IMG/VR virus record: IMGVR_UViG_3300021962_000156
Coordinates: 1 to 50,751 of that record
Source: a virus
Strand: one strand, 5' to 3'
Length of the DNA stretch: 50,751 bases
In this document: in pieces, positions 1-50,751 of the stretch
Layout: every line of letters starts with the position of its first letter
How positions within the stretch are numbered: position 1 is the stretch's first letter
Program-made: the position numbers and the translations under genes
The notes under the pieces: model-generated
Database searches by the model: none
What the model saw: only the letters and a program-made list of their open reading frames with translations
Told to the model about the DNA's origin: nothing

Positions 1-12
1 TTGTCCAGCCAT
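1..12 (-). CDS. 5' end of a second RCC1-type gene, cut by the window edge
   Basis: The stop codon of the RCC1-type gene overlaps an ATG (TAATG), and the four codons left before the edge read M-A-G-Q. The complete RCC1-type gene next door also starts M-A-G-Q, with the same DNA for these codons (atggctggacaa). This suggests a tandem paralogue translationally coupled to the first. Only four codons are visible, so the identity rests on this match and on the operon layout. Confidence 0.5.
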
Positions 13-1568
13 TAGAAGCTACCTCCGTCATATACTGCACCATTAAACAAACTTACAATAGTGCCATCAGACTTTTTAACATAACCTTTTTTGTCTGCTA
101 TATTTACAGCCAACTCTCCTATATTCAACTGCCCAGATGCAGGCACTTTTCCAGATACTTCGGATCTTTTAGGTATTATTGGTAAAGTTAGACTTACTGT
201 AAAAGAACTGCTATCTACAAGTGTTAAGCCAGAACTGGTAAATCTAAGGGTTACATTCCCACTTCCTGTCAAAATCAAATCAGTAAATGTCGCAACTCCA
301 GCAACTGCCGCTACTGTAGTTGTTCCAGATAATGTTGCCGTTCCAGATTGAACTGCTACTGTTACACTATTTGTGGCTATTCTAACCAAACTTCCAGCAG
401 AGTCGTTAATGTTAATTTTGGGTTGAACTAATAGTTGATTTGAATTATATCCTACAACTGGCTGGGTGTTGACACCTAGTTGGTTGGAATCATTTTCGTA
501 AATGGCTATGAAAGCACCAGTGCCAGTTGTTTGTACAGACCATCTTGTGCCAAACGCAACTGTTTGCACTGGGGAGCTACGGTGAGTTGTAGTATTATCT
601 CCAAGTCCCCCATATTGATTGTTGCCCCAACACCAAAGAGTTCCATCGCTCTTTGTTGCTGTTGTATGTGTTGCATATGATACGCTTGTCCATGTGTTTG
701 CCGATCCGTACACCTGAACAGGAGAGCTACGGTGAATCGTAGTATTATCTCCTAGCTGACCTTGTGTATTGGTTCCCCAACCCCATAATGTACCGTCTTT
801 TTTCAAGCCAAACTGACAGTCTGCCAATATCCAATCTGTACCAAAAGCAATCGTTTGGACCGGAGAACTACGATTTACAGTTGTATTGTCTCCAAGACTA
901 CCATCAGTATTTAAGCCCCAACACCATAAAGTTCCGTCTTTTTTAAGAGCAGCAGTAATACTACCTACACATCTTACAGTTGCCCAGTTATTGCCGCCAG
1001 CCACAGTTTGTACTGGAGAAGATCTATGAATCACAGTATTATTTCCCAGTTGCCCAGAAGTATTATCGCCCCACATCCATAGTGTTCCGTCTGTTTTAAT
1101 TGCCGCAGCGTAGTTGGAACCACAACTAACATATTTCCAATTATTTCCACGACATATAGTTTGTATTGGAGAGCTTTTGTATGTTATGCTGTTATCTCCA
1201 AGCTGTCCACGATTATTTCTTCCCCAAATCCACAAAGTCCCATCTGTTTTTATTGCAGCGCTTGATTGGTATCCACAAGAAACCTGTGACCAGTTGTTAC
1301 CTCCTGTAATCGTTTGTACAGGAGAGCTTTTGTTGCCACTACTATACCCATTTCCTAATCCTCCATTAGTTGCTGTGCCCCATATCCATAGCGTTCCATC
1401 TGTTTTAATTCCTGCTCTGATTTGACCTAGCAAAAATAAACCGGCAGATACGCTGACCCAGTCATTACCGCCTGCTATAGTTTGCACTGGAGAACTTTTG
1501 CTGGTTGCTGTATTATCTCCAGATGCTCCTTGAGTGCCTAGTCCGCATAACCACAATTGTCCAGCCAT
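12..1568 (-). CDS. RCC1-repeat (beta-propeller) tail/fibre protein
   Basis: Residues 1 to about 355 are seven or more copies of a roughly 50-residue repeat with the core K-x-DGTLW-x-WG-x-N, a GQLGDNT-like turn and SSPVQT, which is the RCC1 (regulator of chromosome condensation) propeller repeat. Residues about 380-465 look like a bacterial Ig-like domain (TATLSGTTTVAAVAGVATF). The last 50 residues contain GELAVNIADKKGYVKKSDG, a module common in phage fibre proteins. The protein ends DGGSF, close to the DGGTF end of the giant fibre upstream. ATG follows the upstream stop by two bases, so it is probably co-translated. A role as a virion adhesin or receptor-binding propeller is inferred from position and architecture; no enzyme motif is seen. 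Confidence 0.8.
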   Translation of the reverse strand: MAGQLWLCGLGTQGASGDNTATSKSSPVQTIAGGNDWVSVSAGLFLLGQIRAGIKTDGTLWIWGTATNGGLGNGYSSGNKSSPVQTITGGNNWSQVSCGYQSSAAIKTDGTLWIWGRNNRGQLGDNSITYKSSPIQTICRGNNWKYVSCGSNYAAAIKTDGTLWMWGDNTSGQLGNNTVIHRSSPVQTVAGGNNWATVRCVGSITAALKKDGTLWCWGLNTDGSLGDNTTVNRSSPVQTIAFGTDWILADCQFGLKKDGTLWGWGTNTQGQLGDNTTIHRSSPVQVYGSANTWTSVSYATHTTATKSDGTLWCWGNNQYGGLGDNTTTHRSSPVQTVAFGTRWSVQTTGTGAFIAIYENDSNQLGVNTQPVVGYNSNQLLVQPKININDSAGSLVRIATNSVTVAVQSGTATLSGTTTVAAVAGVATFTDLILTGSGNVTLRFTSSGLTLVDSSSFTVSLTLPIIPKRSEVSGKVPASGQLNIGELAVNIADKKGYVKKSDGTIVSLFNGAVYDGGSF

Positions 1569-1570
1569 GA

Positions 1571-4500
1571 TTAAAAGGTTCCCCCATCTGGAATGATGGC
1601 ACCAGATGCAAAATGGAATGTCCAGATTTGTCCAGATGCTATACTTCCAGAAACAACCGCATTGTCTCCAATATGTCCACTTCTGACCGCACCAGACGCA
1701 AGGTTAAACCATGCAACTACTCCACTAGCAATCTTGCCAGACACAACCGCATTATCTGCTATGTCTGCTGTTATAATAGCGCCAGAAGCTATTAAATCAG
1801 CTGTAATACTGCCTGAAGCTATGTGGAATGTGCCAATTTGACCAGATGCAATGCTTCCAGAAACTACAGATGCATTTCCTAAGTCTCCAGATGTCACTAT
1901 GCCAGATGCAAGTAATCCCCAGAATTCGCCAGATGCATTGACTCTTGCATAAACTGTATTTGCACTGTCCTGCCATTCAGTTAGATTTGCTGTCTGAGAT
2001 GTAAATCCTCTAATAATTGTGCCAATTCTAGAAGCGCTTCCAGTTTCAACATGCAAGGCACCGGATGGAGTTGTTGTTCTTACACCAACATTCCCACCTG
2101 TAAATAAAGCAGCACCACCAGAGCCGTTACCAAATGTTGCAGTTGATGTGCCATCTGACACATACAAGGCAATTTTGCCAGAGCTTGCAGTAACAGTGCT
2201 GGCATCAATGTAAGCACCATAATAGTAATGTCCAACTGTTACAGAAGCAGCATTTACTAGAAGTCCGTATGCATAACTTGTTACGTTGCCTGCTATTTTG
2301 AATTGTGCGGCAATAGCAGGTCTTGCACCACCTGTGTTAGATGCCTCTGCGTATATGCCCCAGTTACCATTACCAGCAAAATTTGTCGCAGTGGAATAAA
2401 TTCCATAAAAAGTAGCGTTGGCACCACCAGTCCCAGCAACATATAAACCATATCCATCCTGTCCGCCATTGTGTGGATTGATTCTAATTCCATAATGTGT
2501 TGGAGATGCGCTTCCATTTACATCTGCAAAGTCAACAAGTATGCCACCTATAGTGCCTAGTAACCCGCCCGTGCCAGATGTTATTGTTGCGCCATGATTT
2601 ACTCTTACAGCATAAGTTGTTAAATTACTTGATCCTCTATTTGAATTGGTAATGAAAGTATTGCCATATGTTACAAAACCAGATGTTGCACCGCCGCTGT
2701 AAAGACCTAAAGTTGCAGTATTTGTTTGTAATGATTCAGCTGGATAAAGATTGCTATTAGTAACAGTTATTTTAGAAGTAGGATTTGTAACATCTCCAAT
2801 ACCTAAAGTACCACCAGATCTGGGGTTGAATATTAATCCGCTTGAAGTAAAAGTTCCAGCTGATCCTGACAAGCTGGCGGCTAAATCAATGTAATAAACA
2901 CCACTTGCTGTAACTGGGAATCGATTTGTATTAGTAACATATGTCCCAGAACTAATGTGAAATGATCCAATACTTCCAGAAGCGATAGATCCACTTACAA
3001 CGGCATTATTTCCAATGTGACCAGAAAGTACAGCACCACTACTCAAAGCAAAATTGTTAACAGTGCCAGATGCAATATTGCCAGATACTACCTGTCCACT
3101 ACCAAGTGCTGCGGTACTTATTACACCAGAAGCTAAGTGGAATATTCCTATTTGACCACTAGCAACAGATCCAGATACAACTGCTCCATCCCCAATATGA
3201 CCACTTCTTACAGCACCAGAAGCATGAGCAGACCATCCAATAGAACCGCTGGCAATACTTCCAGATACAACAGCAGCGTCTCCGATATGTCCGCTTCTTA
3301 CAGCCCCTGAAGCATGGTTGAACCAAGCAATTATGCCAGAAGAAACTTTTCCACTAACAATAACATTGTCAGAAAGGTCTTCGCTCACAATTGTGCCAGA
3401 AGCAATTAGATTGGTTGTAATGCTTCCTGAACTAATATGGAATGTTCCAATGCTGCCAGAAGCAATTGATCCGCTTACAACAGCGTTATTACCAATATGA
3501 CCAGAATTAACAGCACCGCTGCTTAAGGCAAATTGACTTACAGAACCAGATGCAATATTACCGGATGTTACTTGTCCACTACCTAATGTTGCAGTGCTGA
3601 TTGTCCCAGATGCCAAGTGAACAAATCCAACTTGTCCAGAACCAATCATTCCACTTACAACACCGGCAGTTGCGATTCCTATCGTCAAGCTGCCAGATGG
3701 ATAGTAAGGACCGCCAGCCAAACCACTAGCTGTATTCAAAGCAGCAGCAGCCCAAGAACCACCTAGCGCTGTGCTGCTACCAGCTATTGTAACTGTTGAA
3801 TTTACTAGGTTGTTATTCGCCACAGTATTGGCAGCAATGTGAACACCACCAATAACACCAGAGCTTATCTTTCCAGAAGTCACTGCTCCGTCAGCAATAT
3901 CAGAATTAATGACTGCGCCAGAAGCAATGTGTTCTGCTGTAATGCTGCCAGATGCTATTGCAAACTGCCCAACACTTCCACTAGCAATAGATCCGGAAAC
4001 AACGGCATTATTTCCAATATGTCCTGAATTAACTGCACCGCTACTCAGTGCAAATTGTCCTACACTGCCAGAAGCTATGTTTCCAGATGTTACTTGTCCG
4101 CTTCCCAGAGTAGCTGTGCTTATAACGCCTGAAGCAAAATGATTTATACCTATTTGTCCAGAAGCTATTGCGCCTGAAAGCACAGAGCCTGAAGCCATCA
4201 TCTGTGCAACAACACCGCCAGAAGCAATTCCTATGGTCAAAGCACCAGAAACATAATAGGTTCCAGCCAGCAGACCACTTGCTGTAGTTAAAGCTTGCGG
4301 GGTCCAAGAATTGCCTAAAGTAACATTAAGCCCTGCAATATTAATTGAAGAATTTGCTAGGTTGGCATTTTGTACTGTAGCGGCGGCAAGCTTGCTACCC
4401 GTAATTGTTCCTGAGGCTATGTTTAAGCCTAAAACTCCTCCAGAAGAAATGTGTGAAGATCCTATACTACCTGAAGCAATCGCTCCACTGGTGACACTGC

Positions 4501-7500
4501 CAGAAGCCATCATCTGTGCAACGACACCACCGGAAGCTATGCCTATTACTGCACTTCCCGAAGGATAATAAGTCACTGAAGACAAACCACTAGCTGCTGT
4601 GAGTGCAGCAGCAGTCCAAGATCCACCTAAAGCCGTTGAACTTCCGGCTATTGTTATTGTGCTATTTGCAAGTTTGTCGTTTGCAACAGTACCACTTGCA
4701 ATGTTAATGTTATTGACAGCACCAATAGCAAGGTCACCACTTCCAACACTTCCGCTTATTATTAAACCTTCTACTAATCCACTTGCGAGATGCGCTGCTC
4801 CAATTTGACCAGAACCAATGGCTCCTGAAAGTACAGAAGAATTTGCTAGCATCTGGGAAACTACACCACCAGAAGCAATTCCTATTGTCAAACTACCAGA
4901 TGGATAATAAGTACCGGCTAGCAAACCAGAAGATGTTGTAAGTGCAGCAGCAGCCCAACTTGCTCCAAGAGCAGTACTGCTACCGGCAATGGTAATCGTT
5001 GAATTGACAAGATTTGCATTAGCCACAGTATTTGCAGCTATGTGAACGCCACCAATTACACCAGAACTTATCTTGCCAGATGTGACTGCGCCGTCTGCAA
5101 TATCTGCATTAATTACTGCGCCAGAGGCAATATGTTCTGCCGTGATACTGCCAGAAGCAATAGCGAATTGTCCTACACTTCCAGAAGCAATGCTTCCAGA
5201 TACAACTGCTGCATTTCCTATATGTCCAGAATTAACTGCGCCACTACTAAGTGCAAATTTTCCAACACTTCCAGAGGCTATATTTCCAGATGTTACCTGT
5301 CCACTTCCAAGAGTAGCTGTGCTAATTACTCCAGAAGCAAGATGGAATAAGCCTATTTGTCCACTAGCAATACTTCCAGACAAAATAGATCCACTAGCCA
5401 TCAATTGAGCAACTATGCCACCTGAGGCTATGCCGATAGTTATACTGCCGGATGGGTAGTAGGTTCCAGCCAACAAACCACTTGATGTAGTGAGAGCTTG
5501 TGCCGCCCAGCTTGCGCCCAATGCTGTAGAACTACCAGCTATTGTGATTGTAGAGTTTATTAGATTCGCATTTGCAATAGTATTCGCAGCAATTTTATTT
5601 CCGGTAACCTGACCAGAAGCAATATTGTTTGTATTTACTGCGTTGTCACCTATCGTGCCACTTACTACTACTCCGCTTGTAAGGACTGCTGTGCCAAGAT
5701 TAGTACTGGCATAATTTCCACCAGTTGTAATGTCTATGTAGAAGCCTCTAGCAAGACCACCTTGCTCGAAAAATCTTAGTTTATTTTGATAAACATCGAT
5801 TGTAACGCCAGCACCAGATAAAGTTGTATTGGTTACTGGTTTTGCAAGTAAAATTTCACCGCCTTCGTCTCCTACCGAATTGGTAACACTTACTTGAGGA
5901 ACAGACAAAATGCTGCCGTCCCAAGTTAAAGACGAAGTTGCCGCTAAAAGATTATTATTATTAAATTGAATCTGACCCGATGAGCCAGCAGCTACCGCAT
6001 TAGCTAATACGCCGCTAGCCAAATGAGAAACTGAAATTTGACCAGAACCAATATCTCCACTCTGAACAGCACCATCAGCAATTAACTGACTTGTAATTCC
6101 TCCAGAAGCAATGCCTATGGTCAGACTGCCTGAAGGATAATAAGTACCTGCCAACAAGCCAGAAGAGGTAGTAAGGGCTTGTGCTGCCCATGAACCACCA
6201 AGGGCTGTAGAACTACCAGCTATTTGTATTGTAGAATTTGCTAATTTGTCATTTGCAATAGTACCGGAAATTATATTGATATTACTTACGGAAAATTGAC
6301 CTATTTTCCCGCTTGTGACGCTGCCAGACGCTAGGTGGTTTTGACCAATCTGACCGGAAGCAATACTTCCAGATACAACTATGCCGGATGACAACAGACC
6401 AAAAAACTCACCAGAAGCATTGATTCTTGCATAAGTATTGCCAGCACTATCTTGCCACTCTTGCAAGTTTGCTGTTTGGGCAGTATATCCTTTAACAATT
6501 AATCCCTTTAGAGAAGCAGATCCAATTTCTACTTGTAATTTTCCGCTTGGAGTATTGGTGTTAATGCCAACATTGCCATTATCGAATATTGAACTATTTC
6601 CAATTCCGTTTGTGCTGACAAATTTGGAAACATAATTTACAGTGCCACTTAAGTTGTTTGGACTAACTGCTGTTCCAGATGCCAAGTGATCAGCGCCGAT
6701 CTGTCCAGAAGCTATACTTCCAGAAACTACAGCTGCGTTCCCAATTTGTCCAGAGATCACAGTTCCTGAAGACAAATTGAACCAAGCGATTTGGCCGGAA
6801 GCTATGTTGCCGGATACAACAATATTTGCAGCGAGATATCCTGTAAAAACACCACTGTTGTTAACAGAGGCAACAGTTGTTCCAGATGCATTAATCCATT
6901 CTTGCACAGTCGCCGCACCAGACAAAGTTGTTTTGACAAACAATCTATTGGTATTCACTGCGCCAAAAGTAGTGGAAATTCCAACAAGACCACTACTGTT
7001 TACAAAGAAAATTGGATTGCCAGAGATATTGCCGACTTCCAAAATCAACCCTTGAGATGAATCGCTAACTGTAAAGAGTTCTCCATTCACACCCGTAACA
7101 GACAATGCGTTGGAACCGCTGGCTGTTGAAACGACACTTAAAGTCTGTCCATCAAATGTAAGATTCGCTTCAGCATTACCTAGATTTGTCCCTGAAGCAA
7201 GACTAGTTATAATCCTATTATCTGAAGGATTAGTTACGGCAAACAATACTCCAGAAGCTACATGATTAGCTCCGATTTGACCAGAAGCTATGCTGCCACT
7301 AACAACTGCATTGTTTCCAATATGACCTGAAAGAACAGCACCAGAAGCCAAATTTACGGAAGATATGGAACCGCTAGCCACCTTGCCAGAAACTACGGCA
7401 TTGTCAGCGATATCTACGGATATAATTGCACCTGAAGCAATTAAATTCGCTGTAATACTGCCAGAGGCAATATGAAATGTACTTATTTGCCCCGAAGCTA

Positions 7501-10500
7501 TGCTTCCACTAACAACTGCATTGTTTCCAATATGACCTGAAAGAACCGCACCGCTGCTCAATGCAAAGTTGTTAACAGTGCCAGATGCTATTGTGCCTGA
7601 AACTACCTGTCCACTGCCTAAGACTGCTGTGCTAATTACACCAGAAGCCAAGTGATAAAAACCTATTTGCCCTGAGGCTACACTTCCAGAAACTACTGCA
7701 CCATAGTCTATGCTACCACTTCTAATTGCTCCACTACTTATATGTGCCCAGCCAATTTGTCCGCTTGCGATGCTTCCAGAAACCACTGCTGCATTGCCTA
7801 TTTGACCGGAATTGACTGCACCACTTGATAAATTGAAAGAAGCTATAATCCCTGAAGCAACCTTGCCGCTTACAATAAGGAAGTCAGATAAATCTTCAGA
7901 AACTATGGTTCCTGAAGCTATGTGCTCGGTTGTTATTACACCCGAAGCTATTGCAAATCTACTTACAGCCCCGCTTGCTATGCTTCCTGAAACTACAGCA
8001 TCGTTTCCTATTTTACCAGAGGTTACAGCGCCAGAACTTATGTGAAATTGTCCAACACTACCAGAAGCTATGTTTCCAGATGTTACTTGTCCTGAACCTA
8101 GTGTTGCTGTGCTTATAGTTCCAGAAGCAAGATGTACAAAACCTATTTGTCCAGAACCTATGTTGCCCGAAACAACTGCATTTGCCTCTATGTGTCCGCT
8201 TCTTACTGTACCACTACTTAGGTTGAACCAAGCTACGATGCCACTTGCTAATTTGCCAGAAATTACAGCATTATCTGCAATTTTTTCAGAACCGATAGAG
8301 CCAGACGCAATTAAATTTGCAGCAATAGCGCCTGAGGCAATTGCAAATGTCCCTACTTGACCTGAAGCAAGAGAGCCAGAAACAACGGCGGCATTACCAA
8401 TATGACCAGAAAGGACCGCTCCGCTACTTAAGGCAAAGTTGTTAACACTTCCTGAAGCTATGACACCAGATGTTACTTGTCCACTACCCAATACTGCTGT
8501 GCTAATTACGCCAGATGCTAAGTGATTGATGCCAATCTGACCAGAGGCTATTTTGCCTGATGTAATAGCACCGCTGCCGACATTATTGTTGAGTACTGAA
8601 GCATCGGCTAGATGTGTAGAACCTATTGCTCCAGATACTATAGTTCCAGAAAAAACGGAACCATTAGTTATATGACCACTTCTAACAGCCCCGGAGGCAA
8701 GGTTAATCCATGCTACTATTCCAGATGTAAGTTTCCCGCTTACAATCGTGGCATCAGCTAATTTTTCACTGTTGATTGACCCAGATTGTATTTGATATCC
8801 AGCAATACTACCTGAAGCAATATGATACTGACTAACTTGACCACTGGCTATGCTGCCAGATACAACTGCGTTATTGCCGATGAATCCAGAGGTCACACTT
8901 CCAGATTTCAACATGGCTGAATCAAGAACGCCACTTGCCAAGTGATTTACAGAAATTTGTCCTGAACCAATATTTCCAGATAAAACAAAACTATTTTTCC
9001 AAACACCAGAATCGTAATAAAGTATTTGATTATTTGTGGCACTTGTAATATTGACATCAGATAAACTGTTTAAACTCAAGGATATTGTGCCACCGCCAGC
9101 ACCAGCTGTGTTCCTGAATGTACCACCTTGAATGAAAGTGGCATCAGCAGTGGTATTTAAAGCTGTTGCTCCTCCTCTGATTATGATGTATCCCAAAAAT
9201 ACGGCAGAACTAGCCGTCATGGTATCTTCGTCAAAATCCTCAACAACTATGTTCTGGGCAGCAGTACCACTGTCATCATATAAAACTCTTCCATAGTAAA
9301 TGTAAACATTGTTTGTATCTTTTGGAATATAAAAAACTCTTTGTATAGTCCATTTATCACTTGGCACGGTTCCCGGAGTGCCATCGCCATCATCATATTT
9401 TGTTGGATCAACAGACGAAACCGCCGTGTCAAATGTGAATGTGCCTGCAACAGAAGACCTATATGCATAAGTAATCGTGGCAGCCGATTTTGAAGACTCT
9501 GAAGTGACGCTTGTATTATTGACATCATTTTCATAATTACTACCAAGCGCAAAAGCAGAACCTGAATTTCTGTCTAAATTTAAATTCGCTCCATTAGCCG
9601 ATATGTCTAGGCCATCAAGTTTCAAAGGTCCAAAACTTAGAACAAATGTTTCTACTTGACCCAATCCGTCATAACTGGTTAGTGGTCTTGGACCAACATC
9701 CGTGATGTTGGTATGGTCTGCATGAACAACAAACCCCATGATAATATGGTTGCTAACTTCATCTGGAGTAAATTGCGTATGTTGTTGAACAAGAGTGCCA
9801 CCAGACGCTATAGCAACATATGTTACATGACTTCCACTGAAAAGAGGTGTTTGATTGTTAAAAGCACTCCAGCTAACATTAGTTACCTCTGGAATCCCAC
9901 TTGCATTCCAAGCTACAACAAGCTGCCCCTGACCAGCTGATATGTTGTATGTTAGATTACCCGAATTTAAGGTAATTAAGCCGCCACTAGTAAGACCAGT
10001 TTTTAGTTGCTGTTTGTAACGATCAGAACTGATTCCACCAAGTCCTAAAGCATTGTTTATAGTTGCGCCAGAACTGAAATGATTTGTTCCGATTGACCCA
10101 GAAGCTATGTTGCCACTTTGTACAGAACCAACACCTAGATTAAATGTTGTTACTGCACCCGATGCCAAATTGCCAGAAGCAACAGCATACGGGCTAAGAT
10201 TGCTAGAAACTATTGTGCCAGAAGCTATGTTTGCGGAATTAATTGATTCAGAACCAACCTGACCGCTTATTACTGCACCGCTGCTCAAGGCATATTGATG
10301 TACGCTGCCAGAAGAGATACTGCCAGAAACCACGGCTCTGTTGCCGATGTGTCCAGACAACACAGCCCCACTACTGAGGGTAAAATTGTTTACTGTGCCA
10401 GAGGCTATATTTCCAGATGCAACTTGTCCACTTCCCAAAATTGCTGTGCTAATAGTGCCAGATGCAAGATGCACAAAACCTATTTGTCCAGATGATATGT

Positions 10501-11851
10501 TGCCAGAATTTACTGCGTTGTTGGCAATTTGACCAGAGTTGACAACACCGCTGCTCAGATTGCTGGTCGCCACTCCACCGGCTGCAATTTTGCCACTGCC
10601 TATAGAGGAATCTGCAATATTGGCAGATGTGATTCCACCGCTGGCAACTGCAAATGTACTTATTTGTCCACTTGCAAATGATCCAGAAACTACTGCATTA
10701 TTACCAATTTTACCAGATGTAATAGCGCCGCTACTTATTGCAAATTGACCAACTTGACCACTTGCAATATTTCCAGATGTTACCTGTCCGCTACCTAATG
10801 TGGCTGTGCTGATAGTGCCAGAAGCCAGATGTATAATTCCTACTTGACCACTACCGATATTGCCTGAAAGGACAGCATTGTCAGAAATATTACCAGAATT
10901 TACTGCACCGCTGCTTAGATTAAACCATGCTATTGATCCAGACGATATTTTCCCAGAAACAACGCTATTGTTTACAATTTTTTCTGTTGTAACAGACCCG
11001 GAGGCAAGTTGAACTCCATCAACAGCGCCACTACTTATTGCAAAGTGACCTATCTGACCGGATGCTATGTTGCCTGAAACAACTGCACCATCTGCGATAT
11101 GCCCAGAATTTACTGCCCCTGAACTTATATGAAAATGACCAATAGATCCAGATGCTATACTTCCAGAAACTACAGCTGCATTTTGTATTTGACCAGATGC
11201 AACGCTGCCGCTGCTTAGATTTTGCCAACCTATTACACCGGATGCTATTTTGCCTGAAATAATCAGAAAATCAGACAAATCTTCGCTTATTATCGTTCCA
11301 GATGCAATCAGATTGGTTGTAATAGTCCCAGAAGCTATGTGATATTCACTGATTTGACCGCTTGCAATATTTCCAGATCGCACAGCTGCCGTGCCTATTA
11401 GTCCTGAAGCTACCGCTCCAGATGTTAAATTAAACCAACCAATGCTTCCAGAAGCTATCTTACCACTTATTATTGAATTGTTAGCCAAATCTTCAGATGT
11501 GATAGTACCTGAAGCAATATGCTCTCCAGTAATTACACCAGATGCAATCGCAAAAGGACCAATACTACCAGATGAAATTGATCCGGAAACTACTGCATTA
11601 TTTCCAATATGTCCTGAAAGCACAGCACCTGAAGACAATGCAAAATTGTTGACTGTACCACTGGCAATAACCCCAGAAGTGACTTGTCCACTACCCAAAA
11701 CTGCCGTGCTGATTACACCGGAAGCGAGATGATAAAAACCGACTTGTCCTGAGGCTATAGAACCAGAAACAACGATGCCAGAGGCAAGTTCGCCTTTTAT
11801 GGTTCCGCTGTATACAACCAACCCATTTCTGGCTATAAACTCATTTGACAT
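1571..11851 (-). CDS. Giant 3426-residue repetitive phage fibre protein
   Basis: The N-terminus, NEFIARNGLVV, is a pattern seen at the start of phage tail-fibre proteins. Most of the chain repeats a 10-11 residue unit of the kind (A/S)SG-x-(I/V)-x-SG with hydrophobics at regular spacing, for example NNAVVSGSIASGQIG, as expected for a long trimeric beta-structured shaft. Non-repeat islands break it: residues about 600-950 form a larger globular segment, six copies of an STALGGSW-type module lie near residues 1870-2730, and NTPSGKLQVEIGSAS-like and LQEWQDSAGNTYARINASG-like modules recur. The start ATG has GGGAAAATAA upstream. It is the longest gene here, roughly a fifth of the window. An extended host-contact fibre is inferred; attachment partner and chaperone are unknown. 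Confidence 0.85.
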   Translation of the reverse strand: MSNEFIARNGLVVYSGTIKGELASGIVVSGSIASGQVGFYHLASGVISTAVLGSGQVTSGVIASGTVNNFALSSGAVLSGHIGNNAVVSGSISSGSIGPFAIASGVITGEHIASGTITSEDLANNSIISGKIASGSIGWFNLTSGAVASGLIGTAAVRSGNIASGQISEYHIASGTITTNLIASGTIISEDLSDFLIISGKIASGVIGWQNLSSGSVASGQIQNAAVVSGSIASGSIGHFHISSGAVNSGHIADGAVVSGNIASGQIGHFAISSGAVDGVQLASGSVTTEKIVNNSVVSGKISSGSIAWFNLSSGAVNSGNISDNAVLSGNIGSGQVGIIHLASGTISTATLGSGQVTSGNIASGQVGQFAISSGAITSGKIGNNAVVSGSFASGQISTFAVASGGITSANIADSSIGSGKIAAGGVATSNLSSGVVNSGQIANNAVNSGNISSGQIGFVHLASGTISTAILGSGQVASGNIASGTVNNFTLSSGAVLSGHIGNRAVVSGSISSGSVHQYALSSGAVISGQVGSESINSANIASGTIVSSNLSPYAVASGNLASGAVTTFNLGVGSVQSGNIASGSIGTNHFSSGATINNALGLGGISSDRYKQQLKTGLTSGGLITLNSGNLTYNISAGQGQLVVAWNASGIPEVTNVSWSAFNNQTPLFSGSHVTYVAIASGGTLVQQHTQFTPDEVSNHIIMGFVVHADHTNITDVGPRPLTSYDGLGQVETFVLSFGPLKLDGLDISANGANLNLDRNSGSAFALGSNYENDVNNTSVTSESSKSAATITYAYRSSVAGTFTFDTAVSSVDPTKYDDGDGTPGTVPSDKWTIQRVFYIPKDTNNVYIYYGRVLYDDSGTAAQNIVVEDFDEDTMTASSAVFLGYIIIRGGATALNTTADATFIQGGTFRNTAGAGGGTISLSLNSLSDVNITSATNNQILYYDSGVWKNSFVLSGNIGSGQISVNHLASGVLDSAMLKSGSVTSGFIGNNAVVSGSIASGQVSQYHIASGSIAGYQIQSGSINSEKLADATIVSGKLTSGIVAWINLASGAVRSGHITNGSVFSGTIVSGAIGSTHLADASVLNNNVGSGAITSGKIASGQIGINHLASGVISTAVLGSGQVTSGVIASGSVNNFALSSGAVLSGHIGNAAVVSGSLASGQVGTFAIASGAIAANLIASGSIGSEKIADNAVISGKLASGIVAWFNLSSGTVRSGHIEANAVVSGNIGSGQIGFVHLASGTISTATLGSGQVTSGNIASGSVGQFHISSGAVTSGKIGNDAVVSGSIASGAVSRFAIASGVITTEHIASGTIVSEDLSDFLIVSGKVASGIIASFNLSSGAVNSGQIGNAAVVSGSIASGQIGWAHISSGAIRSGSIDYGAVVSGSVASGQIGFYHLASGVISTAVLGSGQVVSGTIASGTVNNFALSSGAVLSGHIGNNAVVSGSIASGQISTFHIASGSITANLIASGAIISVDIADNAVVSGKVASGSISSVNLASGAVLSGHIGNNAVVSGSIASGQIGANHVASGVLFAVTNPSDNRIITSLASGTNLGNAEANLTFDGQTLSVVSTASGSNALSVTGVNGELFTVSDSSQGLILEVGNISGNPIFFVNSSGLVGISTTFGAVNTNRLFVKTTLSGAATVQEWINASGTTVASVNNSGVFTGYLAANIVVSGNIASGQIAWFNLSSGTVISGQIGNAAVVSGSIASGQIGADHLASGTAVSPNNLSGTVNYVSKFVSTNGIGNSSIFDNGNVGINTNTPSGKLQVEIGSASLKGLIVKGYTAQTANLQEWQDSAGNTYARINASGEFFGLLSSGIVVSGSIASGQIGQNHLASGSVTSGKIGQFSVSNINIISGTIANDKLANSTIQIAGSSTALGGSWAAQALTTSSGLLAGTYYPSGSLTIGIASGGITSQLIADGAVQSGDIGSGQISVSHLASGVLANAVAAGSSGQIQFNNNNLLAATSSLTWDGSILSVPQVSVTNSVGDEGGEILLAKPVTNTTLSGAGVTIDVYQNKLRFFEQGGLARGFYIDITTGGNYASTNLGTAVLTSGVVVSGTIGDNAVNTNNIASGQVTGNKIAANTIANANLINSTITIAGSSTALGASWAAQALTTSSGLLAGTYYPSGSITIGIASGGIVAQLMASGSILSGSIASGQIGLFHLASGVISTATLGSGQVTSGNIASGSVGKFALSSGAVNSGHIGNAAVVSGSIASGSVGQFAIASGSITAEHIASGAVINADIADGAVTSGKISSGVIGGVHIAANTVANANLVNSTITIAGSSTALGASWAAAALTTSSGLLAGTYYPSGSLTIGIASGGVVSQMLANSSVLSGAIGSGQIGAAHLASGLVEGLIISGSVGSGDLAIGAVNNINIASGTVANDKLANSTITIAGSSTALGGSWTAAALTAASGLSSVTYYPSGSAVIGIASGGVVAQMMASGSVTSGAIASGSIGSSHISSGGVLGLNIASGTITGSKLAAATVQNANLANSSINIAGLNVTLGNSWTPQALTTASGLLAGTYYVSGALTIGIASGGVVAQMMASGSVLSGAIASGQIGINHFASGVISTATLGSGQVTSGNIASGSVGQFALSSGAVNSGHIGNNAVVSGSIASGSVGQFAIASGSITAEHIASGAVINSDIADGAVTSGKISSGVIGGVHIAANTVANNNLVNSTVTIAGSSTALGGSWAAAALNTASGLAGGPYYPSGSLTIGIATAGVVSGMIGSGQVGFVHLASGTISTATLGSGQVTSGNIASGSVSQFALSSGAVNSGHIGNNAVVSGSIASGSIGTFHISSGSITTNLIASGTIVSEDLSDNVIVSGKVSSGIIAWFNHASGAVRSGHIGDAAVVSGSIASGSIGWSAHASGAVRSGHIGDGAVVSGSVASGQIGIFHLASGVISTAALGSGQVVSGNIASGTVNNFALSSGAVLSGHIGNNAVVSGSIASGSIGSFHISSGTYVTNTNRFPVTASGVYYIDLAASLSGSAGTFTSSGLIFNPRSGGTLGIGDVTNPTSKITVTNSNLYPAESLQTNTATLGLYSGGATSGFVTYGNTFITNSNRGSSNLTTYAVRVNHGATITSGTGGLLGTIGGILVDFADVNGSASPTHYGIRINPHNGGQDGYGLYVAGTGGANATFYGIYSTATNFAGNGNWGIYAEASNTGGARPAIAAQFKIAGNVTSYAYGLLVNAASVTVGHYYYGAYIDASTVTASSGKIALYVSDGTSTATFGNGSGGAALFTGGNVGVRTTTPSGALHVETGSASRIGTIIRGFTSQTANLTEWQDSANTVYARVNASGEFWGLLASGIVTSGDLGNASVVSGSIASGQIGTFHIASGSITADLIASGAIITADIADNAVVSGKIASGVVAWFNLASGAVRSGHIGDNAVVSGSIASGQIWTFHFASGAIIPDGGTF
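3660..6240 (-). repeat. Six dispersed copies of a fibre module
   Basis: Within the giant fibre, six segments of about 140 bases encode a module with NSTITIAGSSTALG followed by SWAA-ALTTSSGL, a YYPSGS strand and IGIASGG. Copies lie near 3664-3802, 4213-4351, 4525-4665, 4865-5008, 5416-5557 and 6092-6236, separated by SG-x-I repeats. They differ by a few residues each, and the fifth (read left to right on the map, the one near 4213-4351) reads AGLNVTLGNSW. They look like one domain multiplied by duplication. Confidence 0.75.
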
Positions 11852-11960
11852 TTATTTTCCCAATCTTTATTTAATCACTAAAAGTATTTACTCAAATATC
11901 AAAAATAAAGTGAAAATTTAAAAGTATAAACTTGTAGCTACGAATACTTTATTTAGTGTT
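11852..11960 (-). promoter_or_regulatory. AT-rich intergenic leader before the giant fibre gene
   Basis: This is the only sizeable gap in the fibre block. Read leftward it contains CACTAAATAAAG, AGTAAATACTTTTAGTG and ATTAAATAAAG, all similar to the (T/C)ATAAATA boxes found before other genes here, and a small GTAGCTAC palindrome. A promoter that boosts the giant fibre gene is plausible, but no single box is convincing. Confidence 0.3.
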
Positions 11961-12701
11961 TTATACTAATCCAAATCTGCTTGAATTAGTTGTGTAACTA
12001 TTTAATACTTCCGTACTAGAAAGATTTGTATTATAAATTTTCACGATTGCCAGATCACCATTCATAAAATTACCTGCGGAAAGACCATCATCCCATCGTC
12101 GCATAAGTCTAATCTCGCCGCCAGATAATGGAGTAGTGGCTACAGATGCAGTACCTCCATTTGCAACACCATTTACATATTGTCTTACGATGCTGCCGTC
12201 ATATGTGCCTGCGATTTGATACCAAGTGTTTATTGATGGTGAAAATCCAGTTGTGTTGTACCAACCGCTCCTGAAAAATCCAGCAGCTAAGTTGTAATTT
12301 ATTGGTGCATTATTTGTGCCTAAACTAAAATTTAAGTTTGCGGATAAATCGTATTGGTTTGTTACAACTGAAGAAACTTTGCTACTTATAGACGAAGAAA
12401 ATCTTACCCAAGCTTCCACTGTCCACTTAGATAAATTTCCAATGTTTGCAATCGTTCCGTATTCAAAATTTGAATCAATAAAATTTAAATATCCTCCAAA
12501 ACTTGAACTGTATGTCGGGGTATTAAACAAAGTTGCATCATTATTATTTGCAGTCAAGTCGTACCAAGAAGAACCAGAACCAGAATAAGAACTAGTATTA
12601 CCAGCATCTAAGTATACCAATAAACTTGAAGGATATTCTGCTGGAGCAGATATTTTTGTTCTCCCAAGAATTTTTGTTGGTTGTAAAATCTTAATACTCA
12701 T
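11961..12701 (-). CDS. LamG/concanavalin A-like lectin domain protein
   Basis: Residues about 28-240 read as a single laminin-G-like jelly roll: LVYLDAGNTSSYSGSGSSW, then WTVEAWVRF, then a TWYQIAGTYDGSIVRQYVNG strand pair, and a closing DLAIVKIYNTNLSSTEV-like strand. The order matches Laminin_G_3-type domains, which bind glycans and occur in phage fibres and bacterial surface proteins. The start has an AAGGATATTT ribosome site. It sits between the glycine-rich protein and the giant fibre on the same strand, so a virion carbohydrate-binding role is inferred. No catalytic motif is visible. Confidence 0.8.
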   Translation of the reverse strand: MSIKILQPTKILGRTKISAPAEYPSSLLVYLDAGNTSSYSGSGSSWYDLTANNNDATLFNTPTYSSSFGGYLNFIDSNFEYGTIANIGNLSKWTVEAWVRFSSSISSKVSSVVTNQYDLSANLNFSLGTNNAPINYNLAAGFFRSGWYNTTGFSPSINTWYQIAGTYDGSIVRQYVNGVANGGTASVATTPLSGGEIRLMRRWDDGLSAGNFMNGDLAIVKIYNTNLSSTEVLNSYTTNSSRFGLV

Positions 12702-12709
12702 AAATATCC

Positions 12710-13726
12710 TTAAATTTTAGTTATTGTTACATAACCATGATTTGAATTACTACCGCTAGTACCACTTATAAAGGTGCCTGCGTAATAACTGCCACCGCCA
12801 CCTCCAAATTGACCATCACTAGCTGCGCCGTTACCACCTCCGCCTCCACCTGAGTAACCTCCTCCTCCTCCTGCCCAACAATAATTAGCATAACCGCTAT
12901 TATTGCTTCCATCGCCTGCACCGCCACCTCCACCAAAGCCTCCAGCGACTGTAAAATTGCTATTTACTGTAGTAAAACCTCCGAGCCAACCTCCCAATCT
13001 GCTCAATCCTTGCAAGCCATTAGAAGCAGCACCATCGGACGATATTCCAGCACCGGGACCGGCAAACAAGATTCCTCTTGTGCTTTTACCACCACCACTA
13101 CCACCAGTACCTCCAGCAGCCGTAGATCCATTTGCTATGCTTACTGTCGAGCCAGATGTTGTGTCATATTTACCGTGTGCTGTTGTCTGAGATGTCAGCA
13201 AATTTGTACTCGATGCAGCAGCGCCACCGCCTCCTCCTGCAACCACATAATAACTGATAGAAGAACTATTATAAACAAAACTGCCGCCTCCACCTGCGCC
13301 ACCGCAGTAATTACCTGTTGGACCTGCACCTCTATTGCCTCCCATTTGCCCAACAACAATTGCAACTATAGTGCTTTTTGTTAAAGACACTCTGGTAGTC
13401 AAAACAGCACCATATCCACCTATTCTGTTGGGAGAGACTTGTGTGTTGTTTCCTCCAGCAGCACCCGCAGCGGTGATCTCGTAAGTAGCATCTTCAGGCA
13501 CAGTCCATAATTGAATCCCTTGTGTTGTCATATTGAAAAAAGCAGTATTTTGCGTCCATGAAGCGGATGAGTAAGCTGATTGGCAAGCAGATAAAGTGGG
13601 ACCACTCCTTCCAGTTGCGCTAGCGTTTGTAAAAGTAAATGTAGAAAAGTCATACAAACCAGATGTTGGAATTCTTCCGAGAACAGTATTTGCTTTAATC
13701 ACGCAATTGTTTGTCAGAATACTCAT
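12710..13726 (-). CDS. Glycine-rich tail-tip/adhesin-like protein
   Basis: The start chosen is the ATG whose ATGA overlaps the stop of the upstream fibre gene; an in-frame codon 11 triplets earlier would lie inside that gene. Residues about 95-330 are dominated by poly-glycine loops (GGAGGGGSF, VVAGGGGGAAA, GGGGGYSGGGGGG) alternating with short strands, ending VTITKI. This resembles glycine-rich domains such as the T2-type Gp38 adhesin tip or bacterial Gly-rich domains, where poly-Gly helices pack together. The N-terminal 90 residues are non-repetitive with a WTVPEDATYEI strand. Function as a receptor-binding tip is inferred from composition and its place between two fibre genes. Confidence 0.75.
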   Translation of the reverse strand: MSILTNNCVIKANTVLGRIPTSGLYDFSTFTFTNASATGRSGPTLSACQSAYSSASWTQNTAFFNMTTQGIQLWTVPEDATYEITAAGAAGGNNTQVSPNRIGGYGAVLTTRVSLTKSTIVAIVVGQMGGNRGAGPTGNYCGGAGGGGSFVYNSSSISYYVVAGGGGGAAASSTNLLTSQTTAHGKYDTTSGSTVSIANGSTAAGGTGGSGGGKSTRGILFAGPGAGISSDGAASNGLQGLSRLGGWLGGFTTVNSNFTVAGGFGGGGGAGDGSNNSGYANYCWAGGGGGYSGGGGGGNGAASDGQFGGGGGSYYAGTFISGTSGSNSNHGYVTITKI

Positions 13727-16700
13727 GTGACAATTCTTGCTCCTACGCTTACATTCCAAGTTCCAGAAGTTATGTTAGCTCTGAGGGTAAGATTTCCACT
13801 CACAATTAGTGCTGAAAAAGCTAAGGCTATCGTTGAGCCACCCATATCAGCAGTCGAAGTTTCGCTGTAATTAACTGTGTCTAATCCAGAATCCCATACA
13901 GCAGTAACATTTCCCGCCCTAGAACCGCTACTCACAGTATTTCTTACAAAATATTCAAAAAATCCCGCTTGACCAGCAGTATCTGGAATGCTGAATGCAT
14001 CAAATGTCGTAGTCTGACCGCTTGTTAAACTGCTAAATGTTCTACTGAATCCAAACGAACTTACTTCAAATACAGTTGTGTTAGATGCATTCACAACTTG
14101 CAACAACGAACCACTTGTAATGTCATTTACAGCCAATAGAGTTCCAGAAACTCCTGTCACTGACAACAGGGTGCTACCTGCACTAGTGCCAGTCACGGCA
14201 AGCGTAGTTCCATCATATGTCAAATTAGTTTCTGCGTTGGCTTGGTTTGTGCCCGAAGCAAGGCTGGTAAGAATTCTATTATCAGAAGGATTAGTTACAG
14301 TGAAAAGCACTCCAGAAGCTACATGATTAGCCCCGATTTGACCGGAAGCAATGCTACCTGAAACTACGGCGGCATCACCGATATTTCCGCTCCTTACAGA
14401 TCCTGAAGCCAGATTGAACCAAGCAACAACTCCGGATGCAATTTTTCCAGAGATTACAGCACTATCGGCAATCTTTTGAGATGAAATTATACCAGAAGCC
14501 AAAGCAAAAGAACCAATTTGTCCAGATGCAATATTTCCAGAAAGTACAGATCCAGAAGAAAGATTAAACCAAGCTACAACACCGCTTGCAACTTTACCAG
14601 ATACCACTGCATTATCAGCGATATCAGCAGTAATTATTGCGCCAGAAGCTATCAAATCCGCTGTAATACTACCAGATGAGATATGAAATGTGCCAATTTG
14701 TCCAGAAGCTATGCTCCCACTCACAACGGCATTATTTCCAATATGACCTGAAAGTACAGCACCAGAAGACAAAGCGAAATTATTCACTGTTCCAGAAGCA
14801 ATTACGCCAGAAGTTACTTGCCCAGAACCCAAGGAAGCTGTTGACAAAAGTCCAGATGCCAAGTGATATAAACCTATTTGCCCAGAAGCTATATTGCCAG
14901 AGTTGACAACTCCAGAACCAAGAGTAAACCAAGAGATTGAACCACTAGCAATTTTTCCAGACACTACAGCATCGTCAGCAATATCGGCTGTTATAACTGC
15001 ACCAGAAGCAATATGTTCTGCTGTTATGCTGCCACTTGCAATCGCAAATTTACCAACACTCCCGCTAGCAATGCTGCCTGAAACAACAGCTGCATTACCG
15101 ATGTGACCAGAAAGAACCGCTCCACTACTAAGTGCAAAATTGTTTACTACGCCAGAAGCAATCACACCAGAGGTGACTTGTCCAGATCCAAGAGTTGCTG
15201 CGGATATCACACCAGAAGCTAGGTGAATTGAACCTATTTGACCAGAAGCAATAGATCCACTTACTACAGAGTTGTTTCCAATATTACCTGAAAGTATGGC
15301 ACCAGAAGAGATATTAAACCAAGATACAATTCCACTAGCTAATTTTCCACTAGTAACTGCGTTGTTTGCAATATCTTCAGAGCCAATAGCTCCAGAAGCA
15401 ATCAACTCACTTGTTATACTTCCAGAAGCCAGATGATATGTTCCTATTTGACCAGAAGCTATGTTTCCACTTACAACTGCGTTATTGCCGATTTGGCCGC
15501 TGTTTACTGCACCACTAGAAAGAGCGAATTGACTTATTTGACCAGATGCTACATTTCCACTTACAACTGCGTTATTGCCGATTTGACCACTATTGACAGC
15601 ACCACTTGACAGATGCATCTGACCTATTTGTCCAGACGCTATGTTTCCGCTTACAACTGCGTTGTTGCCAATTTGACCACTATTGACAGCACCACTTGAC
15701 AGATGCATCTGACCTATTTGACCAGATGCTATACTGCCACTGACTACTGCTGAATTTCCTATCAAACCACTTACAATTTCTCCAGATGTAATTGTAAATG
15801 AATCAATTACGCCACTAGCTAAGTGATAGAAACCAACCTGACCTGAAGCGATATTGCCACTTGTTACTGCGTTATCGCCCAAGGAGCCAGAAGCTATTGC
15901 TCCACTTGCAATATGGAATTGACCGATGCTTCCACTAGCTATACTGCCAGAAACAACTGCTGCATCACCAATTAATCCACTGGTGATTTCTCCAGATGTA
16001 ATTGTGAAAAGTTCATTCATGCCAGAAGCAAGATGAACAGGTCCGATTGAACCAGAAGCGATACTACCACTTACAACTGCATTGTTGCCGATTTGACCGC
16101 TGTTTACTGCACCGCTAGAAAGAGCAAATTGACTTATTTGTCCAGATGCTATATTTCCGCTTAAAACAGAATTGTTGCCCAGCAGCCCACTTACGATTTC
16201 CCCCGACTGTATTGTAAATAGAAGCTCAAGACCGCTAGCCAGATGTGTTAATCCAATCTGACCAGATGCGATGTTGCCAGAACTCACAGAGTTGTTGCCA
16301 AGATTTCCTGAAAGTACAGCACCGGAGGCGAGATTGAACCAAGCGACAACTCCGCTTGCAATTTTTCCACTTATAATTGCATCGTCAGCGATTTCTTCAC
16401 TTGTAATAGATCCCGAAGCAATATGCTGGGATTGTATAACGCCGGAAGCAATATGAAATGAGCCAATCTGACCAGACGCAATGCTACCGCTTACCACGGC
16501 ACCATTTCCAATCATGCCAGAAACAACTTCTCCACTTGTTAGTGTAAATTGTTCTGTCAGACCGCTTGCCAAATGATAAATACTAATTTGACCAGATGCT
16601 ATATTTCCAGAAGCAACTGAGTTGTATCCCAGATTTCCAGAATTAATCGCAAATGTTCCAATGTTGCCAGAGTTGACAACTCCAGAACCAAGCGCAAACC

Positions 16701-18657
16701 AAGATACTGACCCACTCGCAATTTTTCCAGACACTACAGCATCGTCGGCAATATCAGTTGATATTACCGCACCGGAAGCAATATGTTCTGCTGTTATGCT
16801 GCCACTTGCAATTGCAAATTGACCAACACTTCCACTAGCAATGCTTCCAGAAACAACGGCTGCATTTCCTATATTTCCAGAAAGAACCGAACCAGATGCA
16901 ATATTAAACCAAGCTATTACACCACTTGAAATCTTCCCGCTGACGATGGCGTTGTCAGCAATATCGACAGACATTACTGCGCCAGAAGCAATCAAGTCAG
17001 CTGTAATGCTGCCAGAGGCGATATGGAAAGTGCCAATAACACCTGAAGCGATGCTGCCTGAAACTACGGCAGCATTTCCGATATGACCGGAAAGGACTGC
17101 GCCGCTGCTTAGTGCAAAATTGTTTACTGTGCCTGAAGCAATTACACCCGAAGTGACTTGTCCACTACCCAATACAGCTGTGGATATTACACCGGATGCT
17201 AGGTGAATAGACCCTATTTGCCCAGATCCAATGCTGCCTGAAATTATTGCTGAATCAGCTATATTGTTGCTTCTAACCGCTCCTGAAGCCAAGTTGAACC
17301 AGTCAACAACTCCAGATGCAATTTTTCCACTAATAATTAAATCATCAAATAATTTATCGCTGGTTATTGTTCCAGAGGCAATGTGGTGACCAAATATAAC
17401 GCCAGAAGCTATTTCGTATTGGCCAATTTGTCCAGATGCTATGTTTCCAGAAACAATAGCTCCATAACCAATATGGCCAGATTCGATAGCACCGCTACTT
17501 ATGTGTTCATGACCTATTTGTCCGCTTGCGATGTTGCCGGACATGACTGCCCCATCAGACAGATGCCCAGATCGAACGGCCCCAGAACTTAAAATATACC
17601 AAGCAACAACACCAGATGCTATTTTACCGCTGACAATCAATTCTTCAGCTAGGTCTTGAGAAGTTATAGTTCCAGAAGCTATCTGTTGTGTGGTTATCGC
17701 ACCAGAAGCTATGTGATATGTCCATATCTGACCCGAAGCTATGCTGCCAGAAACAACAGCATTATTTCCGATGTGTCCTGAGAGTACAGCACCACTACTT
17801 AGTGCAAAATTGTTAACAGTTCCAGATGCTATAGTACCTGAAACTACCTGTCCAGATCCAAGGGTCGCAGTCGAAATTACACCCGAAGCTAGGTGGTAAT
17901 ATCCAATTTGTCCAGAAGCGATGTTGCCTGAAACGACAAGACCAGAAGCAAGATATCCTGTAAATATACCACTGGCATTTATTGATGCCATAGTTGTGCC
18001 AGAGGCATTTTTCCATTCTTGTACTGTTACATTACCGGATAAAGTCGGTGTTACAAATATTCTGTTTGCATTTACAGCACCATAAGTTGTCGCTAAGCTT
18101 ATTAATCCGCTGCTATTTACAGATAATATCGGAGATCCAGAAATACTTCCAACTTCAAGAATAATACCATCAAGAGCATCAGTCACAGTGAAAAGTTCAC
18201 CGTTCACTCCTGTTGCTGTAATTACATTTGATCCACTGGTGCTTGATGTTATACCTAAAGTTTGGCCATCAAATGTAAGACTGGATTCAGCGTTTGCTTT
18301 GTTTGTCCCAGAAGCCAAACTTGTAAGAATTCTATTGTTTGAAGTATTTTCAACATTAAACAAGACACCTGAAGCAATATGATATTGGCCAATTTGTCCA
18401 GAAGCTATGCTGCCCGACACCACGGAATTATTTCCAAGGTAGCCAGATGTTATTTCTCCCGAAGAAAGTTTTAATTCATCAAATAAACCGCTTGCAAGAT
18501 GGGAAGCTCCTATTTGTCCTGAACCTATTGTTCCTGACAAAACAGATGAGTCTCCAAGAAAACCACTTGTTACAAATCCTGATTGTTGATGCAAATAAAG
18601 TGCATCTGCTCTTGGTTTGCTTAGACCACCATTATGACCTGTTTGGCTATTAAACAT
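13723..18657 (-). CDS. 1644-residue repetitive phage fibre protein
   Basis: This fibre uses the same SG-x-I repeat as the 3426-residue protein and shares larger modules with it, such as the segment around SDNRILTSLASGTN and the VQEWKNASGTTMASINASG type. The N-terminus (FNSQTGHNGGLSKPRADAL) differs from the giant fibre. The last 130 residues are a non-repeat domain containing FFEYFVRNTVSSGSRAGNV, AVWDSGLDTVNYSET and a W-N-V-S-V-G-A-R end, a terminal domain seen in phage fibres. The ATG at 18657 is preferred over an in-frame TTG two codons earlier because it lies just after the upstream stop. Tail or capsid fibre role is inferred. Confidence 0.85.
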   Translation of the reverse strand: MFNSQTGHNGGLSKPRADALYLHQQSGFVTSGFLGDSSVLSGTIGSGQIGASHLASGLFDELKLSSGEITSGYLGNNSVVSGSIASGQIGQYHIASGVLFNVENTSNNRILTSLASGTNKANAESSLTFDGQTLGITSSTSGSNVITATGVNGELFTVTDALDGIILEVGSISGSPILSVNSSGLISLATTYGAVNANRIFVTPTLSGNVTVQEWKNASGTTMASINASGIFTGYLASGLVVSGNIASGQIGYYHLASGVISTATLGSGQVVSGTIASGTVNNFALSSGAVLSGHIGNNAVVSGSIASGQIWTYHIASGAITTQQIASGTITSQDLAEELIVSGKIASGVVAWYILSSGAVRSGHLSDGAVMSGNIASGQIGHEHISSGAIESGHIGYGAIVSGNIASGQIGQYEIASGVIFGHHIASGTITSDKLFDDLIISGKIASGVVDWFNLASGAVRSNNIADSAIISGSIGSGQIGSIHLASGVISTAVLGSGQVTSGVIASGTVNNFALSSGAVLSGHIGNAAVVSGSIASGVIGTFHIASGSITADLIASGAVMSVDIADNAIVSGKISSGVIAWFNIASGSVLSGNIGNAAVVSGSIASGSVGQFAIASGSITAEHIASGAVISTDIADDAVVSGKIASGSVSWFALGSGVVNSGNIGTFAINSGNLGYNSVASGNIASGQISIYHLASGLTEQFTLTSGEVVSGMIGNGAVVSGSIASGQIGSFHIASGVIQSQHIASGSITSEEIADDAIISGKIASGVVAWFNLASGAVLSGNLGNNSVSSGNIASGQIGLTHLASGLELLFTIQSGEIVSGLLGNNSVLSGNIASGQISQFALSSGAVNSGQIGNNAVVSGSIASGSIGPVHLASGMNELFTITSGEITSGLIGDAAVVSGSIASGSIGQFHIASGAIASGSLGDNAVTSGNIASGQVGFYHLASGVIDSFTITSGEIVSGLIGNSAVVSGSIASGQIGQMHLSSGAVNSGQIGNNAVVSGNIASGQIGQMHLSSGAVNSGQIGNNAVVSGNVASGQISQFALSSGAVNSGQIGNNAVVSGNIASGQIGTYHLASGSITSELIASGAIGSEDIANNAVTSGKLASGIVSWFNISSGAILSGNIGNNSVVSGSIASGQIGSIHLASGVISAATLGSGQVTSGVIASGVVNNFALSSGAVLSGHIGNAAVVSGSIASGSVGKFAIASGSITAEHIASGAVITADIADDAVVSGKIASGSISWFTLGSGVVNSGNIASGQIGLYHLASGLLSTASLGSGQVTSGVIASGTVNNFALSSGAVLSGHIGNNAVVSGSIASGQIGTFHISSGSITADLIASGAIITADIADNAVVSGKVASGVVAWFNLSSGSVLSGNIASGQIGSFALASGIISSQKIADSAVISGKIASGVVAWFNLASGSVRSGNIGDAAVVSGSIASGQIGANHVASGVLFTVTNPSDNRILTSLASGTNQANAETNLTYDGTTLAVTGTSAGSTLLSVTGVSGTLLAVNDITSGSLLQVVNASNTTVFEVSSFGFSRTFSSLTSGQTTTFDAFSIPDTAGQAGFFEYFVRNTVSSGSRAGNVTAVWDSGLDTVNYSETSTADMGGSTIALAFSALIVSGNLTLRANITSGTWNVSVGARIVT
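15460..15720 (-). repeat. 90-base near-identical tandem units in the fibre gene
   Basis: The 20 bases at 15611-15630 recur exactly at 15701-15720, giving a 90-base (30-residue) period. The translated unit is of the form SGNIASGQIGQMHLSSG plus AVNSGQIGNNAVV, repeated at least three times with only HL/AL type changes. The high DNA identity compared with other repeats points to recent tandem duplication. Confidence 0.75.
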
Positions 18658-18659
18658 AT

Positions 18660-19112
18660 TCAAACACCAACATATGATATTGTTTGTGAGGCTGCATCAG
18701 AAATAACAAAAATTCTATTTGTATTGTCTACTGGCAATGACACGCTTTCTCCCGCTCCTAATTCAAATCCCGTCAATGTGGTCACACCTGTCAGACCGAC
18801 ATAGACTGTGCCTGAATTTCCATTATTTGCTTTCACAGTTACTGACATAAAAACGGGGTTATTAGGAAGCTGAACTTGGGATGTGCCTACAGTGGTTTGT
18901 CCTGCTACAAAATTGCTTCGTCCAATTTGTTGATCAGATGCAACAACAACTGGTCTGCTATTTGCGCTAGTTTGCAAGCCCTGCGCTGCGTCTCTGACTA
19001 CTAAGGCTATAGCAGACGAGGATGGCAATGATGTTGTCAGAGCTACAGCCTGTGAATCAGCATCTGTAACTTGTATTGGCATTGCAGTTTGTATTCTTGT
19101 CAAATCTGACAT
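18660..19112 (-). CDS. Small virion-type protein heading the fibre operon
   Basis: This 150-residue protein has no catalytic motif. It starts MSDLTRIQTAMPIQVTDADS and its second half is a predicted beta sandwich (FMSVTVKANNGNSGTVYVG, ELGAGESVSLPVDN, NRIFVISDAASQTISYVGV), the pattern of small phage virion proteins that report a value with an SVT-ideal linker. The protein at 33948 opens in a similar way (GLPISITDANYNG). A good ribosome site (AAGGTGGACTG) precedes the ATG, and its stop is followed at once by the 1644-residue fibre gene. It is probably the first gene of the leftward adhesin operon. Structural role is inferred. Confidence 0.65.
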   Translation of the reverse strand: MSDLTRIQTAMPIQVTDADSQAVALTTSLPSSSAIALVVRDAAQGLQTSANSRPVVVASDQQIGRSNFVAGQTTVGTSQVQLPNNPVFMSVTVKANNGNSGTVYVGLTGVTTLTGFELGAGESVSLPVDNTNRIFVISDAASQTISYVGV

Positions 19113-19238
19113 CAGTCCACCTTACTGTATTGGCTTCTATTGCTTAAAATATATATCAATAAAATACAATATGTTCTAAATTTGATTATTTTAAATTTTA
19201 ATCTAAAATGAAAGTAACAAATAAATGGGGAAAAAGAT

Positions 19239-19433
19239 ATGCAAAAACTTTATATTAATGGCGAAAATATAATTATTGACTCAACTTATACTCTAAGATG
19301 GGTTGAAAATGTTGATAAACCTGCTATTCCAGTGCTGTATAAAAATGGCAAACGAGTTGTTAAAACTTGGAATTTAGTCCTTAATTATATTTCACCCGAA
19401 GATCCATACGGTGAAAATGCGAATACTAATTAA
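19239..19433 (+). CDS. 64-residue protein of unknown function
   Basis: A short ORF with a plausible GGGGAA ribosome site. The sequence begins MQKLYINGENIIIDSTYTL and is rich in beta-branched residues; I see no known domain. It faces rightward in a short gap between two leftward genes and its stop lies two bases from the stop of the glycosyltransferase gene. Its coding character matches neighbours (low GC, NNA/T codons), but a gene this short stays uncertain. Confidence 0.5.
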   Translation: MQKLYINGENIIIDSTYTLRWVENVDKPAIPVLYKNGKRVVKTWNLVLNYISPEDPYGENANTN

Positions 19434-19435
19434 CA

Positions 19436-20596
19436 TCAGTCATAAACTTCTCCTGTTGCCACGTCAATATGTTTGCACCGGATGCTTGTATCAACAATTA
19501 GGCTATATCCAGCATCACGAGCTTTTTGACTGAAGAAACTATCTTGTGTTAAATTATCTGTAGTTGCAAAATAAGGAAATTCAGTAGCAAGGAAAACAGA
19601 CATAGGAAACAAGGTACATCCCATCGGAATGGTATAAACTTCGTGCATTTGACCATCCGCTGGTAATGCTTGGCGCTTACCATCAATCAAAATAATTGGT
19701 GTGCCTTCTTTGCTGGCGGTCTTCTTTGGATACCAACCACCTAATATTATTTTCTTATTTTGTGAATTTCTAAAGTGACTCATCAATTTTACAAAAGCAT
19801 CTGATGGAGGAAACGTGTCATCCTCAACGCTAAGCATAAAATCTGCTTTGTCTTTTAATGCAGTCATCACTGCATCGTTATAAGCATCGTGTACATTTCT
19901 TCCATAAACATTATAATATTTGACTTGTACTCCAGACGGAATTTCCAACTTTTCTAAAACTGGCAAACTCGAAGCTTTTTCTCGTGTAGGTACTACAATC
20001 AAGCATTTTATATCACCAACTTCAAGATATTTTTTTTCAACTTCTCTTACATGATCTAGTTCTGGCACTCCTGCCATTCCAATCTGTCTTAAAGCCTCAT
20101 GGTTGCCTGCACCTATCCGACCAGTAGATTGTACATCTTGATAAGCCTGTCTTTGTAGACGAAGCTTCCAATACTGTTCTTGATTTGCATCAAGCTCGTT
20201 CCTTGAATATTTCTTTGGAAATGATTGCCAGATATTATACAGGCATTCAAATTCACGCAAAGCACCGAGCATAGCCCTGTCTTGTTCTTCAAGGTCGATT
20301 TTTATAATATCGGCTTCAATCTGATCTAGTTCGTTGTGTTTGGCCTCTAGTTCGGCAATTTTGATTTCAAGTTTTCTTTTGTTTAGTTTTGCTCTTCTTA
20401 TATTATCATACTTAATCTGCATCTCTAATACACACTGAGCATATCTTTGTTCATCAGTATCGTGCTGCCCAACTACGAACTTATTTAAAACATATCCAGT
20501 TCTGGGTTGCTGTATTTCAAGAAAAGCTCCTTCTAATTCCTGAATAGACTTCAGAACATTATCAATTCTTTCATCAATTGGGGCAAGATCATTCAT
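19436..20596 (-). CDS. GT-A-fold glycosyltransferase with coiled-coil N-terminus
   Basis: The C-terminal 190 residues look like a GT-A (GT2-like) glycosyltransferase: a CLIVVPTREK strand, HDAYNDAVMTALKD helix, the DxD-type metal site in FMLSVEDDTFPP, a GGWYPKK strand and DNLTQDSFFSQKARDAG near the end. Residues about 60-120 are a charged coiled coil (KLEIKIAELEAKHNELD). The start chosen is the ATG behind AGAGGTACAACT, seven codons inside the longest frame. Large phages use such enzymes to glycosylate DNA, virions or host glycans; the acceptor cannot be told. It has no partner in an obvious operon. Confidence 0.72.
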   Translation of the reverse strand: MNDLAPIDERIDNVLKSIQELEGAFLEIQQPRTGYVLNKFVVGQHDTDEQRYAQCVLEMQIKYDNIRRAKLNKRKLEIKIAELEAKHNELDQIEADIIKIDLEEQDRAMLGALREFECLYNIWQSFPKKYSRNELDANQEQYWKLRLQRQAYQDVQSTGRIGAGNHEALRQIGMAGVPELDHVREVEKKYLEVGDIKCLIVVPTREKASSLPVLEKLEIPSGVQVKYYNVYGRNVHDAYNDAVMTALKDKADFMLSVEDDTFPPSDAFVKLMSHFRNSQNKKIILGGWYPKKTASKEGTPIILIDGKRQALPADGQMHEVYTIPMGCTLFPMSVFLATEFPYFATTDNLTQDSFFSQKARDAGYSLIVDTSIRCKHIDVATGEVYD

Positions 20597-20654
20597 AGTT
20601 GTACCTCTTAATATCATTATAGTTAATTTTTAACTATAACACTAAATAATTCAT

Positions 20655-21200
20655 ATGCATAATCAAGATAACCCTTTGGAAAATGTCAAAGAAATTTTGG
20701 AAGTTTCTGCAGAAGATTTAGCAAAAATATTCCAAGAATATTTTTCAACTAAACACCAACTGTTAGACGAATCTATTCAGTCAACAAGATATGCTGTAAA
20801 TGTTGATTATAGAACAACCATGGATGAAATCAAATTTGGATTTGCTAAAATAGCCCTTGGCTATGTGAGTGCAGCCTTAAAAAAATTAGGATTTCATATT
20901 AAGCTTGTTTTTACAGAAAAACCTTTGCGCATAATTGTCTCATCAAGAAACTGGGATGATAATGAATGGGTTGGCATGATCTCTTATAATTCAACCTTGG
21001 GTGCATTTATATTATCAAAAGGATATTATAATAGAAGCAAAAAGACCGTGACTGTTATGCGTTCCACAACTATTGATGGCTCTGTAAATGCGTCAAATAT
21101 GGCAGAGAAACTAAAAAGTACTATGGATTCATTAGAACATGAGCCTATTAGAAAAACACCAAAAATAGAAATTAATCTTAAGCGTGGACCAAAGTCGTGA
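20655..21200 (+). CDS. 181-residue protein of unknown function
   Basis: I do not recognise a family. The N-terminal third is helical and acidic (VKEILEVSAEDLAKIFQEY), followed by an alpha/beta section with LRIIVSSRNWDDNEW and a positively charged tail ending KRGPKS. No signal peptide or membrane segment is visible. The gene is translationally coupled to the Nudix gene, whose GTG overlaps this stop, so the two may act together. No Shine-Dalgarno is evident; ACTAAATA lies six bases before the ATG and is similar to other late-type boxes here. Confidence 0.65.
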   Translation: MHNQDNPLENVKEILEVSAEDLAKIFQEYFSTKHQLLDESIQSTRYAVNVDYRTTMDEIKFGFAKIALGYVSAALKKLGFHIKLVFTEKPLRIIVSSRNWDDNEWVGMISYNSTLGAFILSKGYYNRSKKTVTVMRSTTIDGSVNASNMAEKLKSTMDSLEHEPIRKTPKIEINLKRGPKS

Positions 21201-21610
21201 TTAAAAATCAAGGTGCTGGTTTTTTGTTTTATACTTCAGACAGTGTGCTTTTACTTTTGAAAGCAAAAAATTTACTATGGGAAATACCCGGTGGCAAGAA
21301 AAAACAAAACGAAAAACATATTGAGGCCGCTAAAAGAGAAACAAAAGAAGAAATAGGCAAACTTCCCAAACACACAAGGACAGGATTTCAGTTAATTGAA
21401 ACAGATAAACACGAATTTAAAATATATTTTGGCAAGGTACTAAAAAAGTTTTCTTGTAAAATTTCCGATGAACACCTTAAATGGAAGTGGATAAAAATTG
21501 ATAAATTAAAAGAATACAAACTACATCCCAAAGTAGAAAAAGCCGTGCAGTTTATAAAAAATACACTGCACGGCCCGAAAAAAAGTGGAGATTGGTTTTC
21601 TTCTTTTTAA
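21197..21610 (+). CDS. Nudix hydrolase
   Basis: The Nudix box GX5EX7REUXEEXGU is present from residue 33 to 55: G33, E39, R47-E48, E51-E52 and G54 all fit. The last consensus hydrophobic position is a lysine. Nudix enzymes hydrolyse nucleoside diphosphates linked to another moiety, using Mg2+ held by the REUXEE glutamates. At 137 residues it is the usual single-domain length. Likely start is the GTG overlapping the stop of the upstream gene. Phage Nudix proteins act as nucleotide sanitisers, RNA decappers or NAD-related hydrolases; the substrate is not predictable from this sequence. Confidence 0.85.
   Translation: MIKNQGAGFLFYTSDSVLLLLKAKNLLWEIPGGKKKQNEKHIEAAKRETKEEIGKLPKHTRTGFQLIETDKHEFKIYFGKVLKKFSCKISDEHLKWKWIKIDKLKEYKLHPKVEKAVQFIKNTLHGPKKSGDWFSSF
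21537..21574 (-). terminator. Intrinsic terminator inside the 3' end of the Nudix gene
   Basis: Ten-base perfect arms, GCCGTGCAGT at 21542-21551 and ACTGCACGGC at 21565-21574, with a 13-base AT loop. Read leftward the hairpin is followed by TTTTTC, as in a Rho-independent terminator; read rightward there is no T run. It would end the leftward transcript of the neighbouring gene inside the Nudix coding region. Confidence 0.65.
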
Positions 21611-22062
21611 CCTTTAATAATTTCAATGCCTTCCATAGGATTTTCAGTGAGCAGAACATCCTCGGAGTTTTTATTTTGGTTGTTATCATTCATAACCTGT
21701 TTGGGTGTGCTTTTTGCAACATTTTCCGTTTTTCCCTCTCGGGTAAAAGTCTCTGGTTGATCTAAAATAAGTTTTTCCATATTTTCTCCTGTTGACTCAT
21801 TTACTGGCTTATAAGGCGGGTGAACAGTTTGGACCAATCGCATATCTCCAGTTTTCACAAAAGCCATAAAATACTCATCGCCTTTAAATGTACCACCGGG
21901 TGGAATCAATTTTTTACCACAAATTGATTTCTTGGGCAGAGCCAAATCACTACGCCGATGATTTTGGAATATATAGTAGATTTCGTTCGCATAATCTTGT
22001 TCAGTTTTTTGTAATTCTTTGATTCGGGCTTGAACTTCAGCAGTCTTTTCTTTGTTGTGCAT
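21607..22062 (-). CDS. Hydrophilic 151-residue protein of unknown function
   Basis: The frame is open further upstream, but a TATAAT-like element overlaps the first ATG and the ATG at 22062 has AAGG seven bases ahead, so the shorter form is chosen. Residues 1-70 contain a helix (AEVQARIKELQKTEQDYAN) and a small domain with FQNHRRSDLALPKKSICG and IPPGGTFKGDEYFMAFVK. The rest is polar and asparagine-rich, probably disordered. I do not recognise the family. It converges on the Nudix gene and overlaps its stop by four bases. Confidence 0.6.
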   Translation of the reverse strand: MHNKEKTAEVQARIKELQKTEQDYANEIYYIFQNHRRSDLALPKKSICGKKLIPPGGTFKGDEYFMAFVKTGDMRLVQTVHPPYKPVNESTGENMEKLILDQPETFTREGKTENVAKSTPKQVMNDNNQNKNSEDVLLTENPMEGIEIIKG

Positions 22063-22132
22063 AATATTGCCTTGTGCTTGAGACACTCTTATTATAGTCA
22101 TACAGTTAGTTTTTCAGAAAGGACAGTTTGCT

Positions 22133-22495
22133 ATGCCTGCACATTGGTATGACGTTTACCCCAGAAATACTAAAGAGGGGGATGAGGAAGAAAAAATCTT
22201 TACCAGCTTAGCAAGACATGCTACTTGGGCGTGGAGAAGTGTAAGTGCTATTGCTAAAGAAACAGGCATAGATAAAGAAAGAGTCGAAGAAGTGCTGTAT
22301 AAGTATTTCAAGAAAAATATGGTCTTTCAAAATCCAAAAAATGAAGACCAATGGGGCTATTGGTCTAGAGTCCCTGAAATGTTGAATAAGCCAAACAAAA
22401 AATCTATTAGGCAAGAAGATGTGGATAAAAGATTGAACTTGGCAGTTTCTCAACCGCCAAGTTCAAAAGACGAAAGTAATACCGACTTAAATTAA
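22133..22495 (+). CDS. Small winged-helix-like protein
   Basis: Residues 20-75 fit a winged helix-turn-helix: a helix FTSLARHATWAWRSVSAIAK, the recognition-type helix DKERVEEVLYKYFKKN, then a wing strand QWGYWSRV. The A-W-R-S-V-S-A-I-A-K-E-T-G-I-D pattern resembles the HTH of MarR/GntR-type regulators. A good ribosome site (AAAGGACA) precedes the ATG. The C-terminal 35 residues are polar. A DNA-binding role in transcription is inferred; it is convergent with the next gene, overlapping by four bases. Confidence 0.55.
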   Translation: MPAHWYDVYPRNTKEGDEEEKIFTSLARHATWAWRSVSAIAKETGIDKERVEEVLYKYFKKNMVFQNPKNEDQWGYWSRVPEMLNKPNKKSIRQEDVDKRLNLAVSQPPSSKDESNTDLN

Positions 22496-22728
22496 GCGTC
22501 GAGAGCAGTATCAGGACCAATGCCTTTGTGATCGACTTTGTTGTCGTCAACTTTGGCACCCATTTTCTGCAAAGCATCTGCCGCTACTGGCATAAAGTAG
22601 TTAGAAGGATAGTGCGCTCTAACATAACCGTCTGGATAAGCCCAGCTAGCAATGCCTGCTCTGGCGGTTTTTTCAACTAAAGGAAGTTCTAGTTCGTTGC
22701 TCTCAGCCCATTGTTTGAATGATTTCAT
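22492..22728 (-). CDS. Small protein with a capsid-targeting-like N-terminus
   Basis: This 78-residue protein begins MKSFKQWAES, matching the F-x-x-W-x-E start shared by eight other proteins in the window. A second possible prohead-protease-type site is LPLVE at residues 16-20. The remainder (GIASWAYPDGYVRAHYPSN, ADALQKMGAKVDDNKVDHKG) matches no family I know. AAAGAGGT lies ahead of the ATG. Internal head protein is the working hypothesis. Confidence 0.65.
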   Translation of the reverse strand: MKSFKQWAESNELELPLVEKTARAGIASWAYPDGYVRAHYPSNYFMPVAADALQKMGAKVDDNKVDHKGIGPDTALDA

Positions 22729-22800
22729 GTGACCTCTTTTGTTTCAAATAAATGAAAACATTTCTATAATCTATATAGTTGCCTGATTTAAATTATTGTT

Positions 22801-23388
22801 ATGTTCGCAAAATATGATTTAATTAAAGAACAAGGAATAGTCGAAAGTACAGAAGTTTTGCATATATGTAAAATATGCAAAACTCTTTTTACAACAAGTT
22901 TGTTGCAAAAAGAAAGTAATATATGTACTTGTTGTGTAAAAAGAAACAATATTCCATTTTTTCTTTTTTCATTGAAATCAATTATTTACAAAAAAATTGA
23001 TGACCTCAAACAAAAAAAATCATGGTATTTTTTTCAAAATCTTGAAAAAAAGTTAGTGAATTTGACAGAACAGAATGAAGCTTTTGAATATTGTTTTCAT
23101 AATTTGTTTTGGTATATACAAAAAAACACAACTTGTATTGATGGAATTGTAGAAACCATACAAAATATTGAATTTACGTTTATAGAATTTTATAAAATTG
23201 AAAACTATAGTTTATTAGATGCTCAAGATATAAAAAATCAATTGTATGGAAAAAAAACGTTTTTATACACAAATTTTTGCAAATCTTATTTTGACGTAAA
23301 TTCTTCGCCTACCTTGCATTCCGTTATTAATAGAAAATTGTTGCAGAAAAAACTTGATACAAATTTGTCTTTCTTTGTTTTTGAATGA
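22801..23388 (+). CDS. Cysteine-cluster protein of unknown function
   Basis: An N-terminal zinc-ribbon-like cluster is visible: C-K-I-C-K-T-L-F at residues 24-31, then C-T-C-C near 42-45, so two Cys pairs about 18 residues apart. The remaining 145 residues are helical, rich in Lys, Phe and Asn, with no family I recognise. No membrane segment is clear. No Shine-Dalgarno is obvious upstream. It stands alone between a divergent small gene and the basic protein gene. Confidence 0.6.
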   Translation: MFAKYDLIKEQGIVESTEVLHICKICKTLFTTSLLQKESNICTCCVKRNNIPFFLFSLKSIIYKKIDDLKQKKSWYFFQNLEKKLVNLTEQNEAFEYCFHNLFWYIQKNTTCIDGIVETIQNIEFTFIEFYKIENYSLLDAQDIKNQLYGKKTFLYTNFCKSYFDVNSSPTLHSVINRKLLQKKLDTNLSFFVFE

Positions 23389-23427
23389 TAAAATTAGCTG
23401 GTTAGTTTTTTCACAAGGAGAATAAAC

Positions 23428-23739
23428 ATGGCTAAGAGCAATCCACTTCGTTTTGACGTGACCGCAAAGACTGTTAATGGTAACACCTTCTATGAAGCTG
23501 TGGCTAATATCCCCGGCTTCAGCAATGCAAATGTTACCAAGATTGAAGACGGTACTAATCGCTTTAGCACCCGTTCAGCAATCACTTCAGCTTGTAATAA
23601 TCGAGCCTCCTCGCTTGGTATGACAGCAGTGATTCGTTATGCGGGTGAGCAGATGACCACGCCTGCTGGCAGCACCACGACTGCTGCTCGTGCAGTTAAG
23701 AAGACTGCCCGAACTCGTACCGCAGCAGCAAAGCGCTGA
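23428..23739 (+). CDS. Abundant basic-tailed protein, possibly DNA-binding
   Basis: The 103-residue protein has a folded N-terminal part (FDVTAKTVNGNTFYEAVAN, then FSTRSAITSACNNRASSLG) and a C-terminal Ala/Arg/Lys tail (ARAVKKTARTRTAAAKR) like the tails of phage and bacterial nucleoid proteins. It has a strong AAGGAG ribosome site, its own terminator and clearly more GC-rich, C-ending codons than its neighbours, which points to high expression. DNA or RNA binding is inferred from the tail; the folded part matches nothing I can name. Confidence 0.7.
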   Translation: MAKSNPLRFDVTAKTVNGNTFYEAVANIPGFSNANVTKIEDGTNRFSTRSAITSACNNRASSLGMTAVIRYAGEQMTTPAGSTTTAARAVKKTARTRTAAAKR

Positions 23740-23756
23740 AAAATTCTAAATTTTTA

Positions 23757-23793
23757 AATTAAGAGCGGTTCAAATACCGCTCTTAATTTTTTT
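23757..23793. terminator. Bidirectional intrinsic terminator
   Basis: Thirteen-base arms AATTAAGAGCGGT and ACCGCTCTTAATT flank a six-base loop and are followed by a T run on the + strand. The stop codon of the converging TPR gene lies in the loop. It ends the basic protein transcript, and with the AT stretch on the other side it may serve both directions. Confidence 0.85.
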
Positions 23794-25227
23794 ATGTAAT
23801 TCTGATATCACCTGCATATATGTTTTGGAAGTAGTTTTACGTACAATTTTTATTGATTCATACCAGTCCGAATTTTTGCGCTTACGTCCCCATCTAAAAT
23901 CAGGATATTCACTCACAATAACATAGCTTGGCACACCAATGCTCCCTGCTATATGAACCGGAAATGTATCAACGCTTACGAAAACATCTATTTTGTTCAT
24001 AGCCAAGGCGGTGTCCCATGCATCGGTCAATTCTGGTGCAAGATCAATAATTTTGTAATCTTCAAACCCTGTTGAATAATCATAAATTTTTTGATCATAA
24101 GCATATTTTCTTGGCCTTCTATCTTTCTGAAAACTGTAAATTTCTAAATCCTTGTCCTCTAAAAATGATTCATACCATCGTAAATGAGTCGATCTGGTTG
24201 CATCCATGGGATGATATGGAGATCCAGCCCAGCAAAGTCCAACTCGTAATTTATCAGATTTACATGGTTGGTGTTTTAATGGTGAGTCGATTTTTGGTAT
24301 TTTTTGTATTCCTAAATGATACGGAAGACTCATTATGCTGATAACATGCGAAGATGAATCATCAAACTTTTCTATGACTCTAAGACCCATAGATTCGGCA
24401 AATTTTTGTATTGGTTTCGGTGCAAAATAAGTACTGTTCGGAGCAATTTTTTGAAAATTTGCAACAAATCTTAAAAACATTAGATTGTCACCGAGACCTT
24501 GCTCAGGTATGATGCAAATCTTTTCCTCATAATACTTCTGTTTTATTTGATATACCGGTTTTCCAAATTTTTGAATCATAGTTGCTAATTGACCATTTTT
24601 TTTGTATCTGCTTTCATAATATGGCCATGCTTTTTTATATAATTGCATATTCATAAGCAAGTAAAAGTAATCAACATGTGTGTTTGGATCTGTAGGATCT
24701 AATTCCAAAACTTTTTCAAATTGTGCTTTAGATTTTTCAAGTTTCCCTGACTCAGCTAACATGGCAGCCTTATTGAAATTGAAAAGCAAATTTTTACTGT
24801 CTAGTTTAAGAGCATCTTCCAGTAGATTGTATGCTTTACTATTCTGTTTGAGCATTTTACTTATAATTGCATAATTACCAACAATTGGTGCGCTGTCTGG
24901 TTTCAATTTATACGCTTTTTTTGCGTATTTATAAGCTAATTTTTTATTACCGCTTGCCCTTTCAATCAAAGCCATATTGTTTAAATCTTCTGCTAAATTA
25001 TATTTTTTTATATTGTCTTTACATAAAAGCCTAGCTTCTTCATACTTTCTTAAGTGCATTTTTGCCATGGTCGCATATTGTTGAACTTTCCAGCTTTTAT
25101 GCACTTTTAGATATTGGTCTGCAAGAATTTCGACACTTTGGAAATCTTTTTTGAGAGCAAATTCTTTAATTTGTTCTAATGCCTTTTTGCATAAATCTTC
25201 AATATCAATACTTTCGTTGGTGTCCAT
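23770..25227 (-). CDS. TPR protein fused to a GT9-like glycosyltransferase
   Basis: Residues 1 to about 215 are tetratricopeptide-type helix pairs (NMALIERASGNKKLAYKYAK, FNKAAMLAESGKLEKSKAQF, FEKVLELDPTDP). Residues about 235-470 look like a GT9/heptosyltransferase-like GT-B fold: PEQGLGDNLMFLRF with the GLGD glycine loop at 244-247, VGLCWAGSPYH, and VDTFPVHIAGSIGVPSYVIV, the usual donor-site region. The TPR-GT layout is common in bacteria and large phages. Substrate unknown; host surface glycan or virion glycosylation is likely. GAGG precedes the ATG. Confidence 0.8.
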   Translation of the reverse strand: MDTNESIDIEDLCKKALEQIKEFALKKDFQSVEILADQYLKVHKSWKVQQYATMAKMHLRKYEEARLLCKDNIKKYNLAEDLNNMALIERASGNKKLAYKYAKKAYKLKPDSAPIVGNYAIISKMLKQNSKAYNLLEDALKLDSKNLLFNFNKAAMLAESGKLEKSKAQFEKVLELDPTDPNTHVDYFYLLMNMQLYKKAWPYYESRYKKNGQLATMIQKFGKPVYQIKQKYYEEKICIIPEQGLGDNLMFLRFVANFQKIAPNSTYFAPKPIQKFAESMGLRVIEKFDDSSSHVISIMSLPYHLGIQKIPKIDSPLKHQPCKSDKLRVGLCWAGSPYHPMDATRSTHLRWYESFLEDKDLEIYSFQKDRRPRKYAYDQKIYDYSTGFEDYKIIDLAPELTDAWDTALAMNKIDVFVSVDTFPVHIAGSIGVPSYVIVSEYPDFRWGRKRKNSDWYESIKIVRKTTSKTYMQVISELHKKIKSGI

Positions 25228-25312
25228 AAGTCCTCATATTTTGTTTTAATTAATTTAGTTTAAATCTTGCATTAAGTTTCGTAATCATGTATTTTATGTA
25301 AAGGAGGACATC

Positions 25313-26155
25313 ATGCAAGAAGACATCAAGAAATTAGTTGACTTCAACAAACTTCGCAAATCAAATGACTTGGGGAAAAAGTGGGCCGATAGACTTGATA
25401 TAGGTGTTAATTTTTATCTTCAGTACATGATTGATCTGAAGAAAAATTATGAAAAGTACAAAAATAAACTTGAGCATAAATTTAGATCTCAATTTTCCAA
25501 AGACTATAGGAAAATGTGGTATGCTTTAGAAGTAGAAGATGTATTAATAAGACAGTATGAGCCTTGTATTTACAAAATTGCACTTAAATTCTGTAAAGAT
25601 GAATCAAAAATGGATGAGTATATTAGTTTGGGTATGAGAACAGTACGTCAAAGTGTATGGCAGTATAGAACTCATAAGTTCAAAGCAAGCTTTTTTACTT
25701 TTGTGTACAATGGATTATTTCAAAGACTTCGTGGTTTTAGATCAAAACAGCTGAAGGTTTTGAAAGGAAGAAAGAAATTTGTCGTATTTAATGAAGCAGA
25801 TCTGAAATCAGGTGATGGTAAAAATGTTTTTAATTTGGAAAATCGTCCTGAAAAAGAAAAACCACACGTATTTGAAGATGAAAAAATTTGGTATGAAAAT
25901 ATGATTAAAACTGTAATTGATGGATCTGTTTTATCAAGTGAAGAAAAAGTATTGATAAATATGTATATGCAAAGAAACGATGAGCACCCTGATTGGTGTC
26001 AAAAATTTCGTAATTTGTATCCCAAACAAGATGGCAAAATCATGTCTAGACAAGGTGTTCACAATAAACTACGTGAAATACAAAAAAAAATGTGGATTAC
26101 ATACAGAAGAGTTCAGATAAAAAATATTAAGTCTGGTGTAAGATTTGCAATTTAG
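25313..26155 (+). CDS. Sigma-70-family factor, candidate late sigma
   Basis: Residues 78-148 match sigma region 2: IRQYEPCIYKIALKFC, then DEYISLGMRTVRQSVWQYRT and KASFFTFVYNGLFQRLRGF, corresponding to the core-binding and -10-reading helices (the DLIQEG and FSTYA-W motifs). Residues 207-265 match region 4: LSSEEKVLINMYMQ and a helix-turn-helix SRQGVHNKLREIQKKM. A basic N-terminal helix of about 70 residues precedes them. T4 gp55 is a comparable phage sigma, but lacks region 4. The gene has a strong AAAGGAGG site. Together with the TATAAATA-like boxes in the window, this is the likely late-transcription factor. Confidence 0.82.
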   Translation: MQEDIKKLVDFNKLRKSNDLGKKWADRLDIGVNFYLQYMIDLKKNYEKYKNKLEHKFRSQFSKDYRKMWYALEVEDVLIRQYEPCIYKIALKFCKDESKMDEYISLGMRTVRQSVWQYRTHKFKASFFTFVYNGLFQRLRGFRSKQLKVLKGRKKFVVFNEADLKSGDGKNVFNLENRPEKEKPHVFEDEKIWYENMIKTVIDGSVLSSEEKVLINMYMQRNDEHPDWCQKFRNLYPKQDGKIMSRQGVHNKLREIQKKMWITYRRVQIKNIKSGVRFAI

Positions 26156-26197
26156 CAGTAAAATACTAGATAATTTATACCACAGATGAGGTGAACT

Positions 26198-26455
26198 ATG
26201 GCTTGTGCTTGCGGTAAAAATAACAGAAATTTGCAGCCTCGCAGAGGTCCTAATCCCATGGCGATGGCTCCGAACACAAATTCAAATTTACAACCTTCAT
26301 CAAACAAAACAGTTGTACCACTGGCTGCGGAAAGAGCCACGGCTCTAGGACTTAATGCTGCTAAAAACGAAGAATATATGAGCGCAAATAGACTTCGAGT
26401 CGAAAAACTTCGAAGAGAAGCCATACAAAAGGCTTTGGGTAAACAATTTCTTTAA
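26198..26455 (+). CDS. 85-residue CxC protein of unknown function
   Basis: The protein starts MACACGKNNRNLQPRRGPNP, so a C-x-C pair lies at the extreme N-terminus; the middle is Asn/Pro/Ser-rich and probably flexible, and the last 40 residues form one charged helix (MSANRLRVEKLRREAIQKAL). GAGGTGA sits eight bases ahead of the ATG. Similar short Cys-start proteins occur in large phages, but I cannot name a function. It lies between the sigma gene and the acidic repeat gene on the same strand. Confidence 0.65.
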   Translation: MACACGKNNRNLQPRRGPNPMAMAPNTNSNLQPSSNKTVVPLAAERATALGLNAAKNEEYMSANRLRVEKLRREAIQKALGKQFL

Positions 26456-26469
26456 AATTTAAGCGGCAC

Positions 26470-26477
26470 CATAAATA
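26470..26477 (+). promoter_or_regulatory. T4-late-like box CATAAATA
   Basis: CATAAATA differs by one base from the T4 late box TATAAATA. It lies 25 bases before the ATG of the acidic repeat protein, whose own ribosome site (AGGAGA) is between the two, so this transcript would have a normal leader. Confidence 0.5.
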
Positions 26478-26502
26478 CATACATTATTATTAGGAGACAT
26501 CC

Positions 26503-27099
26503 ATGATTAGCTATGAACAGTGGAAGAAACTAAATGAAACCTTAATGCCTATGACTCTAGGTTTAAAGAACACTCAAATTCTGGGTATTAGAGGAGCACA
26601 GCTAAGTGAAGATGGCTGTTCTATGGAAACAGAAGAAGAACATGATAAAATGCATGCTTCAGAAATGTCCGACGAAGGCGATATGGAATCCGACGAAGAT
26701 GATATGGAATCTGATGAGGACGACATGGAATCCGACGAAGGCGATATGGAATCCGACGAAGATGACATGGAATCTGATGAGGACGATATGGAATCTGATG
26801 AGGACGACATGGAATCCGACGAAGATGAAATGGAATCCGACGAAGACGATATGGAATCTGATGAGGACGACATGGAATCCGACGAAGATGACATGGAATC
26901 CGACGAAGATGACATGGAATCCGATGAGGAAGACATGGAATCCGACGAGGAGGACATGGAATCTGATGAGGACGACATGGAGTCCGATGAGGAACACATG
27001 GAATCCGATGTGGAAGACATGAAAAAGAATAAAAATGGATTCGAGGAAAGTATCGTAGGCATGATGGCTATGGAGCAGACTTACAGAAAAATTAACTAA
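26503..27099 (+). CDS. Acidic heptad-repeat protein with capsid-targeting-like start
   Basis: The chain begins MISYEQWKKLNE, which fits the shared F/Y-x-x-W start of putative head-targeted proteins. Residues 61-172 are sixteen M-E-S-D-E-D-D heptads with rare changes (G, E or H at positions 6-7), giving a strongly negative, probably unstructured or fibrous rod. The ends are non-repetitive (GLKNTQILGIRGAQLSEDG and FEESIVGMMAMEQTYRKIN). A DNA-mimic, a metal-binding polymer or a packaged charge-balancing protein are all possible; none can be shown. It has its own promoter box and terminator, so it is probably a single-gene unit. Confidence 0.75.
   Translation: MISYEQWKKLNETLMPMTLGLKNTQILGIRGAQLSEDGCSMETEEEHDKMHASEMSDEGDMESDEDDMESDEDDMESDEGDMESDEDDMESDEDDMESDEDDMESDEDEMESDEDDMESDEDDMESDEDDMESDEDDMESDEEDMESDEEDMESDEDDMESDEEHMESDVEDMKKNKNGFEESIVGMMAMEQTYRKIN
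26683..27018 (+). repeat. Sixteen tandem 21-base repeats
   Basis: The unit is of the form atggaatccgacgaagatgac, with synonymous changes (tcc/tct, gac/gat, gag/gaa) scattered among copies. Some pairs of neighbouring units are shared as larger blocks, which fits expansion by unequal recombination followed by drift. The protein heptad is kept while third positions vary, so selection holds the amino-acid pattern. Confidence 0.9.
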
Positions 27100-27121
27100 G
27101 TAGTTTTTAGGCCCTATTTTG

Positions 27122-27155
27122 ACCGAGCAAAACATATTGATTTTGCTCGGTTTTT
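27122..27155 (+). terminator. Intrinsic terminator after the acidic repeat gene
   Basis: Eleven-base arms ACCGAGCAAAA and TTTTGCTCGGT surround an eight-base loop and run into TTTTT. It ends the acidic repeat transcript 17 bases before the next ATG. Confidence 0.88.
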
Positions 27156-27171
27156 CATTTAGTATGCCTTT

Positions 27172-27888
27172 ATGAATAATTCAAAAGTTTTTAGTTATTA
27201 TTTTAATCTTGGGTATCAAGTAATTCCTATTCATTATCAAACCAAAGTTCCAATATTTAAATCTTGGAATAAAAATTATGATTCTGCAAAGCTTGAGGAA
27301 TTTGTAGCAAAATCGACAGTGCCTTTGAATTTTGGAATATTGTTGGGAGAAATTGTTGATATTGAGGGAGATTGTGAAAAGAGCAATCGAGAAATTGATG
27401 AATTGCTTGTAGAAATTCCACATCCTGTATTTCAGAGTAGAAAATCAAAACATCATCTTTTTAGGAGCCGTGTAAAAAACCTTACACGTATTGTCAAAAA
27501 TGGCATAGAATTTAGAGGTTATAAGCATCAATCTATTATACCGCCTAGTTGTCATGAAAATGGAACAAAGTATGAATGGATTACAGATGTTTTTAAATTT
27601 GAGGAAATACCTTTTTTGCCAACTAATATACACAATTATCTAAACACTTTAATAAATCAAGACAAGCCACAAGTGAATAAAAAAGAACTTAAGCCACATC
27701 ATCTTAGTGTGTCGTGTGCATCATGTTTAGACAAATTTTATTTGCATCAAGTAAGATTCGAAAAAGAATTACGAGCTTTTAAAAATACTGGAAGTCGGTG
27801 GTTATGCAGGAAATGCCGCCCTACAGATCTGCGAGATACAATACGAAATTTTAATGCCAAGTGTGGAAGAAAGGTGAACACGCAGTGA
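27172..27888 (+). CDS. Stand-alone Prim-Pol (AEP) domain with zinc ribbon
   Basis: Residues 5-150 match the bifunctional primase-polymerase N-terminal domain: YYFNLGYQVIPI with K25-x-P-x-F-K-S-W, NFGILLGE, the metal-binding D63-x-E65, the S-K-H motif at 92-94, E113 in GIEFRG and IIPPSCHENGTKYEW. These cover the three archaeo-eukaryotic primase motifs. Residues 182-215 hold C-x2-C and C-x2-C, a zinc ribbon. The usual fused helicase (D5/SF3 type) is missing; the protein is only 238 residues. It may prime or fill in DNA with a separately encoded helicase. No Shine-Dalgarno is evident. Confidence 0.78.
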   Translation: MNNSKVFSYYFNLGYQVIPIHYQTKVPIFKSWNKNYDSAKLEEFVAKSTVPLNFGILLGEIVDIEGDCEKSNREIDELLVEIPHPVFQSRKSKHHLFRSRVKNLTRIVKNGIEFRGYKHQSIIPPSCHENGTKYEWITDVFKFEEIPFLPTNIHNYLNTLINQDKPQVNKKELKPHHLSVSCASCLDKFYLHQVRFEKELRAFKNTGSRWLCRKCRPTDLRDTIRNFNAKCGRKVNTQ

Positions 27889-28768
27889 AAAATTCTTTTT
27901 CAAATTTAACAAGCAAAGAATCAGGCATAAAATTTGATATAAATTTATAGTATTTTTTTGCTATATTTATATCACATTCATTTATTGCTTTTCTTACCTC
28001 TTGATAGTCATATCCAAAACAATCATACGAATTTTTATTATAAGAGCCTGTTTTGCTCTCTTTGGTAGACCAAAACTTTTTGTGTAGTCCTTCTTCCATA
28101 AAATTATTTACAAATTCTACCATATCAAATACAAGTGAGCATGTCTCTGGAGATCTTATCCAAAAGGACGATAGAGTCCTGTATTCTATTCCATACTGTT
28201 TTGACCTAAAACATCCTGCTTGACCATAAATTTTACGTCTTTTGTATTCATCTACAGAATTTGCAAGCATGACAAATGGAAGAGCAATGAAGAGATCAAG
28301 CATATACACATAAATAGGTTTTAGAAAAGGATCACAGACGACTTCATCAGAAAAACCCCCTATATGAATGTGTCCACCGCTACTTCTTTGACCATATTTC
28401 TTGAATGCATTAAGTGGTACTTTGTTGTAAGAAAACGTATATGCGTTAAGATCTGCTTCGCATCCAACTTGGTTTACGTTCTTTCCGGCCATAGACTTTG
28501 GATCGATCTCTCCGTATGCCTGTAAAGATATTTTATATGGATCTATTTTGCCACAGAAAAAAGCCATGGCCTCTGCAATTGCACTTGAAAATTCACGTGC
28601 GTTTTTTGCAGGTTTGAAATTTAATTCAGCTAAAATGTTATCGTAAAAAAAAGAGAAATTTTTTTCTTTTAAAGGCTTCTTTTTGCAATAAGGCAAAATG
28701 CTTATAGCATTAACTATTTCATACTTATCATTTACTAGGAAAAACTCTGGGTCTGCGCCTAACAGCAT
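27851..28768 (-). CDS. COOH-NH2 amidoligase (phiEco32-type)
   Basis: The signature pieces are M-L-L-G-A-D-P-E-F-F-L at the start, RSSGGHIHIGG in the middle and YGIEYRTLSSFWIR later, which match the phage COOH-NH2 ligase type 2 family, relatives of glutamine synthetase and ATP-grasp-independent amidoligases. They couple a carboxylate to an amine using ATP. The ATG at 28768 is chosen because GGAAAGG lies eight bases ahead and GADPEF is the family's usual start; a TTG five codons earlier is less likely. About 305 residues is a normal length. In phages the substrate is unknown, peptide or cell-wall modification being suggested. Confidence 0.8.
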   Translation of the reverse strand: MLLGADPEFFLVNDKYEIVNAISILPYCKKKPLKEKNFSFFYDNILAELNFKPAKNAREFSSAIAEAMAFFCGKIDPYKISLQAYGEIDPKSMAGKNVNQVGCEADLNAYTFSYNKVPLNAFKKYGQRSSGGHIHIGGFSDEVVCDPFLKPIYVYMLDLFIALPFVMLANSVDEYKRRKIYGQAGCFRSKQYGIEYRTLSSFWIRSPETCSLVFDMVEFVNNFMEEGLHKKFWSTKESKTGSYNKNSYDCFGYDYQEVRKAINECDINIAKKYYKFISNFMPDSLLVKFEKEFFTACSPFFHTWH

Positions 28769-28844
28769 ACAACGCCTTTCCAAAAATGTTATATTATTAT
28801 TCTATTAGATTTAATTGCAAAAACAAATTAATAGATAAAATATT

Positions 28845-29666
28845 ATGATACAACCAACGGATATTGTTTTTACTTTTTCAAATGGCTCAAATGGGCCAAA
28901 CAACTCAAATCCCAACCTTAGTCTAGGATCAACACCAAGTGCTGTTAATGTAGGGGTCAGTATTGAAAACCTTTTTGAAAGCCTATCAACAGAAGATGCC
29001 CAAAACGGCAGGATAGACTATAGATGCTTTTATGTTTTCAATGATTCTGCCTCAGAAAATCTTCCAAGTACAGCTGTATATTTTGACTCTCAACTTAACA
29101 GTACTGCTCAACTTAATGTAGGTGTTTCAGTGGCCAACGAACAACAGAAACTGACAGTAAGTGGGGTTCCAAGCGGTGGTTCTATAAAATTGACATATGA
29201 TGGTGATGAGACATCAGCAATAAACTATGGGGGCTCCCCAGCACAATTTGCAACAAATATAGCAACGCAATTAAATGCGTTGGCTGCTCTAAGTGGAATT
29301 ACTTGTGTCTCGACTGATTTTGGATCATATTCGGTGTACGATATAAACTTTACTGGAGATAGCGGAAATAGGTATCATCCTATTCTAAGTATTTCAAACA
29401 ATTCCTTAAGTGGAAGCGTCACGCTTTCAATAGTAAAATCCGTTAACGGGAGTCCAATTAACACTGTTGCCCCATTAATTACTAATTCATTAAATGCGCC
29501 TGCTGGAATCAGTTTTCGAGATTCCGGCCCGAACGATAGAATTAATATAGGTTTGCTTGGACCCACTGAAGGATTTCCAATTTGGGTTCGCAGAATAGTA
29601 CCAGCTGGTACATTTGCATCATCCTCTTCCGGTGCGACATTTAAAGTGTACGGAGTGCCGATTTGA
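28845..29666 (+). CDS. Phage virion structural protein
   Basis: Features typical of a tail or baseplate-associated beta protein are present: DIVFTFSNGSNGPNNSNPN at the start, DAQNGRIDYRCFYVFND around residue 55, and a C-terminal part with IGLLGPTEGFPIWVRRIVPA, which I have seen as a pair in phage structural proteins (the DI-x-YRC-x-YV-x-N and WIRR-x-V-PAG motifs). Between them is an inserted domain with LTVSGVPSGGSIKLTYDG. The start lacks a Shine-Dalgarno. It leads a three-gene coupled set on the + strand. Confidence 0.7.
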   Translation: MIQPTDIVFTFSNGSNGPNNSNPNLSLGSTPSAVNVGVSIENLFESLSTEDAQNGRIDYRCFYVFNDSASENLPSTAVYFDSQLNSTAQLNVGVSVANEQQKLTVSGVPSGGSIKLTYDGDETSAINYGGSPAQFATNIATQLNALAALSGITCVSTDFGSYSVYDINFTGDSGNRYHPILSISNNSLSGSVTLSIVKSVNGSPINTVAPLITNSLNAPAGISFRDSGPNDRINIGLLGPTEGFPIWVRRIVPAGTFASSSSGATFKVYGVPI

Positions 29667-30136
29667 AACGAATTATAGCAACTGTTTTGCCTCTTATTGT
29701 TTTCATTTCTTTAATATTTAATTTTATTTTATTTCACAAGCAAAAAAGTGATGAACAAGTATTATCTCCAAAAAAAACCGATGATGAAAACAAAAGAATA
29801 AAATTAGTCGCTGAAGATTTTATTGAAGAAAATAAAAAATATTTTGATATAAACTTTTATAAAGACTTGCATTTCAATTCAAAAGACAATAAATCTTTTT
29901 TAGAATTTAATCCGGTTGTAAAACAAACTATTAAATTGGCTTTTTTATGCGAACTTGAAAAAAGATTTACAAACAAATTTGAAAAAGAAACTTTGCCAGA
30001 AGATATAAAACACGAGCTACGAGAATTTTATTACAAAATAAATAAAGAAATTGACAAAGAAAAAAGAATTCTTTATGATGTATACCCCGACAAGATTTCT
30101 GTTATCGATAAGATGTATCTGGACCAACTAAAATGA
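29663..30136 (+). CDS. Membrane-anchored small protein
   Basis: One transmembrane segment (IATVLPLIVFISLIFNFILF, residues 5-24) is followed by a charged helical domain of about 130 residues, KKYFDINFYKDL and LEKRFTNKFEKETLPEDIK, likely outside the membrane. The TTG start overlaps the stop of the virion protein, with ACGGAGTG ahead of it. The stop overlaps the ATG of the McsA-like gene, so the two may work together at the membrane. I do not recognise a family. Confidence 0.68.
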   Translation: MKRIIATVLPLIVFISLIFNFILFHKQKSDEQVLSPKKTDDENKRIKLVAEDFIEENKKYFDINFYKDLHFNSKDNKSFLEFNPVVKQTIKLAFLCELEKRFTNKFEKETLPEDIKHELREFYYKINKEIDKEKRILYDVYPDKISVIDKMYLDQLK

Positions 30137-30543
30137 CGGAATGTCCTTTCAAAAAACATTGCAAGCACCCCAAGACAGAATCTCTTAAAATATTAGGTGC
30201 TGAGTCTAATTCTAAATTGATTCAAGTTTGTGCAAAATGCCCTTTGCTTTTGAGTGCAAACAAACTTAAAAAAACACAAACATGCTGTATGCACTGTAAT
30301 ATAACATTCGAAGAGATTGTAACAACACAAAAAGTAGGATGTCCTTATTGTTATTTATTTATAAAGGATTTAGATAAAGTTGTTCACGCTGCACAGAACA
30401 AAAATATCAAGCATAAAGGCAAAAAAAGCAAAAGTCTTTTACTTCATTTTTTCGAAGATATAATTAGCAGTTATATTAAAAACAATACTGAAACAGAACA
30501 TGATTGCGAAAAATTAAAAAAGTATTTACAAGAATTATTCTGA
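30133..30543 (+). CDS. McsA-like zinc-finger protein
   Basis: The middle matches bacterial McsA very well: C-M-H-C-N-I-T-F-E-E, GCPYCY, then V-V-H-A and a later H-K-G-K, the spacing C-x2-C-x2-TF...GC-x2-CY...H...H-x-GK of the second zinc finger. An earlier C-x-F-K-K-H-C / C-A-K-C set fits the first zinc finger, and the C-terminal helix EDIISSYIKNNTETEHD may stand for the UVR-like motif. McsA activates the McsB protein-arginine kinase in the ClpC/CtsR system. No McsB gene is in the window. At 136 residues it is shorter than the roughly 185-residue B. subtilis McsA. A viral modulator of host McsB or Clp proteolysis is inferred. Confidence 0.72.
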   Translation: MTECPFKKHCKHPKTESLKILGAESNSKLIQVCAKCPLLLSANKLKKTQTCCMHCNITFEEIVTTQKVGCPYCYLFIKDLDKVVHAAQNKNIKHKGKKSKSLLLHFFEDIISSYIKNNTETEHDCEKLKKYLQELF

Positions 30544-32826
30544 TTGCAAAAGAGCCAAAAATGATCTGATATCTTTTTTGAGTTTTTCGTTTTTAATCAG
30601 AGAAATTTGGTCTTTTATTCTTATGGCATCTTTTTTAATTTGCTCTGCCGTTCTGTATTGGACCCATTCTTCAAATTCGTTGGGGTTTATGATGCCCATT
30701 CCTTGCCAGAATCTTTTGCCCTGTTGATCTAATGTCAGATCTAAGTTCTTGATATCAACAGTCCTTGATTTTAATATTTCTCTGTATTCTTCAATTCCAA
30801 TCTTGGCCGTAGGATCTATTTCTCTTCTTTGGGCAAGTACTAAGGCGGCAGTGCCCACTGCAAAAGGACAACTCATACTTGTTCCACTAAGGAATGCATA
30901 CGAATTTGTTGGTACAGTGCTATAAATACGAACCCCCGGCGCTACGAAATCTAAATTAGGACCCGTACATGAAAAATCTGCACGCATACTATTTTCATCG
31001 ACAGCGCCAATAGAAATACATTCAGTGTATGCAGCTGGGTACAGCAACTGTTTGTTAGATCCTGCATTTCCTGCTGCTACGAAGCATGTAACATTTTTGG
31101 AATTCGCATAATTAATTGCCTCTTTGAGTTTGTCCACAGGATTTCGAGTGCCCAGACTCATGGTAATTATGTCCGCTCCGTTATCTACAGCATGATATAC
31201 TGCCTGAGCTACGTGATCTATAGATCCAGTGCCGAATGAATTTAAGACCTTTAGTGGCATGATTTTAGTTTTTGGCGCTATGCCAACCACGCCTTCTTGA
31301 TTATGGCAAGCAGCTATTATGCCACTTACATGCGTGTTAGAAACAAAATGGCCATTTGCAATATAATTATGATAATCTTTTACAGTAAAATCATAAAACC
31401 ATCCTGAATATTTTATTCTTTCTATGGACTTTACTTTGCGTGATTTCCTTTGTCCCTCTACTTTTCTTCGAGATCTTTCTTGTTTTTTTGGATGTGCAAG
31501 GTGTTTTGATATACAACTTGTGACTGCCGAAAAACGAATTTGATAAACAGGATGTTTGCTAGTTATTTTTCTTTTTCTATTATCGTAAATTGGCTTAGTA
31601 AAACATGCTGATAGTCCTATTGAATTTAGTAGTGATGTTAATTTTTGCGCAAAATCTAACGATGCCGTAGTAATTCTATTTGCGATGTTGTTTTTGGAAA
31701 CGCATCCATCACCATCGATTACACCGGCTAAAAAAGCCTCGATAAGATTTCTAGGCGCTCTGCCAACCCAAGATGGCAAGGTCTGAATAAGACTTTTTCT
31801 GCCCATGGATACGCCGAGAGACAAAAGCAAATTAACTGCTTTGGAACCATAAACTAGTATTCTTTTGTCTTCTAACTTGTAAGACCAACCGTTTGTTTCA
31901 CTTATGCGTGCAACTTTTTGTAAAATTTCTGAAGTACAAGAAGAAACTTCAAACCTGTTGGATCCTACCTGCATGTGTCCATCAGTCAATACTATTCCAC
32001 AAAGATAAGATAAGTCTTCATTTATTTGAACTTCTTCTGAATAAGTATTCCAAATCATTTTTTGACATTTTTTGCATTTAGACGGTTTGTCACCGGTCCA
32101 ATACTTAGGCCTATGAGCACAATTGCCGCAAACATATCTTTGTGGCATGATGACCGATATGTCATCATTTAGCTGTTGTCCATTACCATATATAAAAAAG
32201 TCTTCGGTCGTTACTTCATCTGCACGCTTTCTTATTACATCATACAAATTATGGTGTCTGTTTTTTAGCAAATAAACAGGATGCCATGGCGTTAATCGAT
32301 ATTCAATACCGCCTGCTAATGTTATTTTGACTATTTCCGTATCAATAAAAAGTTTTTGTATAGATTCTATTTCACTCTTTACTGTTTTTTGACTATTTGT
32401 GTCATAGGAAAATGTGCTTAAGTTTTTAGTCGGTTTTACAAAATATTTGCCATCATTATGATCGATCTGTTTTTCATCTTCTTCAATTGAATCATAAAGT
32501 TCTTCTATTGTTTGAATGCCATTTATATTTGTTTGAATCAAACAATCCGGGCTTACACACCCATGACAACCAGCGTCTGTGGGTGGCAAATTTGGTTCTA
32601 CAAAATTTTTGCCATCAACTAAGTTAGGCGCTAAATCAATATGGGTTAAGTCACATCCAGAATCGATTACGGCTACTGTGACCCCTTCTCCCTGAGTCAA
32701 TTTCCATACTTCATCAAGCTTAAAACTTGAAATATGCCATCCTATATATTGAGAAGAAGACTGTAGAGTAAAAATGTCCTCTTGGATGTATGGTAATAAA
32801 AAACACTGTTCATCTTGTGAGCTCAT
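30535..32826 (-). CDS. Subtilisin-family (S8) protease carrying an intein
   Basis: The protease is made of residues 1-89 and 498-763 once the intein is removed (355 residues). Catalytic residues are D55 (VAVIDSGCD), H88 and S650 (SGTSMSCP); the oxyanion Asn is N587 in AAGNAG. The sequence around the His reads H-G then, after the intein, T-H-V-S-G, so splicing restores the HGTHVSG motif. There is no clear signal peptide or long propeptide, so it may be a virion or cytoplasmic maturation protease. A TATAAATA box stands four bases before the ATG and there is no Shine-Dalgarno. It converges on the McsA-like gene, overlapping its stop. Confidence 0.88.
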   Translation of the reverse strand: MSSQDEQCFLLPYIQEDIFTLQSSSQYIGWHISSFKLDEVWKLTQGEGVTVAVIDSGCDLTHIDLAPNLVDGKNFVEPNLPPTDAGCHGCVSPDCLIQTNINGIQTIEELYDSIEEDEKQIDHNDGKYFVKPTKNLSTFSYDTNSQKTVKSEIESIQKLFIDTEIVKITLAGGIEYRLTPWHPVYLLKNRHHNLYDVIRKRADEVTTEDFFIYGNGQQLNDDISVIMPQRYVCGNCAHRPKYWTGDKPSKCKKCQKMIWNTYSEEVQINEDLSYLCGIVLTDGHMQVGSNRFEVSSCTSEILQKVARISETNGWSYKLEDKRILVYGSKAVNLLLSLGVSMGRKSLIQTLPSWVGRAPRNLIEAFLAGVIDGDGCVSKNNIANRITTASLDFAQKLTSLLNSIGLSACFTKPIYDNRKRKITSKHPVYQIRFSAVTSCISKHLAHPKKQERSRRKVEGQRKSRKVKSIERIKYSGWFYDFTVKDYHNYIANGHFVSNTHVSGIIAACHNQEGVVGIAPKTKIMPLKVLNSFGTGSIDHVAQAVYHAVDNGADIITMSLGTRNPVDKLKEAINYANSKNVTCFVAAGNAGSNKQLLYPAAYTECISIGAVDENSMRADFSCTGPNLDFVAPGVRIYSTVPTNSYAFLSGTSMSCPFAVGTAALVLAQRREIDPTAKIGIEEYREILKSRTVDIKNLDLTLDQQGKRFWQGMGIINPNEFEEWVQYRTAEQIKKDAIRIKDQISLIKNEKLKKDIRSFLALLQSE
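31336..32559 (-). other. LAGLIDADG intein inside the subtilase His motif
   Basis: The intein runs from C90 to N497 (408 residues), with Thr498 as the +1 residue. Block A is C-V-S-P-D-C-L-I; block B has T179-x2-H182 in GIEYRLTPWHPV; block F/G reads FYDFTVKDYHNYIAN and ends F-V-S-N. The penultimate residue is Ser rather than the usual His. Two LAGLIDADG motifs, YLCGIVLTDGH near 274-284 and FLAGVIDGDG near 365-374, indicate a DOD-type homing endonuclease, and C-x2-C pairs at 233/236 and 251/254 suggest a zinc finger. The insertion site is the active-site His motif of the protease. Confidence 0.9.
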
Positions 32827-32830
32827 TACT

Positions 32831-32838
32831 TATTTATA
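32831..32838 (-). promoter_or_regulatory. Exact T4-late box TATAAATA before the subtilase
   Basis: The leftward strand reads TATAAATA, four bases, ATG. With T4-like geometry, transcription would start at or next to the A of the ATG, giving a leaderless mRNA. No ribosome site is present. The facing + strand gene starts only 30 bases away. Confidence 0.6.
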
Positions 32839-32856
32839 TGATAAAGGTATAAAAAA

Positions 32857-33396
32857 ATGTCAAATGTATATACAGAGCTTAATGTTGGTTCGGGCGGTTC
32901 GAACATGGATGAAACTGGGATTACATATCCCGATGCGCCAGTTTTAAGACGCAGAACAAGGATAGTACTCGCAGGAAGTGGACTAAACGAACTAGTTGAA
33001 GTCAAAAATACAGCATTGTCAGCTGCTGAGTATGGTTTGATAACTAAAAATTTACCTTTTGTAGCAGCAGAACCAGTGACACAATATAATTTGGTAAGCT
33101 CAGTAGCTTATAATACGGAAACCACAATAGCCACTTATACGGTACCAGCTGGTAAAACACTTGCATTTACAGGCGCTATAGGTCATGGAGATTTACCAGC
33201 GGTATATAGGATTTATGTTGGAGCTACATGTAAGTTTTCATATCGGACAGTATCGTCTAGTCCATCCATTAATCAAATATTTGAAAATCCTCCTTTCACT
33301 GCAAGCGCAGCATCCGTGGTTACTATTAAGGCCACGCATTTTTTCAATGGGACTTCAGGAGAATTTGAAGCAACGATATTTGGATACACATATTGA
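32857..33396 (+). CDS. Small virion-type beta protein
   Basis: The 179-residue chain starts with a YTELNVGSGGSNMDETGIT stretch, carries PDAPVLRRRTRIVLAGSGL in the first third and then a beta-sandwich-like half (TTIATYTVPAGKTLAFTGAIG, KFSYRTVSSSPSINQIFEN, SVVTIKATHFFNGTSGEFEAT). This second half resembles the domain of many phage decoration or tail proteins. AAAGG lies about ten bases before the ATG. It overlaps the next gene (TGATG), so the two are coupled. Structural role is inferred from fold pattern and neighbours. Confidence 0.65.
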   Translation: MSNVYTELNVGSGGSNMDETGITYPDAPVLRRRTRIVLAGSGLNELVEVKNTALSAAEYGLITKNLPFVAAEPVTQYNLVSSVAYNTETTIATYTVPAGKTLAFTGAIGHGDLPAVYRIYVGATCKFSYRTVSSSPSINQIFENPPFTASAASVVTIKATHFFNGTSGEFEATIFGYTY

Positions 33397-33869
33397 TGAA
33401 TATTCAAGATTTCTCAGAGTGGTTTGACTCTTTAGATGATATAGAAATAATTGAAATCGTAGATAATAAGATTTTATTTGATTGTGTATCACAAGATCTA
33501 GTTGTTAAAATTACTAAAATATCAGAAAAAACAGAAAATACTCTCGCCTTGCACAGTCTTGGAGATAAAATTTGCATGTGTTTGCATGCTCAGAACCTTG
33601 AGAATTTTTATAAAGCATGGAATTTCGAATCTAAAAAAGGCATACCGGATCTTTCATGGGTGACTTGTAAACAAATGGCTGATGAATTAAAAAGCAGGTC
33701 TAATATAACTTTTGCTTTGCTTTGGATTGAAGAGAAGGGTTCTGAAAATATTTCTTTAGAGGCTAGCGGCAATCCCACTACCTTGTGTGGTCTTTTATCC
33801 AGAGGATTAAACATGGCCATACAATTTGCTGATAAAAATCTTCATTTTCATCAGAACGAAGATCAATAA
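33396..33869 (+). CDS. Protein with W-motif N-terminus, unknown function
   Basis: The ATG overlaps the upstream stop; the frame is open one codon earlier (TTG) but the overlap favours ATG. The start MNIQDFSEWFDSLDD carries the F-x-x-W-(L/F) pattern of the putative capsid-targeted set, although no E follows at the usual place. The rest is alpha/beta with no motif I know (LALHSLGDKICMCLHAQN, SWVTCKQMADELKSRSNI, GLLSRGLNMAIQFADKN). It is the second gene of a coupled pair. Confidence 0.6.
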   Translation: MNIQDFSEWFDSLDDIEIIEIVDNKILFDCVSQDLVVKITKISEKTENTLALHSLGDKICMCLHAQNLENFYKAWNFESKKGIPDLSWVTCKQMADELKSRSNITFALLWIEEKGSENISLEASGNPTTLCGLLSRGLNMAIQFADKNLHFHQNEDQ

Positions 33870-33947
33870 TAGAACCTTATTTTTCCTTTTTTATAATATA
33901 TAAAACTATGGAAATGGATTTTTTTATTTTTACACCAAGAGGTACAA

Positions 33948-34418
33948 ATGGGCGATATAAAAACTGGTCTGCCTATTTCAATTACAGACGCTAATTACAA
34001 TGGTACGACAAATACGAGGAAAGCTTCTGTTTCAGCTACAGGGGCTCTTAAAGTTACAGTTGAAGAGTCGCTTTCCGGTGCAGTATGTGCATCAGGATCC
34101 TATGTCGGAGTTGCATCTGGTAACACTGAAATAGCTTGCCAATATACTGTGGGAGCATCTCAAACATTTAATTTAAAATCTATTGTAGCGTCTGCCAGCG
34201 CTGGCCCTTGCAAAGTAATTGTAGATTACACTGATGGTTCTGTTGTCGTTGACACTTTGGCCACAGGATTTTTCTCAAGTGTGAGTCCAACTGTCCAGAT
34301 TAATTTTCCAGCTACTTTTGAACTACAAGCAAACTACGTTGTAAGAGTAAGAATCCGTAACAACGCCGTGGCTGCCCAAGATGTGTATGCATCTATTATG
34401 GGTCAAATCCAGTCGTAA
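33948..34418 (+). CDS. Small virion-type protein (decoration or tail)
   Basis: The N-terminal segment (MGDIKTGLPISITDANYNG) and the following ATGALKVTVEES are like the linker found in small phage virion proteins. Residues 50-156 form beta strands: ASGSYVGVASGNTEIACQYT, SASAGPCKVIVDYTD, QINFPATFELQANYVVRVRI and ending DVYASIMGQIQS. The protein at 18660 has a related layout. AAGAGGT precedes the ATG and a hairpin terminator follows, so it is a one-gene unit. No enzymatic motif. Confidence 0.65.
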   Translation: MGDIKTGLPISITDANYNGTTNTRKASVSATGALKVTVEESLSGAVCASGSYVGVASGNTEIACQYTVGASQTFNLKSIVASASAGPCKVIVDYTDGSVVVDTLATGFFSSVSPTVQINFPATFELQANYVVRVRIRNNAVAAQDVYASIMGQIQS

Positions 34419-34424
34419 TCAATA

Positions 34425-34451
34425 AAGTTAGCCTAAATGCTAAACTTTTTT
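34425..34451 (+). terminator. Intrinsic terminator with one bulge
   Basis: AAGTTAGC pairs with GCTAAACTT, with one unpaired A, around a six-base loop, and a T run follows. It sits directly after the virion protein gene and just before the GATAAATA box of the next gene. Confidence 0.65.
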
Positions 34452-34459
34452 GATAAATA
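34452..34459 (+). promoter_or_regulatory. T4-late-like box GATAAATA
   Basis: GATAAATA lies seven bases before the next ATG and overlaps the end of the terminator T run, so the terminator-promoter junction is compact. The downstream gene has no Shine-Dalgarno. Spacing is three bases longer than in the four-base cases. Confidence 0.45.
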
Positions 34460-34466
34460 ATCATAC

Positions 34467-35378
34467 ATGTTAATCACACAGTATATCCTGAATATTGATT
34501 TCCAAGCCTTAAAATATGTAGGTTCTGGTACGATATTGGTATACGGATCAGCACCATCAGCACAGATATTTTATGGTAATTATTCACAACAATTTTTTGT
34601 TGGTGAATATGTTTATGACCAGAACCATACAGTTTGGCAGATTACAAGTATAACTGGTGATGCTACTAATCCTGTTTATAATGCAACTGCGAATGGGGAA
34701 ACAAAATCATTTAGCGGAAGTGAACTTACAAAATTTAACCAAGCGAGTCGGTATTTTAATAATCAGTATGATAATCAAATATTGTCATACGAAGAAACAA
34801 TACAGAAAATAGATTCAATAGTTCCTCCACCTGATGTGTATAACACCGGAGAAATTCTATCTGATTTTTCAGTTGGTGAATTTGTTTATGATCAAAATCA
34901 TAAAATATGGCAAATTGTAAGTATTGTAAAAGATGTTAACAGTATAGTGTATAATGTTGTATCGCAAAATCAAACAAATTCTTTTTCATATAACGAAATA
35001 TTCAAACTAAATGAAGAATATAAATTTAATGATCAATATGATGCAAAAATAATTTCATTCGAAGAAACAATACAAAAAATAGATTCAATAACACCTCCTC
35101 CCGATGTATACAATGAAGGTAAAGTTATTCCTAAATTTCAGGTTGGAGAATATGTCATTGACATCACAAATATAATATGGATAGTTTTGAACATAGAGAA
35201 CGATGTAACAAATATTTTTTACACTATTTACAACCAAAATGGAGCTAAGATTGTCGCAGAAAGTGACCTGTATAAACTTAACGAAGCATATAAAATCATG
35301 GGAGTCGTGTATGATCAACAAATTGAGGAATACCAGCTTTTGTTGAATCAAATCAATCAAAAAATAATAAATTTCTAG
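34467..35378 (+). CDS. Protein of three 90-residue repeats, unknown function
   Basis: Residues about 35-300 contain three units of about 90 residues built as F-x-V-G-E-(Y/F)-V-Y-D-Q-N-H, W-Q-I-x-S-I, a strand, then Y-D-x-x-I-x-S-(Y/F)-E-E-T-I-Q-K-I-D-S-I-x-P-P-P-D-V-Y-N. The first half of each unit looks like a small SH3/KOW-type barrel and the second half like a helix. The third unit has diverged most. The N-terminus contains YVGSGTILVYG, closely matching the next gene's YVGSGTIVING. A repetitive structural or tail-associated protein is the best guess. Confidence 0.68.
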   Translation: MLITQYILNIDFQALKYVGSGTILVYGSAPSAQIFYGNYSQQFFVGEYVYDQNHTVWQITSITGDATNPVYNATANGETKSFSGSELTKFNQASRYFNNQYDNQILSYEETIQKIDSIVPPPDVYNTGEILSDFSVGEFVYDQNHKIWQIVSIVKDVNSIVYNVVSQNQTNSFSYNEIFKLNEEYKFNDQYDAKIISFEETIQKIDSITPPPDVYNEGKVIPKFQVGEYVIDITNIIWIVLNIENDVTNIFYTIYNQNGAKIVAESDLYKLNEAYKIMGVVYDQQIEEYQLLLNQINQKIINF

Positions 35379-35388
35379 GAGTAAAATT

Positions 35389-35742
35389 ATGCCATCATAC
35401 GTAGGTTCTGGAACAATAGTAATAAATGGATGTACTGTTTACAACATGTTGAAAACACTTGTTTACAAGTATTTGCCCGGAGACGTGCTTTTTTTAAAAT
35501 ACAAAGCACAAAAAGGTAAGCTTGAAAAAATATGCATCAAAGAAGTAAAAATTGTTTCAAATTATGAAATTTACGGATCCACAGTTTTTATGTATAAGGA
35601 TACACTTAATGCTCTTTATGGAGTTGATGATTTGGTTAACGAATATCAAGCATTACAGTTGGCAAAGTCTTATTACGAAAAGCAAATACTACTTACAGCG
35701 GCAGCAAAAAACTCTTGCAATGTAGTGCCGCAATTATATTAA
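35389..35742 (+). CDS. 117-residue protein sharing the VGSGTI start
   Basis: The chain starts MPSYVGSGTIVINGCTV, which resembles residues 17-28 of the previous protein, so one may derive from the other by partial duplication. After this come GDVLFLKYKAQKGKLEKICIKE (SH3-like) and a helix, DLVNEYQALQLAKSYYEKQ, the same layout as one 90-residue unit upstream. AGGAG precedes the ATG. It is probably the third part of one structural module. It converges on the GT9-like gene, overlapping nine bases. Confidence 0.65.
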   Translation: MPSYVGSGTIVINGCTVYNMLKTLVYKYLPGDVLFLKYKAQKGKLEKICIKEVKIVSNYEIYGSTVFMYKDTLNALYGVDDLVNEYQALQLAKSYYEKQILLTAAAKNSCNVVPQLY

Positions 35743-36780
35743 AATTTGAGATATTATTTCTTCTGGCTTGGTTAATCGCATGCTAGGCCAAAAATCTTCA
35801 TTTAGAAAAATATAATCAGATGGATCAACACCAAATGGTAACCAATCATTATTTGATCTATTTGGTATGACTTTTGTTGGTATGCCAGCCAAGCAAGTAT
35901 ATGTTTTTAGCCAAGTGTCTACAGATATGACCTCAGAAGCAGAATTTATAAGTTGTAAAAAGTCGTGAAATTTAAGTGGATTTATTTTTTGATTTTTTTC
36001 AACTAATTTATCTGCTGTGATCCAAAAATGATTTTCGTGATTTATTTTTGTATAAAAATTGTAATCCTTGTCAGCGCCAGTCGAGATTACATGATAATTA
36101 TGTTTTAAATAATAATTTACAATTCCGGTGTATTCATCATCGCTAAGAAACTTCTGTTTGTGTTGAGACCTGAAGGATCCTGACGGGCTTATAAGCATGG
36201 TTTTTTTGGATTTAAACTCTTGTACAACACCTACGTCATTAAGCCATGAAGTCGATCTTACCATTCTATTCTTGTAGATTTCTGTATTTAAAGACCAGTC
36301 TGTAAAGTATAAGCCCTGCGCCAAATGAGCAGAGTTTTTTAATCGACCAGTGCCTTTAAGATAATCAACTACATGATTTGCTGTTTTTGACCCCATAATA
36401 TTAGGATGGATATAAGAATGTACTTTAAAATGATTCAGAAAATGCTTGCCGAATTCAGCAGCATTGTTGTTTGCAAAAAAAATTAATTTGGCACTCACGT
36501 CCTTATAACATTCTGCAAGTACTAAAATTAAATCTCCGACACCACCGAAAACAACATAAATATTACCATGATTACCTGCAAAATGCTGGATTCTTTCAAG
36601 TATTGTTTGATCTTGCTTGTTTTGAATTCGACTTAATATAGGATTAGTTTTCGGCGTTGGAGGTCTTTTGTTATTGCATAATTTTGTTTTATTGCCGATT
36701 TGTTTGTTAAGATCAGCAATATTCATCGTCTTTCTAGTCAAAGAAGCCTGAATAATTTGTTTATGATTACCATCTTGCAT
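35734..36780 (-). CDS. GT9-like glycosyltransferase
   Basis: A GT-B heptosyltransferase-like pattern: VVFGGVGDLILVLAE with the glycine loop at residues 79-83, a TMLISPSGSFRSQHKQKF segment and, near residue 290, SEVISVDTWLKTYTCLAGIP, the donor-binding stretch with conserved VDT. The first 60 residues are basic and low complexity. No signal or membrane segment. The ATG overlaps the upstream stop (TAATG). Along with the TPR-GT and UDP-galactopyranose mutase genes it suggests the phage alters glycans. ADP-heptose use cannot be shown. Confidence 0.7.
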   Translation of the reverse strand: MQDGNHKQIIQASLTRKTMNIADLNKQIGNKTKLCNNKRPPTPKTNPILSRIQNKQDQTILERIQHFAGNHGNIYVVFGGVGDLILVLAECYKDVSAKLIFFANNNAAEFGKHFLNHFKVHSYIHPNIMGSKTANHVVDYLKGTGRLKNSAHLAQGLYFTDWSLNTEIYKNRMVRSTSWLNDVGVVQEFKSKKTMLISPSGSFRSQHKQKFLSDDEYTGIVNYYLKHNYHVISTGADKDYNFYTKINHENHFWITADKLVEKNQKINPLKFHDFLQLINSASEVISVDTWLKTYTCLAGIPTKVIPNRSNNDWLPFGVDPSDYIFLNEDFWPSMRLTKPEEIISQILI

Positions 36781-37103
36781 TAAACAAAATCCTCGTAATC
36801 ACTTGTTTTAACAAGTTTTCTTTTTTTAGATAATTTGTTTCCTATATTGTCTTTCTCTTCTTCCATGTATTTTTGTAAATATTTTTCAATTCGAGAGTAC
36901 CAAGATGTAACTTTATGTTGCGGGACATTAAAAAGTTTTGCTAGAGCTTCAGGATTGTTCAACAAAGAAATAAAATTTTGCCAAAATTCTGGATTTGCAA
37001 GAAAACCTTGTCTAATTGCATCCACAGCCAAGGAATCCTCGATTTGTTTGGAGGATTCCTTGAATGCATGCATATTTTCAAAAAGTTTTCCGAAACTACT
37101 CAT
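36780..37103 (-). CDS. Small helical protein of unknown function
   Basis: The 107-residue chain is almost all helix: MSSFGKLFENMHAFKESSK, FLANPEFWQNFISLLNNPE, HKVTSWYSRIEKYLQKYMEE, and a basic tail (KKRKLVKTSDYEDFV). The middle NNPEALAKLFNVPQHKVTSW could be a helix-turn-helix, so a regulatory or DNA-binding role is possible. No family is recognised. The ATG follows the upstream stop by one base and its own stop overlaps the GT9-like start, so all three are coupled. Confidence 0.62.
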   Translation of the reverse strand: MSSFGKLFENMHAFKESSKQIEDSLAVDAIRQGFLANPEFWQNFISLLNNPEALAKLFNVPQHKVTSWYSRIEKYLQKYMEEEKDNIGNKLSKKRKLVKTSDYEDFV

Positions 37104-37104
37104 G

Positions 37105-37437
37105 TTATGACCAATCTATAGAAACAACTTCTAATGTATCAGTAGCCAAGCCCGAAGCAAAAGTATTCTTTATATAGTAGGCATTCAAACCATACGCAAC
37201 AAAAGTATCGTTATTTTTCAAATTATTAAAATTACCACCAACTGTATATCCTTGTTGTTGGTTACCGTGAGCAATAGTAGGGAATGATGCGCTACGAGTT
37301 GTTATTTGGGAAGTAGACTCGGTTACAGTCTCATTGCCGACTAGTGTTGTGTTATAAGGGGGTAAATCGCTCGTTAAAGCTGGGTCTCTATTTGTTATAT
37401 TTACTCTAAATGTAATTGCCGGTTTAGGATTTGCCAT
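37105..37437 (-). CDS. Small beta-rich virion-type protein
   Basis: The internal ATG at 37437 is chosen: GGAGG stands five bases before it, whereas the longest frame overlaps the neighbouring gene. The 110-residue protein is beta-rich, ITFRVNITNRDPALTSDLP, then a Ser/Thr/Gln-rich middle and FVAYGLNAYYIKNTFASGL, ending in STL-like VVSIDWS. It looks like a small fibre or decoration protein. AATAAATA-like sequence precedes the ribosome site. Confidence 0.62.
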   Translation of the reverse strand: MANPKPAITFRVNITNRDPALTSDLPPYNTTLVGNETVTESTSQITTRSASFPTIAHGNQQQGYTVGGNFNNLKNNDTFVAYGLNAYYIKNTFASGLATDTLEVVSIDWS

Positions 37438-37450
37438 GTCAACCTCCATA

Positions 37451-37642
37451 TTATTTATTAATTTTGTGACATCTTTTTTTTCTGAAATTACAGTCCGCTT
37501 TATCACCACTCATTTGCACATCTGCTTCTTTTTCAACTCTAGCGCTTTTCACTCTAGTCTGCAAATACACATCATTAGCATAATTAGTGTTTACAATCTG
37601 GCCATAATATGATTCTTTTAGCCATTCCGAAAATTTTATCAT
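37451..37642 (-). CDS. 63-residue protein with capsid-targeting-like start
   Basis: It starts MIKFSEWLKESYYG, ten residues to E10 and one of the clearest matches to the shared pattern; cleavage after LKE would release a basic 53-residue peptide rich in K, R and D. The stop is preceded by CNFRKKRCHKINK. CATAAATA plus four bases lies directly before the ATG and there is no Shine-Dalgarno. This makes it a good example of a leaderless late gene for a packaged peptide. Confidence 0.65.
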   Translation of the reverse strand: MIKFSEWLKESYYGQIVNTNYANDVYLQTRVKSARVEKEADVQMSGDKADCNFRKKRCHKINK

Positions 37643-37646
37643 ATTA

Positions 37647-37654
37647 TATTTATG
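37647..37654 (-). promoter_or_regulatory. T4-late-like box CATAAATA, four bases from ATG
   Basis: Leftward sequence is CATAAATA, TAAT, ATG. The box sits on the 3' end of the next leftward gene, overlapping its stop region. No ribosome site is seen between box and ATG. Confidence 0.55.
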
Positions 37655-38300
37655 AAATATATTCGTTAATATTAAGATTTTTAGTCCAAATATATTTTGT
37701 TGATTCTTTTTTATAACCTAAATTTGAAAGACCCATTTGCTTAAGTTTTTTATATGGAATTTTTTCTTCACTTACAAATAAAACTACCGGACTTTCTTTG
37801 ATTTGATTTATTATATCATGATACTTGTCATCAAAACTCGGAATTACTATTACGGTATCGGCATGATCAAAAGTACGTGCGGTTTTTGATAAATCTTCGG
37901 AAATCACAAAAACATTTTGAAGCCTTTGTGATAATAATTCTATTTTTTTAAGAAAAGACTTTAACTGTAATTGCGTTTTAATACGCATACTAATTAATCG
38001 TTTAAATATTGAGTTTAGATTTTCCTGATTATCATATATTTTTTGCAAAATGTTTTTGCGTGTGTACTGCGATGCGACAAACTTATAATTATCACGAACT
38101 TTTCTAAGAAAATCACCATAATCTGTGTCAGTTGCACAAATTACTTCCCTTGAATTTTGATTTCTCATGCCCAATATTAATGAGCTTCCGTCAGAAAATT
38201 CTAAGTAATCAGAAGAGCTTAAAATGTTATGCAGAATTTTCTCTAGGCTTTTATTTGCTTGAAAATTTTTATAATCTTTACTAGAAAAAACTTTAATCAT
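37650..38300 (-). CDS. 216-residue protein of unknown function
   Basis: I do not recognise a family. The N-terminal part is alpha/beta with SDGSSLILGMRNQNSREVI and an ATDTDYGDFLRKVRDNY helix; the middle is two charged helices (RIKTQLQLKSFLKKIELLSQ); the last 70 residues contain a second small domain with HADTVIVIPSFDDKYHDII and VVLFVSEEKIPYKKLKQMG, like a Rossmann-type strand-helix repeat. AGAGGAAGT precedes the ATG, which overlaps the stop of the zinc protein upstream by four bases. Confidence 0.62.
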   Translation of the reverse strand: MIKVFSSKDYKNFQANKSLEKILHNILSSSDYLEFSDGSSLILGMRNQNSREVICATDTDYGDFLRKVRDNYKFVASQYTRKNILQKIYDNQENLNSIFKRLISMRIKTQLQLKSFLKKIELLSQRLQNVFVISEDLSKTARTFDHADTVIVIPSFDDKYHDIINQIKESPVVLFVSEEKIPYKKLKQMGLSNLGYKKESTKYIWTKNLNINEYIS

Positions 38301-38500
38301 ACTTCCTCTGGATCATGTATGGTTTTTTGACACTTTTCACAAGTTACTTTATATTCTCCAAAGCCACGTGTTGACCCTTGCCAAAAATACGCACCTTCAA
38401 GATCTAAAGTATCCATGCATTCAGTACAAAAACATTGCATCTTCCTGACATCCTCTGGTATCTCCATGTCTAAATAAAAATAACAATCTAATGATGGCAT
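38297..38500 (-). CDS. Small two-CxxC zinc-ribbon protein
   Basis: Two Cys pairs, F-C-T-E-C-M in the middle and V-T-C-E-K-C-Q-K near the end, about 28 residues apart, form a zinc ribbon in 67 residues. It has no Shine-Dalgarno and faces the secreted protease gene across a 16-base AT-rich gap. A nucleic-acid or protein-binding adaptor is possible. Its stop overlaps the start of the downstream leftward gene. Confidence 0.65.
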   Translation of the reverse strand: MPSLDCYFYLDMEIPEDVRKMQCFCTECMDTLDLEGAYFWQGSTRGFGEYKVTCEKCQKTIHDPEEV

Positions 38501-38516
38501 AGATATAATAAAGTTA

Positions 38517-39323
38517 ATGAACGTTTATTTGTTTATGAAAAAAATATTCATCGCAATTCTACTTTTTTGTGCAATTATTTTTTGTAATGCACAATCTGAA
38601 TCCGAATATCAAACTTTTGTCGAAAAATGTTTAAAACCAACTGTTTTGATTGGCAGCAATGATGATAGCATCACCGGCACAGGTGTTATTGTTAAATCAG
38701 AAAAACTAAAATATGTTGATGCTTATTTTAACGTTATATTTTCCTGTGATCATATTTTGAAATCAAATAAACAAAATATAAAAATATCTGAGTTTGATAA
38801 AAATGGCATTTTTGTTAAGTATACAAATGCCAAAGCTGTGGTATTCTATAAGGATAGAGATGACGATTTAAGTATATTGTTTTTTACATCAGATAATATT
38901 ATGCCAACAGCAGACCTGTCTTTTAACTATAATCCAAAATTAAAAGATTTTGTATTTTCTATTGGACATGGTATGGGAGATCATTCCCGCTATACTGATG
39001 GTGTAATTACTGGTGCACTAAAAACAAAAGAAGACTTTACCGATTATAAAACATCAATACCTATTATTTTCGGAGATTCCGGAGGACCTCTATTTTACAA
39101 AAACAAATTAATTGGTATCACAAATAGCATCAGATCGCTGAAGGTAACAGAAAATGTTAAAGTTCCTGTCTATAACATATCGACATTTAAATCATTAAAT
39201 CTTTTTAATAAAATTTTAAACACGACTAGTCTTAGCGATAAAGATTTTAAGAATTTAAATATACCTGAAATTCTTGGTGTTGATTTGTGGTTAAAATATC
39301 AAAAAAACATACTTGATAATTAA
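38517..39323 (+). CDS. Secreted trypsin-like serine protease
   Basis: A signal peptide is evident: KK then IFIAILLFCAIIFCNA, with a cut likely before QSESE (residues about 8-25; the ATG six codons later, MKKIF, could also be the start). The mature part is a trypsin-2/S1-type protease: catalytic His in FSCDHIL, Asp in DRDDDLSIL and Ser in IFGDSGGPLF, with the GTGV and IGHG loops. About 240 mature residues is normal for this family. Export through the host Sec system suggests an envelope or extracellular target. No transmembrane anchor beyond the signal. Confidence 0.82.
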   Translation: MNVYLFMKKIFIAILLFCAIIFCNAQSESEYQTFVEKCLKPTVLIGSNDDSITGTGVIVKSEKLKYVDAYFNVIFSCDHILKSNKQNIKISEFDKNGIFVKYTNAKAVVFYKDRDDDLSILFFTSDNIMPTADLSFNYNPKLKDFVFSIGHGMGDHSRYTDGVITGALKTKEDFTDYKTSIPIIFGDSGGPLFYKNKLIGITNSIRSLKVTENVKVPVYNISTFKSLNLFNKILNTTSLSDKDFKNLNIPEILGVDLWLKYQKNILDN

Positions 39324-39634
39324 ATGTATCCAATCCTTGTAGCTTGCAATATTTCTTGCATAGTAACTTTGCGCCCTACCAAATCGCTGACTGCGTTTGT
39401 AAAATGCTCAGCAATGTCTCTCTTTATTGCATTTTGATACTTATCACCCATTTTTCTAGCTTCCATATACGATGAAATATCAATAGACCAATCTAATAAT
39501 TGATTATCAATCCATATTTCTTTTTCCACGCTTCCATTCCCATGCACACGAACCCGAGTTTCAAATTTCTTTTTGCCAAATGGAATTTCTTCGTTTGTTG
39601 AAATTATGTTTTCAAAATTGTCATGTTCTTGCAT
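39320..39634 (-). CDS. 104-residue protein of unknown function
   Basis: The sequence has a strand-rich part (KKKFETRVRVHGNGSVEKEI) and a helical end (KMGDKYQNAIKRDIAEHF, then VTMQEILQATRIGYI). No known domain is seen. AGAGAAG lies ahead of the ATG. The gene overlaps the start-proximal end of the mutase by 31 bases on the same strand, its ATG being inside the 3' end of the mutase gene, and shares four bases with the protease stop on the other strand. Confidence 0.6.
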   Translation of the reverse strand: MQEHDNFENIISTNEEIPFGKKKFETRVRVHGNGSVEKEIWIDNQLLDWSIDISSYMEARKMGDKYQNAIKRDIAEHFTNAVSDLVGRKVTMQEILQATRIGYI

Positions 39635-40719
39635 ATTTCTTCTCTCGAATCTTTTAAAGCCATAGCTATTACTTGATCCATATTTAAATAAGTATACCTT
39701 CCTAATCTTCCTCCGATTATGTAATTATTTAAATTTTCACTTTCATTTTTGTATTTTTCATAAACCTTCTTGTTTTTATCACATGGCAAAGGATAAAACG
39801 GTATTTGGTTTATGTCATAATCTACTGGATATTCATACGTTACGACAGTTTTATCTTGGCTCGATTTCTCAAAATATTTGTGCTCAACAATTCTCGTATA
39901 TGGCACAGACGTTTCTGTATAATTAATAATCGAATTACCAAGAAATGTCTTATTAAATGTTTTTTCCTCAAATCTTAAACTACGATATCCTAAAATGCCG
40001 AACTTGTAATCAAAAAGCTCATCAAGTTTTCCACTGTAAATAATTTTGTAAAAAGATTTTTCAAATTCTTTTTTATTTTCAAAAAAGTCTGTTTTTAATA
40101 TGATTGTTATATTTTCATGATCTAAAATATTTTCGAAAAAATTTGTGTATCCTTTTTTTGGTATTCCTTGGTAAATGTCAGTGAAATAATCATCATTGAA
40201 ATCAAAACGAATTGGGATTCTCTTTGCGACAGATACATCAAGTTTTTCCGGTGGTATATTCCACTGTTTTATTGTGTATCCTTCGTAAAAAATATTATAA
40301 ATTTCTTGACCAAGATTTTTTAAAATATATGATTTAAAATTTTTTTTATTGGTTTTTACTTTTACTTTATTTAAAATTGCTTTAGCTTCTTTTTCATTCA
40401 CCACACCATATATCTGATTCAAAGTAAACAAATTTACTGGGAATGAATAAAAAGTGTCTTTATAATTGACTTTTACTTTAAGTTTAAAATCATTGAATTC
40501 CGCAAACCTATTTACGAAAAGCCATACTTCAGTCGAATTCGTATGAAAACAATGCGGCCCGTATTTGTGTATGTTAATATTGTGTTTTTTTTGACTGTAA
40601 CAGTTACCAGCTATATGATTTCTTTTGTCAATTATAGAAACTTTATGACCCGCTTCTGCAAGTTGTCTTGCAAATACAGATCCGTATAACCCACATCCAA
40701 CTATAAGGTAATTTCTCAT
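39604..40719 (-). CDS. glf: UDP-galactopyranose mutase
   Basis: The N-terminus has the FAD-binding G-x-G-x-x-G (IVGCGLYGSVFARQLAEAG) with an acidic strand end (IIDKRNHIAGN). Further family marks are HKYGPHCFHTN, YEGYTIKQWNIPPEKLDVS and the C-terminal GGRLGRYTYLNMDQVIA. The enzyme converts UDP-galactopyranose to UDP-galactofuranose, the precursor of galactofuranosyl residues in surface glycans. At 371 residues it is full length. A hairpin terminator lies ten bases before the ATG, so it needs its own promoter; none is obvious. Phage use is probably modification of host or virion glycans. Confidence 0.92.
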   Translation of the reverse strand: MRNYLIVGCGLYGSVFARQLAEAGHKVSIIDKRNHIAGNCYSQKKHNINIHKYGPHCFHTNSTEVWLFVNRFAEFNDFKLKVKVNYKDTFYSFPVNLFTLNQIYGVVNEKEAKAILNKVKVKTNKKNFKSYILKNLGQEIYNIFYEGYTIKQWNIPPEKLDVSVAKRIPIRFDFNDDYFTDIYQGIPKKGYTNFFENILDHENITIILKTDFFENKKEFEKSFYKIIYSGKLDELFDYKFGILGYRSLRFEEKTFNKTFLGNSIINYTETSVPYTRIVEHKYFEKSSQDKTVVTYEYPVDYDINQIPFYPLPCDKNKKVYEKYKNESENLNNYIIGGRLGRYTYLNMDQVIAMALKDSREEICKNMTILKT

Positions 40720-40728
40720 ATAACAAAA

Positions 40729-40759
40729 ATTGCCTGCCTACATTATGTAGGCAGGCAAT
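40729..40759 (-). terminator. Perfect 15-base hairpin terminator
   Basis: The arms ATTGCCTGCCTACAT and ATGTAGGCAGGCAAT are exact complements separated by one base, so the real loop is formed by the inner AT pairs. Read leftward it is followed by TTTTTGTT. It ends the transcript of the decoration-like gene and isolates it from the mutase gene. Confidence 0.92.
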
Positions 40760-40780
40760 TAAATTATAATCAATTAAACA

Positions 40781-41116
40781 TTATAGACCAAAGTTTGCAA
40801 CTTTAACAACTGCATACCCAACAACATCAGAGCCAGTACCGGCTAGAGTTAGGGTGCAAACGTTGCTAGAAATAGCAAGAGTGCCACTGACGGCGGTGCC
40901 ATCGGTCTGGTTGCTGACCAATAGAATGAAGTCAGAAGTGCTTCCTGTTAGAGGGAAGACAACAGATGCTGCACCGCTGGATAGGGTGGCAGAGCCAGCC
41001 TTAGCGATGTATGGTCCAATTAGATGGCTCACGCCAAGTGTCTGACGCTCTGGTGCGCCCTTTGTTGCGCCTTCAGCTGATCCGGCTCCAACGCCGGTTA
41101 CGGATGTAGCTCCCAT
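40781..41116 (-). CDS. Highly expressed decoration-like virion protein
   Basis: The 111-residue chain is Gly/Ala/Ser/Thr-rich with beta strands (SAEGATKGAPERQTLGVSH, SATLSSGAASVVFPLTGST, GTLAISSNVCTLTLAGTG, VVGYAVVKVANFGL), typical of small capsid decoration or tail proteins. The strong AAAGGAGGT ribosome site, its own strong terminator and a more GC-rich codon use than neighbours all indicate very high expression. No family is recognised by sequence alone. It is divergent from the homing endonuclease gene across 104 AT-rich bases. Confidence 0.75.
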   Translation of the reverse strand: MGATSVTGVGAGSAEGATKGAPERQTLGVSHLIGPYIAKAGSATLSSGAASVVFPLTGSTSDFILLVSNQTDGTAVSGTLAISSNVCTLTLAGTGSDVVGYAVVKVANFGL

Positions 41117-41220
41117 ATTAAATACCTCCTTTAAGGTTATAATTAGTTAAGCGTCTGTGTCTTTAAATTATATACATTTGGTATAATTTAATAAAGAAAA
41201 TTGTAATATATATATTTATT

Positions 41221-41811
41221 ATGTTAGATGAATGGCAATATGATGGAAAGAAATTAAGAAAAATAGACTTAACGAATCGTGAAAAACAATTCGTTCTTGG
41301 CAGTCTTTTGGGCAACGGTAGCATAATTTTTCCTAAAAAATCACTGAGTCCACACCTACAACTTCGTGAAAGCATTAGCAAAGGAGGCACATGGCTTAGA
41401 TGCAAAGCAGAAGAACTAAAAAGATTCAGCCGTCAAAAAGCATTTATCCGTGATCAGGATAGCTTCCGATGGAATTCCATTACAAATCCTTGTTGGGAGT
41501 ACTTTTTCGATATCTGCTACAAAAATCGTAAAAAAGATGTAACCATGAACTGGTTAGATCTACTTCAAGACATAGGCCTTGCTGTTTGGTTTTTAGACAA
41601 AGGACATATATTTCAAAAAAGCTGCCACATACGTGTTAGTAGAATGAACGAATCTTCCATGAAAAATTTTATAGAATATTTTAGAATTATAGAAATACCA
41701 TGTACATTAAAAAAATATGGAGGCAGCACAGTACTACATTTTGATCAAGAAGAAATGGTTCGTTTAATACGACTTATCGGTCCATGCTTTCCAAATTATC
41801 TCAAGTCTTAA
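41221..41811 (+). CDS. Free-standing LAGLIDADG homing endonuclease
   Basis: Two motifs mark the family: FVLGSLLGNGS at residues 24-34 and GLAVWFLDKGH at 119-129, about 95 residues apart, in a 196-residue protein (single-chain LAGLIDADG_2 type). The first motif has Asn32 where a catalytic Asp is expected, while D126 is present in the second, so it may be a nickase or degenerate. It is not inside a visible intron or intein. TATATATT and TATT stand before the ATG, with no Shine-Dalgarno. It overlaps the converging peptidase gene by four bases. Confidence 0.8.
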   Translation: MLDEWQYDGKKLRKIDLTNREKQFVLGSLLGNGSIIFPKKSLSPHLQLRESISKGGTWLRCKAEELKRFSRQKAFIRDQDSFRWNSITNPCWEYFFDICYKNRKKDVTMNWLDLLQDIGLAVWFLDKGHIFQKSCHIRVSRMNESSMKNFIEYFRIIEIPCTLKKYGGSTVLHFDQEEMVRLIRLIGPCFPNYLKS

Positions 41812-42389
41812 GGAACCTTACGTGCATAATTTAAATAAAACGGCTTAGAATTTTTCCATGCTATAATACCCAGTTGCTCGTGATGCTGACCTTTGTAGTC
41901 CAAATCATGCCAACGTGTTATAAGCTCTGCTTTTGGTATATAACCACGAGTACAGTTTAACCAAGGATCTTCAAAAATTATGTTTTTTTTGTCATATCCA
42001 ATTGCAACTAAATAATGACCATTACCGTTATTTTTGTAGTTTTTAGGAGACCCATAAGCTTGTAATACTAAAATTACAGGTCTTCTTTTTTGCAATTCTT
42101 GACATAATGATCTTATTCCCATATTGTAAACCATCTTGCAACTTATTCCCACTTCCTTGAAATATGTCACCATTTTGTTTGGTGGTGTACCATATGTTTC
42201 ATCTGTCTCTAAGTAAGCAAAATAATCATAATGAGATTCTAATCCTAATCCGTAATACGCACATATTGAATGTACAGCCGCTGCTCCACAACTAAAATGT
42301 GTTTTTTGTTGAACTTCAGGAAGCCAAACCTTTATTGCATCTGGATTGATCTTCTTGTTGTTTGGCCTTTTATTGTTATTGTAAGCCAT
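41808..42389 (-). CDS. C39-like cysteine peptidase
   Basis: The papain-like catalytic set is visible: Gln28 in EVQQKTHF, Cys34 in FSCGAAAVHSICAYYG, His125 in NGHYLVAIGYD and Asp141 in FEDPW. This is the bacteriocin-processing (C39) or C39-like pattern. It lacks a transporter domain and a signal peptide, so is a soluble single-domain protein of 193 residues with a basic N-terminus. It could act as a peptide-cleaving maturation or anti-bacterial enzyme; the target is unknown. TGTAAATA plus four bases precedes the ATG and there is no Shine-Dalgarno. Confidence 0.8.
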   Translation of the reverse strand: MAYNNNKRPNNKKINPDAIKVWLPEVQQKTHFSCGAAAVHSICAYYGLGLESHYDYFAYLETDETYGTPPNKMVTYFKEVGISCKMVYNMGIRSLCQELQKRRPVILVLQAYGSPKNYKNNGNGHYLVAIGYDKKNIIFEDPWLNCTRGYIPKAELITRWHDLDYKGQHHEQLGIIAWKNSKPFYLNYARKVP

Positions 42390-42393
42390 GATA

Positions 42394-42401
42394 TATTTAC
42401 A
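42394..42401 (-). promoter_or_regulatory. T4-late-like box TGTAAATA, four bases from ATG
   Basis: The leftward strand reads TGTAAATA, TATC, ATG. It is one base different from the consensus at position two, with the same four-base gap as at 32831, 37647 and 46703. Confidence 0.5.
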
Positions 42402-42456
42402 AGAGTAAGTCGTTAAAACTCCTCAAAATTTAAATATTAGTCGATATATTATGTTA

Positions 42457-42777
42457 TTATTTGCCAGCGCCTGCAGATGTCGCAGCCATTTGTGCCATAG
42501 CAGGACTTGCACCACCACCTGCGCCTCCTCCACCTCCCGATCCGACGATAGGACCAGTAGTTACAGGAGGAGGGCAAGCATATCCAGAACAACCATCGGG
42601 CTTTACTACGGGGCAGTCTCCGGGACCACCACGACATCCCTTATTGCCTCTGTAATTTACTTTTTTGTTGTCAGCAGCGCCGGATGGCGTGGGCTGCCCG
42701 GGACCCGTGCCCTGCGTGCCCATCAATTGCGTGCTTTCCTCGTTCATATAAAGCCATGCGGCAAAATTAAAATGCAT
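42457..42777 (-). CDS. Pro/Gly-rich small protein with W-motif start
   Basis: The chain begins MHFNFAAWLYMNEES, a member of the F-x-x-W-L family, and continues with Gly/Pro-rich low complexity (TQGTGPGQPTPSGAADNKK, then GCRGGPGDCPVVKPDGCSGY, a four-cysteine stretch, and GSGGGGGAGGGASPAMAQM). It looks like a small disordered or knotted packaged peptide. It is divergent from the next gene with only 17 bases between starts and lacks a Shine-Dalgarno. No function is recognised. Confidence 0.6.
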   Translation of the reverse strand: MHFNFAAWLYMNEESTQLMGTQGTGPGQPTPSGAADNKKVNYRGNKGCRGGPGDCPVVKPDGCSGYACPPPVTTGPIVGSGGGGGAGGGASPAMAQMAATSAGAGK

Positions 42778-42794
42778 GAAATATATATTGTACT
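42778..42794. promoter_or_regulatory. 17-bp AT-rich bidirectional promoter candidate
   Basis: The gap holds GAAATATATATTGTACT between two divergent ATGs. Each strand has TATATATT or AATATATA four to five bases before its ATG, similar to the other boxes but with two mismatches to TATAAATA. No ribosome site fits in the space, so both genes, which share the W-motif start, would give leaderless transcripts. Confidence 0.45.
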
Positions 42795-42983
42795 ATGAAA
42801 ACTTTCCAAGAATGGCTCTTTGAAATGGCAGGAACTGATGCAATAGTATCTTGCAAAGATCTTGACAATCCCAATTTTCAGATTCAAGGAAGCCTATCAA
42901 ATCTAAATTGCAAAAATAAGAAAACGCAAAAAATACCATATACAACAGATCCTGTAAAAACTAAGGCTGCGGCTTCTGCATAA
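42795..42983 (+). CDS. Small protein with capsid-targeting-like start
   Basis: Starts MKTFQEWLFEMAG, ten residues to E10; from memory T4 IPIII starts MKTYQEFIAE. Cutting after LFE would leave a 52-residue polar peptide with two cysteines (VSCKDL and NLNCKN) and an Ala-rich end. No Shine-Dalgarno. Its 3' end overlaps the converging membrane protein gene by 23 bases. Confidence 0.65.
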   Translation: MKTFQEWLFEMAGTDAIVSCKDLDNPNFQIQGSLSNLNCKNKKTQKIPYTTDPVKTKAAASA

Positions 42984-43494
42984 TTTTATTTGGTGGCAAA
43001 AGATATGCTCTAAAATCTGCATCCCGAGTCAAACTTCCTTCCCCTTCCCCAGTCACTTCTTGGCCGTCCATGGGCTTGCGTGACAAAACTACATATCCAC
43101 CCTTTTTTATTTGCTCCATAGCATTCTCAAGACCCTGATGTGCTTCTTTAGAATATGGCATTTTAAACATTCTCGCTGTATCATCGGGTTTGTAAAAAAC
43201 AAAATCATACCAAGAATGTGTAAACAAATCATACTCTCCATGAGCCTCACCAATCACATACAAAGATTTTGGCTCATTAGAAATGAAAGACATAAGTCGC
43301 ATTTGCATGGGAAGATGCTCATCTGCTGGCCATCCCATATATGAACGAACCCCAAACCATAAAATTATTACAAAAAATGTCGTGATGTTTATTAACCACA
43401 TCTTCGCAGTTAACCAACCTTTTACACCAATTACAATCCACAATAAAACACTTGATAAGAGTAAAAACAAAATAGGAAACAACAATGTGTTCAT
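42961..43494 (-). CDS. Membrane protein, third gene of the ExbB/ExbD-like operon
   Basis: Two transmembrane helices lie in the first 50 residues (TLLFPILFLLLSSVLLWIV and WLINITTFFVIILWFGV), then a soluble part of about 125 residues with SLYVIGEAHGEYDLFTHSW and GYVVLSRKPMDGQEVTGEG. The soluble part does not match a family I know. GGTGAGC sits before the ATG, and its start overlaps the ExbD-like stop by four bases, so it is probably co-translated with and part of the same complex. Confidence 0.65.
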   Translation of the reverse strand: MNTLLFPILFLLLSSVLLWIVIGVKGWLTAKMWLINITTFFVIILWFGVRSYMGWPADEHLPMQMRLMSFISNEPKSLYVIGEAHGEYDLFTHSWYDFVFYKPDDTARMFKMPYSKEAHQGLENAMEQIKKGGYVVLSRKPMDGQEVTGEGEGSLTRDADFRAYLLPPNKIMQKPQP

Positions 43495-44102
43495 TGCTCA
43501 CCCTTTTTTTTAATTAACTTCTTTTGAGGACCGTCTGTCACATAATTCACATCCCCATTTTTATCCACACCAAATCTAAAAACCGTTAATTCTTGTCCTA
43601 TAGTAGCTAATTTTATTTCTTTGCTAGCTATTAATTTGTAAGGATTCATTTTTTCAATTCTTATGCTAACGGGCGTTGGCTCTGCACCAGTTCTTTTTGA
43701 ATATAAATGAGAATTTACAATATACTCTCCCGGTACTATGCCTCTAATGCTCACTACCTCACGATTCTCCTTGTAATCAATTTTCTTGCCATTAGGCAAA
43801 GTAATAGTGTCGTTTTTATTACCCAGATCATCTCTGTCTAAATGCATTAACCCATCTTCTCGTCTATTAAAAGATGTTATATTATTCAGCGGATCAACAA
43901 CATAAATGTCTATGTCATCATCCCACTGATACGGCCATGTAGATGTTATTAAAAATTCAACGTTCTTCACGGTCGGCTTGGATTCAGTTTTCTCACTTAT
44001 TAACAATAAAGCTAACATAAAAAATCCAACAAAAGCCAATAATGTATTAAATAACAAATCTAAAAATGCAGTTGAAGACCCGTAGTTTTTACTTCTTTTC
44101 AT
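43491..44102 (-). CDS. ExbD/TolR-like subunit with a beta-sandwich domain
   Basis: The N-terminus has one transmembrane helix with the hallmark aspartate: F-L-D-L-L-F-N-T-L-L (D15), equivalent to the proton-path Asp in ExbD, TolR and MotB (FIDVMLVLL in ExbD). Instead of the usual small ExbD periplasmic domain or MotB OmpA domain, residues 45-190 form a YfaP/DUF2135-like beta sandwich (WPYQWDDDIDIYVVDP, HLDRDDLGNKND, RGIVPGEYIVNSHLY, PVSIRIEKMNPY). Its ATG lies in the 3' end of the ExbB-like gene with GAAGGAAG ahead. A proton-driven complex with unknown output is inferred. Confidence 0.72.
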   Translation of the reverse strand: MKRSKNYGSSTAFLDLLFNTLLAFVGFFMLALLLISEKTESKPTVKNVEFLITSTWPYQWDDDIDIYVVDPLNNITSFNRREDGLMHLDRDDLGNKNDTITLPNGKKIDYKENREVVSIRGIVPGEYIVNSHLYSKRTGAEPTPVSIRIEKMNPYKLIASKEIKLATIGQELTVFRFGVDKNGDVNYVTDGPQKKLIKKKGEQ

Positions 44103-44577
44103 TATCTTCCTTCAACTTTTGTATTTCATTTTCCATATCAAAAGCTTGCAATTTAAGTATATTGCCAAAAATTAAACCAACAAGTGTTGTGTACAAAGCT
44201 GTAGACATGCCATAACTCATACCAACAATCAAAGATTGAATCCCACTTGAGTCCCCCGGACTTAATGAAGAAAAACCAGCCAACATTTGGATAAAACCAA
44301 CCACAGTACCAATCATTCCTAAACTTAAACAGATTTCTGAAAAAAACCAACTTAGCTCAATTTTTCTTTCCAAATCTTTGGTGTCTTTTATGCTCGATGC
44401 CAGCTTACCATTATAACACGAAATTGTAACAAATATTGCCATAATTACAAAACACAAATAACTTGAATCTTTTTTATAAATCTCATGGAATACATTAAGC
44501 TTATAACAAATAAATGATGCTATGATTAGTATTGAATTTAGCAACCACCATCTCAGAAATGCACTGTTTTTGTTCAT
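44089..44577 (-). CDS. ExbB/TolQ/MotA-like proton channel subunit
   Basis: Helices at 11-25, 39-55, 82-102 and 112-142 are membrane segments. The last two carry the MotA/TolQ/ExbB pattern: S-L-G-M-I-G-T91-V-V-G-F, then SYGMSTALYTTLVGLIFGNI with T130/T131 at the place of the ExbB lining threonines. At 162 residues it lacks the long cytoplasmic loop of MotA and is shorter than TolQ. GAGGTACTT precedes the ATG. It forms a three-gene operon with an ExbD-like partner, so a PMF-using membrane machine is proposed. Confidence 0.75.
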   Translation of the reverse strand: MNKNSAFLRWWLLNSILIIASFICYKLNVFHEIYKKDSSYLCFVIMAIFVTISCYNGKLASSIKDTKDLERKIELSWFFSEICLSLGMIGTVVGFIQMLAGFSSLSPGDSSGIQSLIVGMSYGMSTALYTTLVGLIFGNILKLQAFDMENEIQKLKEDNEKK

Positions 44578-44654
44578 AAGTACCTCATGATTATATAATT
44601 AACCGCAAGTCATAATTGACAAACAATTTAGTTGGCGCTATCTTTATAGCAGAC

Positions 44655-45137
44655 ATGAAAGAACACATTCTTGTTAAATGTGCCAAAATACTCATAAAAG
44701 ATTGGGCTGGGAATAAGGCCAGACCAACTTTTCATTATGCATTTGCCATCAAGAAAAACAAAATAATCGCCATCGGAAAAAACAAACCAGATTTTCCCTC
44801 TCAACTCGCTGCAAAACTAGCACGACTTTATAAAATTGAAAAATGGGTAAGATATCCTTATCTCCACGCTGAAACTGATTTGTTGCAACAACTTCAACCT
44901 GATGAAATAAGCAAACAAATTGAAATTCTTAATCTCAGAATCAATAGACATGGACAGTTCCGATTTTGCAAACCATGCATCAACTGCCAAAAAGTACTTG
45001 ACACTCATAACCTACATAAAATAAGTTGGTCAAAAAACTTACCCGAAGATAATCCGAAAATTATTATGATAGATGGATATCAGCAAACAATTGTACCAAA
45101 TCCATTTTATGCAAAATTAATACAAAATAATAATTAA
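44655..45137 (+). CDS. Deaminase-fold (CDA/dCMP-type) protein
   Basis: The zinc motifs are H-A-E at residues 84-86 (of the longer frame) in YPYLHAETDLL and P-C-x-x-C in KPCINCQKVL. The preceding beta hairpin, AFAIKKNKIIAIGKNKP, fits the deaminase fold. The frame stays open to a TTG at 44616; ATG at 44655 is chosen since it keeps the whole fold, but neither has a ribosome site. It may deaminate dCMP, CMP or a modified base; the spacing between motifs (about 30 residues) is normal. It is divergent from the ExbB-like operon. Confidence 0.72.
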   Translation: MKEHILVKCAKILIKDWAGNKARPTFHYAFAIKKNKIIAIGKNKPDFPSQLAAKLARLYKIEKWVRYPYLHAETDLLQQLQPDEISKQIEILNLRINRHGQFRFCKPCINCQKVLDTHNLHKISWSKNLPEDNPKIIMIDGYQQTIVPNPFYAKLIQNNN

Positions 45138-45173
45138 TTTATATATATAATAAATCGAAATTGGAGACGAAAT

Positions 45174-45731
45174 ATGTCTATGTCCTTTCTTGAGTATGTT
45201 GAAAATCGTGTTTCACAAGATGTTGACTATGTAGCACTAGCGGAAGCCGTAAATCGTTGCTACCAAGAAAAAGGAGAAGTTACTCCTGAAGACCTACAAG
45301 AAGCTTGGAGCGATTTGCTTAGCTCACAAGGCCGACAAAGACTTTTGAGAGGTGGACTGAATCTCGCAGGCAGCCTTGCCTACCAGCTACCAAAAAATCT
45401 TGCTATGAAAGGACTTAGTGGAGTTCTTTCCAAAGAACCATGGCAAAAGTCATGGAAAGCCGCTCAAACTGGTTACCACGCTACTGCCGCAAATCAGTTC
45501 ATGAACGCTGCTAAGAGCGCAGCAGAAGCCGCATCTGCTCTTGATCCTAAACTAGCGGGCAAAGCATTTGCAGGCATGGGTCCAGAAAGAGCAAAATATA
45601 TCGCTTCTGCGAAAGAAAAACTACAGAAAGCTCTTGATAACCTAACCGCTATGGAAAAAGCCCCAGCAGAGGCCCCCGCACCAGCAGGCGCACCAATGCC
45701 TCCCCCAGCAGGCGCACCAGCAGCACGCTAA
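45174..45731 (+). CDS. Ala/Pro-rich protein with a W-motif-like start
   Basis: The start MSMSFLEYVENRVSQDV is a variant of the shared start, with Y in place of W and E at residue 10. The 185 residues are mostly helical (EVTPEDLQEAWSDLLSSQG, NQFMNAAKSAAEAASALDP, AKEKLQKALDNLTAMEKAP) and end in a Pro/Ala-rich tail (GAPMPPPAGAPAAR). TTGGAGACG precedes the ATG and a terminator follows. It is a likely packaged or virion-associated protein; no enzyme motif is seen. Confidence 0.66.
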   Translation: MSMSFLEYVENRVSQDVDYVALAEAVNRCYQEKGEVTPEDLQEAWSDLLSSQGRQRLLRGGLNLAGSLAYQLPKNLAMKGLSGVLSKEPWQKSWKAAQTGYHATAANQFMNAAKSAAEAASALDPKLAGKAFAGMGPERAKYIASAKEKLQKALDNLTAMEKAPAEAPAPAGAPMPPPAGAPAAR

Positions 45732-45751
45732 CATAAGTCAAAATATAAATG

Positions 45752-45785
45752 AAAACAGGAGACTTTATAGCCTCCTGTTTTTTTT
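45752..45785 (+). terminator. Intrinsic terminator
   Basis: Arms AAAACAGGAG and CTCCTGTTTT around a ten-base loop, then a run of T. It closes the Ala/Pro-rich gene and overlaps the 3' end of the converging small membrane gene by two bases. Confidence 0.88.
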
Positions 45786-45987
45786 ATTCCTTATAAATTT
45801 TCAAACCTTGCTCTTCAGCTAACTTCTTTTGCTCTTTTTTAGTTCTAATATCGTCAACAACAGACAAAATAAAACCTTCAAGAAATCCAAAGATAGCTAA
45901 AACACACAAATATCCCAAAAGCAACACACCGCAAATCTTTGCAATCATCCATGCAAAAGCTTGCCAATTGTCCAAATTAATATTCAT
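45784..45987 (-). CDS. Small single-helix membrane protein
   Basis: The ATG at 45987 has AAAGGAG before it, so it is chosen over an open frame 11 codons longer. One long hydrophobic helix (FAWMIAKICGVLLLGYLCVL and beyond) is followed by a charged tail, RTKKEQKKLAEEQGLKIYK. A 67-residue single-pass protein could be a holin-like or accessory membrane protein, but nothing proves this. Confidence 0.6.
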   Translation of the reverse strand: MNINLDNWQAFAWMIAKICGVLLLGYLCVLAIFGFLEGFILSVVDDIRTKKEQKKLAEEQGLKIYKE

Positions 45988-46041
45988 GTCAACTCCTTTC
46001 TTTTGTGACTGTGGCTCCAACTAGTAATTTTCTTTTCGCCA

Positions 46042-46698
46042 CTATACAGGATATACAGTCTCTAAGCCAATTCCCTTAAGCATTGGATTGGCAGCTAGAT
46101 TTTTAGCGTTACTTTTGACCCAAGACCTAAACTTATTCTCGGCAGAAATAGCATTAGGCTCCGTGGGTTGACGACCCTGCTTCACGTCCTTAGCATGCGT
46201 AGCCTCATGAACTATAGTAGATGCTATTTCAAGTATTGTTAAAGCATCTTTATTAGGCTTTCCAGCATGCTGAGCCACATTACGGCTCGTATTTACGTGT
46301 ATGATGCTCGATGGTTTTATCTCTTGAATTTGAATGTCAGGATAATTTTTAAGCTCTTTTTGCAACAAATGATAAGGAAGTTGCTCCAATCTAGATTTGT
46401 AACTTTTATAAGTATTTTTTCCAAATCGAAGCATTAATTTTCTTTCAACATCAGGACCAAGAACATTACTATTCTCTCCACTTGTAAACATTCCAAAAAC
46501 ACCTTTAGTCAAAGGTGCAATCGTACTTATATCCCACAAAAGCTTCTCCCCCTGCGGTAACGTAGCATCATAAGCTCTTACTAAATCAATAGCAGATTTA
46601 GAGCGATTATAATAGGGAGATATCTTGTCTATGACAGCTTCTGAACCTAAAACAGAAGGATTTATTTGTTCCTGTAGCCATTCAAAAAATCTTTTCAT
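46042..46698 (-). CDS. HExxH metallopeptidase with capsid-targeting-like start
   Basis: It begins MKRFFEWLQEQ with E10 as in the shared motif; cutting after LQE would free the peptidase. The zinc-binding helix is H164-E-A-T-H168 in STIVHEATHAKDVKQG, and E187 (SAENKF) is a possible third ligand. Residues 12-160 match no family I know. If the start sequence targets the head, the enzyme would be packaged and possibly injected with the DNA. CATAAATA plus four bases stands before the ATG and no Shine-Dalgarno is seen. Confidence 0.75.
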   Translation of the reverse strand: MKRFFEWLQEQINPSVLGSEAVIDKISPYYNRSKSAIDLVRAYDATLPQGEKLLWDISTIAPLTKGVFGMFTSGENSNVLGPDVERKLMLRFGKNTYKSYKSRLEQLPYHLLQKELKNYPDIQIQEIKPSSIIHVNTSRNVAQHAGKPNKDALTILEIASTIVHEATHAKDVKQGRQPTEPNAISAENKFRSWVKSNAKNLAANPMLKGIGLETVYPV

Positions 46699-46702
46699 AC
46701 TG

Positions 46703-46710
46703 TATTTATG
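46703..46710 (-). promoter_or_regulatory. T4-late-like box CATAAATA, four bases from ATG
   Basis: The leftward strand reads CATAAATA, CAGT, ATG, with no ribosome site; the geometry is the same as at 37647 and 32831. Confidence 0.55.
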
Positions 46711-46737
46711 AACACGCTAAATTAAAAAGGAGGAAAA

Positions 46738-46983
46738 ATGCAGGAAACAATTCAATCTCTGAAAGAAGAAATAAAAAAACTTAAAAAAAATGCTATAAGA
46801 TCTCAATATATGCTTGATGAAGGCATAGAAATCATGACCGGAGTTCATGAACGCATCGTCACCCTTATGAACGCAATCAAAGAACATCGATTCAGGACAG
46901 AAGATGCAAAACTCACCGTGAGCGATTATGATGAGAAATTGTGGCAAGTCCTTGATGAAATGGAAAAACTTGAGGAACTGTAA
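46738..46983 (+). CDS. 81-residue coiled-coil protein
   Basis: The chain is one or two long charged helices: QSLKEEIKKLKKNAIRSQYM, EIMTGVHERIVTLMNAIKEH and DYDEKLWQVLDEMEKLEEL. Heptad-like Leu/Ile spacing indicates a coiled coil. The site AAAAGGAGG is strong. Its stop overlaps the ATG of the phosphoesterase (TAATG), so they are co-translated. Function unknown. Confidence 0.72.
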   Translation: MQETIQSLKEEIKKLKKNAIRSQYMLDEGIEIMTGVHERIVTLMNAIKEHRFRTEDAKLTVSDYDEKLWQVLDEMEKLEEL

Positions 46984-47507
46984 TGTCAAATATATTCTTC
47001 ATTTCTGATACCCACTTCGGCCATCAAGGCATGTGCTTCTTCACCAGAGATGATGGCACTAAAATCAGACCATTCAATACATGCAACGAATGCGATGATC
47101 ACATGATTGAACAATGGAATAAAATAGTCAGACCTAAAGATAAAGTATATCACCTTGGTGATGTCGCTATGAAAAGAGCATACATCTCAACAGTAGAAAA
47201 ACTAAACGGTGAGAAAATTCTTATTAAAGGAAACCATGATATTTTCAAGATTACAGATTACACAAAATATTTCAGAGATGTCAGAGGAACTCATAAATTA
47301 GATAAATATATCTTGTCGCACTACCCAATTCACCCTGAACATATTAATCAAAATTGCTATAATTTCCACGGCCATCTTCACTACAGAGAAGTACTTCTAG
47401 CAGATAAAAATATAGACCCAAGATACTTAAATCTCTGCGTTGAATGCATTAATTACTGCCCAATTCCATTCGAAGAAGCTAAACAAAAATTACATTCACG
47501 ACTTTAA
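46983..47507 (+). CDS. Calcineurin-like metallophosphoesterase
   Basis: The metal ligands are all visible: D9-x-H11 in FISDTHFGH, G-D in HLGDVAMK, G-N-H-D in IKGNHDIFK, H in LSHYPIHPE and G-H-x-H in FHGHLHYRE. This is the YfcE-like/phage type, 174 residues, soluble. It hydrolyses a phosphomonoester or diester; phage versions may act on nucleic acid ends or cyclic nucleotides, but the substrate is unknown. It overlaps the converging 609-residue gene by 12 bases. Confidence 0.87.
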   Translation: MSNIFFISDTHFGHQGMCFFTRDDGTKIRPFNTCNECDDHMIEQWNKIVRPKDKVYHLGDVAMKRAYISTVEKLNGEKILIKGNHDIFKITDYTKYFRDVRGTHKLDKYILSHYPIHPEHINQNCYNFHGHLHYREVLLADKNIDPRYLNLCVECINYCPIPFEEAKQKLHSRL

Positions 47508-49325
47508 TTCTAGCCACTCCTTAAATCCTTTGCCCTTCATCGAAGTTAACATGTTCCTCAACGCTGCAAAAGTTGTGTGAGGCAACATATTCATCTGATT
47601 CGTCTTCACTTTTAATTTCGTGCCCTTTTCAACCTTGGCACTCGTGCCAGTCATGCCCACATCACCCTTCTCAGTCTTGGCACTAGTCCCTCCCATTGTC
47701 GTTCCATGCAATTTGTCATAATCCAAGTCTTTCACATTTACGAGTGTCTTCAAACCACGCTTCTCCTGAGCATCGTAAAAGTCCTTGGCTTTTAATGCGC
47801 CCATGCCATTAATCTTTATACCATTTCTTCTCAATGTATAAACTATCTGCTCAAGTATTATGTTGTTTACAGCAGGATCATTTGGATCAAATCTAGGATT
47901 CATAGTAGACCCAGTTATCACCAAAAAGTCTTGCTTGGCTTGCTCAAATGCCGGTGTTCCAACCACCAACTTGGGATACTTCTGACCAAATAATTTGAGT
48001 TGCTTAATCTGAGGTGTCTTGTAATTCAATAACATTCTCTCCGAAAATCCACTATCAAAATCCTCTACATCCTCAAGCTTGCCTTTTGCACGCAAACCAA
48101 CTACATAACCCTCGTCTTCCGCTATGCCATAAGTCTTTTTATCCAAAAATCTTGCATCAAAAGTATCACCATCCACTACACGATATCCCTGCCCCTTGCC
48201 AAATCCTAAAGGATACCAGAACTGCGGAAATCCAACCTTGCTCTTCTTGACCCCACCTATCCAGATAGGCAAGGCCACACCAAGACCCTTAGACAAAGCA
48301 TCCATAGTCTCTTTCAAATTGCCTTCCTTAACACTAAAAGTAATATGGTAATTTGATGGCAATGCCTTGTTGCCAAATGTCTTCATCAACCCCGGAATAG
48401 CCGTATAATCATAAAACTGCAAGAACGCAGGATTAAAATTGCACTTGATTCCAGTAGTTGCTTGTTTCCACATCTGATTGAAAATATCAAAGAACACAAC
48501 CCTGTCACTGCCATCCACAGCAGCTAATGTGATTGATTTAAACTCTATTGGGTTACCTTCCTTAGAACTTTTACCATTTAACAAACGAAGATATTTGTTA
48601 ATACCATCTATTGTTTTTTGATCTAATAAAAATGCATTAGCATAATGCTTAATATCAGTAGTGCCATTCAGACGAATTGCATAATGATCTAAGTCCTTGC
48701 CCTTGCGACAGTTTTCATACAAAGCACCTATAGCTGCTTTAAAATATTGCTCCAAAGTATTGTTATAAAACAAATCCTGATTCGTTTTATACATGAACGT
48801 TTTCTTATAACCACCAACAGTCTTCACATCAACATGACCGCCACTCATATGCAAACACGTTAATGCACAACCACCAATTGCTTTTATCTTGCTAATAACG
48901 TTATAAGGCACCTTAATTGCATCACTCATGCCAACATAATTGCCATGCTCAGCAGTCATCTCAGGCTTGCGAGGACGAACAGTAATACTGCCAGATACAG
49001 GCCTAACACCGGGAGACTTTACACCACGCACTTCCTCTTCCTGAGGTATAATCGCAACCCTTTTACCCAAACGCCTAGAATTAAATTCAAAATTCTCAGT
49101 GTTTACCTGTAAACCCTCTATGTAGGAAGCTCCATGCTCTCGAACATACGGAGAAAATTTTTCCACCTCTTCCTTAGGTAAAATACTCTCCCAATTAGAC
49201 ATCAACTCAATTAACCAAATTACCGTAGCAGATGCACAAGTTGTTTGACATGTCCTGTCCACACTTGCTAATGGCATCCTCTCTGCCTCAAGCAAAAACC
49301 AATCTTTAAACGCAATATTGATCAC
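47496..49325 (-). CDS. 609-residue protein of unknown function with W-motif at both ends
   Basis: A GTG start with AAAGGTG eight bases ahead is used. The N-terminus, MINIAFKDWFLLEAE, has the F-x-x-W motif and an LLE-A site; the C-terminus ends GFKEWLELKS, a second copy of the motif. Between them there is a cysteine-bearing first part (DRTCQTTCASATVIW, GGCALTCLHMSGGH), long alpha/beta segments and near residues 550-585 two related TSAK-x-EKG repeats. I recognise no family. It may be a head-packaged or virion-associated protein; the two-ended motif is unusual. Confidence 0.68.
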   Translation of the reverse strand: MINIAFKDWFLLEAERMPLASVDRTCQTTCASATVIWLIELMSNWESILPKEEVEKFSPYVREHGASYIEGLQVNTENFEFNSRRLGKRVAIIPQEEEVRGVKSPGVRPVSGSITVRPRKPEMTAEHGNYVGMSDAIKVPYNVISKIKAIGGCALTCLHMSGGHVDVKTVGGYKKTFMYKTNQDLFYNNTLEQYFKAAIGALYENCRKGKDLDHYAIRLNGTTDIKHYANAFLLDQKTIDGINKYLRLLNGKSSKEGNPIEFKSITLAAVDGSDRVVFFDIFNQMWKQATTGIKCNFNPAFLQFYDYTAIPGLMKTFGNKALPSNYHITFSVKEGNLKETMDALSKGLGVALPIWIGGVKKSKVGFPQFWYPLGFGKGQGYRVVDGDTFDARFLDKKTYGIAEDEGYVVGLRAKGKLEDVEDFDSGFSERMLLNYKTPQIKQLKLFGQKYPKLVVGTPAFEQAKQDFLVITGSTMNPRFDPNDPAVNNIILEQIVYTLRRNGIKINGMGALKAKDFYDAQEKRGLKTLVNVKDLDYDKLHGTTMGGTSAKTEKGDVGMTGTSAKVEKGTKLKVKTNQMNMLPHTTFAALRNMLTSMKGKGFKEWLELKS

Positions 49326-49343
49326 AATAAAACACCTTTATTT

Positions 49344-49982
49344 TTATATATAAAGGGTTTTTGCTATTTTATATCCCTTAGAATCCAACCAGTACTTGTA
49401 TGTCGTATTAATTGCATCACAGTGTTCTTTACTTAATCTTTTTGTGTAATGCTTAAATGTATTTTCACTTATGTGCTTGACATGCATCAAAGTAGTTTTA
49501 TCAAATTCACCAGCAGGATTGCCAATTCTAGATAAATCATCTAAAAGTTTGTTACAGTCAACTGGCAATCCCAAAATGCCAAATATTGTTTGAACAACTT
49601 TCTCCTTGTTTTCCTTAAAGTCTTCATAAACTAACTCATAGTCAGTGTGATCATTCCAAGCTTCATACATATCCAATATTTCTTTACACATTTGAATTAT
49701 ACTGTCAGTGTTTTTGTAAGTTCCTCGTGGCATTAAATCTAAAGCAGATGCTGCAATGTACCTAATATCCCTTCTAGTCGTAAAAACAAAATCACTCCAA
49801 TTCAACCATCTTTTCTTGAAGTCATGTATCTTCAGAATGTTATGATGCTCACCCGGAACAAATGAATTCACCCACTGAGCACTTATCTGCTCAGCAGGAA
49901 AATTCTGTTCCAATCCTAAACGCACTATATTGTAAAGTCTTGTACTTCCTGATCGTGCTATGCCAGCACAAATAATATTCAA
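49344..49982 (-). CDS. Sulfotransferase-family protein
   Basis: The PAPS-binding pattern is visible: the 5'-PSB loop ICAGIARSGSTRLYNIV, the 3'-phosphate region TTRRDIRYIAASALD, and YEDFKENKEKVVQTIFGIL followed by GLP. At 212 residues it is a compact version of the family, with catalytic His not clearly placed (HDFKKRW is a candidate). It would transfer sulfate to a hydroxyl or amine. The ATG overlaps the stop of the secreted Gly/Met-rich gene by four bases, so the two are translated together. Possible targets are that protein, host glycans or lipids. Confidence 0.72.
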   Translation of the reverse strand: MNIICAGIARSGSTRLYNIVRLGLEQNFPAEQISAQWVNSFVPGEHHNILKIHDFKKRWLNWSDFVFTTRRDIRYIAASALDLMPRGTYKNTDSIIQMCKEILDMYEAWNDHTDYELVYEDFKENKEKVVQTIFGILGLPVDCNKLLDDLSRIGNPAGEFDKTTLMHVKHISENTFKHYTKRLSKEHCDAINTTYKYWLDSKGYKIAKTLYI

Positions 49983-50743
49983 ATCCCAAACCCTCCATTA
50001 AATCCAAAACCTTTGGCTCCACCAAATCCTCCCCCTAGTCCACCACCGAACTGTCCACCGCCAAAGGAACCAAGATTAGAACCGCCACTAAACCCACCAA
50101 AACCAAAATTGTTACCGCCAAGTTGACCTCCTCCCAATCCAAATTGACCACCACCAAAACCACCGCCTAATCCCTGCATCCCTCCACCAAATCCACCCAT
50201 GCCCATGCCACTCATACTTCCACCACCCATTCCTAACATGTATCCACTTTCTATAGGAATAATAGAGTAAGGACCCCCCATACCAGTAGGCCTCACAACC
50301 GTTCCGGGTGTATAAGCTCCAAAAGGATTGTTATTTCCAGAATTACCACCAATATTCCCTCCAATACCCATCATACCACCCATACCACCCATGCCGCCCA
50401 TGCCCATACCGCCCATGCCCATCATTCCACCCATGCCACCCATTCCCATACCACTCATGCCCATCATTCCACCACCCATACCGCCCATTCCCATACCACT
50501 CATTCCACCACCCATGCCACCATTTCCTAAATTACCACCATTTACTCCCATACCACCAAAATTCATACCGCCACCCTGAACACCCATCTGACCACCCATG
50601 CCCACACTTATCACAGGAGGTCTCATCGGCGCAGGTAATGAAGGACGTGGAGGCATCGTCGGCCTAAATTGAGCCGCCGTCAAAATACCCCCAAATACAA
50701 CCACTACAAAAATCAAAAATACTCTCAATAATTTCATTTCCAT
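49979..50743 (-). CDS. Secreted Gly/Met-rich repeat protein
   Basis: The N-terminus has a signal peptide: K4 then LLRVFLIFVVVVFGGILTAA, cut probably before QFRPT. The rest is Pro-rich for 25 residues (PTMPPRPSLPAPMRPPV) and then runs of G-M-G-G-M-G-G and later G-F-G-G-G repeats, over 60% Gly and Met. It is likely an exported flexible polymer or matrix protein. A similar composition is common in secreted proteins of some bacteria such as Planctomycetes. It is coupled to the sulfotransferase gene. Confidence 0.72.
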   Translation of the reverse strand: MEMKLLRVFLIFVVVVFGGILTAAQFRPTMPPRPSLPAPMRPPVISVGMGGQMGVQGGGMNFGGMGVNGGNLGNGGMGGGMSGMGMGGMGGGMMGMSGMGMGGMGGMMGMGGMGMGGMGGMGGMMGIGGNIGGNSGNNNPFGAYTPGTVVRPTGMGGPYSIIPIESGYMLGMGGGSMSGMGMGGFGGGMQGLGGGFGGGQFGLGGGQLGGNNFGFGGFSGGSNLGSFGGGQFGGGLGGGFGGAKGFGFNGGFGI

Positions 50744-50751
50744 AATCTCAC

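Follow-up and report, generated by a model that had tools for sequence, protein, structure and literature searches.

The window, which denotes the complete 50,751-b stretch of DNA analysed here, is an IMG/VR viral record with large tail-fibre genes. It contains three overlapping genes on the minus strand, termed A, B and C (Table 1), whose coordinates in the first-pass annotation were borne out by our analysis. Genes A and B overlap by 14 nt and B and C by 4 nt, and purine-rich ribosome-binding stretches are located 5' of both A and B when the minus strand is read. When compared with the corresponding genes of locus L001, all three show dN values (0.24-0.41) far below dS (1.4 or more), indicating that A, B and C are each subject to purifying selection. 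In the remainder of the window, the two very large open reading frames matching tail-fibre families are apparently repetitive and related to each other. A LAGLIDADG-like gene lies near ABC, and L001 also has one.

Table 1. Features of the ABC locus and of other annotated regions of the window.
Feature	Position	Strand	Basis or remark
Genes A-B-C	42961-44577	-	three overlapping genes, order A-B-C
Gene A, MotA/TolQ/ExbB-family channel protein, 162 aa	44089..44577	-	PF01618
Channel-lining helices of A, conserved GxxGTxxG (G87, G90, T91, G94) and T131/G134	44149..44328	-	residue counts
Gene B, ExbD-like subunit, 203 aa, one helix and periplasmic beta-sandwich	43491..44102	-	AlphaFold2 model, homologues
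B transmembrane helix with channel aspartate D15 (codon 44058-44060)	43998..44069	-	alignments
B periplasmic domain, predicted TerD-like fold	43533..43964	-	structural match; invariant D63, D65, D91, D92, E115 and R120
Gene C, two-helix protein with conserved periplasmic domain, 177 aa	42961..43494	-	AlphaFold2 model
Two transmembrane helices of C	43339..43482	-	
C periplasmic domain	42964..43317	-	weak OB-like match
C39-like peptidase, possibly endolysin	41808..42389	-	PF13529 5.6e-11; phrog_10051 endolysin 7.5e-7
LAGLIDADG homing endonuclease-like gene	41221-41811		PF03161, E 2e-21
Secreted trypsin-like protease	38517..39323	+	phrog_9683 protease 1.9e-6
COOH.NH2 ligase-like protein	27851-28783		phrog_3815, E 9e-50
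Two very large ORFs, 3426 and 1646 aa	1571-11851 and 13723-18663		same tail-fibre PHROGs matched
RCC1-like (regulator of chromosome condensation) repeat protein	12-1568		PHROG match

The product of gene A matches the MotA_ExbB family PF01618 with an E-value of 9.4e-9 and a score of 35.5 bits, exceeding the curated cut-off of 22.9, and bacterial A proteins reach 31.6-34 bits against the same profile. A profile built from the A family detects the solved structures of MotA (E 7.8e-5) and TolQ (E 2.2e-4). Hydropathy values averaged over the phage rows reveal four hydrophobic segments, near residues 12-30, 41-59, 82-100 and 123-141, with a very short cytoplasmic (middle) loop in the phage proteins; the bacterial A proteins are longer. 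Residues G87, G90 and T131 are present in all 101 phage and all 48 bacterial rows, and T91 is found in 97/101 and 44/48 of them, respectively (141/149 in all). The near-invariance of these channel residues in phages and bacteria argues that the ion path is under selection. The initial assignment of A as a MotA/TolQ/ExbB-like channel protein holds.

For gene B, the AlphaFold2 single-chain model (pLDDT 85.7) comprises one helix, spanning residues 10-35, and a subsequent beta-rich domain. The helix carries the aspartate D15, which is invariant in an alignment of 63 sequences (63/63), in the phage rows of the large alignment (101/101) and in a smaller mixed alignment of phage and bacterial proteins. 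In the large alignment, 13 of the 48 bacterial B rows show another letter in this column (12 Val, 1 Ala); we read these rows as shifted by one column, because the smaller mixed alignment, which holds such proteins, has the aspartate throughout. The description of B as an ExbD-like subunit with a conserved D15 is therefore confirmed.

The periplasmic part of B has no counterpart in the known machines of this kind. As the first-pass annotation had stated, it is neither an ExbD nor an OmpA domain, since B gives no ExbD/TolR or OmpA match. More broadly, neither B nor C has a convincing match in Pfam, NCBIfam, PHROGs or PADLOC. By structural alignment, the B model is closest to TerD (3ibz; VIA-align Z 10.9 over 138 residues, rmsd 4.2), followed by other chains of TerD or TerD homologues (Z 8.8-9.3), whereas ordinary sandwich folds score Z 6 and below. 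Two further high-ranking matches, 2qng and 9a6r, do not carry a TerD title, and Foldseek alone returned no significant match for the model. Likewise, none of 13 B proteins matched the TerD profile PF02342 at E<=1, and TerD genes, sought for a profile comparison, were not found in the phylum searched. The likeness to YfaP/DUF2135 that had been proposed earlier is real but weak: the B family aligns with E. coli YfaP over 76 columns with an hhalign probability of 63 (E 6.8e-5), and the two share the motif WxxxxxDxDLxVxxPxG, but the closest fold is that of TerD. Moreover, the Pfam profile DUF2135 (PF09906) does not match the B protein of the window and reaches at best E 0.066 in any protein tested (13.8 bits vs a cut-off of 22). 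On the basis of the model, we therefore describe the domain as predicted to be TerD-like, with a weaker similarity to YfaP/DUF2135. Ten of its residues are invariant or nearly so (W56, D63, D65, L88, D91, D92, G94, E115, R120 and G125), and the acidic members of this set would suit a metal site.

Gene C had been noted as a two-helix membrane protein. The two helices are indeed predicted (residues 5-23 and 28-52 of an AlphaFold2 single-chain model with pLDDT 82), but the protein also possesses a small conserved domain and, in one clade, a lysozyme. In 89% of C proteins, the loop between the helices is more positive than the stretch past the second helix, which places the C-terminal domain in the periplasm. 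The best structural matches of this domain are OB-like, with Z values of about 5.5, which is below significance. In one phage clade, represented by 11 contigs (including L102; two of them open-ended), the reading frame of C runs without a stop into a GH24 lysozyme, whose sequence matches lysozymes in the PDB with E-values down to 4.7e-40. C is about 50% identical between the ends of this clade. The in-frame fusion locates the end of C where peptidoglycan is; at the level of sequence, it supports a periplasmic position of C and ties the protein physically to peptidoglycan work, albeit as a single evolutionary event. The junctions between C and the GH24 domain (L076, L081, L083, L093, L094, L258-L265) contain a Shine-Dalgarno-like stretch and an ATG, and this possible internal start could also yield free lysozyme, so that dual products may arise.

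Considerably more than a hundred other phages also carry the trio. A tblastn search with B identified 27 named phage records, all of them from Rhizobium or Sinorhizobium phages; with three B queries of greater divergence, the only gain was a weak match within a large protein of a Caulobacter phage. The latter is a 687-aa protein of Caulobacter phage BL57 (L181, 2699-4762), with an internal domain weakly resembling the periplasmic domain of B. In the loci that we read, the order A-B-C is alike in otherwise dissimilar phages. Its carriers include the Pootjesviridae RHph_Y68, RHph_N34, RL2RES and P10VF as well as RHph_I1_18, RHph_N3_19, RHph_N3_13, the temperate phage 16-3, NV1.1.1, RHph_X2_25 and TM3_3_14B. 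In the last of these phage groups, small or homing-endonuclease genes separate the members of the trio, which is still complete; similarly, L052, L053 and L073 retain the trio with an insert of about 0.9-1.0 kb separating B from C. In phage 16-3, A, B and C correspond to p038, p040 and p042. Within IMG/VR, single-protein patterns for B retrieved no relative, whereas an alignment query uncovered 256 stretches encoding relatives of B and 408 encoding relatives of A, and contigs with the trio reach 527 kb. Among the newly fetched members of the best 80 A loci, B adjoins A in every case and C is present in all but two. After clustering at 85% identity, and with the inclusion of loci from MAG contigs that fall in the phage clade, A, B and C are all present in 100 of 103 non-redundant phage-side loci. 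Relatives thus carry the operon, a point on which the first-pass annotation had made its proposal depend. As judged from its recurrence as a unit and the purifying selection on its genes, the trio is far beyond chance, and we consider it very likely that it represents a real, functional stator-type system.

The composition of the trio bears on the possibility that phages carry these genes as flagellar stator genes (motA/motB) to change host motility. A and MotA are members of one family, and viral motA/motB genes from glacier-ice and ocean viruses have been read as flagellar stator or motility genes with a wide ocean distribution (PMC8290583). These reported genes resemble the ABC family in that a viral PF01618-family gene adjoins a B subunit; however, the reported MotB has a peptidoglycan-binding motif, which the B proteins of the ABC family lack. 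The absence of an OmpA-like peptidoglycan-binding domain from B already contradicts a flagellar function. Furthermore, the A protein of the window is far shorter than MotA, without its large cytoplasmic loop, and the constant third gene C is foreign to MotAB, making this explanation extremely improbable. A gut phage (L009, MT835480) encodes a full-length MotA-like protein of 270 aa (6599-7408), which is apparently a separate viral stator case outside the ABC family. Our search of the literature on phage ExbB/ExbD or DUF2135 retrieved only the motA/motB report and one claim of ExbB as an auxiliary gene.

ABC operons are also found in bacteria. Searching a plasmid collection, we detected B on Azospirillum megaplasmids, where a complete A-B-C operon lies among ordinary bacterial genes. 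The Azospirillum megaplasmids have two B places each, and contig 7 of genome G410 contains several B matches; judging from these sequences, Azospirillum and genome G410 likely harbor paralogous ABC operons. In a sample of Alphaproteobacteria, 63 of 385 genomes had B matches, and in 55 genomes (about one in seven of the sample) the match reached E 1e-19 or better. Four of these 55 genomes are small and have phage-type copies, three of which were placed in the phage clade. Strong matches were found in 16 of 398 genomes of a Pseudomonadota-wide sample and in one of 297 genomes from the phylum of a Desulfobacterales MAG, namely in that MAG itself. All three genes are present in 60 of the 62 bacterial loci examined. 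The settings are chromosomal, varied and of a housekeeping nature, with no fourth gene shared among twenty 20-kb contexts and no obvious partner gene of the host chromosomal copies in the contexts examined. The existence of complete operons in alphaproteobacterial chromosomes argues for a host-type system common to phages and hosts rather than a phage invention. The notion of a new periplasmic domain in a phage, as put forward initially, is therefore correct in that the domain occurs in the phage and is kept in others, but it is not restricted to phages.

In a quick A+B tree (152 rows, with several long branches meeting), the window falls into a phage clade of 96 rows (support 96). Temperate phages similar to 16-3 group with Azospirillum-type bacteria (support 100), the lytic Rhizobium phages stand apart, and 35 other bacterial operons cluster together (support 98). 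The starred branches require the phage label to change at least three times, with phages appearing in at least three groups. Phages and hosts may thus have exchanged ABC at least twice. This distribution raises the possibility that ABC performs its host envelope or stress task in the infected cell, keeping the envelope sound or energized and playing no part in lysis. Such an auxiliary function is consistent with the complete chromosomal operons in varied housekeeping contexts, the infection of Rhizobium or Sinorhizobium by the named ABC phages and the variable gene context in phages. On the other hand, most phage copies form a deep clade of their own and are not recently copied host genes, and the clade with the lysozyme fusion is difficult to reconcile with it, so that we regard this explanation as doubtful.

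The genes surrounding the phage copies provide additional clues. Clustering of the neighbors yielded no fixed fourth gene beyond A, B and C. In the phage clade of the window, the C39-like peptidase gene is situated about 2 kb from ABC (G001, G002, G032, G033; L001, 8483-9070). Secreted trypsin-like proteases are encoded near ABC in 16 of 103 loci (raw count). In the 16-3 group the protease gene adjoins A or lies close to it, and in X2_25 and TM3_3_14B it is immediately upstream of A; these proteases could be functional partners of ABC. Other neighbors resemble ClpS, ClpP, HSP20, sugar-nucleotide and replication genes (named by eye). As for lysis genes, a GH24 gene follows shortly after C in L062, and an Rz-like spanin gene adjoins A in the L034/L049 clade. 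In L034, a small membrane protein encoded downstream of C (8999-9319; phrog_10198, unknown function) is holin-like in appearance. A, B and C themselves have no convincing match to a holin or spanin family among the PHROGs, their matches to holins being at chance level only (0.57 for A, 0.16 for one C). Across 50 records, PF00959 was detected in six (in two of them inside large structural proteins), an Rz-like spanin in eight and PF13539 in none. In five other records, the spanin is about 19-250 kb away from ABC. A test of lysis-gene distances gave p 0.02 with non-independent clades and p 0.11 once one record of a doubled clade was dropped. With few records and distances that are not convincing overall, we rejected a general linkage of lysis genes to ABC.

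The best functional clue comes from the clade with the in-frame fusion of C to a lysozyme. Together with the GH24 gene after C in L062 and the spanin gene next to A in the L034/L049 clade, this fusion links ABC to the envelope and lysis, whereas the remote spanins and the weak result of the distance test argue against a general role in lysis. With some reserve, we suggest as the likeliest of the uses considered, though less probable than not, an energized remodeling or weakening of the envelope during infection, in particular to aid or time lysis. In its more specific form, this idea would make ABC a proton-powered lysis device, i.e., a late motor that strains or opens the cell wall or outer membrane or controls a lysozyme tethered on C, which we consider somewhat unlikely. 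If correct, however, lysis would include a motor-driven step separate from holin, endolysin and spanin, mediated by the kin of a hitherto unknown alphaproteobacterial envelope machine.

Many phage copies are located amid replication, sigma-factor or chaperone genes, which speaks against a use in lysis. Placement in regions with early or middle genes, along with the presence of ABC in temperate phages of the 16-3 group and its membrane location, would fit a role in superinfection exclusion or counter-defence, in which ABC alters the envelope or competes for force transducers, thereby keeping out other phages or weakening envelope defences of the host such as Zorya or Tol/Ton-dependent systems. 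Yet a three-component channel with all of its ion-path residues kept is more than a mere block would need, there is no homology to known exclusion proteins, and the similarity to ZorA is limited to the common channel. An activity of this kind is therefore unlikely.

Collectively, we propose that ABC is probably a phage version of a hitherto undescribed machine of the inner membrane that has three subunits, is driven by ions, is directed at the envelope and is also present in Alphaproteobacteria. By analogy with MotAB, TolQR and ExbBD, A would form a pentameric channel and B a dimeric axle, yielding a 5:2 assembly. The flow of protons (or sodium ions) past Asp15 of B and the threonines of A would then move B, and the TerD-like, possibly metal-binding domain of B may, together with the periplasmic domain of C, pass work to the cell wall or outer membrane. 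Because the cassette is present in cultured Rhizobium and Sinorhizobium phages (16-3, RHph_Y68, RL2RES and P10VF), the role of a phage proton motor can be tested by gene deletion.

Among known systems, the Zorya defence system deserves particular attention, as ZorA and A have the channel in common and the weak matches of A in the defence library are to ZorA. However, these matches score only 13-23 bits, as opposed to curated cut-offs of 100-700 (22.9 bits vs 500 for the A protein of the window and 23.2 vs 100 for one bacterial A). Moreover, A, with its 162 aa, lacks the long cytoplasmic tail of ZorA, and neither B nor C matched ZorB, ZorC, ZorD or ZorE in the defence library. Membership in Zorya thus fails both at the ZorA cut-off and at B. 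The first-pass annotation had also considered that the phage proteins might poison host ExbBD/TolQR or Zorya. In such a scenario, A or B would co-assemble with host stators as a dominant-negative decoy. We found nothing to support this suggestion beyond the shared channel family. Conversely, the full trio is conserved with its own B and C and occurs in hosts as well, and a decoy would need neither C nor an intact aspartate, making such poisoning very improbable.

TerD proteins are a family of calcium-binding proteins involved in tellurite resistance. B resembles them in the predicted fold of its periplasmic domain and in its conserved acidic DxD and DD residues, but TerD proteins are not known to serve as membrane-anchored stator subunits. 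YfaP, too, differs from B in that it is itself no stator subunit. Likeness to phage lysis proteins is confined to the linkage of C with GH24, either fused or adjacent, in some clades and to the spanin gene adjoining A in one.

The closest parallels are the ion-driven 5:2 motors, which include MotAB/PomAB, TolQR, ExbBD, AglRQS and GldLM. As in these systems, A belongs to PF01618 and has the GT and TT/GL motifs of the channel, B combines one helix bearing the channel aspartate with a periplasmic domain, and the genes are adjacent and overlapping. Nevertheless, ABC is not a member of the ExbBD/TolQR group, because B lacks an ExbD/TolR match in Pfam or NCBIfam and has a predicted TerD-like fold, nor is it a MotAB flagellar stator, since a TerD-like sandwich takes the place of an OmpA domain. 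No TonB/TolA-like gene was detected among the recurrent neighbors of the trios examined. The varied appended domains described in the accessible part of a survey of MotAB relatives include none of B's kind (PMC12505986). Pfam, NCBIfam, PHROGs and PADLOC name nothing of ABC beyond the channel domain, and viral genes of the channel family have been classified as auxiliary genes of the flagellar motA/motB type, a label that does not fit at least this branch. The A protein of the window is unusually short (162 aa), a predicted TerD-like domain stands in B where an OmpA or ExbD/TolR domain would be expected, and a third protein, C, is nearly always present. ABC would add to the ion-driven 5:2 motors a widely distributed branch, found in bacteria and phages alike, whose periplasmic module differs and which has C as an additional subunit.
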